Positions 1 to 44,560 of a DNA stretch of 44,560 nucleotides are shown here, one piece after another (the stretch's first letter is position 1; each line of letters opens with the position of its first letter). The stretch lies in the NCBI GenBank assembly GCA_031291075.1, contig JARLJS010000202.1:1-44560 (forward strand). Reading direction: 5' to 3'. Position numbers and translations under genes: made by a program. A model generated the notes under the pieces. It was given only the letters and a program-made list of their open reading frames with translations. It was not told the DNA's origin and ran no database searches. The DNA comes from Nevskia sp. Lineage in GTDB: Bacteria > Pseudomonadota > Gammaproteobacteria > Nevskiales > Nevskiaceae.

Positions 1-93
<93 letters not shown>

Positions 94-675
94 CGGGCGG
101 TCTGCATCGGCAGCTTCTATCCTCAGGCCGCTCCGCAGCTGGTGGAGCGGAGCGCCTACGTCCGCGGTCGCCTGCTGGCGGACGAAGGCGTCCGTGCCTT
201 GAATGCTCCCGGCTTCCGGGTGTGCAGCCTCAATGCGCCTTTCGTGGTCGGGACGGTCACGGGGCTGGACGTCCCTGGCCTTGCGGCGCATGCGCGCTAT
301 GCCCTGGGGCAGATGCCGCAGTTGCCGGTGTTCGCGCTCCCGGGCGGGGTCAACTTCCTCTCGACCAGCAGCCTGTCGCAGGCGGTGGCCGGCGCGCTCG
401 AACGCGGCGAGGGCGGCAAGGCCTATCTGGTCGGGGACGAGAACCTGTCGTTCCAGCAGTATTTCGGCGAGTTGTTCCTCGCCGCCGGCCGCGATGAGCC
501 GATCGAGGTACGCGACCAGGAGCATCCGCTGCTACCCGATGTGGTGCTCTATGCCGGCCGCGGCGGCACGGTCTACTACGAACCGGATGCGGCAGAGACG
601 GCCCTGCTGGGTTATCGCCGGGGCGACGTGCGAAGAACCTTGCACGAGATCGTCCGCTTCTACGGCGGCAGCTAG
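94..675 (+). CDS. NAD-dependent epimerase/dehydratase (extended SDR) family protein, 5' truncated
   Basis: This is the C-terminal part of an extended short-chain dehydrogenase/reductase. The reading frame is open back through the GTG at 142 into the C run, so the true start and the N-terminal Rossmann GxxGxxG lie outside readable sequence. The first readable residues (VCIGSFYPQ, then an AYVRGR segment) fit the strand and active-site helix of extended SDRs, where a YxxxK pair is expected; here it reads YVRGR, an Arg in place of the Lys. The remaining ~170 residues match the substrate-binding part of epimerase-like proteins (NAPFVVG, GGVNFLSTSSLSQAV, a KAYLVGDENLS segment). Substrate cannot be told. 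The stop codon falls inside the left end of the repeat at 672-849. The family call is fairly safe; the enzyme activity is unknown. Confidence 0.7.
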   Translation, partial: RAVCIGSFYPQAAPQLVERSAYVRGRLLADEGVRALNAPGFRVCSLNAPFVVGTVTGLDVPGLAAHARYALGQMPQLPVFALPGGVNFLSTSSLSQAVAGALERGEGGKAYLVGDENLSFQQYFGELFLAAGRDEPIEVRDQEHPLLPDVVLYAGRGGTVYYEPDAAETALLGYRRGDVRRTLHEIVRFYGGS

Positions 676-849
676 AGCATATTTAGTTTAGATGCATACA
701 TGTTGTTCCCCTCTCCCGCGTGCGGGAGAGGGGTAGGGGAGAGGGGCTTTTGGCCGGACGGAAAGCCCCTCTCCCGGCCCTGCGGGCCACCCTCTCCCGC
801 ACGCGGGAGAGGGTAAAGAATGTGTGCACGTAAAGAGAAAACGCTCTAG
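672..849. repeat. MITE-like palindromic intergenic element between convergent genes
   Basis: A ~178 bp element begins with CTAGAGC (672-678) and ends with its complement GCTCTAG (843-849). The next ~20 bases inside each end are also imperfect inverted copies. The interior holds three hairpins of the CCCTCTCCCGC/GCGGGAGAGGG type: 708-734, 740-772 and 790-813. Nested inverted repeats with matching ends are typical of non-coding mobile elements. It lies between two genes that end toward each other (675 plus, 858 minus), so it may also stop transcription from both sides. No transposase is present. Confidence 0.7.
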
Positions 850-857
850 CCCACGCC

Positions 858-2147
858 TCAGGGATGCTTATACAGCCGGGTGTACACGTTGCGGTCGCCG
901 CTGCCGTCAAGGTTCTGCCAGGCTACCGCGAAATTGCCGGAGGAATCGCTCGCCAGCGCGGGAACCAGGGTGGTGTTGTGGCTGGCCGCCGTGTCCACCC
1001 GGAAATCGGCCGAAGTGGCGTTCCCCTGGGCGGTATAGCTCTGCGCATAGATGCCGTCGCCCTGGGCGGCGATGGTGAAATTGCCGCTGGAGTCCATGGC
1101 CGCCGCCGGTGTGCGCTGCAGGTCGGAGGTTGCGCCGACCTGGAACGCCGCGCCGGCCGCCAGCCCGTTCGAAGAGTAACGCCGCGCAAAGACTCCGGCC
1201 GGGGTCAGATTCTGTTGCTGCGCCTGCCAGGCGACGACGAAGTCGCCGGCCGGGTCCATGGCAATGGCGGGCCGGTCGCTGAAAATGCCGGATTGCGCGG
1301 TATCCACCATCTGCGGTGCCGTCGTACGCGGAAGGCCGCCCGCGCTGAACGCCTGGCAGAAGATACCGAGACCGGTGGTCATCTTGAGGCTGTTGGGATC
1401 GCCGCCGTTGTCGGCGTTCCAGGCCACGGCGAAGTTGCCGTTGCCATCCATCGCCGTCTTCGGGATGCGCAGGATCAGGTTCCTGGACGAAGCGATGCGC
1501 TGGGGCGCCGCGCGCGCGGTGCCGTCGGCGGCATAGCGGCGCACGTACAGGTGCGAAGTGGTGGTGGCGGTCAGCGTGAGCGTGCGTTCGCCCCAGGCCA
1601 CCACGAAGTCGCCGGCGGAATCCATCGCCAGGCCGATGCCCGGATAGACAGGGCTGGCGTTGATCTGGAATTCGCCGCCCTGCGGTGTGCCGTCCGCCGC
1701 GAAGCGCTGGCCGTTGATGTCGATGCCGATCCCGCCCTGATCGTTGCTGTGCCAGAGCACCACGAAACTGCCGTCGCCAGCCATGGCGACCGCCGGCGCG
1801 AAGTGGATGCTGGTGGTGTTGGTATTGACCTGGAATTCGCCGCCTTGCGGGCTGCCGGAAGCGTCGAAGCGCTGGGCGAAGATACCGACCAGGTTGCCGT
1901 TCTGCCCGACGCTGTCCCATGCGACCACGCTGCTGCCGGCCGCGTTGCGGGCCACCGCCGGGGCTTCCTGGTTGCCGCTGGTGTACGTGTTCGCCCGCAT
2001 CGGGCCGGTGACGGCTGCCGGCGGCGTCGTATTCGACTGGCTGCTGCTGCCGCTGCTTGCGGCACCGCTGCCGCCGCCACCGCAGGCGGCCAGCGTCAGG
2101 GTGGCGGCAAAGGCGCCGGCAGCGATGGCTAAGCGGACTCTGGTCAT
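858..2147 (-). CDS. Repeat-containing lipoprotein, function unknown
   Basis: The 429-residue product begins with a lipoprotein signal peptide ending in LAAC followed by a glycine run, then a low-complexity Ser/Gly/Thr linker. The rest is about seven copies of a ~50-residue repeat of the form PA(V/I)AMDxxGxFVVAWxxxxxGxGIFxQRFxxxGxPxGxEFQVN. Such repeats are expected to form a beta-propeller-like or all-beta surface structure. No catalytic motif is visible. It is the last gene of the minus-strand run, 7 bp after the esterase-like gene, and its stop lies just beyond the palindromic element. The cell-surface or periplasmic location follows from the lipobox; a role is not known. Confidence 0.75.
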   Translation of the reverse strand: MTRVRLAIAAGAFAATLTLAACGGGGSGAASSGSSSQSNTTPPAAVTGPMRANTYTSGNQEAPAVARNAAGSSVVAWDSVGQNGNLVGIFAQRFDASGSPQGGEFQVNTNTTSIHFAPAVAMAGDGSFVVLWHSNDQGGIGIDINGQRFAADGTPQGGEFQINASPVYPGIGLAMDSAGDFVVAWGERTLTLTATTTSHLYVRRYAADGTARAAPQRIASSRNLILRIPKTAMDGNGNFAVAWNADNGGDPNSLKMTTGLGIFCQAFSAGGLPRTTAPQMVDTAQSGIFSDRPAIAMDPAGDFVVAWQAQQQNLTPAGVFARRYSSNGLAAGAAFQVGATSDLQRTPAAAMDSSGNFTIAAQGDGIYAQSYTAQGNATSADFRVDTAASHNTTLVPALASDSSGNFAVAWQNLDGSGDRNVYTRLYKHP

Positions 2148-2154
2148 GGCGTCT

Positions 2155-3069
2155 TCAGCGCGAGTGGCTCTGGAAGAATTGCCAGAACGCGGCGGTGGCG
2201 TTGAGGTTCCTGCTATCCACCCCCAGCACGGGCGAGTAACTCAGCGTACCCGGCCAGGTATGGCCACCACCGTTGACGGTATAGAAGTTCATGCCGCTGC
2301 CGCCGGCGCAGCCGGTGTAGGCGTCCAGGCGGATCGAGGTGCCGTCGTTGACCGCCGGCGCCGGCGTGGTGGTCTGTGGCGGCGCGGTGCAGTCGTCGAG
2401 CGCGGCCCAGAATTTCTGCGTGGCGGCGAACGACTGTGTGAGCAGGCCGCCGTTGTAGGCGGTCTCGTGGTCATCGGTGCCGTCGGCGAACACCACCGAC
2501 ACGGGGTGGGTCGGCTTGCACGGCGGGATATTGAAGCTGGACTCGGTCATGCCGACGATGCCGATCGCCGCCACCTGTTCCGCGTGGGCGCAGGCGAAGG
2601 ATTCGGTCATGGTGGCGCCGTCCGAATAGCCGGCCATGTAGACATGGGCGGGGTCGAGTGGGTAGCTGGCCAGGTCGCCGGCGATCAGCGAGGACAGGAA
2701 CGGGACGTCGGAGGGTCCGCCGATGATGCCGGGGGCCCAGGAACCGTTGGCGGACTGCGGCAGGATCACCCAGATGCCGTAATCCCGCACCAGGGCCGCG
2801 ACGCCGGTGAGGTCGGCCATGTCGGCCGACACGCCGTTGAGGTAGGTGAGCAGGTAGATGACCGGAACCTTGCCGCTGCCCGCAGCCTGAGTCGGGTGCA
2901 GATACAGCACTTTGCGGGTGGTCTGACCCTGCTGGATGGTGCGCTCGAAGCTGCTGACGTTTTCGTATTGGACGATGTCGTGCGCCGCGACGGGCCGCGG
3001 CAGCATCGCCGCCATCACGATCATCGCGGCGAAAGCCGCCGCCTTGTTTGCCGATGTGCGCCAGGTCAT
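2155..3069 (-). CDS. Secreted PHB-depolymerase/LpqC-like esterase
   Basis: The predicted 304-residue protein has an N-terminal signal peptide ending in PVAA and an alpha/beta-hydrolase fold of the polyhydroxybutyrate depolymerase/LpqC family (COG3509-like). The nucleophile elbow is GYSDG with Ser149, an acidic residue lies in DGTDDH (about Asp199), and the catalytic His is in GGGHTWPG (His270). Family members cleave short-chain polyesters, acetylxylan or feruloyl esters; the substrate here cannot be told. The frame is open far upstream, but the ATG at 3069 is the first one that gives a signal peptide, and a promoter-like pair lies just upstream. It follows the HupE-like gene by 95 bp and precedes the repeat lipoprotein by 7 bp, so the two downstream genes are probably cotranscribed. 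Confidence 0.82.
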   Translation of the reverse strand: MTWRTSANKAAAFAAMIVMAAMLPRPVAAHDIVQYENVSSFERTIQQGQTTRKVLYLHPTQAAGSGKVPVIYLLTYLNGVSADMADLTGVAALVRDYGIWVILPQSANGSWAPGIIGGPSDVPFLSSLIAGDLASYPLDPAHVYMAGYSDGATMTESFACAHAEQVAAIGIVGMTESSFNIPPCKPTHPVSVVFADGTDDHETAYNGGLLTQSFAATQKFWAALDDCTAPPQTTTPAPAVNDGTSIRLDAYTGCAGGSGMNFYTVNGGGHTWPGTLSYSPVLGVDSRNLNATAAFWQFFQSHSR

Positions 3070-3129
3070 ACGGTAACGTTCCGTGCAGCCAATCCCTGGC
3101 GAGGAAGATTTGCGTTCTTGTTGTGGCCG

Positions 3130-3158
3130 ATTGTACTGAAACACGCGCCGGGTTTCAG
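3130..3158 (-). promoter_or_regulatory. Possible sigma-70 promoter for the esterase gene
   Basis: On the minus strand a CTGAAA (3153-3158, 4/6 match to the -35 consensus) is followed after 17 bp by TACAAT (3130-3135, 5/6 match to the -10 consensus), about 60 bp before the start codon. Two direct copies of GGGTTTCAG (3150-3158, 3160-3168, plus-strand reading) overlap the -35. Position and spacing are good; the -35 is weak. Confidence 0.35.
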
Positions 3159-3164
3159 CGGGTT

Positions 3165-4292
3165 TCAGGGTAGCGGTACGCCCAGGTCGACGCCCAGGCC
3201 GCGTTCGAGCAGCCAGGCCAGCCCGGCAAGGGTCACCAGCAGGGAGCCGGGGAGCAACACCAGCCGCCGGTACCAGGGCGAACGGCGGCAGGTGAAGCTG
3301 GGCGGGATCACCGCCAGGAGCACGCTGAGCTGAGCCGCCTCCACGCCGAGATTGAAGGCCAGCAGGGCCCATACCCGGCTGCCGGGCGGCAGGCCCAGCT
3401 CGATCAGCGCGGTGGCGATGGCGGCGCCGTGGATCAGGCCGAAGCCGCCGGCAAGCCAGTACAGCTCGCGGTAGACCATCGGCACCAGGTTGTTGAGCCC
3501 GGCGAACAGCACCGTGGCGGCCACGCCGCATTCCACCAGCCGTGACGGCAGGGTGAAAGCGCCGGTGGCGGCGAGGCTGAGCGTGCAGGCATGGGCCAGC
3601 GTGAACGCGGTCGCCATCACTGCGGTGTCACGCACGGCGGCCGACAGGCTGACGGCAGGGATCCACGTGCGGCCGTGCCGGCGCAGCACCGCGGGCAGGA
3701 ACAGGCCGGCGAGGAACAGCATGTGGTCCAGCCCGCTCCAGACGTGCCACAGGCCGGCGCGGAAGTACTCGCCGAACACTGCCGGCAGGCTCTGGCTGCC
3801 GCTGGTGAAGTGGAGTTCCGGCTGCTGCGGGGCGAACAGGCCGGCGTGGGTGCCGCCGAAGTCCAGGTCGAGCAGGCCGAGGTGCAGGGCGTCGAGATCG
3901 AACAGCAGGTCGTAGCGCAGGGCCAGGGTGCGGGGCCGGCCCGGGCAGCGGCCGGCCAGGCTGAGCACGGCGTAGTTGCCGTCGCCGTGCTCGACGATCT
4001 GCAGGTCGTTGGCGGCGAGCGTGCAGGTTCTGCCGTCGGCGCGCACCGCCAGCCTCGACAAGGCGTAGGCTTCGATGCGCGGGCGCGCGGCCTTGACCTC
4101 GCCCCAGCTCAGCTCGCCGTCGCCGGAAGCGTCCAGCCCGATGGCGTAGTCGAGGTCGCGCAGGGCGATGTCCCAGCGTCCCGACAGCGATGATCCTTCC
4201 AGGCGCAGGTGCAGGTAGCTGGTGCTGGCCTTGTGCGCCTGGGCGGCGCCGCAGCACAGCAGCAGCAGCAGCAGCGTGCACAGGCGTTTCAT
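3165..4292 (-). CDS. HupE/UreJ_2-family membrane protein with an EF-hand loop
   Basis: The 375-residue protein starts with a signal peptide (Leu-rich, ending AAQA), then a ~170-residue extracytoplasmic domain, then a hydrophobic region with about six helices. The membrane part opens with GLWHVWSGLDHMLFLAGL, the His/Asp-rich signature of the HupE/UreJ_2 family. Classical HupE/UreJ proteins are linked to nickel uptake, but this subfamily is not well characterised. Residues 54-65 (DASGDGELSWGE) form a complete EF-hand loop with ligands at positions 1, 3, 5, 7, 9 and 12, which suggests calcium binding in the exported domain. Its ATG overlaps the TGA of the preceding TPR gene (ATGA), indicating translational coupling. 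HupE-like, DUF4331 and TPR genes together suggest a common exported complex. Confidence 0.8.
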   Translation of the reverse strand: MKRLCTLLLLLLCCGAAQAHKASTSYLHLRLEGSSLSGRWDIALRDLDYAIGLDASGDGELSWGEVKAARPRIEAYALSRLAVRADGRTCTLAANDLQIVEHGDGNYAVLSLAGRCPGRPRTLALRYDLLFDLDALHLGLLDLDFGGTHAGLFAPQQPELHFTSGSQSLPAVFGEYFRAGLWHVWSGLDHMLFLAGLFLPAVLRRHGRTWIPAVSLSAAVRDTAVMATAFTLAHACTLSLAATGAFTLPSRLVECGVAATVLFAGLNNLVPMVYRELYWLAGGFGLIHGAAIATALIELGLPPGSRVWALLAFNLGVEAAQLSVLLAVIPPSFTCRRSPWYRRLVLLPGSLLVTLAGLAWLLERGLGVDLGVPLP

Positions 4293-5521
4293 TGTGCAGC
4301 GCCCGCGGGCAACTGCTGTTGCAGGGTGTCGAGGACCACGTCCTCCAGGCCGGTGCGGCGGCGCCAGTCGAGCACCGGCTGCGCCGCCCGTGGCTGCGCC
4401 GCGGCGATGGCCGCCCGCAGCAACACCCGTGCGTCCGCCGGCTCGCGCTGCAGTTGCCAGTTCTGCTGCGCCAGCTGCAGCGCATGGCCGGGGTCGTGGC
4501 GCAGATCCAGCCAGTACATGGCTTCCTCGCGCAGGTGCAGCGCGTCGCCGCGTTGACGGGTTTCCGCGAAGCGCTGGCCGAGGCTGCGCACGTGTTCGTC
4601 GGCGCGGGCCGCCAGCCCGACGTCTCCGGCTTCGCCGAGCCGGCGTTCCGCCAGGGCCAGCCGCAGCAGCAGGCTGTCCAGGCGCACGTCGGCGGCGAGC
4701 AGGTCGGCGGCGGCGGCGGCGTCGCCGTTCTGCAGCAGGAAATCGGCATAGGCGGCGAGCAGGCCGGGGTCGCGCGTGCCCGCCCCCGCTACCTGCCTCT
4801 GCGCCTCCGCGTAGTCGGCGCGCGCGGCAGCCTTGCGCCCCAGGCGCTCGGCGGCGCCTGCAGCCACGCTCAGCATCCAGGTTTGAACCGGCAGCGCCAC
4901 ACCGGCCAGCTGCCCGCGCGCGGCGTCGAGGGCCGCCAAGCTGGCGGCGGCGTGGCCGGCCAGGCCTTCCGCTGCCGAGCGGCAGGTGAGGCCGAGCAGC
5001 GGATCAACCCGGCCGGTGAGCGCGTCGCAATCCCGCAGGGCGGCGGCCGGATCGCCCTGCGTCAGGCGCAGGCTGGCGCGGGCGAGCTGCGCCTGCGCCG
5101 ATTCGGGAACGCCTGCGACCACCAGGGCGTCCAGTTCCCGCAGCGCGCCGGCGAAGTCCTTGCGCACCTGCCGCAGGCCGGCATGCATCAGCAGCACTTC
5201 GGGCGGCGGCTGCGCCTGCTGCAGCCAGGGCTGCAGCGCCGACTCGGCGTAGCCGAAGTAGCGCGGGTCATCCTCCTGCCGGCCGATGTTCATGGCCACC
5301 CGCGCGTAGGCCAGGGCCAAGGCGTAGTTGTGCGGATCGGCAGTCCATTGGCTGCGCACTTCGTTGAGTTGAAGGACTCCGGGCGCGCGTGGCGGCGCGA
5401 CGTGCTCCAGCACCACCGCGTCATCAGCCGGTGTGTAGGGCTGCTGCTGCCCGGCAGCCGCCGCCGCGATGCTGAGCCCGAGCAGCGCCGCCACCGCTCG
5501 CCCGGCGCGCGGCCGGTTCAC
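4289..5521 (-). CDS. Exported TPR-repeat protein
   Basis: The 410-residue product starts at GTG 5521, which overlaps the TGA of the upstream gene (GTGA); this start gives a signal peptide (MNRPRAGRAVAALLGLSI, then AAAAAG). The mature protein is alpha-helical with degenerate tetratricopeptide repeats, for example the stretches around ALALAYARVAMNIGRQ, LLAAYADFLLQNGDAAAAA and HALQLAQQNWQLQREP. TPRs mediate protein-protein contacts, so it is likely a periplasmic scaffold. No catalytic residues are seen. It overlaps the HupE-like gene by 4 bp at its end. The frame stays open far upstream of 5521, but that part is the shadow of the neighbouring TPR gene. Confidence 0.75.
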   Translation of the reverse strand: MNRPRAGRAVAALLGLSIAAAAAGQQQPYTPADDAVVLEHVAPPRAPGVLQLNEVRSQWTADPHNYALALAYARVAMNIGRQEDDPRYFGYAESALQPWLQQAQPPPEVLLMHAGLRQVRKDFAGALRELDALVVAGVPESAQAQLARASLRLTQGDPAAALRDCDALTGRVDPLLGLTCRSAAEGLAGHAAASLAALDAARGQLAGVALPVQTWMLSVAAGAAERLGRKAAARADYAEAQRQVAGAGTRDPGLLAAYADFLLQNGDAAAAADLLAADVRLDSLLLRLALAERRLGEAGDVGLAARADEHVRSLGQRFAETRQRGDALHLREEAMYWLDLRHDPGHALQLAQQNWQLQREPADARVLLRAAIAAAQPRAAQPVLDWRRRTGLEDVVLDTLQQQLPAGAAQ

Positions 5522-6825
5522 GGCAGCGTTTCGGGCTGCGGCGGCTGCGGCAGCAGGTACATGCGGAAGGCGCGCGGATTGAGATCCAATGCCTGCGCGC
5601 GCTCGGCCTCGGCCGTTTCGCGCCGGCCCAACCCGGCGGCGATCTGGGCGGCGATTGCGTGCAGCTCGGCGGTGTTCCACGCGGTGGCCCGCACTGCCTC
5701 GATCTCCTGTTTGGCCTCGGCGGCCCGTCCGGCCTTGAACAGCGCTTCGGCGAGCAGGACGCGCGCCTCGCCGTTCGGCCGCAGTTGCGCATTGCGGCGT
5801 GCCAGTTCCAGCGCTTGTAGTGGTTGTCCGAACCAGAGCTCGTGTTCCGCGGCGTGAGCGTAGGCGGCTTCGGGCAGCAGCTGCAGGCGCTGGGCATGGG
5901 CCGCGGCGGCGCGCGCGATCCAGTCCGCCGCGGAGGTAGGGTCCGGGCCTTCGCGGCGCAAGCGGGCGACGGCGTCGAGGAATTCGGGATCGCCCGTCTC
6001 CGCCGCCAAGGCCTGGTAGAGGCCGGTCGCCTGTTCGCGGCGCCCGAGCAGTGCCAGCACCGCGGCGTGGCGGCTGCGCGGCAGCCACCAGCCGTGCAGC
6101 AGCGCTTCGGCTTGCGCGAAGCATTCGTCGGCCTGTTCCCAGCGGCCGCGATCGAACAGCAGCATGCCCTGCTGCACTTGCAGCCACGCCGGCAGGTAGG
6201 GCGTATCGGAATGACCCTGCGAGGCGGCGCGGTCGAGCAGGGCGGCGGCTTCGCTGTAGCGACCGGTCCGGCCGTACCAGACCGCCAGCCGCACCAGGGT
6301 TACCAGGCCCTCCTCGAGGCGCAGCGCGCGGTGGAAGCCGTCCAGCGCGTCGGCGTAGTGGCCTTGCTGGAAGGCCAGCTCGGCTTCGTCGGCGATGAAC
6401 TGCGGCGAGCCGCGCGCAAGGTAGCGCCGGTTCAATTGCGCCAGGTCGAGCTGCGCCTGCGGCAGGCGATGCAGCAGCAGGTCCAGCTGTATCCGGCTCG
6501 GCAGCGGCGCATGCAGTTCGTCGGCGGCGGCGAAGGCCGAAGCCAGAGTGCGGTCAGCGGCGGCATAGTCCCGGAAATCGCCGCTCAGTTGGGCACGCTG
6601 CAGCCAGGCCAGCGCTACCGCTTCGCGCGCCGCTGCGCTGTCGGGCGCGCGCCGCAGCTCGCGTCCGGCGTCCTTGAGGTTGCCGTCATAACGCCGCAGC
6701 AGCCCGGCATAGTCCATTGGCGCAGGCGGCCCGGGAGCCGCCAGACCGCAGGCGGCGAGGACGAGAATGCAGCCCAGTGCAATGGAAAGGCGGCCGGTCC
6801 CGGTCAGGACGAAGGGGCGGGCCAC
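5518..6825 (-). CDS. TPR-repeat lipoprotein
   Basis: The 435-residue protein begins at GTG 6825 and has a lipoprotein signal peptide ending in LVLAAC (Cys26). The rest contains repeated helical pairs typical of tetratricopeptide repeats: ALAWLQRAQLSGDFRDY, AELAFQQGHYADALDGF, VRLAVWYGRTGRYSEAAAL and VLLAEALFKAGRAAEA. It probably sits on the periplasmic face of a membrane and binds partner proteins. It overlaps the 3' end of the preceding lipoprotein gene by 22 bp and the next TPR gene by 4 bp, so the three are almost certainly one transcript. Another start further in is possible, but it would lose the signal peptide. Confidence 0.75.
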   Translation of the reverse strand: MARPFVLTGTGRLSIALGCILVLAACGLAAPGPPAPMDYAGLLRRYDGNLKDAGRELRRAPDSAAAREAVALAWLQRAQLSGDFRDYAAADRTLASAFAAADELHAPLPSRIQLDLLLHRLPQAQLDLAQLNRRYLARGSPQFIADEAELAFQQGHYADALDGFHRALRLEEGLVTLVRLAVWYGRTGRYSEAAALLDRAASQGHSDTPYLPAWLQVQQGMLLFDRGRWEQADECFAQAEALLHGWWLPRSRHAAVLALLGRREQATGLYQALAAETGDPEFLDAVARLRREGPDPTSAADWIARAAAAHAQRLQLLPEAAYAHAAEHELWFGQPLQALELARRNAQLRPNGEARVLLAEALFKAGRAAEAKQEIEAVRATAWNTAELHAIAAQIAAGLGRRETAEAERAQALDLNPRAFRMYLLPQPPQPETLP

Positions 6826-7430
6826 GGATCCGCCAGGAACGGAAAGTCGCTGCAGAAGGGCTTGTCGTTCTGCGGCGGGTTGAGCGGCAGGTTGGCGAGG
6901 GTGTCGCCCGTGCAGGGAGCGGAGCCGCAGCTGCCAGGGGTTGTCAGGTCGAGCAGGGCCTTGGCCAGGACCCGGTCCACCACGGCGTCTTGAAATCTGC
7001 GCCCGTTGGGAAAGCCGTCTGGCTTGGTCAGGTCCAGGTGCAGCAGGTCCGGAATGATGAGCGGCACAGCCTGTTGTACGCAGAGATCGACGTTGCAGGT
7101 CGAGAACGCGCTGCAGGTGCGCGCGCAGGAGCTCAGCCCCAGGCTGCTAAGCTGCGGATCCAGCTCGTAGTGCAGGTACTTCAGCGTGTTGATTTCCTCG
7201 GCCGCATACTGGCCGTCGTCGACCGGGTCGGTCGAGTTGAACAAGTCCTTGTGCGCTGCCGTGATGAGGACGGTGGCCGTCACCGGGCCGCCCATGCGGT
7301 CCACCCGGGTGTACGCCGACGCCGGCGCGGTGGCGAAGCTGAAGCCCTGGGGGTTATAGCTGCTCGGGCCGCCGCTGCCGCCGCCGCAGGACGACAGCAG
7401 CAAGCCGCAGACGATGAGTAGGCGGTTCAT
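6804..7430 (-). CDS. DUF4331-like lipoprotein (C-terminal-half type)
   Basis: The 208-residue product has a short lipoprotein signal (MNRLLIVCGLLLSSC, then a Gly/Ser linker). The mature part carries a YTRVDRMGGPVTATVLI segment followed by KDLFNSTDPVDD, which resembles the second half of DUF4331 proteins. Six further Cys residues (for example CARTCSAFSTC and CNVDLC) suggest disulfides. A GGAGG Shine-Dalgarno lies 5 bases before the ATG at 7430. It begins 13 bp after the neighbouring DUF4331 N-half gene. A frameshift of one long gene is unlikely, because this gene has its own ribosome site and its own lipobox. The function of DUF4331 is not established. Confidence 0.65.
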   Translation of the reverse strand: MNRLLIVCGLLLSSCGGGSGGPSSYNPQGFSFATAPASAYTRVDRMGGPVTATVLITAAHKDLFNSTDPVDDGQYAAEEINTLKYLHYELDPQLSSLGLSSCARTCSAFSTCNVDLCVQQAVPLIIPDLLHLDLTKPDGFPNGRRFQDAVVDRVLAKALLDLTTPGSCGSAPCTGDTLANLPLNPPQNDKPFCSDFPFLADPWPAPSS

Positions 7431-7443
7431 GGACGCCTCCGGT

Positions 7444-8106
7444 TCACGGTTTGAGACGGCCGGTGCTGGCCCAGACGCAGACGTTGCTCGAGCCGCCGCT
7501 CGCCTGCGCCAAGTCCATCTCGAACACCACCGCGGTCAGGTTGCGTTGGCCAAAAGCGTCGTTCTTGTTGTTGAAGATCAGCTTTCCGGTCGGCGGCTGG
7601 CCCGGATCGCCGAGACTGGCCATGGTGGCAGTGAATCCGGCGAAATCGAAGAAAAATGGGTCGTCGCGGTAGCCGGCGTAGAACCTCAGGCCGTTCGGCG
7701 TAGTGTTGACCGTCTCGATCGGCCCCGCAACCAGGGTGGCGCCGGCGCCGGGCAGGTTTTCGAGTTGCACCCCGATCTGGCCGGAGGTGTTGGTGCCGAA
7801 ACGGATGTTGACGTCGGTTTCCGGCACGCCGTCGCAGTTGGTGTCGATGTGATAGCTGAGCAGCACCTTGGGGTCGTAACTGCCGGGCAGGAAATCGACA
7901 CGGGCGTTCGGCGCCTCGGCCCCGCAGATGTCGATCGCCCCGACCAGTTTGCCGTTGGAGCGGAACAGGAACACGTCGGTGATGTCGGCGGCGTGGTCGC
8001 CGGAGGGGCCTTTAGTGCCGGGCGCGTCGACATGGTCCGCTGCAAATATCGGGTTGGCGGCCAACGTCAACAGCCACGCCGGGACCATCGCGTGTTTCGC
8101 TTTCAT
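7444..8106 (-). CDS. DUF4331-family exported protein (N-terminal-half type)
   Basis: The 220-residue product has a signal peptide (MKAKHAMVPAWLLTLAANPIFA) and then ADHVDAPG...DHAADITDVFLFRS, the N-terminal signature of DUF4331 proteins, which begin with a His/Asp-rich segment after the signal. A second conserved stretch, TDVNIRFGTN, follows. Typical DUF4331 proteins are about twice this length; the missing half resembles the next gene downstream. The ATG at 8106 was chosen because it has AGGAGC 8 bases upstream and opens the signal peptide; the frame continues upstream to 8160 without one. It starts 56 bp after the stop of the large cytochrome gene, so readthrough from the redox operon is plausible. 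Confidence 0.75.
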   Translation of the reverse strand: MKAKHAMVPAWLLTLAANPIFAADHVDAPGTKGPSGDHAADITDVFLFRSNGKLVGAIDICGAEAPNARVDFLPGSYDPKVLLSYHIDTNCDGVPETDVNIRFGTNTSGQIGVQLENLPGAGATLVAGPIETVNTTPNGLRFYAGYRDDPFFFDFAGFTATMASLGDPGQPPTGKLIFNNKNDAFGQRNLTAVVFEMDLAQASGGSSNVCVWASTGRLKP

Positions 8107-8162
8107 GACACCGGGCTCCTTGCACGCAGCCGCAGCTTGCGCAAGCAGATCATTGACCACAG

Positions 8163-11100
8163 TTACTTGGGACGGCTACCCCCTTTTTGCGCCTCGCCGC
8201 GCGCGGTGTCCGCCGCGTCGCTGACGAACCAGGGCGTGCCGTCGGGGTTCATGTAGAGCTTGCGCATTTCCTCGACGTTGAACGGTCGCGAGCCGATGCG
8301 GCCGAAGATCGCCACCTGGCCGCCGCTCTCGTCGACCGCGCGGTCGCGGTCGAGGCCGCGCGACAGCGACAGCGCGGGCTCGGGCGTGCGGTAGTGGGCG
8401 ATGAGCTGCGGCTTCGGGTCCGGCGAGAAGCCATAGAACTTGGGCTGGCTGTCGGGCGAGGTGAGCTGCAGCACCCGCAGGCCGTCGGCGCCGTCGGCGA
8501 CGTAGGCGAACAGCGAGGCGTTGGTCGAGCCCACGATCACATCGCGCACGTCGTTGAGCTTGCCGTCGGCGTCGAACAGCTGGTACAGCCTGGGCTTCTC
8601 CGGATCCTGCACGTCGACGATCGCCAGACCCTGCTTGCCGGCGGCGACGTAGGCGAAGGTGCGCGCCACGTACACGCGGCGGGCGTCCTGCAACGGTATC
8701 AGGGCGCCGTCCACCAGCCTGGGCGTCTCCGGATGGGTGATGTCCACCACCTGCAGGCCGGCGCCGGTGACGGCGAAGAGGTAGCGGAACTGCACGTAGG
8801 TGGCGCGCAGGTCCTGGATCGGCAGCGTGGCGACGACCTGCGGCGACAGCGGGTCGGCCAGGTTGAGCACCACCAGGCCGGCATCGGCGGCGACATAAAC
8901 CCAGTCGCCGGCTACCGTCAGGTGGCGGGCGCCGCGCAGCAAGCCGGCCGGGTTGAAGGTGAGCGCGCGGGTCAGGAAGTTGTCGCGCGGCTCGCCGTTC
9001 TGCAGGGTGTCCACGTTGGTCAGGATCAGGCCTTCGGCGCGATCGGTGATGAGGGCGTAGTGGTAGATCGGGTGGAACGCCTGTTCCTTGTTCTCCTGCC
9101 GCATCTTCTCGGTATTGCGCAGCGGGTTCACCGGCTGGTTGGTGGGCAGCGCCACGCAGCTGGCATCCTCCGAGTCGATGTGGGTGTCGTGGCCGAGCGG
9201 CGAGAAGGGGGCGGTGATGATCTTCTCCGACACGCCCTTGTTGCCGATGCTGGCCACGTCGTAGGCCTGCATGCCGTGGCGGCCCTGCGCCACGTACAGG
9301 TACTCGCCGCGGAGCTGCAGGCAACCGACGGTATCGCCGGTGCCGTGGGTGTAGGCGTGCTGCAGTTCCTGGCCGTTTTTCTGATGGTCGGCGTACCAGT
9401 CGGGGTAGGCGTACTTGTGCAGGTAGCTGCCGATCACCGCCTGCGGCTCGTCCCATTCCGTCACCTGCACCGCGGCGATGGCGCCGTCGAGGCCGGTATA
9501 GGCGTGGTAACCGACGAAGTTGACGAAGCCGGTGCCCAGGCCCAGCAGCGAGGTCATCCAGGCATTGTTGTCATGCGTTTGTGACAGGTGGCAGTCGCTG
9601 CAGGTCTTGGTCTCGACGGTACGCTCGGTGTGCGGGTAGTGCGGCGCGAAAGCCTGGCTGGAGAAGCCGCTGGCCGCCACCGGCGGCTGCTGCACGTAAA
9701 TGTGCTCGCGGCTCGAGTTGGTCGAGGACAGGATCAGGGCCGAGGAGCTGCGTACCGGTGCGATGCGGAAGCCCTTGGCCTCACCGTGCTTGCCCAGCAT
9801 GAAGAAGTCGTCGCGCACCACCTGCGGGTTGTAGGTGGCGTAATTGCGCGTCTCGCCGCCCTCGAAGTGCTGGCGCTCGGTCTTCCAGTTGGCCTGGATC
9901 GGCAGGTGGCAGCCGAAGCAGGAGGTGGTCCAGGAACTGTGGCAGGTGACGCACAGCATCTTGCTGTCCTGGTGTGCGCGCTCCGCCGGCGTCACGCTCT
10001 GGCCCCATGCGAGGTTCTTCGTGTCCATGCTCATCAGCTTGGCGCGGGCGGCCTTGGGGTTGTAGTCCTTGCTGCCCGGCGTGACCGAGTCTTTCACCAG
10101 GTGCACGCGCCACTCCATGCCGGGGGTGACACCTGAGCGCTGCCACAGCTCGCCGTTGATCCACTCGAAGCGCAGGCGGCCGTCCTGGGTGCGCATCTCC
10201 GCCAGGTCGGTACCGCCCGGCGGGGCAGCGGTCTGGGTGCCGTCGGCATAGACGCAGACGTAGGTGGGCAGCGCCGGCGGCGGTACGTTCTTGACCTTGA
10301 TCGATGCGCCGGCCTGCAGGGTGGAGCCGGCGGGGCACTTCGGCGCCGGCGCGGCCGGGCCGGAGGTCCGCAGGGTAGGGTTGCGGTCGACGGTGCCGTG
10401 GCAGTCCTGGCAGTCGATTTCGATGGCCTGCGCCACCTCGCCGTACATGTGGCCATTGCCGTGCGCGTCCTGGGCGAAGTGGCAGTCGGCGCACTGCATG
10501 CCCTTTTCGATGTGGATCGACATGAGCTGCACCGCCTTGTGCGGGTTGTTCCTGTCGAATTTATGCGGGTCATCGTCGGCAACGATCTTGCCGTCCTTGT
10601 CGAGCAGGTCGCCCTTGCGGTCGCGCTTGAAGATGGCGCGGAAGTTCCAGCCGTGGCCGTGGTAGTCGGCGAACTGGGTGTCCTTCATCTGGTCGTTCAG
10701 CTCGGACACGTGCTTGAGGAACTCGGGGTCGGACCACTTGCCGCGGATCGCCGCCTCTTCCGGGTTGCGCTCGTTGATCTGGCGGATCTCGTGGTCGGTG
10801 GGATAGCGCTGCTTCTCCGGCCACATGCGCGGCGCGTCGGACTCGTAGTCCCACATGGTGTAGCCGAGCATGGAGTTGAGGAAGATGTTCGGCTGGTGCA
10901 TGTGGCAGACCATGCACTGCGCGGTGGGGATGGCGCGCGTGAAGGTGTGGTACAGCGGATGACCGGACTCGTTCTTCGGGATGGTCGGGTCGACGGTCTG
11001 GGTGGTGCCGTCGTTGCCGAACTTCGCGTAAGGCCCGGAATGCAGCGGGTCGCGGTTGTTGGCGTAGACGACGTGGCAGCTGGCGCAGCCGCTGGAGCGG

Positions 11101-12059
11101 TAGTCGCCGGGCTGCTCGTTGGTGCCCAGGAACCACATCAACGGGTCGTTGAGGCGGGTCTTGGTGATGTTGATCACCGGCACCGCGATACGACTGCCGG
11201 TGCCGGGACCGCGGTTGGACTGGCGGAAGTCGGGCCGGCCCGGCTCCTCCAGCTTCTGCAGCTCGCCGGTGGAGTCTGGCAGGCCGGTTTCCGGGAACAG
11301 GGTGGAGATGTTGCGGCCGCCGCGCTCGAACACGCGGAAGATGTCGGCGGGCGGCACCACCTCCCAGTTCGGCAGCGGGAACAGCTGCGCCAGCACGCCT
11401 TTGGCGGTCATGTTGGCGTCCGGCGCGGCGGTGGGGTCGGCAATCTTCGCCGCCACCCCCTCGCGGGTATAGGCCTCGCCGACGATATAACGCTTGAACG
11501 GCAGGATGCCGTTGTTATAGGACGCGCCGCCCAGCAGCATCGCATCAGTCGCCATCAGGCTGCGCTCGGCCGCCTCGATGATCGGCAGGTGACAGCTGCC
11601 GCAGGCCTCGCGCGCTACGCGGTAGTCGCTGGGGTTGACGAAGCGCACGAACTCGGGCGCCTCGCGGTTGAGCAAGGTGTAGCTGTCCTGCGGGTTGGCG
11701 CTGGACGGGTAGTGCCAGGCTTCGGGATAGCGCGGCTGCACGTGGGCCTGGTCCAGCGCTTCACGGTAGGCCGGCATATCGGGGCGCACGTCCGCCGTCA
11801 CGGAAATCGAGGCATTGCCGCCGTGGCAGTCGGTGCAGCCCAGCACCACCGCCGGGTTGGCGTGCATGCTGGCGTGGTCGGTATCGGTGTGGCAGCTGCG
11901 GCAGCCGGCGCTCTTGGCGTCGGCCTGCGCGGTTTCCTGGAAGCGCGGCGCCGACGGCGTGACGGCGTACTTGATGTCGCGCCGGGTTTCGCCTTCGCCC
12001 GCCTGGATGGCGCCGGCGAAGGCCAGGAGGATGGCGGCGGTGGCGAGAAGGCGGCGCAT
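8163..12059 (-). CDS. Exported decaheme c-type cytochrome with C-terminal LVIVD-type beta-propeller
   Basis: The 1298-residue protein has a signal peptide (MRRLLATAAILLAFAGAIQA). It carries ten CXXCH heme-binding motifs with first Cys at about residues 53, 75, 153, 325, 382, 523, 550, 703, 714 and 820. After residue ~880 the heme motifs stop and a propeller-like region begins, with repeats such as WVYVAADAGLVVLNLADP, LFAVTGAGLQVVDITHP and FAYVAAGKQGLAIVDVQDP, the LVIVD pattern. Heme insertion into CXXCH needs export, so the protein is periplasmic or at the cell surface; the propeller could bind a partner or substrate. The frame is open 54 bp further upstream, but the ATG at 12059 gives the signal peptide. 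A perfect 32-bp inverted repeat ends two bases before this start codon. The upstream barrel gene suggests an outer-membrane electron conduit. The electron acceptor or donor is unknown. Confidence 0.85.
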   Translation of the reverse strand: MRRLLATAAILLAFAGAIQAGEGETRRDIKYAVTPSAPRFQETAQADAKSAGCRSCHTDTDHASMHANPAVVLGCTDCHGGNASISVTADVRPDMPAYREALDQAHVQPRYPEAWHYPSSANPQDSYTLLNREAPEFVRFVNPSDYRVAREACGSCHLPIIEAAERSLMATDAMLLGGASYNNGILPFKRYIVGEAYTREGVAAKIADPTAAPDANMTAKGVLAQLFPLPNWEVVPPADIFRVFERGGRNISTLFPETGLPDSTGELQKLEEPGRPDFRQSNRGPGTGSRIAVPVINITKTRLNDPLMWFLGTNEQPGDYRSSGCASCHVVYANNRDPLHSGPYAKFGNDGTTQTVDPTIPKNESGHPLYHTFTRAIPTAQCMVCHMHQPNIFLNSMLGYTMWDYESDAPRMWPEKQRYPTDHEIRQINERNPEEAAIRGKWSDPEFLKHVSELNDQMKDTQFADYHGHGWNFRAIFKRDRKGDLLDKDGKIVADDDPHKFDRNNPHKAVQLMSIHIEKGMQCADCHFAQDAHGNGHMYGEVAQAIEIDCQDCHGTVDRNPTLRTSGPAAPAPKCPAGSTLQAGASIKVKNVPPPALPTYVCVYADGTQTAAPPGGTDLAEMRTQDGRLRFEWINGELWQRSGVTPGMEWRVHLVKDSVTPGSKDYNPKAARAKLMSMDTKNLAWGQSVTPAERAHQDSKMLCVTCHSSWTTSCFGCHLPIQANWKTERQHFEGGETRNYATYNPQVVRDDFFMLGKHGEAKGFRIAPVRSSSALILSSTNSSREHIYVQQPPVAASGFSSQAFAPHYPHTERTVETKTCSDCHLSQTHDNNAWMTSLLGLGTGFVNFVGYHAYTGLDGAIAAVQVTEWDEPQAVIGSYLHKYAYPDWYADHQKNGQELQHAYTHGTGDTVGCLQLRGEYLYVAQGRHGMQAYDVASIGNKGVSEKIITAPFSPLGHDTHIDSEDASCVALPTNQPVNPLRNTEKMRQENKEQAFHPIYHYALITDRAEGLILTNVDTLQNGEPRDNFLTRALTFNPAGLLRGARHLTVAGDWVYVAADAGLVVLNLADPLSPQVVATLPIQDLRATYVQFRYLFAVTGAGLQVVDITHPETPRLVDGALIPLQDARRVYVARTFAYVAAGKQGLAIVDVQDPEKPRLYQLFDADGKLNDVRDVIVGSTNASLFAYVADGADGLRVLQLTSPDSQPKFYGFSPDPKPQLIAHYRTPEPALSLSRGLDRDRAVDESGGQVAIFGRIGSRPFNVEEMRKLYMNPDGTPWFVSDAADTARGEAQKGGSRPK

Positions 12060-12060
12060 G

Positions 12061-12223
12061 TAGGGCTCGTCAGATGATGAATGATCCACGCGACGGGGGC
12101 GATTTTCGCGCATTGCGGCGTCTCTCCTCGCTCATGTACATGCAGTACACAGCGCTCCTCGCGCCTTGCCTGGGGCGCTCCTGGGCGACAACGCGTGGAT
12201 CATTCATCATCTGACGAGCCCTA
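12061..12223. repeat. Perfect 32-bp inverted repeat separated by 99 bp
   Basis: The arms 12061-12092 and 12192-12223 are exact reverse complements. The right arm contains the stop codon of the barrel gene (12221-12223). The left arm ends next to the start codon of the decaheme cytochrome, so in the mRNA one arm occupies the ribosome-binding region. The 99-bp interior has its own imperfect palindrome around CTCATGTAC and GTACACAGCG (about 12130-12160). It may be a MITE-like insertion, a transcription attenuator or a translation-controlling stem. Confidence 0.85.
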
Positions 12224-14401
12224 GTAGGTCAACAGGAGGTTGCCGAGCACGGAATAGTCGTACTGGTCCGGGAAGAGCTGGCGATAGCCCTCACCGGGGA
12301 TGAGCATGGCGCCGGACAGGCGGAAGATGATGTTCTGGGTGAAGAACGGCCGGTAGATCACCGCGGTGGACAGGTCCCAGCCGATATTGTTGGAGATGCC
12401 ACCCTGGTTGCGCGCGAACTGCAGCACCTGGGAGCTGTCGAACCAGAGATGGTTGAAGTTGCCCGACAGGCGCAGCTGCGGCAACAGGTCGGCGTCGGCG
12501 CCCAGGCCGACCAGGATGATGCCCGGGTTCTCGAAGTTGGACTGGCCGAAATCCTTGCTGGAGCGCAGGTCCGCGAGGAGGCCGTTGCGCTGCGACAGGG
12601 CCACGCCGCCGCCGCCGATGAGCGGGATCGCCTGGCGGATCCAGAAGCTGGTATCGGACCCTGCGATGAGCGGATTCTCGAAGATGGCGTCGAAGCCGCC
12701 GGCCGTGCCGTTGTAGGGGTTGTGGTCGCCGCTGGCGTACACCCCGCTCAGGCGCAGGCGCAGCCAGTCGATGTCGTAGGAGGCTTCGCCGGCGGCGAAC
12801 AGGCCGCGGATGCGCTTGGTGTTGTCGTTGAACACGCCGCGGTCCTGGTTGCCGGCCTCGAGGTAGGTCGACATGGTCAGGTTGAGGCGGCCGAAGTGGC
12901 CGTCGCCGTTGTAGCCGACGTAGGTGACGTGGTACTTGCGCGGCGACTCGGTGCCGAGGATGGCGGGCCGCTGCAGGAAACCGTTGTCGTCGTAGAACTG
13001 CGAGCCGTTCTCGCGGTTGCGGTTGTGCACCACCGTGAGCTGCGAGGTGAAGGCCAGCACCGGCCAGTCCTGGCGGTAGACGTTGGCGACGAAGATGTCG
13101 TCCTGGCGCGGCTGCACCGTCACGTCGTTGAGGCCGCTGTTGGTGTTCTTCTCCAGGCGGCGGATCCACGCCAGGTTGTACTGCCAGCGGTTGTTGTCGC
13201 GGTTGCCGAAGAAGCGCAGCGCGAGCTGGTTGTCCTGGAACAGGAAGCCGCGGAAGTCGGTGGAGAACGGCTGGATGCCGAAGCGCACGCTGTCGAAGTC
13301 GTAGCGGTCGGAGACGTTGCGGATGTGGTAGTCGACGAAGGCTTCCTGCAGGCCGATGAACTGGTCGGAGCGGTAGCGGCCCTTGCCCGGATCCACGTTC
13401 AGCACGCCGGCCTCTTCCGCCGTCGTGTAGTTGTAGTTCAGCACCGGCGTCAGGTGCAGCTCGTACTCCGGCGGCTTGAAGGTGGTGTCACCCTTGTAGT
13501 AGACCGCGGCGAGGATCAGGTTGCCGTTGAACAGGGTCTGCCGCGGGCCGCCGAAGATGTCGTTCTGGCCCGGGGTATTGGTGCCCTGGCCGCCGACCGG
13601 GGTGGGCAGGCGCCGGTACTCGTAGGTGGCGTCGGCGGTGACGTTGAGGTTGATGAATTCGTCGCCGTTGCGGATCGGCTTGTCGCCCTTGTAGGTATTC
13701 TGGTTGTAGGGGTCGTACCAGTGCTGCGGCACCAGGCCCAGCGTGTTGAGCAGGCGCCAGCGGTCCGGGATCGGCGCCTTCTCCCATTCCTTCCAGGCTT
13801 CCGGAGCCGCCACCGGCGCTAGGCGGCTGACCCGGTTGGGGTCCGGCAGAGGCTGGGTGTCCTCCGGCACGGTGCGCGGTGTTTCGCCGCTGATACGCCG
13901 CAGGTCGGGGGGCGGCTCGTCCGGCGCGGTCTCCGGTAACCCGTGCAGGGTTTCGGTCATCTTGTCGGCCCAGCTCACGCCCGCCGGCTGGGCCATCGCC
14001 ACGCTCTGGACGGGCGCCGCATGGGCCGGCGCGGCAGCCGGCATCGGTGCGGCCGCCGGGACGGCAGGCTTCTCGGCGACGGCACGGGGCGTCGCCGCGC
14101 CGCCGCTGTACACCGCATAGGCCTCGGCGGCCGGAATGGCGAGGATCTCCTGCGCCGTCGGCACGCGCAGCACGCTGCCCGGCTTGATGTGCTCAGGCGA
14201 ACCGGCGAAGGCGCCGGGGTTGGCGCGGTACAGGGCGGCGATGGTCTGGTAGGTGCACAGCCGGGTCTGTTCCGGGCGCAGGGAGTAGGCGATCTGCGAC
14301 AGGCTCTCGCTGGCGCGCACCGGGCCGTAGTTCTGGCTGCCGGCCTGTGCGCTGAGCGCGCAGAGGGCGCCCAGCGCGACGCGCACGGACAGGTGTTTCA
14401 C
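12221..14401 (-). CDS. Outer-membrane beta-barrel protein with FimV/LysM-like N-terminal domain
   Basis: The ~726-residue protein has a signal peptide (MKHLSVRVALGALCALSAQA). A FimV-type LysM-like domain follows (YGPVRASESLSQIAYSLRP, IAALYRANPGAF, IKPGSVLRVPTAQEI), which suggests peptidoglycan contact. After a Pro/Ala-rich linker of ~100 residues, residues ~230-726 alternate polar and hydrophobic residues in many amphipathic strands rich in Tyr, Phe, Trp and Asn, and end in LLLTY, an aromatic C-terminus typical of BAM substrates. The barrel resembles DUF1302/porin-type proteins, but I do not recognise a named family. The GTG at 14401 overlaps the preceding TGA (GTGA); ATG 14413, four codons earlier, is an alternative. 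Lying directly before the exported decaheme cytochrome, it is a good candidate for the pore of a porin-cytochrome conduit; that role is inferred. Confidence 0.75.
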   Translation of the reverse strand: MKHLSVRVALGALCALSAQAGSQNYGPVRASESLSQIAYSLRPEQTRLCTYQTIAALYRANPGAFAGSPEHIKPGSVLRVPTAQEILAIPAAEAYAVYSGGAATPRAVAEKPAVPAAAPMPAAAPAHAAPVQSVAMAQPAGVSWADKMTETLHGLPETAPDEPPPDLRRISGETPRTVPEDTQPLPDPNRVSRLAPVAAPEAWKEWEKAPIPDRWRLLNTLGLVPQHWYDPYNQNTYKGDKPIRNGDEFINLNVTADATYEYRRLPTPVGGQGTNTPGQNDIFGGPRQTLFNGNLILAAVYYKGDTTFKPPEYELHLTPVLNYNYTTAEEAGVLNVDPGKGRYRSDQFIGLQEAFVDYHIRNVSDRYDFDSVRFGIQPFSTDFRGFLFQDNQLALRFFGNRDNNRWQYNLAWIRRLEKNTNSGLNDVTVQPRQDDIFVANVYRQDWPVLAFTSQLTVVHNRNRENGSQFYDDNGFLQRPAILGTESPRKYHVTYVGYNGDGHFGRLNLTMSTYLEAGNQDRGVFNDNTKRIRGLFAAGEASYDIDWLRLRLSGVYASGDHNPYNGTAGGFDAIFENPLIAGSDTSFWIRQAIPLIGGGGVALSQRNGLLADLRSSKDFGQSNFENPGIILVGLGADADLLPQLRLSGNFNHLWFDSSQVLQFARNQGGISNNIGWDLSTAVIYRPFFTQNIIFRLSGAMLIPGEGYRQLFPDQYDYSVLGNLLLTY

Positions 14402-16335
14402 TTGCCGTCGCATGGGTTCTGCTCGCTGCTGTTGAGGAACGGAGCCTGCGGGCACTCGACGTAGCGCAGCTTCTGCCCCTGGATGTTGAGCTGGTCGATG
14501 CGCATGGCCGCCGGCGCGTTGCCGATGGTGCCGAGCACCTGGCCGGCGTTGTACAGGCCCAGGAAGGTCACCATGTCGTCCTGGTCGATGCCGTCGCCCG
14601 ACACGCCGACGCCGCCGACCAGGGTGTTGCCGCGATAGATCGGCACGCCGCCGGCGAAGATCTGCAGGCCGTCGCCCAGGGCGGCCGGGACGGTGGTGTT
14701 GAAGCCGGCACCCGCCGGCGGACCGGCGCAGCTGGGGCCGTTGTCGGGCCCGGCGCCGAGTACGAACAGCACATGCTGTGCGATGCGCTCATAGTCGAAA
14801 TCGAGCTGCAGCCCGGTGGAGAACGGGCTCCATTGCGGGTAGGGCTTGCTCAGGGGGCCGTTGGGGTTGCCGTCGATGCCGTCCGGAAAGAAGGGGCGCT
14901 CCAGGTTGCCGACCGAACGCGCGCCGTAGGCGTAGCTGCCGTTGAGCGCGTTGACGCCGATCAGTGCGGTCATCGCCTGGGCGTAGCCGCTGAACTGGAC
15001 CGTGCTGGTACCGGCGCTGCCCTGCGGTTTGAGGTAAGTGACCGAGCCGCCCGCCTGCAGCGCCGCCCCCGCGCCGGGCGAGGAGAAGAACATCGCGGTG
15101 CGCGCCTTCTGCAGGGCGACGTCGGTACCGAACACCGGCGCGTCGCGGGTGCGCAGCACGCCAAGGATGGTGCCGAGCGTGTCGACCACCACCACCGAGC
15201 CGCGCATCGGGGTACTGAGTGGCTGGCGGATCTGCGCGCGGGTGCTGTTGGCGACAGCGATGCCGTCCTTGAGCAGCTCGGTAACCTCGGCGGCGCTGAG
15301 CAGGCCGTCCTTGCCGGCGGTGGGCGGATAGCGCGGAGTGCTGTCGGCATTCACCAGCCGGAACGCATCGAGTCCGGCAAAGGCCGCCTCGGTGGCGGGC
15401 GCGTAGCCGGACTGCGCCTGCGCGAAATAGGTGCCGGTGACGATGGAGGCGGCGCTGTAGCCGGGGACGGCGAGGAGCGAGCCGCTACCGCTGGCGGCGG
15501 CGTAGCTCAGGGTATTGCGGCCGCCGGTGGCGGTGTCGCCGACCCCCACATCGCTGTAACGCAACGTCACGCCGCCGACGGTGATGACGTCGGCGCGGCG
15601 GTTGCCCGGCGCGTCGAAACCCGAGGTTGCGGCAATGGCGATCAGTTCGTCCACACCGCGGTCGCGGTCGTCGACATTCAGGTCCAGGCTGTACTGGCCG
15701 TCGGCGATGACGCCGACGCCGCCCACCACCGTGCCGCCCTTGTACAGCGGGAAGCCGCCGGGATCGGCCGACAGTCCCAGCGGCGAGCGCTTGGGGCCGA
15801 TGTCGGCGGCGCCACCAGCGTAGCGGGTGTTGAAATCGGAGCAGGGCAGCGAACTGAACTGCACGCCGAACAACGGTCCGCCGGGCTGCCCGAGGTCGCC
15901 CGGGTTGAAATGCTCCTGCACGATCTGGCTGGCGGTGCGGGTGGAGAAGGCGTTGCCCTCGGAGCTGAGGTAGGCGCCGGTGATCGCCTTGGCGATCGCT
16001 CCCATCGTCGCTGGTACGACCGCGAGGCCATCCAGGCCGGTGCCGGTGTTGCGCTGCGAGTTGACGGTGACCGTGGTGCCCGCGTTCTTCATCTGGAACA
16101 CGGCGAGCACGTTGCCGGAACGATCCACCACCGCGATGGTGGCGCCGATGTTCTGCGCCTGCGCCTCGGCCACCGCCTGGGCGATCACCTGCTGTACCTC
16201 GGCCACCTCCAGCCGCTGCGGCGAGTTCGTCTGGCAGTAGCCGGTGCAGCCGTCGCCGCCGGGGGCGCCGCCACCGCCGCCGCCGCAGGAGGCGACACCG
16301 AGGCACAACGTCAGCAGCGCAAGGTGGCCCCTCAT
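14398..16335 (-). CDS. Lipoprotein with two GlcG/HbpS-like (DUF336) domains
   Basis: The 645-residue protein has a lipoprotein signal ending VASC (Cys17), then a Gly-rich linker. Two regions resemble the GlcG/HbpS (DUF336) fold. The first, residues ~40-260, contains IAQAVAEAQAQNIGATIAVVDRSGNVLAVFQM and ends LYKGGTVVGGVGVIADG. The second, ~370-640, contains VVVVDTLGTILGVLRTRDAP and ends IYRGNTLVGGVGVSGDG. HbpS proteins bind heme or related cofactors; GlcG's role is not settled. Large insertions separate the conserved parts. Its ATG overlaps the TGA of the FHA-cytochrome gene (ATGA) and its end overlaps the barrel gene, so translation is coupled on both sides. Between two multiheme cytochromes it could handle or sense heme in the periplasm; that is inference. 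Confidence 0.78.
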   Translation of the reverse strand: MRGHLALLTLCLGVASCGGGGGGAPGGDGCTGYCQTNSPQRLEVAEVQQVIAQAVAEAQAQNIGATIAVVDRSGNVLAVFQMKNAGTTVTVNSQRNTGTGLDGLAVVPATMGAIAKAITGAYLSSEGNAFSTRTASQIVQEHFNPGDLGQPGGPLFGVQFSSLPCSDFNTRYAGGAADIGPKRSPLGLSADPGGFPLYKGGTVVGGVGVIADGQYSLDLNVDDRDRGVDELIAIAATSGFDAPGNRRADVITVGGVTLRYSDVGVGDTATGGRNTLSYAAASGSGSLLAVPGYSAASIVTGTYFAQAQSGYAPATEAAFAGLDAFRLVNADSTPRYPPTAGKDGLLSAAEVTELLKDGIAVANSTRAQIRQPLSTPMRGSVVVVDTLGTILGVLRTRDAPVFGTDVALQKARTAMFFSSPGAGAALQAGGSVTYLKPQGSAGTSTVQFSGYAQAMTALIGVNALNGSYAYGARSVGNLERPFFPDGIDGNPNGPLSKPYPQWSPFSTGLQLDFDYERIAQHVLFVLGAGPDNGPSCAGPPAGAGFNTTVPAALGDGLQIFAGGVPIYRGNTLVGGVGVSGDGIDQDDMVTFLGLYNAGQVLGTIGNAPAAMRIDQLNIQGQKLRYVECPQAPFLNSSEQNPCDGK

Positions 16336-18083
16336 GGCTTGTGCTCCGTCGTGGCCGTGGTCGCGGATACCGTCTTGATCGGCGCTCCCATCTGTTGTTC
16401 CCTGGCAACGTGGTAACCGTGGCACTCCAGGCAGTTCGACTGGATCCTGGCGCTGCTGCCGGGGTCGCCGTGGCAGTCGCGGCAGCGCTTGAGGTCCGGC
16501 AGCAGGACGTCGGTGCTCAGCTTGGACGTGGTGGCGGCGTGGCAGCTCTCGCACTTCTCGGTGCGGTGCTCGGCGTGACTGAACGTCGCCTGCTCGAGCC
16601 GGTGGCGCCCAAGCGTCACCGGTTCGATGCTCCACGGCAGGGCCGGGTCCCCGGTGCGTTGCACCGTGTGGCAATAGCCGCAGACGCGCTTGTCGAACAC
16701 CTCGTCCTCGACGATGGCGGACTGCCGGTCGGCCCACTCCAGCGCGGCCCGCGCCTGCGGCGGGCTCAGCTGCTCGCCCGGCTTGCGCCGCAGCTGCACG
16801 ATCTCCGGCGCGCCCGGCTTGTGGACGCCGCCGGTCAGCGCCGCGCGGGCGTAGAAGTCGCGGATCACGCCCGCCACCTGCGTCGGCTGTGCATGCGGTA
16901 GCAGCCGGTCGGGCTCATCCGGATCGAAGTCCAGGCGGTGGCATTCGGCGCAGTGCTGCGGCATGTCGATGGGCTTGAACGAGATGCCCGAGGCATCCGG
17001 CTGGTGGCAGTCGCCGCAGACCAGCACCTTGGTGCCATGCGGGGACTTGATGCCCTTCGGGTTGAGGTGCTTGTCGTGCGGATACTTCAGGTTGGTATCC
17101 GAATGGAGGGTGGCGGGCTGGTCCTGGCTCGCCTCCATCCAGCGGAACTGACGGGAGGCCGGGTCGTAGCGCGCCACTTTTGGCGTGAACACGGGATGCT
17201 TTTGCGAGAAGCTGGTGGCCGGCGGCATCTTGCTGTCGGCAAAGCGCAGCTGCGGCTGGGCGTGGCAGTCCGTGCATTGCAGGTTGGCTTGCGACACCAG
17301 CGCCGCGTCGCCCTTGTGCTCGTGGTGGCAGTCCTCGCAGCGCGCCTGGGCGAACACCGGCATCTGCAGCAGGTGCGGGTCGTCCACGTGCTGCGCGGTA
17401 TCCTTGTGGCAGCTCAGGCAGGCCTCGTTGCGCACCCGCACGAACGGCACCTCATGACATTTGGCGCAATCGTTGCTGAAGAACGAATGGAAGCTGCTGA
17501 AGTGGCCGGGCACCCAGATGCGGTCGGTCGGTTTCCATGCCGGGGCCTGGGGCGGCGGGGTGTAATCCGCCGCCGGAGCCGCCGCCCGGCTTGGCGGACC
17601 CTGGTAGCGCAGGTAGGCCGGGATCGCCAGTCCCGGCAGCAGTACCAGGAAGAACAACAGCCAGGCCAGGCGCCGGCGCGACAGGCCGGCCTCGTCCAGG
17701 GACATGCTCAGGCGGGTGTGGCGCTGGCTCTTTTCGTCGCGCGCCGAGATCGTCTCCTCGACCTCGACCTGCAGGTCGGCGCCGTCCTTGCCCGGGCTGA
17801 TCACCAGCCGGAAGCGGCCGAGTATGACGGTGTCGCCGCCGTGCAGCTTGTGCTCGGTCACCGGCGCGCCGTTGATCAGCATCATGTCGCCGGAGCGGGA
17901 CACGATGACGGCGTTCTTGCCGCTGCGCACCAGCTCGGCGTGGGCAATGGCGACGCGCAGGTCCGGCAGCTGGATGTCCTGGTCGGTGCCGCGGCCGATG
18001 CGCAGGTGCTCGGTGTCGAGCATGCGGTCGCGGGGGACGCGTTCGCCGCCTTGGCGGGCCCAGGTGCGGATCAGGAAGCGCAC
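16332..18083 (-). CDS. FHA-domain, single-pass membrane decaheme cytochrome c
   Basis: The 583-residue protein starts at GTG 18083, 7 bp after the preceding stop. Residues ~15-100 form a forkhead-associated domain (IGRGTDQDIQLPD with Gly30-Arg31, AHAEL with His48, NG at 71-72), a fold that normally binds phosphothreonine peptides. The usual Ser before the RxHA-type His is Ala here, so phosphopeptide binding may be altered. One hydrophobic helix spans ~138-158. The remainder has ten CXXCH motifs (first Cys at about 206, 222, 249, 270, 356, 378, 468, 511, 534, 551). The topology should be FHA in the cytoplasm and hemes in the periplasm. The FHA-cytochrome join is unusual and could couple a phosphorylation signal to electron transfer. 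The start is likely but lacks a clear Shine-Dalgarno. Confidence 0.85.
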   Translation of the reverse strand: MRFLIRTWARQGGERVPRDRMLDTEHLRIGRGTDQDIQLPDLRVAIAHAELVRSGKNAVIVSRSGDMMLINGAPVTEHKLHGGDTVILGRFRLVISPGKDGADLQVEVEETISARDEKSQRHTRLSMSLDEAGLSRRRLAWLLFFLVLLPGLAIPAYLRYQGPPSRAAAPAADYTPPPQAPAWKPTDRIWVPGHFSSFHSFFSNDCAKCHEVPFVRVRNEACLSCHKDTAQHVDDPHLLQMPVFAQARCEDCHHEHKGDAALVSQANLQCTDCHAQPQLRFADSKMPPATSFSQKHPVFTPKVARYDPASRQFRWMEASQDQPATLHSDTNLKYPHDKHLNPKGIKSPHGTKVLVCGDCHQPDASGISFKPIDMPQHCAECHRLDFDPDEPDRLLPHAQPTQVAGVIRDFYARAALTGGVHKPGAPEIVQLRRKPGEQLSPPQARAALEWADRQSAIVEDEVFDKRVCGYCHTVQRTGDPALPWSIEPVTLGRHRLEQATFSHAEHRTEKCESCHAATTSKLSTDVLLPDLKRCRDCHGDPGSSARIQSNCLECHGYHVAREQQMGAPIKTVSATTATTEHKP

Positions 18084-18090
18084 GGCGCGG

Positions 18091-19065
18091 CTACCAGTAG
18101 AGGAACACGGACAGGATGTGCGCCGTCAGCGCGGCCAGCAGGCCGAAGGTGAGGGGCACATGGATGAACAGCCAGACCTGCATGCGCGCGTGCAGCTGAA
18201 TGTCGCGGTTGATGCGCGCCGTAAGGTCGCGCCGCCGCGCGATCAGGTCCAGCAGCTTCTGCACGTTCTCGCTGTCGTGCGTGCCGCCGGCCAGCTGCGA
18301 GGCCATGAACATCACGGTGGACTGCATGTCCGGCTCGTTCTTGAGCTTGGGCGCCTTGCGCTCGGGACGGATCTGGGTGGCCATGAAGCTGGTCGTCTCG
18401 CTCAGCTCCTTGCTGATGCGATCGAAGGACTTGCGCTCCGGTTCGCGCGGGCCGAACAGCAGCGCGCGCAGACCGCCGCCGATGCGGACGCGGTCCACCG
18501 AACGCACCACCACCTGGTGCACCTGCGGATCGAGGGCGTCCGCCAGCTTGAGCGACTGGTCGTTGATCTCGTCGATCTCCGACAGCCAGACCTCGCGGGT
18601 GCCCTGGCCCCGGTTGGCGGTGATCAGCTCGGGGTAGCGGGCGTAGGCGACGATGCCGTAAATGCCGCTGAGGATGACCCCCAGCATCAGCGCATAGGCC
18701 AGGGTGTGCACGTTCCAGCCGAAGTGGAAGCCGGTGTGCAGGGTGGCGATGGTGATCAGCGCCAGGCCGAGATAGACGTGGGCGGACGCCCAGCCGCGCA
18801 CGGTGCCGAGGTTGGAGGTGTAGCGCCGCTTGCGCCAGCCGAGGAAGGTGAGCCAGACGATCAGCAGGGCGCCGATGGTGCCGAGCGCGTAGCCCAGCCA
18901 GGTGCCGCCGTTGGGGCCTTCCGGCGGGCTGTGCCAGCAGTAGGCGACGATCGCCGCGACGCACAGCAGCGTCGCCAGCTTGAAATAGCGGAAGCCGGCA
19001 TGGACCAGGAAGCCCTCGTGGGTGGCCGCTGCCGCGGCCGGCGCCCCGCTGCTGTCTGCGGCCAT
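18091..19065 (-). CDS. Five-helix membrane b-type cytochrome, probably diheme
   Basis: The 324-residue protein has hydrophobic segments at ~25-44, 55-77, 93-117, 120-142 and 295-321, with a long hydrophilic loop (~145-290) between the fourth and fifth. Helix three carries His96 and His110, and helix five carries His302 and His316. The 14-residue spacing in both helices is the classic pattern for two bis-His b hemes spanning a membrane. This suits a quinone/quinol or Fe-S protein partner passing electrons across the inner membrane. ATG 19065 starts 2 bp after the stop of the FAD/Fe-S gene and the gene ends 7 bp before the FHA-cytochrome, so the three form one transcript. No exact family name was recognised; succinate-dehydrogenase- or cytochrome b561-like membrane anchors are the closest comparison. 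Confidence 0.75.
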   Translation of the reverse strand: MAADSSGAPAAAAATHEGFLVHAGFRYFKLATLLCVAAIVAYCWHSPPEGPNGGTWLGYALGTIGALLIVWLTFLGWRKRRYTSNLGTVRGWASAHVYLGLALITIATLHTGFHFGWNVHTLAYALMLGVILSGIYGIVAYARYPELITANRGQGTREVWLSEIDEINDQSLKLADALDPQVHQVVVRSVDRVRIGGGLRALLFGPREPERKSFDRISKELSETTSFMATQIRPERKAPKLKNEPDMQSTVMFMASQLAGGTHDSENVQKLLDLIARRRDLTARINRDIQLHARMQVWLFIHVPLTFGLLAALTAHILSVFLYW

Positions 19066-19067
19066 CC

Positions 19068-21473
19068 TCAATCCCTCCGCGCCACGCGCAGGAACTGTTC
19101 GGGGCTGACGCGCCGCGCGGCGCCGGTGGGGCAGGCGCGGACGCAGGCCGGGCCCCCGGCCTGGCCCTTGCACATGTCGCACTTGGCGGCGCGCTTGGGC
19201 ATGCCGTCATGGTGATGGTGGTGGTCCTCCGCCGCGCCCGGCTCGCGGCCGCCGAACAGCATCCAGCGCCACAGGCTCGGCTTGGCCTTGCTCTCGATGC
19301 CCATCTGGATCACGCCGTAGGGGCAGTTGCGCTGGCAGTTGCCGCAGCCGATGCAGGAGTCGCTGATGTAGACCTCGCCGTTGGGGGAGCGCTTGATCGC
19401 GTCCGGCGGGCAGTCCTTCATGCAGTGCGGGTGCTCGCAATGGCGGCAGGACGTCGGCACGTGGATGTTTTCGTAGGTCGGGCCGGCGGCGCGGTTCAGG
19501 CGCGACAGGCCGCCATGGGTGCTGGCGCAGGCCTTCTCGCACTGGTCGCAGCGCACGCACAGCGACTCGTCGATGAGCAGCACATCGGTGGCCTCGCCCA
19601 CGCCCTGCGACATGAGGAAGCCGATCACGCCGCCACGCTCGGGCTGCTGCAGGGCGGCAACGTTGCGTGCCAGGCGCGACTTGTAGCGTTCCTCCACGCG
19701 GGCCTTGACCTGCGGCATGCGGGCCAGCAGATCCTTGAAGGCAGCGCCGTCGATGCGGATGGTTTCCGCCGCCACCGCCGCGATGGCGGTGCCGGAGCGG
19801 GGCAGGTTGCTGACCAGGGCCATCTCGCCGACGTACTGGCCGGCCGGCACGTAGGCCAGCACCACGTCGCGGCCTTCCATGTGGCGGGAGATCGTGACCG
19901 AGCCGCGGCGGATCAGGTGCAGGCAATCGCCGGCATCGCCTTCGCGGAACAGCGTCTCGCCCGGCTTGAAGCTCATGACCGAGGCGCTGGCCACCAGCTG
20001 GGCCACGGTCTCCGGCGGGGCTTCCGGGGCGATATTGGCGAGGATGGCACGGCGCAGGAAGGCCTCGTCGACCACGCGCTTGACCGCCGGCACCGAGTAG
20101 ATGAGCTTGTTCATCGACCGGCGCGGCGTCTCCACCAGCACGCAGCTCCGGCCGGCGCGGGTGGTGGCGGAACGGCGGCGGCCCGAGATCAGGCTCATCT
20201 CGCCGAAGAACTCACCGGCGCCGAGACTGACCGTGCTGGTATGCCCTTCGGCGCCCGGCAGCTCGATCTCCACCTGCCCGTCGACGATGGAATAGAAGCT
20301 GTCGCTGTAGTCGTTGCGCTCGAAGATCACCTCGCCGGGCGACGGCGTGCGCACGTCGGAGTCGAGCAGGAACTCGCGCAGCTGCAGGCGCGTCAGCGGC
20401 GCCAGCACGGGCACCCGCTGCTGCACCAGATCCAGCGCGGCGTCGACGCTGGTGAAACCGGGCATGTTGCCGAACTTCTTGCGCAGCAGCGGCTCGTCGG
20501 CGGGCTCGAGCTTGTTGCCCTGGATGAACTCGATGACCTCGTAGCCCTGGTTCATCGCCTGCTTGATCAGCGGGAAGCCGGCCAGGGCGCCGATGATGTA
20601 GAGGCCCGGCACGTTCGACTCGTAGGTGCCGGAGACCGCCGGCAGGCTGGTCGGGTCCGGGGTGGGGAACACCACCCCGCAGGACTCCACGAACTTGCGC
20701 GGCGGGGTGGCGCCGAGGCGGGCGATGATGCGGTCGCAGGGCACCTGCACCTCGCCGGAGGCGGTATTGAGCACCAGCACCCCGCGCGGCTGTTTGTCCG
20801 GCTGCGGCTCGGCGCGGCGTGGCGCGCTGTTGTAGAAGCACTGCACGCGGCCGTCGGCGATGGCCTTGAGGATGGCGGCGTTGTTGGCGCCCTTGGCGCG
20901 GTCGAACTCGTCGCGGCGGTTGACGATGATGACCTTGTTGCGGTCGGACAGGGCGATGGCGTTCTCGATCGCCGCGTCGCCGGCGCCCACCACGATGATG
21001 GTCTCCTCGGCGTACTCGTCCGGGTCGTCGAGCTGGTACTGCACGAACTGCTCGTCCTCGCCGGGGCAGCCGAGCTTGCGGATGTTGCCCTGCAGGCCGA
21101 TCGCCATGACCACGAACTCGGCGGTTACCGCGCCGCCGTCAGCCAGCTTGAGCGTGAAGGCGCCGCGCGAACCGCTGACCCCGGTGACCTCGGCGCGGTG
21201 GCGCACGTTGGTCTTGTGGCCGGCGCACTCCTTGTTCCAGGTGTCGAGGATTTGCTCGCGCTTGCCGGCGGCGAAGGACACCGGGCTGCGCAAAGGCAAT
21301 ATCGACGGCTCCGCCATCACGTATTTACCCTTCTGATAGCGGTAAATCGTGTTGGAAAGGTGATCCTCGGCCTCCAGCAGCACGTGCGAAAGGCCAAGTT
21401 CGGCCGCGTGGGCAGCGGCGGACAAGCCGGCAGGCCCCGAGCCAATCACGGCAATTTTATACTGGTCTCCCAT
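19068..21473 (-). CDS. Flavin reductase with two cNMP-binding domains and a four-cluster ferredoxin tail
   Basis: The 801-residue product is cytoplasmic (no signal). Residues 5-320 form a two-dinucleotide-binding flavoprotein: IGSGPAGLSAA (residues 10-20) for FAD and VVGAGDAAIENA (161-172) for NAD(P)H. It resembles YpdA/ferredoxin-NADP reductase-type proteins and lacks the CxxC of thioredoxin reductase. Residues ~365-475 and ~485-600 are two cyclic-nucleotide-binding domains, with phosphate-cassette segments FGEMSLISGRRRSATTRA and VGEMALVSNLPRSGTAIA. The C-terminal ~160 residues hold 16 Cys in four groups (639-649, 676-688, 707-717, 765-781), enough for four [4Fe-4S] clusters as in DmsB/NrfC-type subunits, plus a five-His run at 751-755. 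It is the first gene of the redox operon and may pass NAD(P)H electrons to the b-type cytochrome under cNMP control; direction is inferred. An in-frame TTG at 21482 is an alternative start. Confidence 0.85.
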   Translation of the reverse strand: MGDQYKIAVIGSGPAGLSAAAHAAELGLSHVLLEAEDHLSNTIYRYQKGKYVMAEPSILPLRSPVSFAAGKREQILDTWNKECAGHKTNVRHRAEVTGVSGSRGAFTLKLADGGAVTAEFVVMAIGLQGNIRKLGCPGEDEQFVQYQLDDPDEYAEETIIVVGAGDAAIENAIALSDRNKVIIVNRRDEFDRAKGANNAAILKAIADGRVQCFYNSAPRRAEPQPDKQPRGVLVLNTASGEVQVPCDRIIARLGATPPRKFVESCGVVFPTPDPTSLPAVSGTYESNVPGLYIIGALAGFPLIKQAMNQGYEVIEFIQGNKLEPADEPLLRKKFGNMPGFTSVDAALDLVQQRVPVLAPLTRLQLREFLLDSDVRTPSPGEVIFERNDYSDSFYSIVDGQVEIELPGAEGHTSTVSLGAGEFFGEMSLISGRRRSATTRAGRSCVLVETPRRSMNKLIYSVPAVKRVVDEAFLRRAILANIAPEAPPETVAQLVASASVMSFKPGETLFREGDAGDCLHLIRRGSVTISRHMEGRDVVLAYVPAGQYVGEMALVSNLPRSGTAIAAVAAETIRIDGAAFKDLLARMPQVKARVEERYKSRLARNVAALQQPERGGVIGFLMSQGVGEATDVLLIDESLCVRCDQCEKACASTHGGLSRLNRAAGPTYENIHVPTSCRHCEHPHCMKDCPPDAIKRSPNGEVYISDSCIGCGNCQRNCPYGVIQMGIESKAKPSLWRWMLFGGREPGAAEDHHHHHDGMPKRAAKCDMCKGQAGGPACVRACPTGAARRVSPEQFLRVARRD

Positions 21474-21572
21474 ACCCCCCAAAAGCGTGGTTTGACCGCG
21501 GCGGCCGCGTGAGTACTATGCTCAACTTAGCAAAGCGATTCAACGGGGCACAGCACGCGTATGGGGGGTATG
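21471..21572. repeat. Mirror-image GGGGGGTATG start-region repeat of divergent genes
   Basis: The sequence GGGGGGTATG occurs at 21563-21572 on the plus strand and as its exact complement at 21471-21480. Each copy covers the translation-start region of one of the two divergent redox genes, and both proteins can begin Met-Gly-Gly-Met depending on the start used. The symmetry could be an operator, a shared translation signal or chance. Confidence 0.6.
21492..21519 (+). promoter_or_regulatory. Sigma-70 promoter for the pentaheme cytochrome gene
   Basis: TTGACC (21492-21497) and TACTAT (21514-21519) are separated by 16 bp and lie about 42 bases before ATG 21561. Both hexamers match the sigma-70 consensus in five of six positions or nearly so. 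It is the only region that can drive this gene, as the neighbour is divergent. No comparably good promoter was seen on the minus strand for the redox operon. Confidence 0.6.
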
Positions 21573-22892
21573 CGTAAGACAATCGTGCGTCTAGTGGCCG
21601 TGGTGCTGCTGCCCTGGGCTGCGGCCGGTTCTGCCGCGGACGCGGGCAAGCACCTCGGTGTGGCCAGCTGCGCCGGCAGCACCTGCCATGGCTCGACGCG
21701 CCCGTTCACCGACAGTCGCATCCGCCAGGACGAGTATTTCACCTGGCAGCGCAAGGACGCCCATACCCGTGCATACGACACCCTGCTGTCCGAGCGCTCG
21801 CAGGAAATCGCGCACAAGCTCGCTCTGAAGGATGCCGCCAACGCGCCGCGCTGCCTGGTCTGCCACGCCGAGAATGCGCCCCAGGCGCAGCGCGGCGAGC
21901 GCTACATGGTGACCGACGGCATCGGCTGCGAGGCCTGCCATGGTGGCTCCGAGCACTGGATCCGCGAGCACACCGCCGGCTATAAGACGCTGGCGGACCG
22001 CAGCGCGGCCGGCCTGTACCCGACCTGGGATCCCATCGCCCGTGCCAGGCTGTGCTCCGGCTGCCACGTCGGCGACAACGACCATCCGATGAGCCACGCG
22101 ATCATGGCGGCCGGCCACCCGCCGATCCTGTTCGAGCTCGACACTTTCGAGGTGCTGGAGCCGCCGCACTGGCGCGTGGATGCCGGCTATGTCGAGCGCA
22201 AGGGACCGCAGGATCCGGCGCGTAACTGGGCCGCCGGGCAGGTCGAGGGCGCGCGTGCGGTACTGGAGAACCTGGCCGGGCCGCGTTTCCATGGGGGCGC
22301 CTTCCCGGAGTTGGCGTTCTTCGACTGCAACGCCTGCCACCATTCGCTGATCAAGGGTGGCCGGGCCCGGCCGCAGCGCAGCGGCGGCCTGCCGGACGGC
22401 TCGGTGCCGCTGGCCGACTCGCAACTGGTGATGCTGATCCGCTGGCTGGACGTGGTCGAGCCGGCGGCCGGACGCAAGTGGCACGACCAGTGGGTGGCCC
22501 TGCAGGCGGCCAGCCAGCGCAGCAGCGGCGAGGTGCAATCCCAGGCGCGGAACATGCTTGTCACCCTGGATTCCGTTCTGGTGCCGAAGGTGCGCGCCAC
22601 TACCCTGGACGACGCCCAGCTGCGGAGCCTGCTGAAGAGCATTGTGGCCGAGGCGCGCGGCAGCCACGCCGGCGATTTCAGCAACGCCGAGCAGACGGCG
22701 ATGGCCGTGTCGGTGCTGACCACCGCGCTGTCCGAGCGCGGTGCCGAGCAGGTGTCCGACGGCCTGCGCAAGGCGGTGGACGGCCTCTACGCGCAGGTGA
22801 TGGATCGCGACCGCTTTCAGCCGGACAGCTATCGCGGCTCGGTCGAAAAGGTCGCAGTGGCCCTCGGACTGGCGCGGGGCGCGGCCGACTGA
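21561..22892 (+). CDS. Exported pentaheme cytochrome c (cytochrome c554-like)
   Basis: The 443-residue protein has a signal peptide (MRKTIVRLVAVVLLPWAAAG, then SAADA, from the second Met). It carries four CXXCH motifs (CLVCH, CEACH, CSGCH, CNACH; first Cys about 98, 123, 165 and 256) and, near the mature N-terminus, CAGSTCH, a longer CX4CH. It resembles multiheme cytochrome c554-type domains, with conserved RIRQDEYFTW, AHTRAY and DGIGCEACHGG stretches. The last ~160 residues are helical without hemes. ATG 21561 is used; ATG 21570 is an alternative. The gene is divergent from the redox operon and shares its upstream region, so it probably works in the same electron chain in the periplasm. Redox partner unknown. 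Confidence 0.82.
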   Translation: MGGMRKTIVRLVAVVLLPWAAAGSAADAGKHLGVASCAGSTCHGSTRPFTDSRIRQDEYFTWQRKDAHTRAYDTLLSERSQEIAHKLALKDAANAPRCLVCHAENAPQAQRGERYMVTDGIGCEACHGGSEHWIREHTAGYKTLADRSAAGLYPTWDPIARARLCSGCHVGDNDHPMSHAIMAAGHPPILFELDTFEVLEPPHWRVDAGYVERKGPQDPARNWAAGQVEGARAVLENLAGPRFHGGAFPELAFFDCNACHHSLIKGGRARPQRSGGLPDGSVPLADSQLVMLIRWLDVVEPAAGRKWHDQWVALQAASQRSSGEVQSQARNMLVTLDSVLVPKVRATTLDDAQLRSLLKSIVAEARGSHAGDFSNAEQTAMAVSVLTTALSERGAEQVSDGLRKAVDGLYAQVMDRDRFQPDSYRGSVEKVAVALGLARGAAD

Positions 22893-22896
22893 GGCA

Positions 22897-22914
22897 GCCG
22901 CCCTCCCGGGCGGC
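22897..22914 (+). terminator. Hairpin after the pentaheme cytochrome gene
   Basis: A 7-bp GC-rich stem with a TCCC loop begins 5 bases after the stop codon, between this gene and gyrA. It has no T run, so it is at best a weak or factor-assisted terminator. Confidence 0.3.
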
Positions 22915-22957
22915 CCAGTGCTCCTCCGCAGGGCGCGGGTGGATGTTGCCGCTGTGT

Positions 22958-22963
22958 TAAAAT
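22958..22963 (+). promoter_or_regulatory. Possible -10 element for gyrA
   Basis: TAAAAT (22958-22963) in an otherwise GC-rich gap is a good -10 match about 64 bases before the gyrA ATG. No recognisable -35 lies at 16-18 bp upstream, so confidence is low. The 130-bp gap before gyrA shows no other feature. Confidence 0.3.
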
Positions 22964-23026
22964 AGGGCATGTAAATACCCCCGTGTCCTGCATACCGCCG
23001 CGTCCGTGGCGGCCCCCGATCCGCGC

Positions 23027-25690
<2,664 letters not shown>

Positions 25691-25699
25691 GAGATCCCC

Positions 25700-26779
25700 A
25701 TGAGAGTGTTTAATTTCAGCGCTGGTCCGGCGACGCTTCCCCTGACGGTCCTGCAGCAGGTGCAGGCCGAGCTGCTCGACTGGCACGGCAGCGGCATGTC
25801 GGTGATGGAAATGAGCCATCGCGACAAGGACTTCATGTCCATCGCCGCCGAGGCGGAAAAGGACCTGCGCGAACTGCTCGCCATTCCCGCCGGCTACAAG
25901 GTGCTGTTCATGCAGGGCGGCGCCCTGGGCCAGTTCGCGGTGGTGCCGATGAACCTGCTGCGCGGCAAGCACAGCGCCGACTACATCGTCACCGGCTCGT
26001 GGAGCGCCAAGGCGGTGAAGGAAATGGCGCACTACGGCAAGGCCAACGTCGCCGCCAGGCCGGCCGACGGAAAGTTCACGCATATTCCCGACCGTTCCAC
26101 CTGGAAGCTGGACCCGGACGCGGCCTACGTCCACTACACGCCCAACGAGACCATCGAAGGCGTGGAGTTCGGCTGGATTCCCGACGTCGGCAAGGTGCCG
26201 CTGGTCGCGGACTTCTCCTCCACCTTCCTGTCGCGGCCGCTGGACGTGTCGAAGTTTGGTTTGATTTACGCCGGCGCACAGAAGAACGCCGGCCCGGCCG
26301 GCATCACCATGGTGATCGTGCGCGAGGACCTGTTGGGCCAGGCCCTGCCGGCGACGCCCTCTGTATTCGACTACAAGCAGCTCGCCGACAACGAGTCGAT
26401 GCTCAACACCCCGCCGTGCTTCGCCTGGTACGTCTGCGGCCTGGTGTTCAAGTGGCTCAAGCACGAGGGCGGCCTGGTCGCGATGGCCGAGCGCAACCGG
26501 CGCAAGGCGGCGCTGCTCTACGACTACATCGACGGCCAGCCGTTCTACCGCAACCCGGTGGCGAAGCCGGATCGTTCCTGGATGAACGTGGTATTCACCC
26601 TGGCCAACGCCGAGCTGGACGGCGACTTCCTCAAGGGCGCGGTCAAGGCCGGCCTGCCGGGCCTGAAGGGCCACCGTTCGGTCGGCGGCATGCGCGCCAG
26701 CATCTACAACGCGATGCCGGAGGCCGGCGTGCAGGCGCTGGTCGACTACATGAAGGAATTCGTGCGCACGAGGGGGTGA
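25700..26779 (+). CDS. serC: Phosphoserine aminotransferase
   Basis: The 359-residue PLP enzyme converts 3-phosphohydroxypyruvate and glutamate to phosphoserine, and in many gammaproteobacteria also serves the pyridoxine pathway. The family hallmarks are visible: [11 protein letters not shown] at the start, [20 protein letters not shown] for the PLP-phosphate and ring contacts, and [10 protein letters not shown] carrying the PLP-binding Lys. Length is usual. It lies 9 bp after gyrA and before the LOG gene and serA, so two successive enzymes of serine synthesis (SerA then SerC) are encoded 0.8 kb apart. A weak GAGAG is all that is seen as a ribosome site. Confidence 0.97.
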
Positions 26780-26844
26780 GAGGATCGCATGCCTGGCGAG
26801 CATCGCTCGCCGCGATCCTCGAACGCCCGGCCAGAATGGCCGGG
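26780..26844. repeat. Two adjacent hairpins in the serC-LOG gap
   Basis: The first hairpin has arms 26780-26788 and 26812-26820 (GAGGATCGC with its complement) enclosing an inner stem GGCGAG/CTCGCC (26795-26800, 26806-26811). The second has arms 26826-26833 and 26837-26844 (CCCGGCCA with its complement). No T run follows, so these may attenuate transcription, stabilise mRNA or belong to a REP-like family. The rest of the 139-bp gap shows nothing else. Confidence 0.5.
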
Positions 26845-26918
26845 CCGGGGGTTCCGGCAGAGGTCAAAGTCGCGCCAGGGATGGCAGCACCAAGTTTGAT
26901 GAGCCAGGCAGGGTTTCC

Positions 26919-27494
26919 ATGCGCAGCGTAGCAGTCTACTGCGGTTCCAACCCCGGCAACCGCCCGGCCTACCGGCTGGCGGCACAGGCCCTGGGCCGCG
27001 ACATCGCCGCGAGGGGGCTGCAGCTTGTTTACGGCGGCAGCCGTTCCGGCCTGATGGGCGCCGCGGCCGACGCCGCCCTGGAAGCCGGCGGCCGGGTGGT
27101 GGGCGTGATCCCCTCCGCGCTGCAGCGGCGTGAGGTGGCGCACCACGGCTTGAGCGAGCTGGAAGTGGTGGACAGCATGCACCAGCGCAAGGCGCGTATG
27201 AACGAACTGGCCGACGCCTTCATTGCCCTGCCGGGCGGCATCGGCACGCTCGACGAGATCGTCGAGATGTTCAGCTGGAACCAGCTCGGCATCCACCGCA
27301 AGCCTTGTGCGCTGCTGAACGTGGAGGGCTACTACGAGCCGCTGCTGGTGTTCCTGCGGAGCACGGTGACGCAGGGTTTCCTGAGCCAGAGACAACTCGA
27401 CGAACTGGTCGTGGCAGATGGCGTGGAAGGACTGCTGCAGCGGCTGGCCGCGATCCCGCGGCACGCGGCTCCGCTGCACGCGCCGGCTCCCTAG
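26919..27494 (+). CDS. LOG-family nucleotide 5'-monophosphate phosphoribohydrolase-like protein
   Basis: The 191-residue protein belongs to the LOG (Lonely Guy)/YvdD family, which cleaves the N-glycosidic bond of nucleoside monophosphates; plant members release cytokinin bases, bacterial members act on AMP and related nucleotides. The signature PGGIGTLDE (residues 105-113) and the preceding MHQRKARM segment are intact, as is the N-terminal VYCGSNPGNR and GGSRSGLMG. Length is normal. It lies 139 bp after serC and 47 bp before serA, splitting the usual serine/aromatic gene run; the pathway link is not obvious. An AGGG-like ribosome site precedes the ATG. Confidence 0.88.
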   Translation: MRSVAVYCGSNPGNRPAYRLAAQALGRDIAARGLQLVYGGSRSGLMGAAADAALEAGGRVVGVIPSALQRREVAHHGLSELEVVDSMHQRKARMNELADAFIALPGGIGTLDEIVEMFSWNQLGIHRKPCALLNVEGYYEPLLVFLRSTVTQGFLSQRQLDELVVADGVEGLLQRLAAIPRHAAPLHAPAP

Positions 27495-27541
27495 GGCAGC
27501 GCGGAACCGGCACAATAGCGGCCCTCACAGGGGAAAATACG

Positions 27542-28714
27542 ATGTTCAAGGTCAGGACCCTCAACAATATTTCCGTCTACGGCCTGGAGCGGTTGCCGCG
27601 CGAGCGCTACGAGGTGGGTGCCGAGGTGCAGAATCCGGACGCGCTGCTGCTGCGTTCCGCCGATCTGCACAAGACCGAGATCCCGGCGTCGGTCAAGGCC
27701 ATCGGCCGGGCCGGCGCGGGCACCAACAACATTCCGGTGACGGCGATGTCGGCGCGCGGCGTGCCGGTGTTCAACGCCCCCGGCGCCAACGCCAATGCGG
27801 TGAAGGAACTGGTGCTGGCGGCGATGCTGCTGGCGGCGCGCAACATCGCGCCGGCGCTGGAGTTCGTACGCCGCCTGTCCGGCGACGATCACACCCTGCA
27901 CAAGCTGGTGGAGGAGGGCAAGAAGAACTACGTCGGCTTTGAGCTGCCCGGCCGCACGCTGGGCGTGATCGGCCTCGGCGCCATCGGCGTCAAGGTGGCC
28001 AACGCGGCGTTGGACCTGGGCATGGACGTCTACGGCTACGACCCGGCGATGACCGTGCACAACGCCTGGCAGCTCAATTCAGGCGTGCGCCAGGCGTTGT
28101 CGGTGGATGATCTGCTGTCCAAGTCGCAGTTCGTGTCGGTGCATGTGCCGCTGCTCGATGCCACCCGCAAGCTGATCAACACCGAGCGCCTGCGCCTGTT
28201 GAAGAAGCCTGGCGTGCTGCTCAACTTCGCCCGCGCCGAGATCGTCGACGAGGACGCCGTGCTGGCGGCGCTGGCCGACGGTACGCTGCATGGCTACGCC
28301 TGCGATTTCCCGAGCCAGAAGCTGCAGGGGCATGCGCGCGTGATCACCACGCCCCATCTTGGTGCCTCCACCGCGGAAGCGGAGGACAACTGCGCGGTGA
28401 TGGTAGCCGACCAGCTGCGCGAGTTCCTGGAGACCGGCAATGTGCGCAACTCGGTGAATTTCCCGGAGGCGGTGATGCCGCTGCTGCCGGGCAAGCAGCG
28501 CCTGGCCATCGTCAACGCCAACGTGCCGAACATGGTGGGCCAGATCACCACCGCACTGGCCCAGCACGAGATCAATATCGCCGACCTGCTCAACAAGTCG
28601 CGTGGCGACCTCGCTTATACCCTGGTTGATGTCGACCAGGCGGTGCCGGCGCGGCTGGCCGCCGAAATCGCCGCGATCCACGGCGTGCTGGCGACGCGCG
28701 TGATCGTTCCCTGA
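27542..28714 (+). CDS. serA: D-3-phosphoglycerate dehydrogenase (short ACT-containing form)
   Basis: The 390-residue NAD-dependent enzyme oxidises 3-phosphoglycerate to 3-phosphohydroxypyruvate, the first step of serine synthesis; SerC encoded just upstream does the next step. The NAD-binding GLGAIG motif, the substrate-side GRAGAGTNNIPV, and the catalytic His in TPHLGAST are present. NFARAEIVDEDA takes the place of the usual NxARGxxVDE; the catalytic Arg is retained. The C-terminal ~75 residues (IVNANVPNMVGQITTAL, INIADLLNKSRGDLAYTLVDVD) form an ACT domain, suggesting serine feedback. ATG 27542 has AGGGG ~9 bases upstream; the frame is open much further back but that part overlaps the LOG gene. 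Confidence 0.93.
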   Translation: MFKVRTLNNISVYGLERLPRERYEVGAEVQNPDALLLRSADLHKTEIPASVKAIGRAGAGTNNIPVTAMSARGVPVFNAPGANANAVKELVLAAMLLAARNIAPALEFVRRLSGDDHTLHKLVEEGKKNYVGFELPGRTLGVIGLGAIGVKVANAALDLGMDVYGYDPAMTVHNAWQLNSGVRQALSVDDLLSKSQFVSVHVPLLDATRKLINTERLRLLKKPGVLLNFARAEIVDEDAVLAALADGTLHGYACDFPSQKLQGHARVITTPHLGASTAEAEDNCAVMVADQLREFLETGNVRNSVNFPEAVMPLLPGKQRLAIVNANVPNMVGQITTALAQHEINIADLLNKSRGDLAYTLVDVDQAVPARLAAEIAAIHGVLATRVIVP

Positions 28715-28728
28715 ACCGAAAGCCTCGA

Positions 28729-28812
28729 CAGTCCGCAAATGAACGCAAATGGACGCAAATAAAATCAATGCGGGTTTTTCATTTGCGTTTATTTGCGTTC
28801 ATTTGCGGACTG
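28729..28812. repeat. Long imperfect hairpin made of CGCAAAT-type tandem motifs
   Basis: Arms 28729-28760 and 28780-28812 are inverted copies with only two clear mismatches. Each arm contains three copies of a ~10-base motif ending GCAAAT. The loop is 19 bases. It fills most of the serA-pheA gap (28715-28840). Elements of this type recur between genes in some gammaproteobacteria; here it may act as a terminator or attenuator, but a T run is only partial (in the loop). Confidence 0.7.
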
Positions 28813-28840
28813 CATCCCCCGATTCCAAGAGTGATGGTCG

Positions 28841-29944
28841 ATGAGCACGAGCAATGAAGACCTGAGCCAGGCGCGTACCCAGATCGACGCCATCGACAGC
28901 GAGCTGCAGCGGCTGATCTCCCAGCGGGCGCGGGTGGTTGAGAAGGTGCGCGACATCAAGGCCGCCGCCGGCGACGTCGGCGATTACTACCGTCCCTCGC
29001 GCGAGGCCGAGGTGCTGCGGCGGGTGATCGCCCGCAACCAGGAGCACGGCGGGCCGCTGCCGGACGAAGTGATGGTGCGCCTGTGGCGCGAGCTGATGTC
29101 GGCCTGCCTGGCGCTGGAATCGCCGCTGTCGGTGGCCTACCTGGGACCGGAGGGGACCTACACCCAGGCCGCGGTGTACAAGCATTTCGGCCACCAGGTG
29201 GCGGCGCGCGCGGTGTCCGCCATCGACGAGATCTTCCGCGAGGTCGAGTCCGGGATCGCCGCCTATGGCGTGGTGCCGATCGAGAACTCCACCGAGGGCG
29301 TGGTGAGCAGCACCCTCGATCTGCTGGCCGGCACGCCGCTGACCATCTGCGGCGAAGTGTGGCTGCCGGTGCACCACCAGCTGCTGTCGCGTCACGAGCG
29401 CATCGAAGACGTGGAGATCATATATTCCCACCCGCAGTCCTTCGCCCAGTGCCGGCGCTGGCTCGACACCCGGCTGCCGGGCGCGGCGCGCGAACCGGTG
29501 TCGAGCAACGGCGCGGCGGCCAAGCGCGTGGCCGAGACCGGGCAGGGCGCCGCCATCGCCAGCGCCGCCGCCGGCGAGCTGTATGGCCTGCGCGTGCTGG
29601 CGGCCAACGTGGAGGACGATCCCAACAACACCACGCGCTTCCTGGTGATTGGCCGGCACAATCCCGATTCCACCGGGGCCGACCGCACCTCGCTGGTGTG
29701 CTCGGCGCCCAGCGGCGGCGAGGCGGGCGCGTTGTTCCGCCTGCTGGAGCCGTTCGCCAAGGCCGGCATCAACCTGAGCAAGATCGAGTCGCGGCCCAGC
29801 CGCCGCGGTGTGTGGGACTACAACTTCTTCCTCGACCTGGAAGGGCATCGCAACGATCCTCAGGTGGCGCAGGCGCTGGAAGAGGTGCGCAGCCGCGCCG
29901 CCTTCTTCAAAATACTCGGCTCTTACCCGCGGGCGGTGATGTGA
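28841..29944 (+). CDS. pheA: Bifunctional chorismate mutase/prephenate dehydratase (P-protein)
   Basis: The 367-residue protein joins an AroQ chorismate mutase (residues ~10-90, with ARTQIDAIDSELQRLISQRA) to a prephenate dehydratase domain (~95-275: LGPEGTYTQAA, PIENSTEGVVSSTLDLL, SHPQSFAQCR, NNTTRFLVIGR) and a C-terminal ACT domain with KIESRPSRRGVWDYNFF, the phenylalanine-binding ESRP motif. It makes phenylpyruvate from chorismate and should be feedback-inhibited by phenylalanine. Length is usual for the family. hisC starts inside its stop codon (GTGA), so the two are translationally coupled. Confidence 0.96.
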   Translation: MSTSNEDLSQARTQIDAIDSELQRLISQRARVVEKVRDIKAAAGDVGDYYRPSREAEVLRRVIARNQEHGGPLPDEVMVRLWRELMSACLALESPLSVAYLGPEGTYTQAAVYKHFGHQVAARAVSAIDEIFREVESGIAAYGVVPIENSTEGVVSSTLDLLAGTPLTICGEVWLPVHHQLLSRHERIEDVEIIYSHPQSFAQCRRWLDTRLPGAAREPVSSNGAAAKRVAETGQGAAIASAAAGELYGLRVLAANVEDDPNNTTRFLVIGRHNPDSTGADRTSLVCSAPSGGEAGALFRLLEPFAKAGINLSKIESRPSRRGVWDYNFFLDLEGHRNDPQVAQALEEVRSRAAFFKILGSYPRAVM

Positions 29945-31101
29945 AAAACGGAAACACCCAAGAACAGGGTAGCGGCGATGCGCTGCCCTTCCTCGAGTTC
30001 GCCGCCCCCGGCGTGCTGGAACTGCGCCCCTACGAGCCCGGCATGCCGGTGGAGGAACTGCAGCGGCGCCTGGGCGTGGCCAATGCCATCAAGCTGGCCT
30101 CCAACGAGAACCCGCTCGGTGCCAGCCCCAAGGTCAGGCAGGCCCTGGCACAGGCGGCGCAGGGCAACCTGGCGCTCTATCCGGACGACGGCGGCTTCCG
30201 CCTCAAGGCCAAGCTGGCCGCGCTGCACGGGGTGGGGCCGGAGTCGATCACCCTGTGCAACGGTTCCAACACCTTGCTCGACCTGGTGGCGCGCGTGTTC
30301 CTGGGCGACGGGCGGGCGGCGATGTACTCGGAGTACGCCTTCGCCGTGTACCCGCTGGTGACCCTGGCGCAGAACGCGGAGGCGATCGTGGTGCCGGCGC
30401 TGCCGCCCGATTCGGCGATGCCTTACGGCGACGACGTCGACGGTTTCGTGCGGATGCTGCGGCCGGACGTGGCGGTGATCTTCATCGCCAGCCCGAACAA
30501 CCCGACCGGTACCTGGGTCGAGGCGGCGGAGTTCGAGCGCTTCATGGCCAGGGTGCCGGCCCACACCATCGTGGTGCTGGACGAGGCCTATCACGCCTTC
30601 CAGGACCCGGCGCTGCGCATCGCCAGCGGCCGCCTGATGCGCAGTTATCCGAACCTGATGATCACCCGCACCTTCTCCAAGGCGCATGGGCTGGCCGCCC
30701 TGCGCGTCGGCTATGGTGTGGCGCATCCGCGCGTCACCGACCTGCTGCACCGGGTGCGGCAGCCGTTCAACAACGGCACGCTCGCTCTGCTGGCGGCGGA
30801 GCTGGCGCTGGACGACACCGATCACGTGGCACGCACGGTGGAGCTGAACACGCGCGAACGCGCCCGCGTCGCGGCGGCGCTGCAGGCGATGGGCTTGCGC
30901 ACGCTGCCGTCGCAGGCCAATTTCCTGGCGATCGACTTCGGGCGCAGCTCGGCGCCGATCCACCAGGCGCTGCTGGAACAAGGCGTGATCGTGCGGCCGA
31001 TGGGGTCCTACCATCTGCCGAACTTCCTGCGGGTGAGTATCGGCACCGAGAGCGAGAACGACCGCTTCCTGGGCGCGCTGCGGCAAGCGCTGCACCCGTG
31101 A
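29941..31101 (+). CDS. hisC: Histidinol-phosphate/aromatic aminotransferase
   Basis: The 386-residue PLP enzyme is a class I/II aminotransferase of the HisC family. Visible hallmarks are LASNENPLGASP, GSNTLLDL, SPNNPTGTW, VLDEAYHAF, TFSKAHGLAALRVGYG (PLP Lys in SKAHG) and LRVSIGTESEN. It normally transaminates imidazole-acetol phosphate in histidine synthesis. Between pheA and tyrA, HisC2-type enzymes commonly also transaminate phenylpyruvate and 4-hydroxyphenylpyruvate, so an aromatic role is likely here. GTG 29941 overlaps the pheA TGA (GTGA) and the stop overlaps the tyrA start the same way. Confidence 0.92.
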   Translation: MKNGNTQEQGSGDALPFLEFAAPGVLELRPYEPGMPVEELQRRLGVANAIKLASNENPLGASPKVRQALAQAAQGNLALYPDDGGFRLKAKLAALHGVGPESITLCNGSNTLLDLVARVFLGDGRAAMYSEYAFAVYPLVTLAQNAEAIVVPALPPDSAMPYGDDVDGFVRMLRPDVAVIFIASPNNPTGTWVEAAEFERFMARVPAHTIVVLDEAYHAFQDPALRIASGRLMRSYPNLMITRTFSKAHGLAALRVGYGVAHPRVTDLLHRVRQPFNNGTLALLAAELALDDTDHVARTVELNTRERARVAAALQAMGLRTLPSQANFLAIDFGRSSAPIHQALLEQGVIVRPMGSYHLPNFLRVSIGTESENDRFLGALRQALHP

Positions 31102-31982
31102 GTGGGCACACCGCGATCCGCCGCCTGGCCGTGGTCGGGCTCGGGCTGATCGGAGGATCGCTGGCGCGTGCCCTGCGCGCGGCGGGAGCGGTAGGCAGCA
31201 TCAGCGGCTTCGATACCGATCCCGAGCAGGTGCGCCAGGCGCTGGCCCTGGGCGTGATCGACCGCGCCGGCGCCGATGCGGCGCAGGTGGTACACGACGC
31301 CGACGTGGTGCTGATCGCCGTGCCGGTACTCTCCACCGAGGCGGCCCTGCGCGCTTGTGCGCCCGCGTTGCCGCCGGGTGCGGTGATCACCGACGTCGGC
31401 AGCACCAAGCAATCGGTGCTGGTGGCGGCCCAGGCGGTGTTCGGCGAGGTGCCGCCGGCATTCATGCCGGCCCATCCCATCGCCGGTACCGAGAAGAGCG
31501 GCGTGGCCAACGCCCGCGCCGACCTGTTCCGCGGCCACCGCGTGATCCTCACCCCGCATTCACGGCAGGATGCCGCCGCCCAGGAGCAGGTCAGCCGCAT
31601 GTGGCAGGCGGCCGGGGCGCGCGTGGTGACCATGGATCCGCAGCGCCACGACGCCATCTTCGCCGCCACTTCGCATCTGCCGCACCTGCTCGCCTACAGT
31701 TTCGTCGACATGCTGGGCCGGCTGGAAGGCGCCGAGGTGGACATCTTCCCCAACGCCGGTGGCGGCTTCCGCGATTTCACCCGCATCGCCTCCAGCAGTC
31801 CGCGCATGTGGCACGACATCATGCGCGCCAATGCCGAGCCGGTGGCCGGGCTGCTGCGGCGGCAGATCCTGGAACTGCAGGATCTGTTGGCGATGATCGA
31901 GCAGGGGCGCTGGGATGCCCTGCGCGAGGTGTTCGAACGGGCGCGGGCGGCGCGCGAGCGGCATCTGTCCAAGATCGAATAA
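31098..31982 (+). CDS. tyrA: Prephenate dehydrogenase
   Basis: The 294-residue NAD(P)-dependent enzyme converts prephenate to 4-hydroxyphenylpyruvate in tyrosine synthesis. It has the N-terminal GLGLIGGS dinucleotide motif, TDVGSTK, HPIAGTEKSG (the His/Gly-rich substrate site) and SHLPH; helices of the C-terminal dimerisation domain follow. No ACT domain and no chorismate mutase is fused, so it is the stand-alone form; in Pseudomonas the homologous gene is often fused to aroA, whereas here aroA is separate after 115 bp. Start GTG 31098 overlaps the hisC stop (GTGA); an earlier start would lie inside hisC. Confidence 0.95.
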   Translation: MSGHTAIRRLAVVGLGLIGGSLARALRAAGAVGSISGFDTDPEQVRQALALGVIDRAGADAAQVVHDADVVLIAVPVLSTEAALRACAPALPPGAVITDVGSTKQSVLVAAQAVFGEVPPAFMPAHPIAGTEKSGVANARADLFRGHRVILTPHSRQDAAAQEQVSRMWQAAGARVVTMDPQRHDAIFAATSHLPHLLAYSFVDMLGRLEGAEVDIFPNAGGGFRDFTRIASSSPRMWHDIMRANAEPVAGLLRRQILELQDLLAMIEQGRWDALREVFERARAARERHLSKIE

Positions 31983-31984
31983 AG

Positions 31985-32091
31985 CAGTTTCCAGTTTCCA
32001 ATTGCCGGTTTCCAGGGAAGCAGAAGGCGGAAACGGCGCACACTCCGCTGGGTGTTTTAACTGGAAACTGGCAACTGGAAACCGGAAACTT
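31985..32091. repeat. Imperfect hairpin of TTTCCAG-type motifs between tyrA and aroA
   Basis: Arms 31985-32015 and 32061-32091 are inverted copies with 27 of 31 positions matching. Each arm is built from repeated short motifs such as GTTTCCAG and CCGGTTTCC, and the loop is 45 bases. It begins directly after the tyrA stop and ends 6 bases before the aroA ATG, so it fills the gap and could occlude the aroA ribosome site or end upstream transcripts. It is similar in style to the hairpin before pheA but has a different motif. Confidence 0.7.
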
Positions 32092-32097
32092 GCTTCC

Positions 32098-33408
32098 ATG
32101 AGTAACGTCACCTACCAGGTTCTCCCCGGCGGCACCCTGTCCGGCAGCGTCCGCGTCCCCGGGGACAAGTCCATCTCGCACCGCGCGGTGATGCTGGCCT
32201 CTCTGGCCGACGGCATCTCCGAGGTGCGCGGCTTCCTCACCGGGGAGGACTGCCTGTGCACGATGAAGGCGTTCCGCGCCATGGGCGTGCGCATCGACCA
32301 GCTCGCGCCGACCCATCTGCGGGTGCACGGCGTCGGCCTGCACGGACTACGGGAGCCTCCGCATGCGCTCGACCTGGGCAATTCGGGCACCTCCATGCGC
32401 CTGATGACCGGCTTGCTGGTGGCGCAGTCCTTTCCCACCACCCTGGTCGGCGACGAATCGCTGTCGCGCCGGCCGATGCGGCGCATCGTCGAGCCGCTGC
32501 TGCAGATGGGCGCGCGCATTGAAACCACGCCGCGCAACACCGCGCCGCTGCGCATCCTGCCGGCGGCCGGCCTGAAGGGGATCCGCTACCGGTCGCCGGT
32601 GGCCAGCGCCCAGGTCAAGTCCGGCATCCTGCTGGCGGGGCTCTATGCCGAGGGGCATACCGAGGTGCTCGAGCCGGAAGCCTCGCGCGATCACACCGAG
32701 CGCATGCTGCGGGCGTTCGGCGCCGAGGTGGAGGCGGAGCCGGGGCGGGCGGCGCTGCAGGGCGGCCAGAAGCTGCGCGCGGCCGATATCGACGTGCCCG
32801 CGGACGTCTCCTCGGCGGCGTTCTTCCTGGTCGGCGCCGCAATCGTTCCGGGCGCCGAGTTGCTGCTGACCGACGTCGGCATCAATCCGACCCGCACCGG
32901 CGTGATCGAGATCCTGCGCCGCATGGGCGCGCACATCGAGTTGCGTAACCCACGCCATTTCGGCGGCGAGCCGGTGGCGGACCTGTACGTGCGCGGCGGA
33001 GCGCTGCACGGCATCGAGATCGGCCACGAGCTGGTGGCGGCGGCCATCGACGAGTTCCCGGCCCTGTTCGTTGCCGCCGCCTGTGCCCGCGGCGAAACCG
33101 TGGTGACCGGCGCCGCGGAACTGCGGGTCAAGGAAAGCGATCGCATCCAGGCCATGTGCGACGGCCTGCAGGCGCTGGGTGTGTCGGCCCTGGCCCGTCC
33201 GGACGGCGCGCGCATCAGCGGCGGCCGCCTGCTGGGAGGAACGGTCGATTCCGAGGGCGACCATCGCATCGCCATGTCCTTCGCCATCGCCGGGTTGCGG
33301 GCGGAGCAGCCGATCCGCATCCTGGATTGCGCCAACGTCAATACCTCCTTCCCGGGCTTTGCGGAACTGGCGGCCGGGGCCGGATTGGGCTTGCGGGTGC
33401 AGGAATGA
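32098..33408 (+). CDS. aroA: 3-phosphoshikimate 1-carboxyvinyltransferase (EPSP synthase)
   Basis: The 436-residue enzyme joins shikimate 3-phosphate and PEP to EPSP, the step before chorismate; it feeds pheA and tyrA upstream. Visible motifs are VPGDKSISHRAVM, LGNSGTSMRLMTGL, SRRPMRRI, ASAQVKSGILLAG, DVSSAAFFLVGA and KESDRI. The segment GNSGTS instead of GNAGTA is a feature seen in many non-enterobacterial (class II-like) AroA proteins. ATG 32098 opens with the conserved PGGTLSGSVRVPGDKS region; the frame runs back into tyrA but only as a shadow. cmk follows after 37 bp, the same order as in E. coli serC-aroA-cmk-rpsA. Confidence 0.96.
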   Translation: MSNVTYQVLPGGTLSGSVRVPGDKSISHRAVMLASLADGISEVRGFLTGEDCLCTMKAFRAMGVRIDQLAPTHLRVHGVGLHGLREPPHALDLGNSGTSMRLMTGLLVAQSFPTTLVGDESLSRRPMRRIVEPLLQMGARIETTPRNTAPLRILPAAGLKGIRYRSPVASAQVKSGILLAGLYAEGHTEVLEPEASRDHTERMLRAFGAEVEAEPGRAALQGGQKLRAADIDVPADVSSAAFFLVGAAIVPGAELLLTDVGINPTRTGVIEILRRMGAHIELRNPRHFGGEPVADLYVRGGALHGIEIGHELVAAAIDEFPALFVAAACARGETVVTGAAELRVKESDRIQAMCDGLQALGVSALARPDGARISGGRLLGGTVDSEGDHRIAMSFAIAGLRAEQPIRILDCANVNTSFPGFAELAAGAGLGLRVQE

Positions 33409-33445
33409 GCGGGCGGCGGCCGGCGCCTGGACGCGGAGCTCGCAG

Positions 33446-34141
33446 GTGAGCGCCGGTCAGGCTCCGCCGCCGGTGATCGCGGTGGATGGGCCTTCCGGCG
33501 TCGGCAAGGGCATGGTCACGCGCTGGCTGGCCCAGCAGCTGGGCTGGCACCGGCTCGACAGCGGCGCGCTTTACCGCATCCTGGCCCTGGCGGCACGGGC
33601 TGCCGGAGTGAACCTGGACGACGCCGATGCCGTAGCGGCCTGCGCGCCCGGGCTGGACATCCGCTTCGTCGGCGCCACCGAGGCGGACGAGGCGATCCTG
33701 GTGGGCGGGCAGGACTGGACCCGCGTGGTACGCGCGGAAACCACTGGCGGACTGGCGTCGCGCATCGCCACCGCGCCGGCGGTGCGGGCCGCGCTGCTGC
33801 AGCGGCAGCGCGACTTCCGGCTGCCGCCCGGCCTGGTGGCCGACGGGCGGGACATGGGCACAGTGGTGTTTCCTGACGCCGCGCTCAAGATTTTTCTGGA
33901 GGCGAGCGCCGAGGCACGCGCCGAACGGCGCTGGCGTCAGTTGAGCCAAGCCGGTGTAAATGCTAGTCTAATCGACCTGTGTGCTGAAGTTCGCGCCCGC
34001 GATGACCGCGACCGCAAGCGAGCCATTGCTCCGCTTGCCCCCGCCGCCGACGCGGTGGTAGTGGACTCCACCCACATGAAACCGGATGAAGTACTGGCGG
34101 AAATCGGGCATTTGCTGCGGCAGAAAAGCCTCTCCGCCTGA
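33446..34141 (+). CDS. cmk: Cytidylate kinase
   Basis: The 231-residue enzyme phosphorylates CMP and dCMP with ATP. The P-loop is GPSGVGKG near the start; DSGALYR, a DGRDMGTVVFP segment and the C-terminal DDRDRKRAIAPL loop (NMP/LID contacts) are all present, and length matches the family. GTG 33446 is chosen because GGAG lies 7 bases upstream and the protein then begins at the usual point before the P-loop; the frame is open further upstream inside aroA without a matching sequence. rpsA follows after 128 bp, the conserved cmk-rpsA order. Confidence 0.95.
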   Translation: MSAGQAPPPVIAVDGPSGVGKGMVTRWLAQQLGWHRLDSGALYRILALAARAAGVNLDDADAVAACAPGLDIRFVGATEADEAILVGGQDWTRVVRAETTGGLASRIATAPAVRAALLQRQRDFRLPPGLVADGRDMGTVVFPDAALKIFLEASAEARAERRWRQLSQAGVNASLIDLCAEVRARDDRDRKRAIAPLAPAADAVVVDSTHMKPDEVLAEIGHLLRQKSLSA

Positions 34142-34269
34142 GTTTCGAAGCCCAGCGAAATCCGGTTCGAGTTGCAAGGCAAGGGTGACAAGGAATGTGG
34201 CCCTTTCGTAATTGACCCCGGCAGCAGGAAGCGGCCGAGGATGTTGTCACAACCTATAGAGCGTACTGA
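34142..34269 (+). promoter_or_regulatory. rpsA leader region
   Basis: This 128-bp gap has no recognisable Shine-Dalgarno close to the rpsA ATG; the nearest purine stretch is a weak GAG. Weak or absent SD is known for rpsA genes of gammaproteobacteria, where S1 protein represses its own translation by binding the structured leader. A short palindrome GTTGTCACAAC is centred at about 34248. No good promoter pair was seen, so rpsA may be read from an upstream promoter. Confidence 0.4.
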
Positions 34270-35949
34270 ATGACCGAGAGTTTCGCTGAACTGTTTGAAC
34301 AAAGCCTGTCAGGCGGGCAGTCGATGCAGCCTGGCACCATCGTCAATGCGGTGGTTCTGGAAGTGAAGCCGGATGTCGTGATTGTCGACGCCGGTCTCAA
34401 GTCGGAAGGCGTAATCCCGATCCAGGAATTCCAGATCGATGGCGCTGAAGCCAAGGTGGCGGTCGGCGACCACATCGAAGTGGCCCTGGAGACGGTCGAA
34501 GACGGTTTCGGCGAGACCCGCTTCAGCAAGGAGAAGGCCGAGCGCATCCGCACCTGGGATCGCCTCACCAAGGCCTTCGAGAACAAGGAAACGGTGATCG
34601 GCATCATCACCGGCAAGGTCAAGGGCGGCTTCACCGTCGACATCGGCAACGTCCGTGCGTTCCTGCCGGGCTCGTTGGTGGACGTGCGGCCGGTGCGCGA
34701 CACCTCCTACCTGGAAGGCAAGCCGCTCGAGTTCAAGGTCATCAAGCTCGACCGCATCCGCAACAACGTCGTCGTCTCCCGCCGCGAAGTGCTCGAAGCC
34801 GAGTACAGCGCCGAGCGCGACATGCTGCTGGAGAAGCTGCAGGAAGGCGCCATCCTCAAGGGCGTGGTCAAGAACCTGGTCGAGTACGGCGCGTTCGTGG
34901 ACCTGGGCGGCATCGACGGCCTGCTGCACATCACCGACATGACCTGGAAGCGCATCAAGGATCCGGCGGAAGTGGTCACCGTCGGTACCGAGATCGAGGT
35001 CAAGGTGCTCAAGTACGATCGCGAGCGCCGCCGCGTGTCGCTGGGCCTGAAGCAGCTGGGCGCCGACCCCTGGGTCGACATCGCCCGCCGCTACCCGGAA
35101 AAGACGCGCCTGTTCGGCAAGATCACCAACATCACCGACTACGGCGCGTTCGTCGAGATCGAGCCGGGTGTCGAGGGTCTGGTGCACGTGTCGGAAATGG
35201 ACTGGACCAACAAGAACGTCAACCCCTCCAAGGTGGTGCACCTGGGTGACGAGGTCGAGGTGATGATCCTCGACATCGACGAGGAGCGCCGCCGCATCTC
35301 GCTGGGCATGAAGCAGTGCCAGCCGAATCCGTGGGAGGAGTTCGCTCAGAATTACCAGAAGGGCGATCGCGTCAAGGGCGCCATCAAGTCGATCACCGAC
35401 TTCGGCATCTTCATCGGCCTGGACGGCGGCATCGACGGCCTGGTGCACCTGTCGGACCTGGACTGGAACGAAGCTGGCGAGCAGGCCGTGCGCCGTTACA
35501 GCAAAGGCCAGGAAGTCGAGGCCGTGGTGCTGGCCATCGACGGTGCCCGCGAGCGCATCTCCCTGGGCGTCAAGCAGATGCAGCAGGATCCGCTGACCAT
35601 GTTCCTGGCCGACAACGCCAAGGGTTCCATGGTCAAGGGCCTGGTGAAGACCGTCGACGCCAAGGGCGCCACGGTGGAACTGGCCGGCGGCGTGGAGGCC
35701 TACATCAAGGCTGGTGACCTGTCGCGCGACCGCGTCGAGGACGCCACCAAGGTGCTGAAGGAAGGCGACACGCTGGAAGCGCGCTTCATCGGCGTGGACC
35801 GCAAGAACCGCATCGTCACCCTGTCCGTTAAGGCCAAGGAAATCCAGGAGGAGGAGGAGGCTGTGGCCGAATACAGCCGCAACGCCTCCACCGGCAAGAC
35901 CAGCCTGGGCGACCTGCTGAAGGAGCAGATCGGCGGTTCCGACCGCTGA
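34270..35949 (+). CDS. rpsA: 30S ribosomal protein S1
   Basis: The 559-residue protein has six S1 (OB-fold) domains, the E. coli S1 number (557 residues there). Canonical segments are visible in each: [19 protein letters not shown] in the second, [20 protein letters not shown] in the third, [23 protein letters not shown] in the fourth, [23 protein letters not shown] in the fifth. S1 binds mRNA and the 30S subunit and helps start translation of messages with weak or no SD. The tail after ~525 is acidic ([11 protein letters not shown]) and then a short basic end. It is followed by a strong terminator. Confidence 0.98.
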
Positions 35950-35976
35950 GTTCTTCAGTCAAACTGTTGTATCGAA

Positions 35977-36006
35977 AGGGGCCGTGGCGACACGGCCCCT
36001 TTTTTT
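35977..36006 (+). terminator. Rho-independent terminator after rpsA
   Basis: A perfect 10-bp stem AGGGGCCGTG (35977-35986) pairs with CACGGCCCCT (35991-36000) around a GCGA tetraloop and is followed by six T. It lies 27 bp after the rpsA stop and is the best terminator in the window, ending the serC...rpsA run. Confidence 0.9.
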
Positions 36007-36108
36007 GTCGCGCGGCCCGATTGACAAGGCACCGCGGCTTGCCGGCCCTGGGCTGTGGGAAACTCCCGTGTATAAAGTAGGTCCTATAACGAAGGAGGAG
36101 GATTTGCG

Positions 36109-37458
36109 GTGAGCCGGAACAAGGACAAGGACAAGGATAAAGACAGGAAATTCAACGCCACCACGCCCGCCAAGCGCTTCTTCAAGCTGGCCGGCATGAC
36201 GGCCAGCATCGCCTCGAACGTCACGCGCAGCCAGGTCAAGAAGATGCTGGGCAATCCCGACGGCGCCGAGGAGATGAAGAAGCTCTACAGCGATATCGGC
36301 GAACGCCTCGCCGACACCCTGGGCGAAATGAAGGGCGCGGTGATGAAAATGGGGCAGATCGCCTCCCAGTACACCGACATGCTGCCCAAGGAAGTCGCCG
36401 AGGCGCTGAAGAAGCTGCAGAAGGAGTCGCCGCCCATGCCGTTCGCGCAGATCGAGAAGCAGATCGCGACCGAGCTGGGCAAGCCTGCCGCCGAGTTGTT
36501 CGCCTCGATCGACCCGGCCCCGTTTGCGGCCGCTTCGATCGGCCAGGTGCACCGCGCCCGCACCCATGCCGGGGAGGAGGTGGTGGTCAAGGTGCAGTAT
36601 CCGGGCGTGGAGGACTGCGTCGAATCCGACCTGAAGCACCTGCGCATGGCGCTGCGCATGGCCGGGCTGCTCAAGGTGGACAAGGAGATGCTGGACGCCG
36701 TGTTCGGCGAGATCCGCCGCAGCCTCAAGGAGGAACTGGACTACAAGCGCGAGGCCGACAATGCCCGCGCCTTCGCCAGCTTCCACGCAAACGATCCCAA
36801 GATCATCATTCCCCGCGTATTCGAGCAGTTCACCTCGAAGCGGGTGCTGACTCTGGCTTACGAGCCGGGGGACCACATCAGCAAGGTGCGCGAGCCGGAC
36901 TATACGAAGGAAGTCATCAACGAGCTGGGCCACCGCCTGTTCAATGCCATGGGCGCCCACATCTTCGCCCTGCATGCCGTGCACTGCGATCCGCACCCGG
37001 GCAATTTCGCCTTTCGCCAGGATGGTTCGCTGGTGATCTACGACTACGGCTGCATCAAGAAGCTGAACCAGGAAACGGTGGAGAACTTCCGCAAGACCAC
37101 CCGCGCCGCGCTGGCCGGGGACTACAGCGCGCTGGAACTGGCGCTGATCAGGCTGGGGGTGCGCAACACCGAGATCGCTCCGCATATCGGCGGCACCTTC
37201 TACGCCCCGTGGGCGGAGCTGACCCTGCGCCCGTTTTCCGATACGCCGTTCGACTTCGGCCACTCGCGGCTGCACGAGGACCTGATCGCCCAGGGTCGCA
37301 AGTCGCTCAAGTACTGGAATGCGTTCCAGGCCTCCCCGGACACGTTGATGGTGAACCGCATGCTGGCCGGTCACTACTGGACGATGAAGGAATTGGGCGT
37401 CAACACGGCCTTCCGGGGCGCCCTGGAGCGCAATCTGAGCCTCGCCCAGGCCGCCTGA
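36109..37458 (+). CDS. ABC1/AarF/UbiB-family atypical kinase
   Basis: The 449-residue protein belongs to the ABC1/AarF family (UbiB/ADCK-like atypical kinases), linked in bacteria and mitochondria to ubiquinone synthesis or lipid handling. Family features are visible: KMGQ of the KxGQ motif (80-83), AAAS (140-143) in the Ala-rich loop, VVVKVQYPGV with the catalytic-site Lys (161), LDYKREADN, CDPHPGN and the YDYG metal motif. No C-terminal membrane helices are obvious, unlike enterobacterial UbiB, so this is a paralogue-type AarF. The N-terminus has a KDKDKDKD run. GTG 36109 has a strong AAGGAGGAGG 8-9 bases upstream. It sits alone between the rpsA terminator and ihfB. Confidence 0.85.
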   Translation: MSRNKDKDKDKDRKFNATTPAKRFFKLAGMTASIASNVTRSQVKKMLGNPDGAEEMKKLYSDIGERLADTLGEMKGAVMKMGQIASQYTDMLPKEVAEALKKLQKESPPMPFAQIEKQIATELGKPAAELFASIDPAPFAAASIGQVHRARTHAGEEVVVKVQYPGVEDCVESDLKHLRMALRMAGLLKVDKEMLDAVFGEIRRSLKEELDYKREADNARAFASFHANDPKIIIPRVFEQFTSKRVLTLAYEPGDHISKVREPDYTKEVINELGHRLFNAMGAHIFALHAVHCDPHPGNFAFRQDGSLVIYDYGCIKKLNQETVENFRKTTRAALAGDYSALELALIRLGVRNTEIAPHIGGTFYAPWAELTLRPFSDTPFDFGHSRLHEDLIAQGRKSLKYWNAFQASPDTLMVNRMLAGHYWTMKELGVNTAFRGALERNLSLAQAA

Positions 37459-37511
37459 CGGCTTGGAAACCGGCAGCCGGCCCCTGCCGGCCGCCGCGGG
37501 GGGCAAAAAAT

Positions 37512-37565
37512 ACCGGCGCAAGGTCCGTGCAGTAAAAACAACTACTTGCGCGCCGGTGTTTTTTT
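37512..37565 (+). terminator. Hairpin plus T run after the AarF gene
   Basis: ACCGGCGCAAG (37512-37522) pairs with CTTGCGCGCCGGT (37545-37557) with a two-base bulge and a 22-base loop, then a run of seven T. This is a plausible terminator before ihfB. TAAAAT at 37574-37579 just downstream is a -10-like hexamer that could serve ihfB, without a clear -35. Confidence 0.6.
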
Positions 37566-37608
37566 CTTTATCGTAAAATCAATCGCTTAAGCCCCACCAC
37601 GGTAGCGC

Positions 37609-37929
37609 ATGACCAAGTCGGAGCTGATCGAAGCCATTGCCCTCAAGCAAACGCATCTGATGCAGAAGGATGTGGAGCTTGCGGTGAAACTGGTGCTGGA
37701 TCACATCAGCAACGCGCTGGCCAGGGAGGAGCGCGTCGAAATCCGCGGTTTCGGCAGCTTCGCGCTGCACAGCCGCCCTGCGCGCGTCGGCCGCAATCCC
37801 AAGACCGGCGACGCCGTTCACATCCCGGCCAAGCGCGTGCCTCATTTCAAGCCCGGCAAGGAGATGCGCGAGCGCGTCAACCTGGCGGGGCACGACGAGC
37901 CATTGCCCGCAGCGGCGGCGGGTGCCTGA
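37609..37929 (+). CDS. ihfB: Integration host factor subunit beta
   Basis: The 106-residue DNA-bending protein of the HU/IHF family pairs with IhfA to form IHF, a nucleoid and transcription architectural factor. [11 protein letters not shown], the [26 protein letters not shown] arm (beta-arm with the intercalating Pro region) and [15 protein letters not shown] are typical for IhfB. It is a little longer than E. coli IhfB (94) by an Ala/Pro-rich tail. lapA starts at its stop (TGATG). rpsA-ihfB are neighbours in many gammaproteobacteria; here the AarF gene is inserted between them. Confidence 0.95.
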
Positions 37930-38225
37930 TGCTGCGAGCCGCGGCGGTCCTGGTCGTCGTCGCCACAGTATTCATCGTCGGTGCCGGGCTCGGATACTTC
38001 AATTCCGCGCCGGTGAGCTTCCACTACCTGTTCGGCACGGTGGATGTGCGGCTGGCCGTGCTGCTGGTCGCCACCTTCGCCGTCGCCGCGCTGCTGACCC
38101 TGCTGCTGTGCGCATTCCGCATGGTCGGCCTGTCCGGCGAGGCGCGCCGCCTGCGCCGGCGCCTGCGGGACGCCGAAACGGAACTGAAGAATCTCCGTAA
38201 TCTGCAACTGCCCCCCGAGCACTGA
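37929..38225 (+). CDS. lapA: LapA-family inner-membrane protein
   Basis: The 98-residue protein has two membrane helices (~4-24 and ~42-64) and a cytoplasmic coiled tail rich in Arg/Glu (ARRLRRRLRDAETELKNL), the layout of LapA (YciS, DUF1049). In E. coli LapA and LapB act together to control the LPS-synthesis enzyme LpxC. ATG 37929 shares its A with the ihfB TGA, and lapB follows after 17 bp, so the three genes are probably one transcript. Confidence 0.9.
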   Translation: MLRAAAVLVVVATVFIVGAGLGYFNSAPVSFHYLFGTVDVRLAVLLVATFAVAALLTLLLCAFRMVGLSGEARRLRRRLRDAETELKNLRNLQLPPEH

Positions 38226-38242
38226 ACAAGGGATGTATCCCG

Positions 38243-39382
38243 ATGTTCGATAGCACCTTCGCCTGGCTGCTGCTGCCGCTCGGAATCGCGCTGGGCTGGG
38301 CCTGGGCTCGCGGCCGCGGCAACGCCGGTGGCGAGGCCCGGACCGACACGCTGGCCGGGCTCAGCAGCCTCGCCAACGACAACGCGGACCAGGCCATCGT
38401 GGCGCTCAGCCGCGCCGCCGAGGCCGATCCCGCGGCAGCCGAACTTCAACTCACTTTGGGCGGACTGTTCCGTAAGCGCGGCGAGATCGACCGCGCCATC
38501 CAGCTCCACGAGGCGGTCCTGGCGCGACCGGGGTTGCCCCAGGGCTTGGCGGAGGCTGCCCGTGTCGAACTGGCCCAGGACTTTCTCAAAGCAGGCCTGC
38601 TGGACCGGGCCGAGTCACTGCTGCGGGAACTGGCGGACTCCAGCGCCCGGCTCGACGCCGCGCTGGAACTGATGCTGGACCTCTACGAGCAGGGGCGCGA
38701 CTGGCCGCAGGCGATCGAGGCCGCCCAGCGCCTGCAGGCGGCGAAGGGGCGCTCCATGGCCCAGCGAATCGCGCACTATCGCTGCGAACTGGCGGATGCG
38801 GCCCGCCAGGCCGGCGATATCCCCGCGGCGGCGCAGGAGTTGCAGCGGGCCCTGGAACAAGACTCCGACAGCGTGCGCGCCTGCCTGGCGCAGGCCGCGC
38901 TGGCCGAGCAGGCGAAGGACTGGCCCGCCGCGATCAAGGCCTACTGGAACGCGATGCAGCGCGACGGACGCTTTTTCTCCGAAGTGGTCGGACCACTCGA
39001 GCGTTGTTACCGCGAAACGGCCGATCCGCGCGGCTACGGGCGATTCCTCGACGAGGCCGAGACCGCGCTGGCGGACGCGGCCGCCCCCTCCCTGGCCAAG
39101 GCGCGCTGGCTGCGCGAGCAGGGCGGCGATGTTCGGGCCTACTTTGGCGAGCAGCTTGCACGCAAGCCGACCCGGGAGGGCGTGCTGCTATGGCTGGAGA
39201 CGGGCGCGGGCGAGGACAGCCCGGCCTGGCTGCAGACCCTGCGCGAATCGCTCAGGAAATCGTTGCAGAGCCGGCCCCGCTATGCCTGTTCGAGCTGTGG
39301 ATTGCAGCCCAGCATGCTGTTCTGGCAGTGTCCGAAGTGCCGGCACTGGGGCACGGTGTTTCCGCTCGAAGACCGCTTGTAG
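38243..39382 (+). CDS. lapB: LapB (YciM) TPR protein controlling LPS assembly
   Basis: The 379-residue protein starts with one membrane anchor (FAWLLLPLGIALGWAWARG), then about nine tetratricopeptide repeats (ADQAIVALSRAAEADPAAAELQLTLGGLF and so on), and ends with a rubredoxin-like zinc ribbon with Cys349, Cys352, Cys363 and Cys366. This is the exact layout of E. coli LapB, which recruits FtsH to degrade LpxC and so limits LPS synthesis. An AAGGGA lies 9 bases before ATG 38243. It directly follows lapA. A GC-rich hairpin overlaps its stop. Confidence 0.95.
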   Translation: MFDSTFAWLLLPLGIALGWAWARGRGNAGGEARTDTLAGLSSLANDNADQAIVALSRAAEADPAAAELQLTLGGLFRKRGEIDRAIQLHEAVLARPGLPQGLAEAARVELAQDFLKAGLLDRAESLLRELADSSARLDAALELMLDLYEQGRDWPQAIEAAQRLQAAKGRSMAQRIAHYRCELADAARQAGDIPAAAQELQRALEQDSDSVRACLAQAALAEQAKDWPAAIKAYWNAMQRDGRFFSEVVGPLERCYRETADPRGYGRFLDEAETALADAAAPSLAKARWLREQGGDVRAYFGEQLARKPTREGVLLWLETGAGEDSPAWLQTLRESLRKSLQSRPRYACSSCGLQPSMLFWQCPKCRHWGTVFPLEDRL

Positions 39383-39407
39383 GGCCGGCTGCCGTGGCAG
39401 CCGGCCC
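39382..39407. terminator. Hairpin between convergent lapB and beta-helix genes
   Basis: A perfect 12-bp stem (39382-39393 with 39396-39407; GGGCCGGCTGCC and complement) begins at the last base of the lapB stop and lies 18 bp from the stop of the convergent gene. It lacks a clear T run, but its position fits a bidirectional terminator. Confidence 0.5.
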
Positions 39408-39425
39408 CTGTTGCTACAACCGGTT

Positions 39426-40511
39426 TCAGCGGAACACTTTCGGCACCGTCAGCAACTGCACCGGATTGGCGGCGAGCGCCGCGGCGTTGATGTCGGCGGC
39501 GTTGCTGCCGGAGGAGCCCGACGCCGCGCAGACCGTGTTGAACAGCACGATCGGGTTGTGGGTCGAACTCACATCGATGGCGTTGATGTGCGGCGGATTG
39601 TGGGCATAACCCGCGCCGCAGATGACGTTCTGCACGATCGAATCACCGTCGCCCTGGTCCGATACGCCGGCCTGGTACGGCGTGCTGCCGTCGAAGCCGG
39701 TGGTATTGGTTACCGCGTTGTCGCGCAGGATGTTGCCGGAGGCGGTATCGCCGGTCTGGGTCGAGACCGCGTGGATGCAGTCGGCCGCGACATTGGAGAA
39801 CCACACGGCGACGTCATTGCCGACCGCGGTGTTGCTGTTGACCTGGACGTTGTTGGTCGTGTTGTTGGGCGGTCCGTAGCAGGGCCCGCCGAACACCAGG
39901 ATGCCGCCGCTGGAGGCAAAGTTCGGACCGGTGTAGGAGTTGCCGAAAACCACGTTGTTAGTGACCGTGGCCTTGGCGCCGTAGCCCACCTCGATACCAT
40001 TCTGTGCGATGTAGTTCACCGGACCCTCGCCGATCACGGTGTTGCCGCTGATAGCGGCGCTGGCGGTGGCGCCGTTCACCACGATGCCCCCTTTCTGGTA
40101 GTTCCATATCTCGTTGCCGGCGATGGTGCCGCTGGCTGTGCTGCCGAAGGCGAAGTAGATGGCCACGCCGTGCTGGTCGCCGTTGAGCGGGGTTTCGCCG
40201 ATGTCGTGGACGTTGGAATTGGTGACGTTGATGCTGGCCCCGTTGTTGACGATGCCGAAGTAGTTGGCGCCGTGCACGTTGGCGCCGTTGACCGCGCTGC
40301 CGTGCGCGGCATGGGAGTCATAGTAGACGCCGATGTTGCAGCCGGTGGCGTTGACCTCCCCCGTCACGGTCCCGGCCGGGTCGATCAGCGCCGCGGTGAG
40401 GTTGATGCTGTCCCGCATGAAGCCGGTGGCGGTACACGAGGCCAGGGCCTTGACCGGGGACAAGCAGGCTGCCGCCGCGGCGACGACGCCGCAGATCGAT
40501 ATCAGTTTCAT
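39426..40511 (-). CDS. Secreted right-handed parallel beta-helix protein
   Basis: The 361-residue protein has a signal peptide (MKLISICGVVAAAAACLSPV, then KALA, cleaved before SC). The mature region consists of short repeats rich in Asn, Gly, Val and Ile, such as GIVNNGASINVTNSNVH, ISGNTVIGEG, ATVTNNVVFGNS and VQVNSNTAVGN, the pattern of the right-handed beta-helix/pectate-lyase-like superfamily. Six or more Cys may form disulfides. No catalytic cluster is evident, so it may bind or cleave carbohydrate, or be a surface adhesin. A strong AGGAGG lies 6 bases before ATG 40511. A 247-bp gap separates it from the protease gene upstream. Confidence 0.75.
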   Translation of the reverse strand: MKLISICGVVAAAAACLSPVKALASCTATGFMRDSINLTAALIDPAGTVTGEVNATGCNIGVYYDSHAAHGSAVNGANVHGANYFGIVNNGASINVTNSNVHDIGETPLNGDQHGVAIYFAFGSTASGTIAGNEIWNYQKGGIVVNGATASAAISGNTVIGEGPVNYIAQNGIEVGYGAKATVTNNVVFGNSYTGPNFASSGGILVFGGPCYGPPNNTTNNVQVNSNTAVGNDVAVWFSNVAADCIHAVSTQTGDTASGNILRDNAVTNTTGFDGSTPYQAGVSDQGDGDSIVQNVICGAGYAHNPPHINAIDVSSTHNPIVLFNTVCAASGSSGSNAADINAAALAANPVQLLTVPKVFR

Positions 40512-40758
40512 TGAATCCTCCTAAGCCGTTGTGGCGCGGTGTCGCCTGTCCCATCCGCCGTCAATGGCCGATGGTGGAGTGCACTTTGCCTGGCCCGCCC
40601 GAGCGGCGAACTCGACATCGCTCCGGCTTTTCCCTGAGAGCCGTTGTCGAACGGTTGATCAGGAAGCTAGCACGAACACCCCGATGGGATGTCCTATGTC
40701 ACGTCACTAATATCATGCAACTACATGATAATAGTGCGTAATAATTTTGTAATACCGG
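40512..40758 (-). promoter_or_regulatory. AT-rich upstream region of the beta-helix gene with a perfect inverted repeat
   Basis: This gap is clearly richer in A and T than its neighbours. TATCATG (40711-40717) and CATGATA (40724-40730) form a perfect 7-bp inverted repeat with a 6-bp spacer, an operator-like site. TTGCAT-like and TATTAT-like hexamers overlap it, but no pair is well spaced. A minus-strand segment at about 40625-40650 holds CTCTCAGGGAAAA inside a short stem. Confidence 0.45.
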
Positions 40759-42216
40759 CTAGCCGCGTTGCAGCTGACGCAGCTCTTCCTTGGGAATGGT
40801 GTCGAGCAGCTGCTTGCGCCGCGCCAGCAGGCGCGCCCGGTCGTCGTTGCTGATGCTGGCCACCCGCAGGCCGACGTTGAGCTGCTCCAGCGCGCCACGC
40901 ATATCGCCACGCTGGAACAGGTAATTGGCGATCTCGTACTGCGCCTCGGCGGTGTTACCGGTGGCGCGCGCCGCTTCCGACAGCAGGCGGTAGGTGTCAA
41001 TGCGGTTGCCCAGCGCCTGGCCGTAGCTGAGCAGGGTCTGGCGGGCCTGGTCCGGACGGCCGGCATTGATAAGGGCCTCGGCGTACTTGAGGATGCCCGG
41101 GGCGTAGCGTGGATTGGCCGCGACCAGGCGCGCGTAAAGATCGAGCGATTCCTGGGTCTTGCCCGCCTGCCCCAGGATCCGCGCCTGTAGCAGATTCACG
41201 TTGGGCTGCTTGGGGTAGGCGTCGACCAACGGCTGCAGCGCGCTGAGTGCCTGCTGGTTCTGCTCGAGGTTGGCCAGGGACATGGCGTAGCCGTACTGGT
41301 TTTCCGGCGTGTTGCGACCGGCGTTGATCTCGCCGGCGAAATAGCCCATCGCCTCGTTGGGCGAATCGGTCTCCAGGACACGGGTGCGCGCCCGCATCAG
41401 GGAGAACTCGATCGAGTCCTTGACCATGCGGGGACCATATTGCGCCGCCCGCTCGGTGGCCTCGGCGATGCGGGTGGTGTCGGCCGGGTGGGTCATCAGG
41501 ATTTCGGGCAGGCGGCTGCCGTACAGGCGCGTCTGCTGTGCCAGCTTGCCGAAGAAGGTGGCCATCCCCATCGGGTCGTAGCCTGCCGCGGCGAGCTTGC
41601 GGATGCCGAAGCGGTCGGCTTCCATCTCATTGGCGCGGGTGTAGGTGACCTGTCGCTGGTAGTTGATGCCCTGGCCGATCGACAAGGCCCCGAGCACCAC
41701 GTTGGGGTTGGCGGAACCGGCGATGATGGCCGCCAGCACGCCCAGCCAGGTGGCGATGTCGGCGACCTGGGTATCGCCGGCCGCGCGCGCGATGTGGCGC
41801 TGGGTGACGTGGGATTCCTCGTGCGCCAGCACGCCGGCCAGCTCGCTTTCGTTGGACGCCGCGACGATGGTGCCGGCGTTGAAGCCGATATAGCCCCCGG
41901 GCAGGGCGAAGGCGTTGATGCGGTTGTCGGCGATCAGGTAGAAATTGAACGGCGGCGGATTGGGCGTGGTGGGGTCCGCGGCGGCCAGCTTCCAGCCGAT
42001 GTTGGACAGGTACTCGGTGACTTCCGGATCGTCGACGATGTAGTCGTAGCGGTACATCTCCGCCACCACTTGCGCGCCCAGCTTGGTTTCCTCGGCGGGA
42101 GACAGGGTCAGGTCGGCCGGGCTGCCCAGGGCGGGGAGATCGATGTCCTTCTGGGAAAAGCCGGGAAGCGCCGTCAGCGCGAAGACCGCGCCAACGACCA
42201 GGGTGCGTCTGAGCAT
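40759..42216 (-). CDS. bepA: BepA/YfgC-like periplasmic M48 metalloprotease with TPR repeats
   Basis: The ~485-residue protein has a signal peptide (MLRRTLVVGAVFALTALPGF). Zn ligands are HEESH (His132, Glu133, His136) and Glu197 of NEMEAD, and MTHPADTTRI carries the M48 switch region. After ~260 comes a TPR array (AMGYFAGEINAGRN onward). This matches E. coli BepA, which helps or degrades LptD and BamA in outer-membrane assembly. In-frame ATG 42237 adds seven residues; the GGAGG between the two ATGs is 14 bases from 42216, so the exact start is open. It is divergent from cvpA. Confidence 0.87.
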   Translation of the reverse strand: MLRRTLVVGAVFALTALPGFSQKDIDLPALGSPADLTLSPAEETKLGAQVVAEMYRYDYIVDDPEVTEYLSNIGWKLAAADPTTPNPPPFNFYLIADNRINAFALPGGYIGFNAGTIVAASNESELAGVLAHEESHVTQRHIARAAGDTQVADIATWLGVLAAIIAGSANPNVVLGALSIGQGINYQRQVTYTRANEMEADRFGIRKLAAAGYDPMGMATFFGKLAQQTRLYGSRLPEILMTHPADTTRIAEATERAAQYGPRMVKDSIEFSLMRARTRVLETDSPNEAMGYFAGEINAGRNTPENQYGYAMSLANLEQNQQALSALQPLVDAYPKQPNVNLLQARILGQAGKTQESLDLYARLVAANPRYAPGILKYAEALINAGRPDQARQTLLSYGQALGNRIDTYRLLSEAARATGNTAEAQYEIANYLFQRGDMRGALEQLNVGLRVASISNDDRARLLARRKQLLDTIPKEELRQLQRG

Positions 42217-42373
42217 GAAAAAACCGCGAGCCTCCATTAAAGCAACAGTTTACGCTTAGAGCCGCCCCTTTGCCGCGAAGTTTCTTGTTGCGCAAAGTAA
42301 ACAGATGGTGCCGCGGGGCCGCACGGCACCGCGCGAAATGTTAAAATTCAGTGACCGCAGGAGCGGGGAGAGC
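42217..42373. promoter_or_regulatory. Divergent intergenic region between bepA and cvpA
   Basis: This 157-bp gap must carry promoters for both directions. TAAAAT (42342-42347) is a -10-like hexamer 27 bases before the cvpA start. A GC-rich hairpin GGTGCCG (42307-42313)/CGGCACC (42324-42330) lies just before it. I see no well-spaced -35 nor an obvious purine-repressor box. Confidence 0.3.
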
Positions 42374-42904
42374 ATGGTCTGGGTGGATTACGTCTTCATC
42401 GGTATCGTTCTCTTGTCCGTGCTGGTCGGTGCGTTGCGCGGATTTGTCCGCGAAGCCTTGAGCCTTGCCACCTGGGTCCTGGCCGTGGTTGCCACGCTGG
42501 CCTATGGGCCGGTGGCAGCCGATCACCTCCAACCCATCATCGGTTCCGCCCCGATCCGCGCCCTCGTGGGGCGCGCCCTGGTGTTCCTCGGCGCACTGCT
42601 GGCCGGCGGGCTGGTGATCTGGCTGGTCGGGGTGATCCTGCGCGGCAGCGGGCTGGCGCCGGTGGACCGGATGGTCGGCTCGGGTTTCGGCCTGCTGCGC
42701 GGCGCCTTCATCGTGGTCGCCCTGGTGATGCTGGGGGGCGGCAGCGAGGCCAGCCGCCAGGGTTGGTGGCAGCACTCCGTGCTGGTTCCGCAGATTCAAC
42801 CGTTTGCGAGCGAGCTGCAGGGCTTGATTCCGCCCCGCTGGCTCGCATATTTGGAGCCTCCGCAGGCCCCGTCCCGCGGTACCGTCATCAAGCCGGAGAA
42901 GTGA
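42374..42904 (+). CDS. cvpA: CvpA-family inner-membrane protein
   Basis: The 176-residue protein has four hydrophobic segments, beginning [34 protein letters not shown], the conserved CvpA opening. E. coli CvpA is needed for colicin V production and for resistance to bile salts, and lies in the purF operon as here. The C-terminus is Pro-rich. ATG 42374 has GGGGAG/AGGAG upstream and begins at the conserved residues; the frame opens earlier without a good start. purF follows after 4 bp. Confidence 0.92.
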
Positions 42905-42908
42905 TTCC

Positions 42909-44426
42909 ATGTGCGGCATAGTCGGCGTCGTCGCCAAGCAGCCGGTCAACCAGGAAATCTACGATGCCCTGACCATGCTGCAGCACCGCGGCCAGGACGC
43001 CGCAGGCATCATCACCAACGAAGGCGACCGGCTTCACCTGCATAAGGACAACGGGCTGGTCCGCGACGTGTTCCACTCCGACGACACCATGATCCGCCTG
43101 CGCGGCAACATGGGCGTGGGCCACGTGCGCTACCCGACCGCCGGCTGCTCCACCTCCGCCGAGGCGCAGCCGTTCTACACCAACACGCCCTTCGGCATCT
43201 GCCTGTCGCACAACGGCAACCTCACCAATGCCGAGCAGCTCAAGCACGAGCTGTTCGTGGAGGACCGCCGGCACCTCAACACCGATTCCGACTCGGAGGT
43301 GCTGCTTAATGTGTTCGCCCATGAACTGATGATGTGCGGCACCCTGCGGGTGACGCCCAACGAGGTGTTCGAGGCGGTGTCGCGGGTTCACATCCGCGCC
43401 CGCGGCGCCTATGCCTGCGTCGCCCTCATCAGCGGTTACGGTATCGTCGGCTTCCGCGACCCGTTTGGCATCCGGCCGGTGATTTACGGCCGCCGCGAGG
43501 GGCCTTATGGCACCGATTACATGATCGCCTCGGAATCGGTGGCGCTGGACGCCGCCGGCTTCGAACTGATCGGCGACATCGCTCCCGGCGAGGCGGTCTA
43601 CATCACCCTCGACGGCAAGCTGCACAAGCGCCAGTGCGCGCAGAACCCGGTGTATTCGCCCTGCATCTTCGAGCACGTCTACCTGGCGCGGCCGGACTCG
43701 GTGATGGACGACATCTACGTCTACAAGGCGCGCCTGCGCATGGGCGAGAAGCTGGCCGACAAGCTCAAGCGGGAGTGGCCGGACCACGACATCGACGTCG
43801 TCATCCCGATCCCGGACACCAGCCGCGTCGCCGGCGCCGAACTGGCCAACCTGCTGGGCCTCAAGTACCGCGAAGGCTTCGTCAAGAACCGCTATATCGG
43901 CCGCACTTTCATCATGCCGGGGCAGGCGCAACGCAAGAAATCGGTGCGGCAGAAGCTGAACCCCATCGACCTCGAATTCAGCGGCAAGAACGTGCTGCTG
44001 GTGGACGATTCCATCGTCCGCGGCACCACCTCCAAGGAAATCATCCAGATGGCACGCGACGCCGGTGCCAAGAAGGTGTATTTCGCCTCCGCCGCGCCGC
44101 CGGTGCGCTACCCCAACGTGTACGGCATCGACATGCCGACCTCCAGCGAGCTGGTCGCACACGGCCGCAGCCACGAGGAACTGCAGCAGCTGCTCGGCGC
44201 CGATCGCCTGATCTACCAGGACCTGGAAGACCTGATCGATGCGGTGCGCCACAAGAACTCCAAGATCCAGCGCTTCGACACCTCGGTGTTCACCGGCGAG
44301 TACGTGACACAGGACATCAGCGAGGACTATCTCAACCAGCTCGAGCTGTTCCGCTCCGACGCGGCCAAGGAGGCGCGGCGCGTGCGCGCCGGCAACGTCG
44401 TGATCGAACTGCACAACGCACGCTAG
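42909..44426 (+). CDS. purF: Amidophosphoribosyltransferase
   Basis: The 505-residue enzyme makes 5-phosphoribosylamine from PRPP and glutamine, the first committed step of purine synthesis. Cys2, directly after Met, is the glutaminase nucleophile (MCGIVGVV); [16 protein letters not shown] and DSDSEVLL belong to the Ntn glutaminase domain. [17 protein letters not shown] is the PRPP-binding motif of the phosphoribosyltransferase domain. Length equals the E. coli enzyme (505). Purines normally feed back on it. It follows cvpA by 4 bp and is the last gene before the edge repeat. Confidence 0.97.
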
Positions 44427-44461
44427 TGTGGTGAGTTGGAAATTCGTTAACTAAATTTCTT

Positions 44462-44548
44462 CGTCATTCCCGCGCAGGCGGGAATCCAGTTTTCGATTTT
44501 GCACGAAGCTCCAAAGCAGAACTGGGTCCCCGCCTCCGCGGGGACGAC
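44462..44548. repeat. Inverted dispersed element with two CCCGC hairpins at the window edge
   Basis: Two hairpins, ATTCCCGC/GCGGGAAT (44466-44473, 44478-44485) and GTCCCCGC/GCGGGGAC (44526-44533, 44538-44545), are themselves in inverted arrangement with flanking CCAGTT/AACTGG. The GTCATTCCCGC...GGGAATCCAG pattern is a widely scattered intergenic element in proteobacteria. It starts ~35 bp after purF and may act as a terminator. Confidence 0.65.
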
Positions 44549-44560
44549 AGTCCCAACTTA

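Follow-up and report, generated by a model that had tools for sequence, protein, structure and literature searches.

A candidate trans-envelope porin-cytochrome conduit with NAD(P)H-type input and cyclic-nucleotide-binding domains in Nevskia sp., related to the putative PCC4 clusters

A run of seven genes in the 44,560-nucleotide stretch of Nevskia sp. DNA analysed here (the window) raises the question of whether these genes encode a single route for electrons from the cytoplasm to the outside of the cell, whether such a route is already known, and whether it may be controlled by cyclic nucleotides. We consider it moderately probable that the locus encodes a trans-envelope porin-cytochrome conduit, a sister form of the putative PCC4 clusters, that would take electrons from NAD(P)H, pass them outward and be switched by a cyclic nucleotide.

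The initial annotation had described six minus-strand genes and a divergent one, and all seven were recovered at the positions given there, with their domain contents confirmed by Pfam and NCBIfam searches and by motif counts. The minus-strand run F-E-D-C-B-A spans positions 8163-21473, with 2 nt between F and E, 7 nt between E and D, overlaps between D and C and between C and B, and 107-161 nt between B and A. The last distance varies with the start of A, which is probably the ATG at 12059; by eye, a signal peptide comes after it.

Gene F (19068-21473) encodes an NAD(P)H:FAD oxidoreductase with tandem cNMP-binding domains and four [4Fe-4S] sites, as judged from Pfam, NCBIfam, and sequence relatives in the PDB. 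Pfam reported Pyr_redox, two cNMP_binding stretches, and several Fer4 matches, and the flavin part is TrxR/YpdA-like, without the CXXC motif. Its 16 cluster cysteines are kept in 92-93 of 94 sequences, the remainder being alignment gaps. Gene E (18091-19065) encodes a membrane cytochrome b with two WX3HX13H motifs and one SGXXG motif, the "IMP" signature of PCC3 and PCC4 (PMC5566968). No Pfam match was found for E, and a PDB profile search returned only matches at E 0.27 or worse; the four motif histidines are present in 87/87 sequences, as are both glycines of SGXXG, with its serine in 85/87. Gene D (16332-18083) combines a cytoplasmic FHA domain, one transmembrane helix (by eye), and a periplasmic decaheme cytochrome c (Pfam FHA and cytochrome c3/c7; 10 CXXCH), and each of the ten heme motifs is kept in all 91 sequences, two of which have one as CX4CH. 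Gene C (14398-16335) encodes a lipoprotein with a double HbpS/GlcG domain, recognised by two HbpS-like stretches (Pfam) and a lipobox, GVASC, seen by eye.

The product of gene B (12221-14413) had been proposed to be an outer-membrane barrel with a peptidoglycan-contact domain. The barrel part is supported by an AlphaFold2 model (mean pLDDT 80.2, pTM 0.70), on which about 18 strands were counted by hand, behind an N-terminal FimV/LysM-like domain (FimV_core, 48.7 bits vs. a cut-off of 43.45) and a disordered linker; B matched no Pfam family and nothing in PHROGs. Contact with peptidoglycan does not generalise across B proteins, since only 13 of 101, that of the window included, have a domain recognisably like the FimV-like one of the window. 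Gene A (8163-12113) encodes a secreted decaheme cytochrome with LVIVD (propeller) repeats (Pfam LVIVD and cytochrome c7; 10 CXXCH), and each heme motif is kept in 107/107 sequences. Neither A nor B gave a match in profile searches of the PDB. Gene G (21561-22892, plus strand), divergent from the run, encodes a pentaheme c554-type cytochrome (Pfam cytochrome c554) with four CXXCH and one CX4CH; the latter was found in 76 of 80 G sequences, and the first heme motif in all 76 with letters at that position. The sets used for these conservation counts include seven genomes twice, and frames with internal stops were dropped from them.

The gene set and its order are kept, with several permutations, in records titled Alpha-, Beta-, and Gammaproteobacteria. 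A relative of A is encoded at 586 loci with tblastn E 1e-3 as the only filter; among the best 80 of these 586, the named loci, the order F-E-D-C-B-A was found in 40. The same order was found in 21 of the 29 loci fetched by D, and many of the remaining loci in both sets were permuted or cut by contig ends; seven of the 80 are from genomes also among these 29. The homologues are therefore not scattered without conserved order, an outcome that would have counted against a functional unit. In the 37 named loci with full flanks, B and C are present in 37, D, E, and F in 36, and G in 24. D was found elsewhere in 10 of 11 genomes where it was not seen with A; these genomes correspond to 10 of the 17 named loci lacking D, plus G492, and L124 and G223 were also checked for D. 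The inner-membrane genes also occur in other company: F-E-D and a G-like gene are paired with an unrelated barrel and pentaheme module in L020 and L030, F-E-D lies without a porin nearby in L153 and L155, and six genomes of the phylum samples have E but no match to A (G100, G131, G139, G228, G249, and G250).

The closest published counterpart is PCC4, a putative porin-cytochrome cluster of He et al. 2017 (PMC5566968), defined by a five-TM IMP with two WX3HX13H and SGXXG, MHCs of 4, 5, and 10 hemes, a porin and, in subgroup II, an Fe-S gene (pfam13247) placed upstream of the IMP. We matched the PCC4-type loci used here to the published ones by composition. F, E, and G have relatives in these clusters, and D is homologous to the PCC4-type decaheme protein (hhalign 99.4%, E 3.7e-21). 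The locus shares with PCC4 the IMP signature, kept across the 87 E sequences, the Fe-S gene (PF13247 in F at 33.8 bits vs. a cut-off of 26.2, F being directly upstream of E), the decaheme protein, a c554-type tetraheme protein, and a porin. It differs in its heme complement, with ten hemes each in A and D and five in G, and with no 5-heme protein of about 600 aa in the window; the large LVIVD decaheme protein replaces the latter, and the HbpS lipoprotein is added. The barrel has no detectable relation to those of PCC4-type loci (hhalign probability of 0.5% against six barrels from loci chosen by composition). In the window, moreover, the FAD/NAD(P)H module is fused to the cNMP/Fe-S protein and an FHA domain is carried by the decaheme protein, whereas in the PCC4-type locus L157 a separate NAD_binding_1 and 2Fe-2S protein, beside a cNMP/Fe-S protein, takes the NAD(P)H role. 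PCC3 has the same IMP signature, and in locus L156 a 21-heme protein is preceded by an E-like protein that has the motifs of this signature, but the MHCs of PCC3 are described as very heme-rich and its porin as having up to 42 predicted strands (PMC5566968).

The locus shares with MtrCAB, MtoAB, and PioAB a barrel and a decaheme cytochrome that would together span the outer membrane, but identity with these systems was rejected, because no Pfam or NCBIfam match to an MtrB/PioB-family barrel or an MtrA/DmsE-family decaheme protein was found in it. Identity with the Ext cluster (ExtHIJKLMNOPQS) was likewise rejected, A scoring 75.7 bits against a cut-off of 800 for the ExtM equivalog. To our knowledge, the carriers of Mtr, Pio, and Cyc2 have no cNMP or FHA domains, and the earlier claim that known conduits lack them may hold for these three. 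It does not extend to PCC4-type loci, where cNMP domains were found in 2/2 proteins scanned and FHA in 1/2, nor to the Gallionellaceae cluster 403, listed in Table 1 of its source as a forkhead-associated 10-heme protein and resembling D, on the strength of that entry, in its FHA domain and ten heme motifs (PMC10734462).

The candidate conduit is not wholly new, as several of its parts are kin to PCC4-type clusters and a matching decaheme-porin-reductase group appears in a 2026 metagenome paper. In the Sterkfontein ghost-rock metagenomes, PCC group 1 comprises a 4-5 kb decaheme gene beside a porin of about 20 strands, with a ferredoxin-NADP+ reductase gene nearby in 7/11 cases (PMC13264449). 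By description, A (3.95 kb), B (about 18 predicted strands), and F as the reductase fit this group, which is probably the same system; the main text of that paper does not contain the terms "cyclic nucleotide", "FHA", or "forkhead". What is new is the NAD(P)H-linked input, together with the cyclase, CpdA/SpdA-like phosphodiesterase, and PP2C/FHA genes found close to the conduit in relatives; for the cyclases, this proximity is more frequent than random placement would give.

From this composition, we infer the following electron path. F would oxidise NAD(P)H and pass the electrons through FAD and its four [4Fe-4S] clusters to E, whose two b hemes would bridge the inner membrane in the manner of NOX/ferric reductases and deliver them to D. 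The latter, a decaheme protein anchored in the inner membrane, would hand them on toward A, with G as the likely periplasmic relay between the two, and A would be held by or at the outer-membrane barrel B. C may be a surface or periplasmic lipoprotein of the same complex. The flow is likely outward, from NAD(P)H to an extracellular acceptor, and binding of a cyclic nucleotide to the tandem cNMP domains of F would most likely switch electron entry.

Control by cNMP is plausible. It gains support from the phosphate-binding cassettes of F, which mostly keep Gly-Glu and Arg (Gly/Glu/Arg in 93/92/93 of 94 sequences for domain 1, and 92/80/90 for domain 2), and from the cyclase and phosphodiesterase genes near the conduit in relatives. 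The window itself, however, gave no match to a cyclase, phosphodiesterase, PP2C, or kinase. The FHA half of the gating originally proposed is not supported in the form given there: at the position that we take, from known FHA structures, to be the phosphate-contacting serine, 7 of 91 D proteins have Ser, 44 have Ala, and 10 have a gap, and FHA gating is weak because this serine is mostly lost.

A class III cyclase lies within 10 kb of the cluster in at least 10 of 25 genomes (expected 1.40, P 3.5e-7), in at least 5 of 12 when the first genome per genus is taken (expected 0.71, P 3.3e-4), and in 6 of a second set of 10 (expected 0.22, P 1.6e-8), but these P values are optimistic because six genomes of this second set come from a single family (f63) and the null, random placement, is a simple one. 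The distances were entered by hand. The set of 25 consists of the genome of the window and 24 of the 29 D relatives, G003, G007, G036, G055, and G089 being left out for short contigs or a missing A; in 15 of the 25, no cyclase was present within 10 kb among the matches listed. The set of ten leaves out G501, G504, and G505 (L111, L064, and L079), which had been picked for a nearby cyclase, and includes G223, G445, and G502, where no cyclase was found near the cluster, that of G502 being on another contig. Exactly one close CpdA/SpdA-like phosphodiesterase match was found in 8 of 10 A-bearing genomes, in all eight beside D or between D and A; the whole set numbered 14, and L111, L122, L091, and L118, chosen for a phosphodiesterase already seen, stand outside the ten. 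One search for signalling neighbours in relatives left out G464 and G492. Eight of the 12 genomes in the PP2C set were chosen for a PP2C gene beside G; three of the other four gave no PP2C_2 match, and G042 gave two, neither of them near.

These genes may point to a direct, post-translational switch, in which a local cyclase and the CpdA/SpdA-like phosphodiesterase would set cAMP/cGMP levels, the tandem cNMP domains of F would open or close NAD(P)H entry, and PP2C, FHA, and kinase proteins would form a second layer in some lineages; we put this forward tentatively. A serious competitor, itself somewhat short of an even chance, is that the cNMP and FHA domains are structural leftovers and that the cyclase, phosphodiesterase, and PP2C genes of relatives serve transcriptional or unrelated signalling. 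The loss of the FHA serine in most D proteins and the lack of signalling neighbours around the window and in many loci agree with it, but the cassette residues of both cNMP domains are kept in most of the 94 sequences, and the phosphodiesterase adjoins D in three genomes with A and D far apart (G310, G445, and G492), although in G507 it is found with A.

Outward flow from NAD(P)H also has to be weighed against an inward conduit, in which A and B would take electrons from a donor outside the cell (Fe(II), Mn(II), a cathode, or reduced organics), and E and F would deliver them to quinone or NAD(P)+. He et al. drew PCC3 and PCC4 inward, placed quinone at the inner end, and reported both clusters from Fe(II) oxidisers (PMC5566968), and a 10-heme forkhead-associated protein is listed for 27/87 Gallionellaceae iron oxidisers (PMC10734462). 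We nevertheless regard this direction as unlikely, given the NAD(P)H-type flavin modules in F and in the PCC4-type counterpart of L157. Such donors could reduce NAD(P)+ only in a strongly uphill reaction, and none of the gene products was recognised as an energy-coupling subunit. Some genera among the named hosts, moreover, are aerobic heterotrophs.

Less probable still is that A acts on one particular compound, such as an oxyanion, as a terminal reductase or oxidase, with B anchoring A or serving as an uptake channel, so that the locus would serve detoxification or assimilation instead of general export. Residues per heme in A are far above those of wire-like cytochromes, the HbpS domains of C belong to heme- or redox-related families, and part of A resembles ExtM, a name from a selenite/tellurite operon, but this match is far under its cut-off, and the best-matching stretch is one of 51 residues around heme motifs. 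The fact that no reductase marker was recognised in the 25 commonest flank families, six of them scanned with Pfam, argues weakly against this reading. Chance co-location was rejected on the conserved gene order and linkage, and the retention of heme motifs, cluster cysteines, and motif histidines across relatives is likewise far from chance.

The input of Mtr is the quinol oxidase CymA. If the conduit proposed here operates as an NAD(P)H-driven exporter, outer-membrane electron export would be common in proteobacteria not known for it, would be powered directly by NAD(P)H and not by quinol, and would be tied to second-messenger signalling. Hosts that can be cultured include, by record title, strains of Stagnimonas, Steroidobacter, Limnobacter, Parahaliea, and Pseudoteredinibacter. 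PCC4-type clusters and the present variant would then represent one inner-membrane module with interchangeable outer-membrane parts.

The initial annotation described six minus-strand genes in a nearly gapless run with a divergent cytochrome gene, an arrangement borne out by the coordinates and by Pfam and NCBIfam domains. In order, the run comprises F (19068-21473), a pyridine-nucleotide oxidoreductase with two cNMP domains and Fer4 domains; E (18091-19065), a membrane cytochrome b with the WX3HX13H and SGXXG motifs of the PCC3/PCC4 inner-membrane protein (IMP); D (16332-18083), with FHA and cytochrome c3/c7 domains; C (14398-16335), a lipoprotein with two HbpS stretches; B (12221-14413), a barrel protein whose N-terminus matched FimV_core; and A (8163-12113), with LVIVD and cytochrome c7 domains. 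The cytochrome c554 gene G (21561-22892, plus strand) is divergent from F-A, and gyrA, identified from its own sequence, lies beyond it. Solved sequence relatives of F include PKA regulatory subunits (tandem cNMP), HycB-type ferredoxins and thioredoxin reductases/YpdA, and cysteine positions in the alignment showed that its flavin part lacks CXXC. TrxR-like ferredoxin-NADP reductases are likewise not known to carry this motif. Downstream of A (3165-8160, minus strand) are genes for two DUF4331 proteins, a TPR protein and a HupE/UreJ_2 protein; a DUF4331 gene was present in 7/103 loci, every one from the window's family.

The conduit proposed from the window recurs in related genomes, often in the same order. 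A search of 100 genomes, the window's own among them, located D in 29 others (E < 1e-60). All 29 loci were fetched for comparison, and 21 carry F-E-D-C-B-A in order. Of the eight others, two run into a contig end (L029, L043), two have no C (L017, L031), two have the genes permuted (L035, L040) and two combine F-E-D with a different outer module (L020, L030). This hybrid cluster (L020 823-10487, L030 5570-15157) consists of window-type F-E-D and PCC4-like barrel, 5-heme and 4-heme proteins. Among named genome contigs, at least 586 loci contain a relative of A (E 1e-3); the best 80 of them showed the window order in 40 cases, the permutation E-D-C-B-A-G-F in 11, and C-B-A and D-E-F on opposite strands in four. 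Where at least 9.5 kb was available on each side (37 named loci), B and C were present in all 37, D, E and F in 36, and G in 24.

In the phylum samples, with the window's own genome counted, A was detected in 11/398 genomes and E in 16/396; six genomes, among the matches listed, had E without A. A targeted search for D was positive in 12 of 13 genomes, including 10 of the 11 where it had previously been unseen, and three genomes (G310, G445, G492) kept both A and D though far apart or on different contigs. In L153 (3052-8146) and L155 (6850-12656), a single fusion gene of ~1120 codons encodes both F and E, and the D after it has 9 CXXCH; no porin was recognised nearby, and this is perhaps a stand-alone inner module. 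A ~150-aa protein with a signal-like start directly precedes C in 12/103 loci (L054, L057, L067, L068, L071, L073, L085, L094, L102, L110, L114, and L117), the L110 copy being without a Pfam match. L086 and L089 come from MAGs titled Bordetella parapertussis, titles that are probably wrong because the isolate names suggest environmental samples.

Each of the ten heme motifs was kept in all 107 A sequences and in all 91 D sequences, as were the four motif histidines of E (87/87) and, at all ungapped positions, the 16 cluster cysteines of F (92-93 of 94 sequences). The first heme motif of the window's G has the unusual form CX4CH, found as one copy in 76/80 G sequences, whereas the PCC4-type relatives in L157 and L159 have CXXCH there. 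Structure prediction gave B a small N-terminal domain, recognised in 13/101 B proteins, then a disordered linker and a barrel of ~18 strands (residues 242-729).

He et al. 2017 (PMC5566968) described the putative conduits PCC3 and PCC4, whose IMP bears WX3HX13H (TM3, TM5) and SGXXG (TM4), motifs also present in E; the terms "FHA" and "cyclic nucleotide" are absent from its main text. Five loci (L157-L161) match PCC4 in composition, with a pentaheme protein, a barrel (within which L157 begins), an FNR-like protein, a tetraheme protein, an Fe-S protein, an E-like protein and a decaheme protein. In Pfam searches of L157 and L159, the FNR-like protein of L157 showed NAD_binding_1 and Fer2, the Fe-S proteins of both showed cNMP and PF13247, and that of L159 also showed FHA. 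Compared with PCC4 feature by feature, the window locus is not PCC4 itself. F, E and G share ~18-25% identity with their PCC4-type counterparts, cofactor motifs being kept except the last one of G. The PCC4-type decaheme protein is a homologue of D (99.4%, E 3.7e-21); the barrels of the two types showed no relation (0.5%). A matched the PCC4-type pentaheme protein at only 51% (E 1.5e-4), over 72 columns around heme motifs; the two may be distantly linked. L156 (9297-12888) resembles PCC3 in that an E-like protein there precedes a 21-heme and a second multiheme protein. We read these arrangements as one and the same inner-membrane module, joined to outer partners of three kinds or more.

In eleven PCCs described in PMC13264449, a decaheme gene of 4-5 kb lies next to a ~20-strand porin, and seven of them have a ferredoxin-NADP+ reductase nearby; matched by description, these are very probably the same system. 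PMC10734462 mentions a 10-heme forkhead-associated protein in 27/87 iron oxidisers, and MHCscan (PMC11475568) found many unnamed MHC clusters. Among the papers listed from one open library, none was recognised as dealing with regulation of a conduit like this by cNMP or FHA domains.

In the proposed path, F combines four [4Fe-4S] sites with an NAD(P)H-FAD module, and E shows the same two-heme pattern as NOX and ferric reductases, which He et al. (PMC5566968) saw in PCC3/PCC4 IMPs. D holds its ten hemes on the periplasmic side, five and ten more come from G and A, and B, the predicted barrel, spans the outer membrane. NAD(P)H coupling seems conserved though the protein differs, since in L157 the same inner module is accompanied by a different NAD-binding protein, and this favours electron flow from NAD(P)H to the outside; we infer direction, carrier order and acceptor.

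Judged from their residues, both cNMP cassettes of F look able to bind. A class III cyclase gene lay no more than 10 kb from the cluster in 10/25 relatives (expected 1.40), among the matches listed, and in 6/10 further genomes (expected 0.22). Matches to a CpdA/SpdA-like phosphodiesterase, itself below curated cut-offs, included one close match in 12 of the 14 genomes searched, a weak and distant one in G464 and none in G472. In 11/12 genomes with a close match, the gene was either D's neighbour or located between D and A; in G507 it accompanied A and a cyclase, D being on another contig. Of ten genomes not picked for the phosphodiesterase, eight had the gene, always (8/8) next to D or between it and A. 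PP2C adjoins or is near G in 13/107 loci, and is the sole PP2C_2 match of genomes G018, G499 and G500; a separate FHA protein is likewise placed in 11/103 loci and a kinase in 4/107, two of them (L078, L097) some kilobases off. None of these genes was found in the window, whose genome has ten cyclase matches, eight of which, among the matches listed, are on other contigs. The phosphate-contacting Ser is mostly lost from the FHA domain of D; we therefore do not claim phosphopeptide gating by it.

By sequence comparison, the window cluster is real and widely conserved, a porin-cytochrome system linked to NAD(P)H. The conduit is a variant, itself new, of an already published putative kind, and the second-messenger link is a testable feature added beyond that kind.
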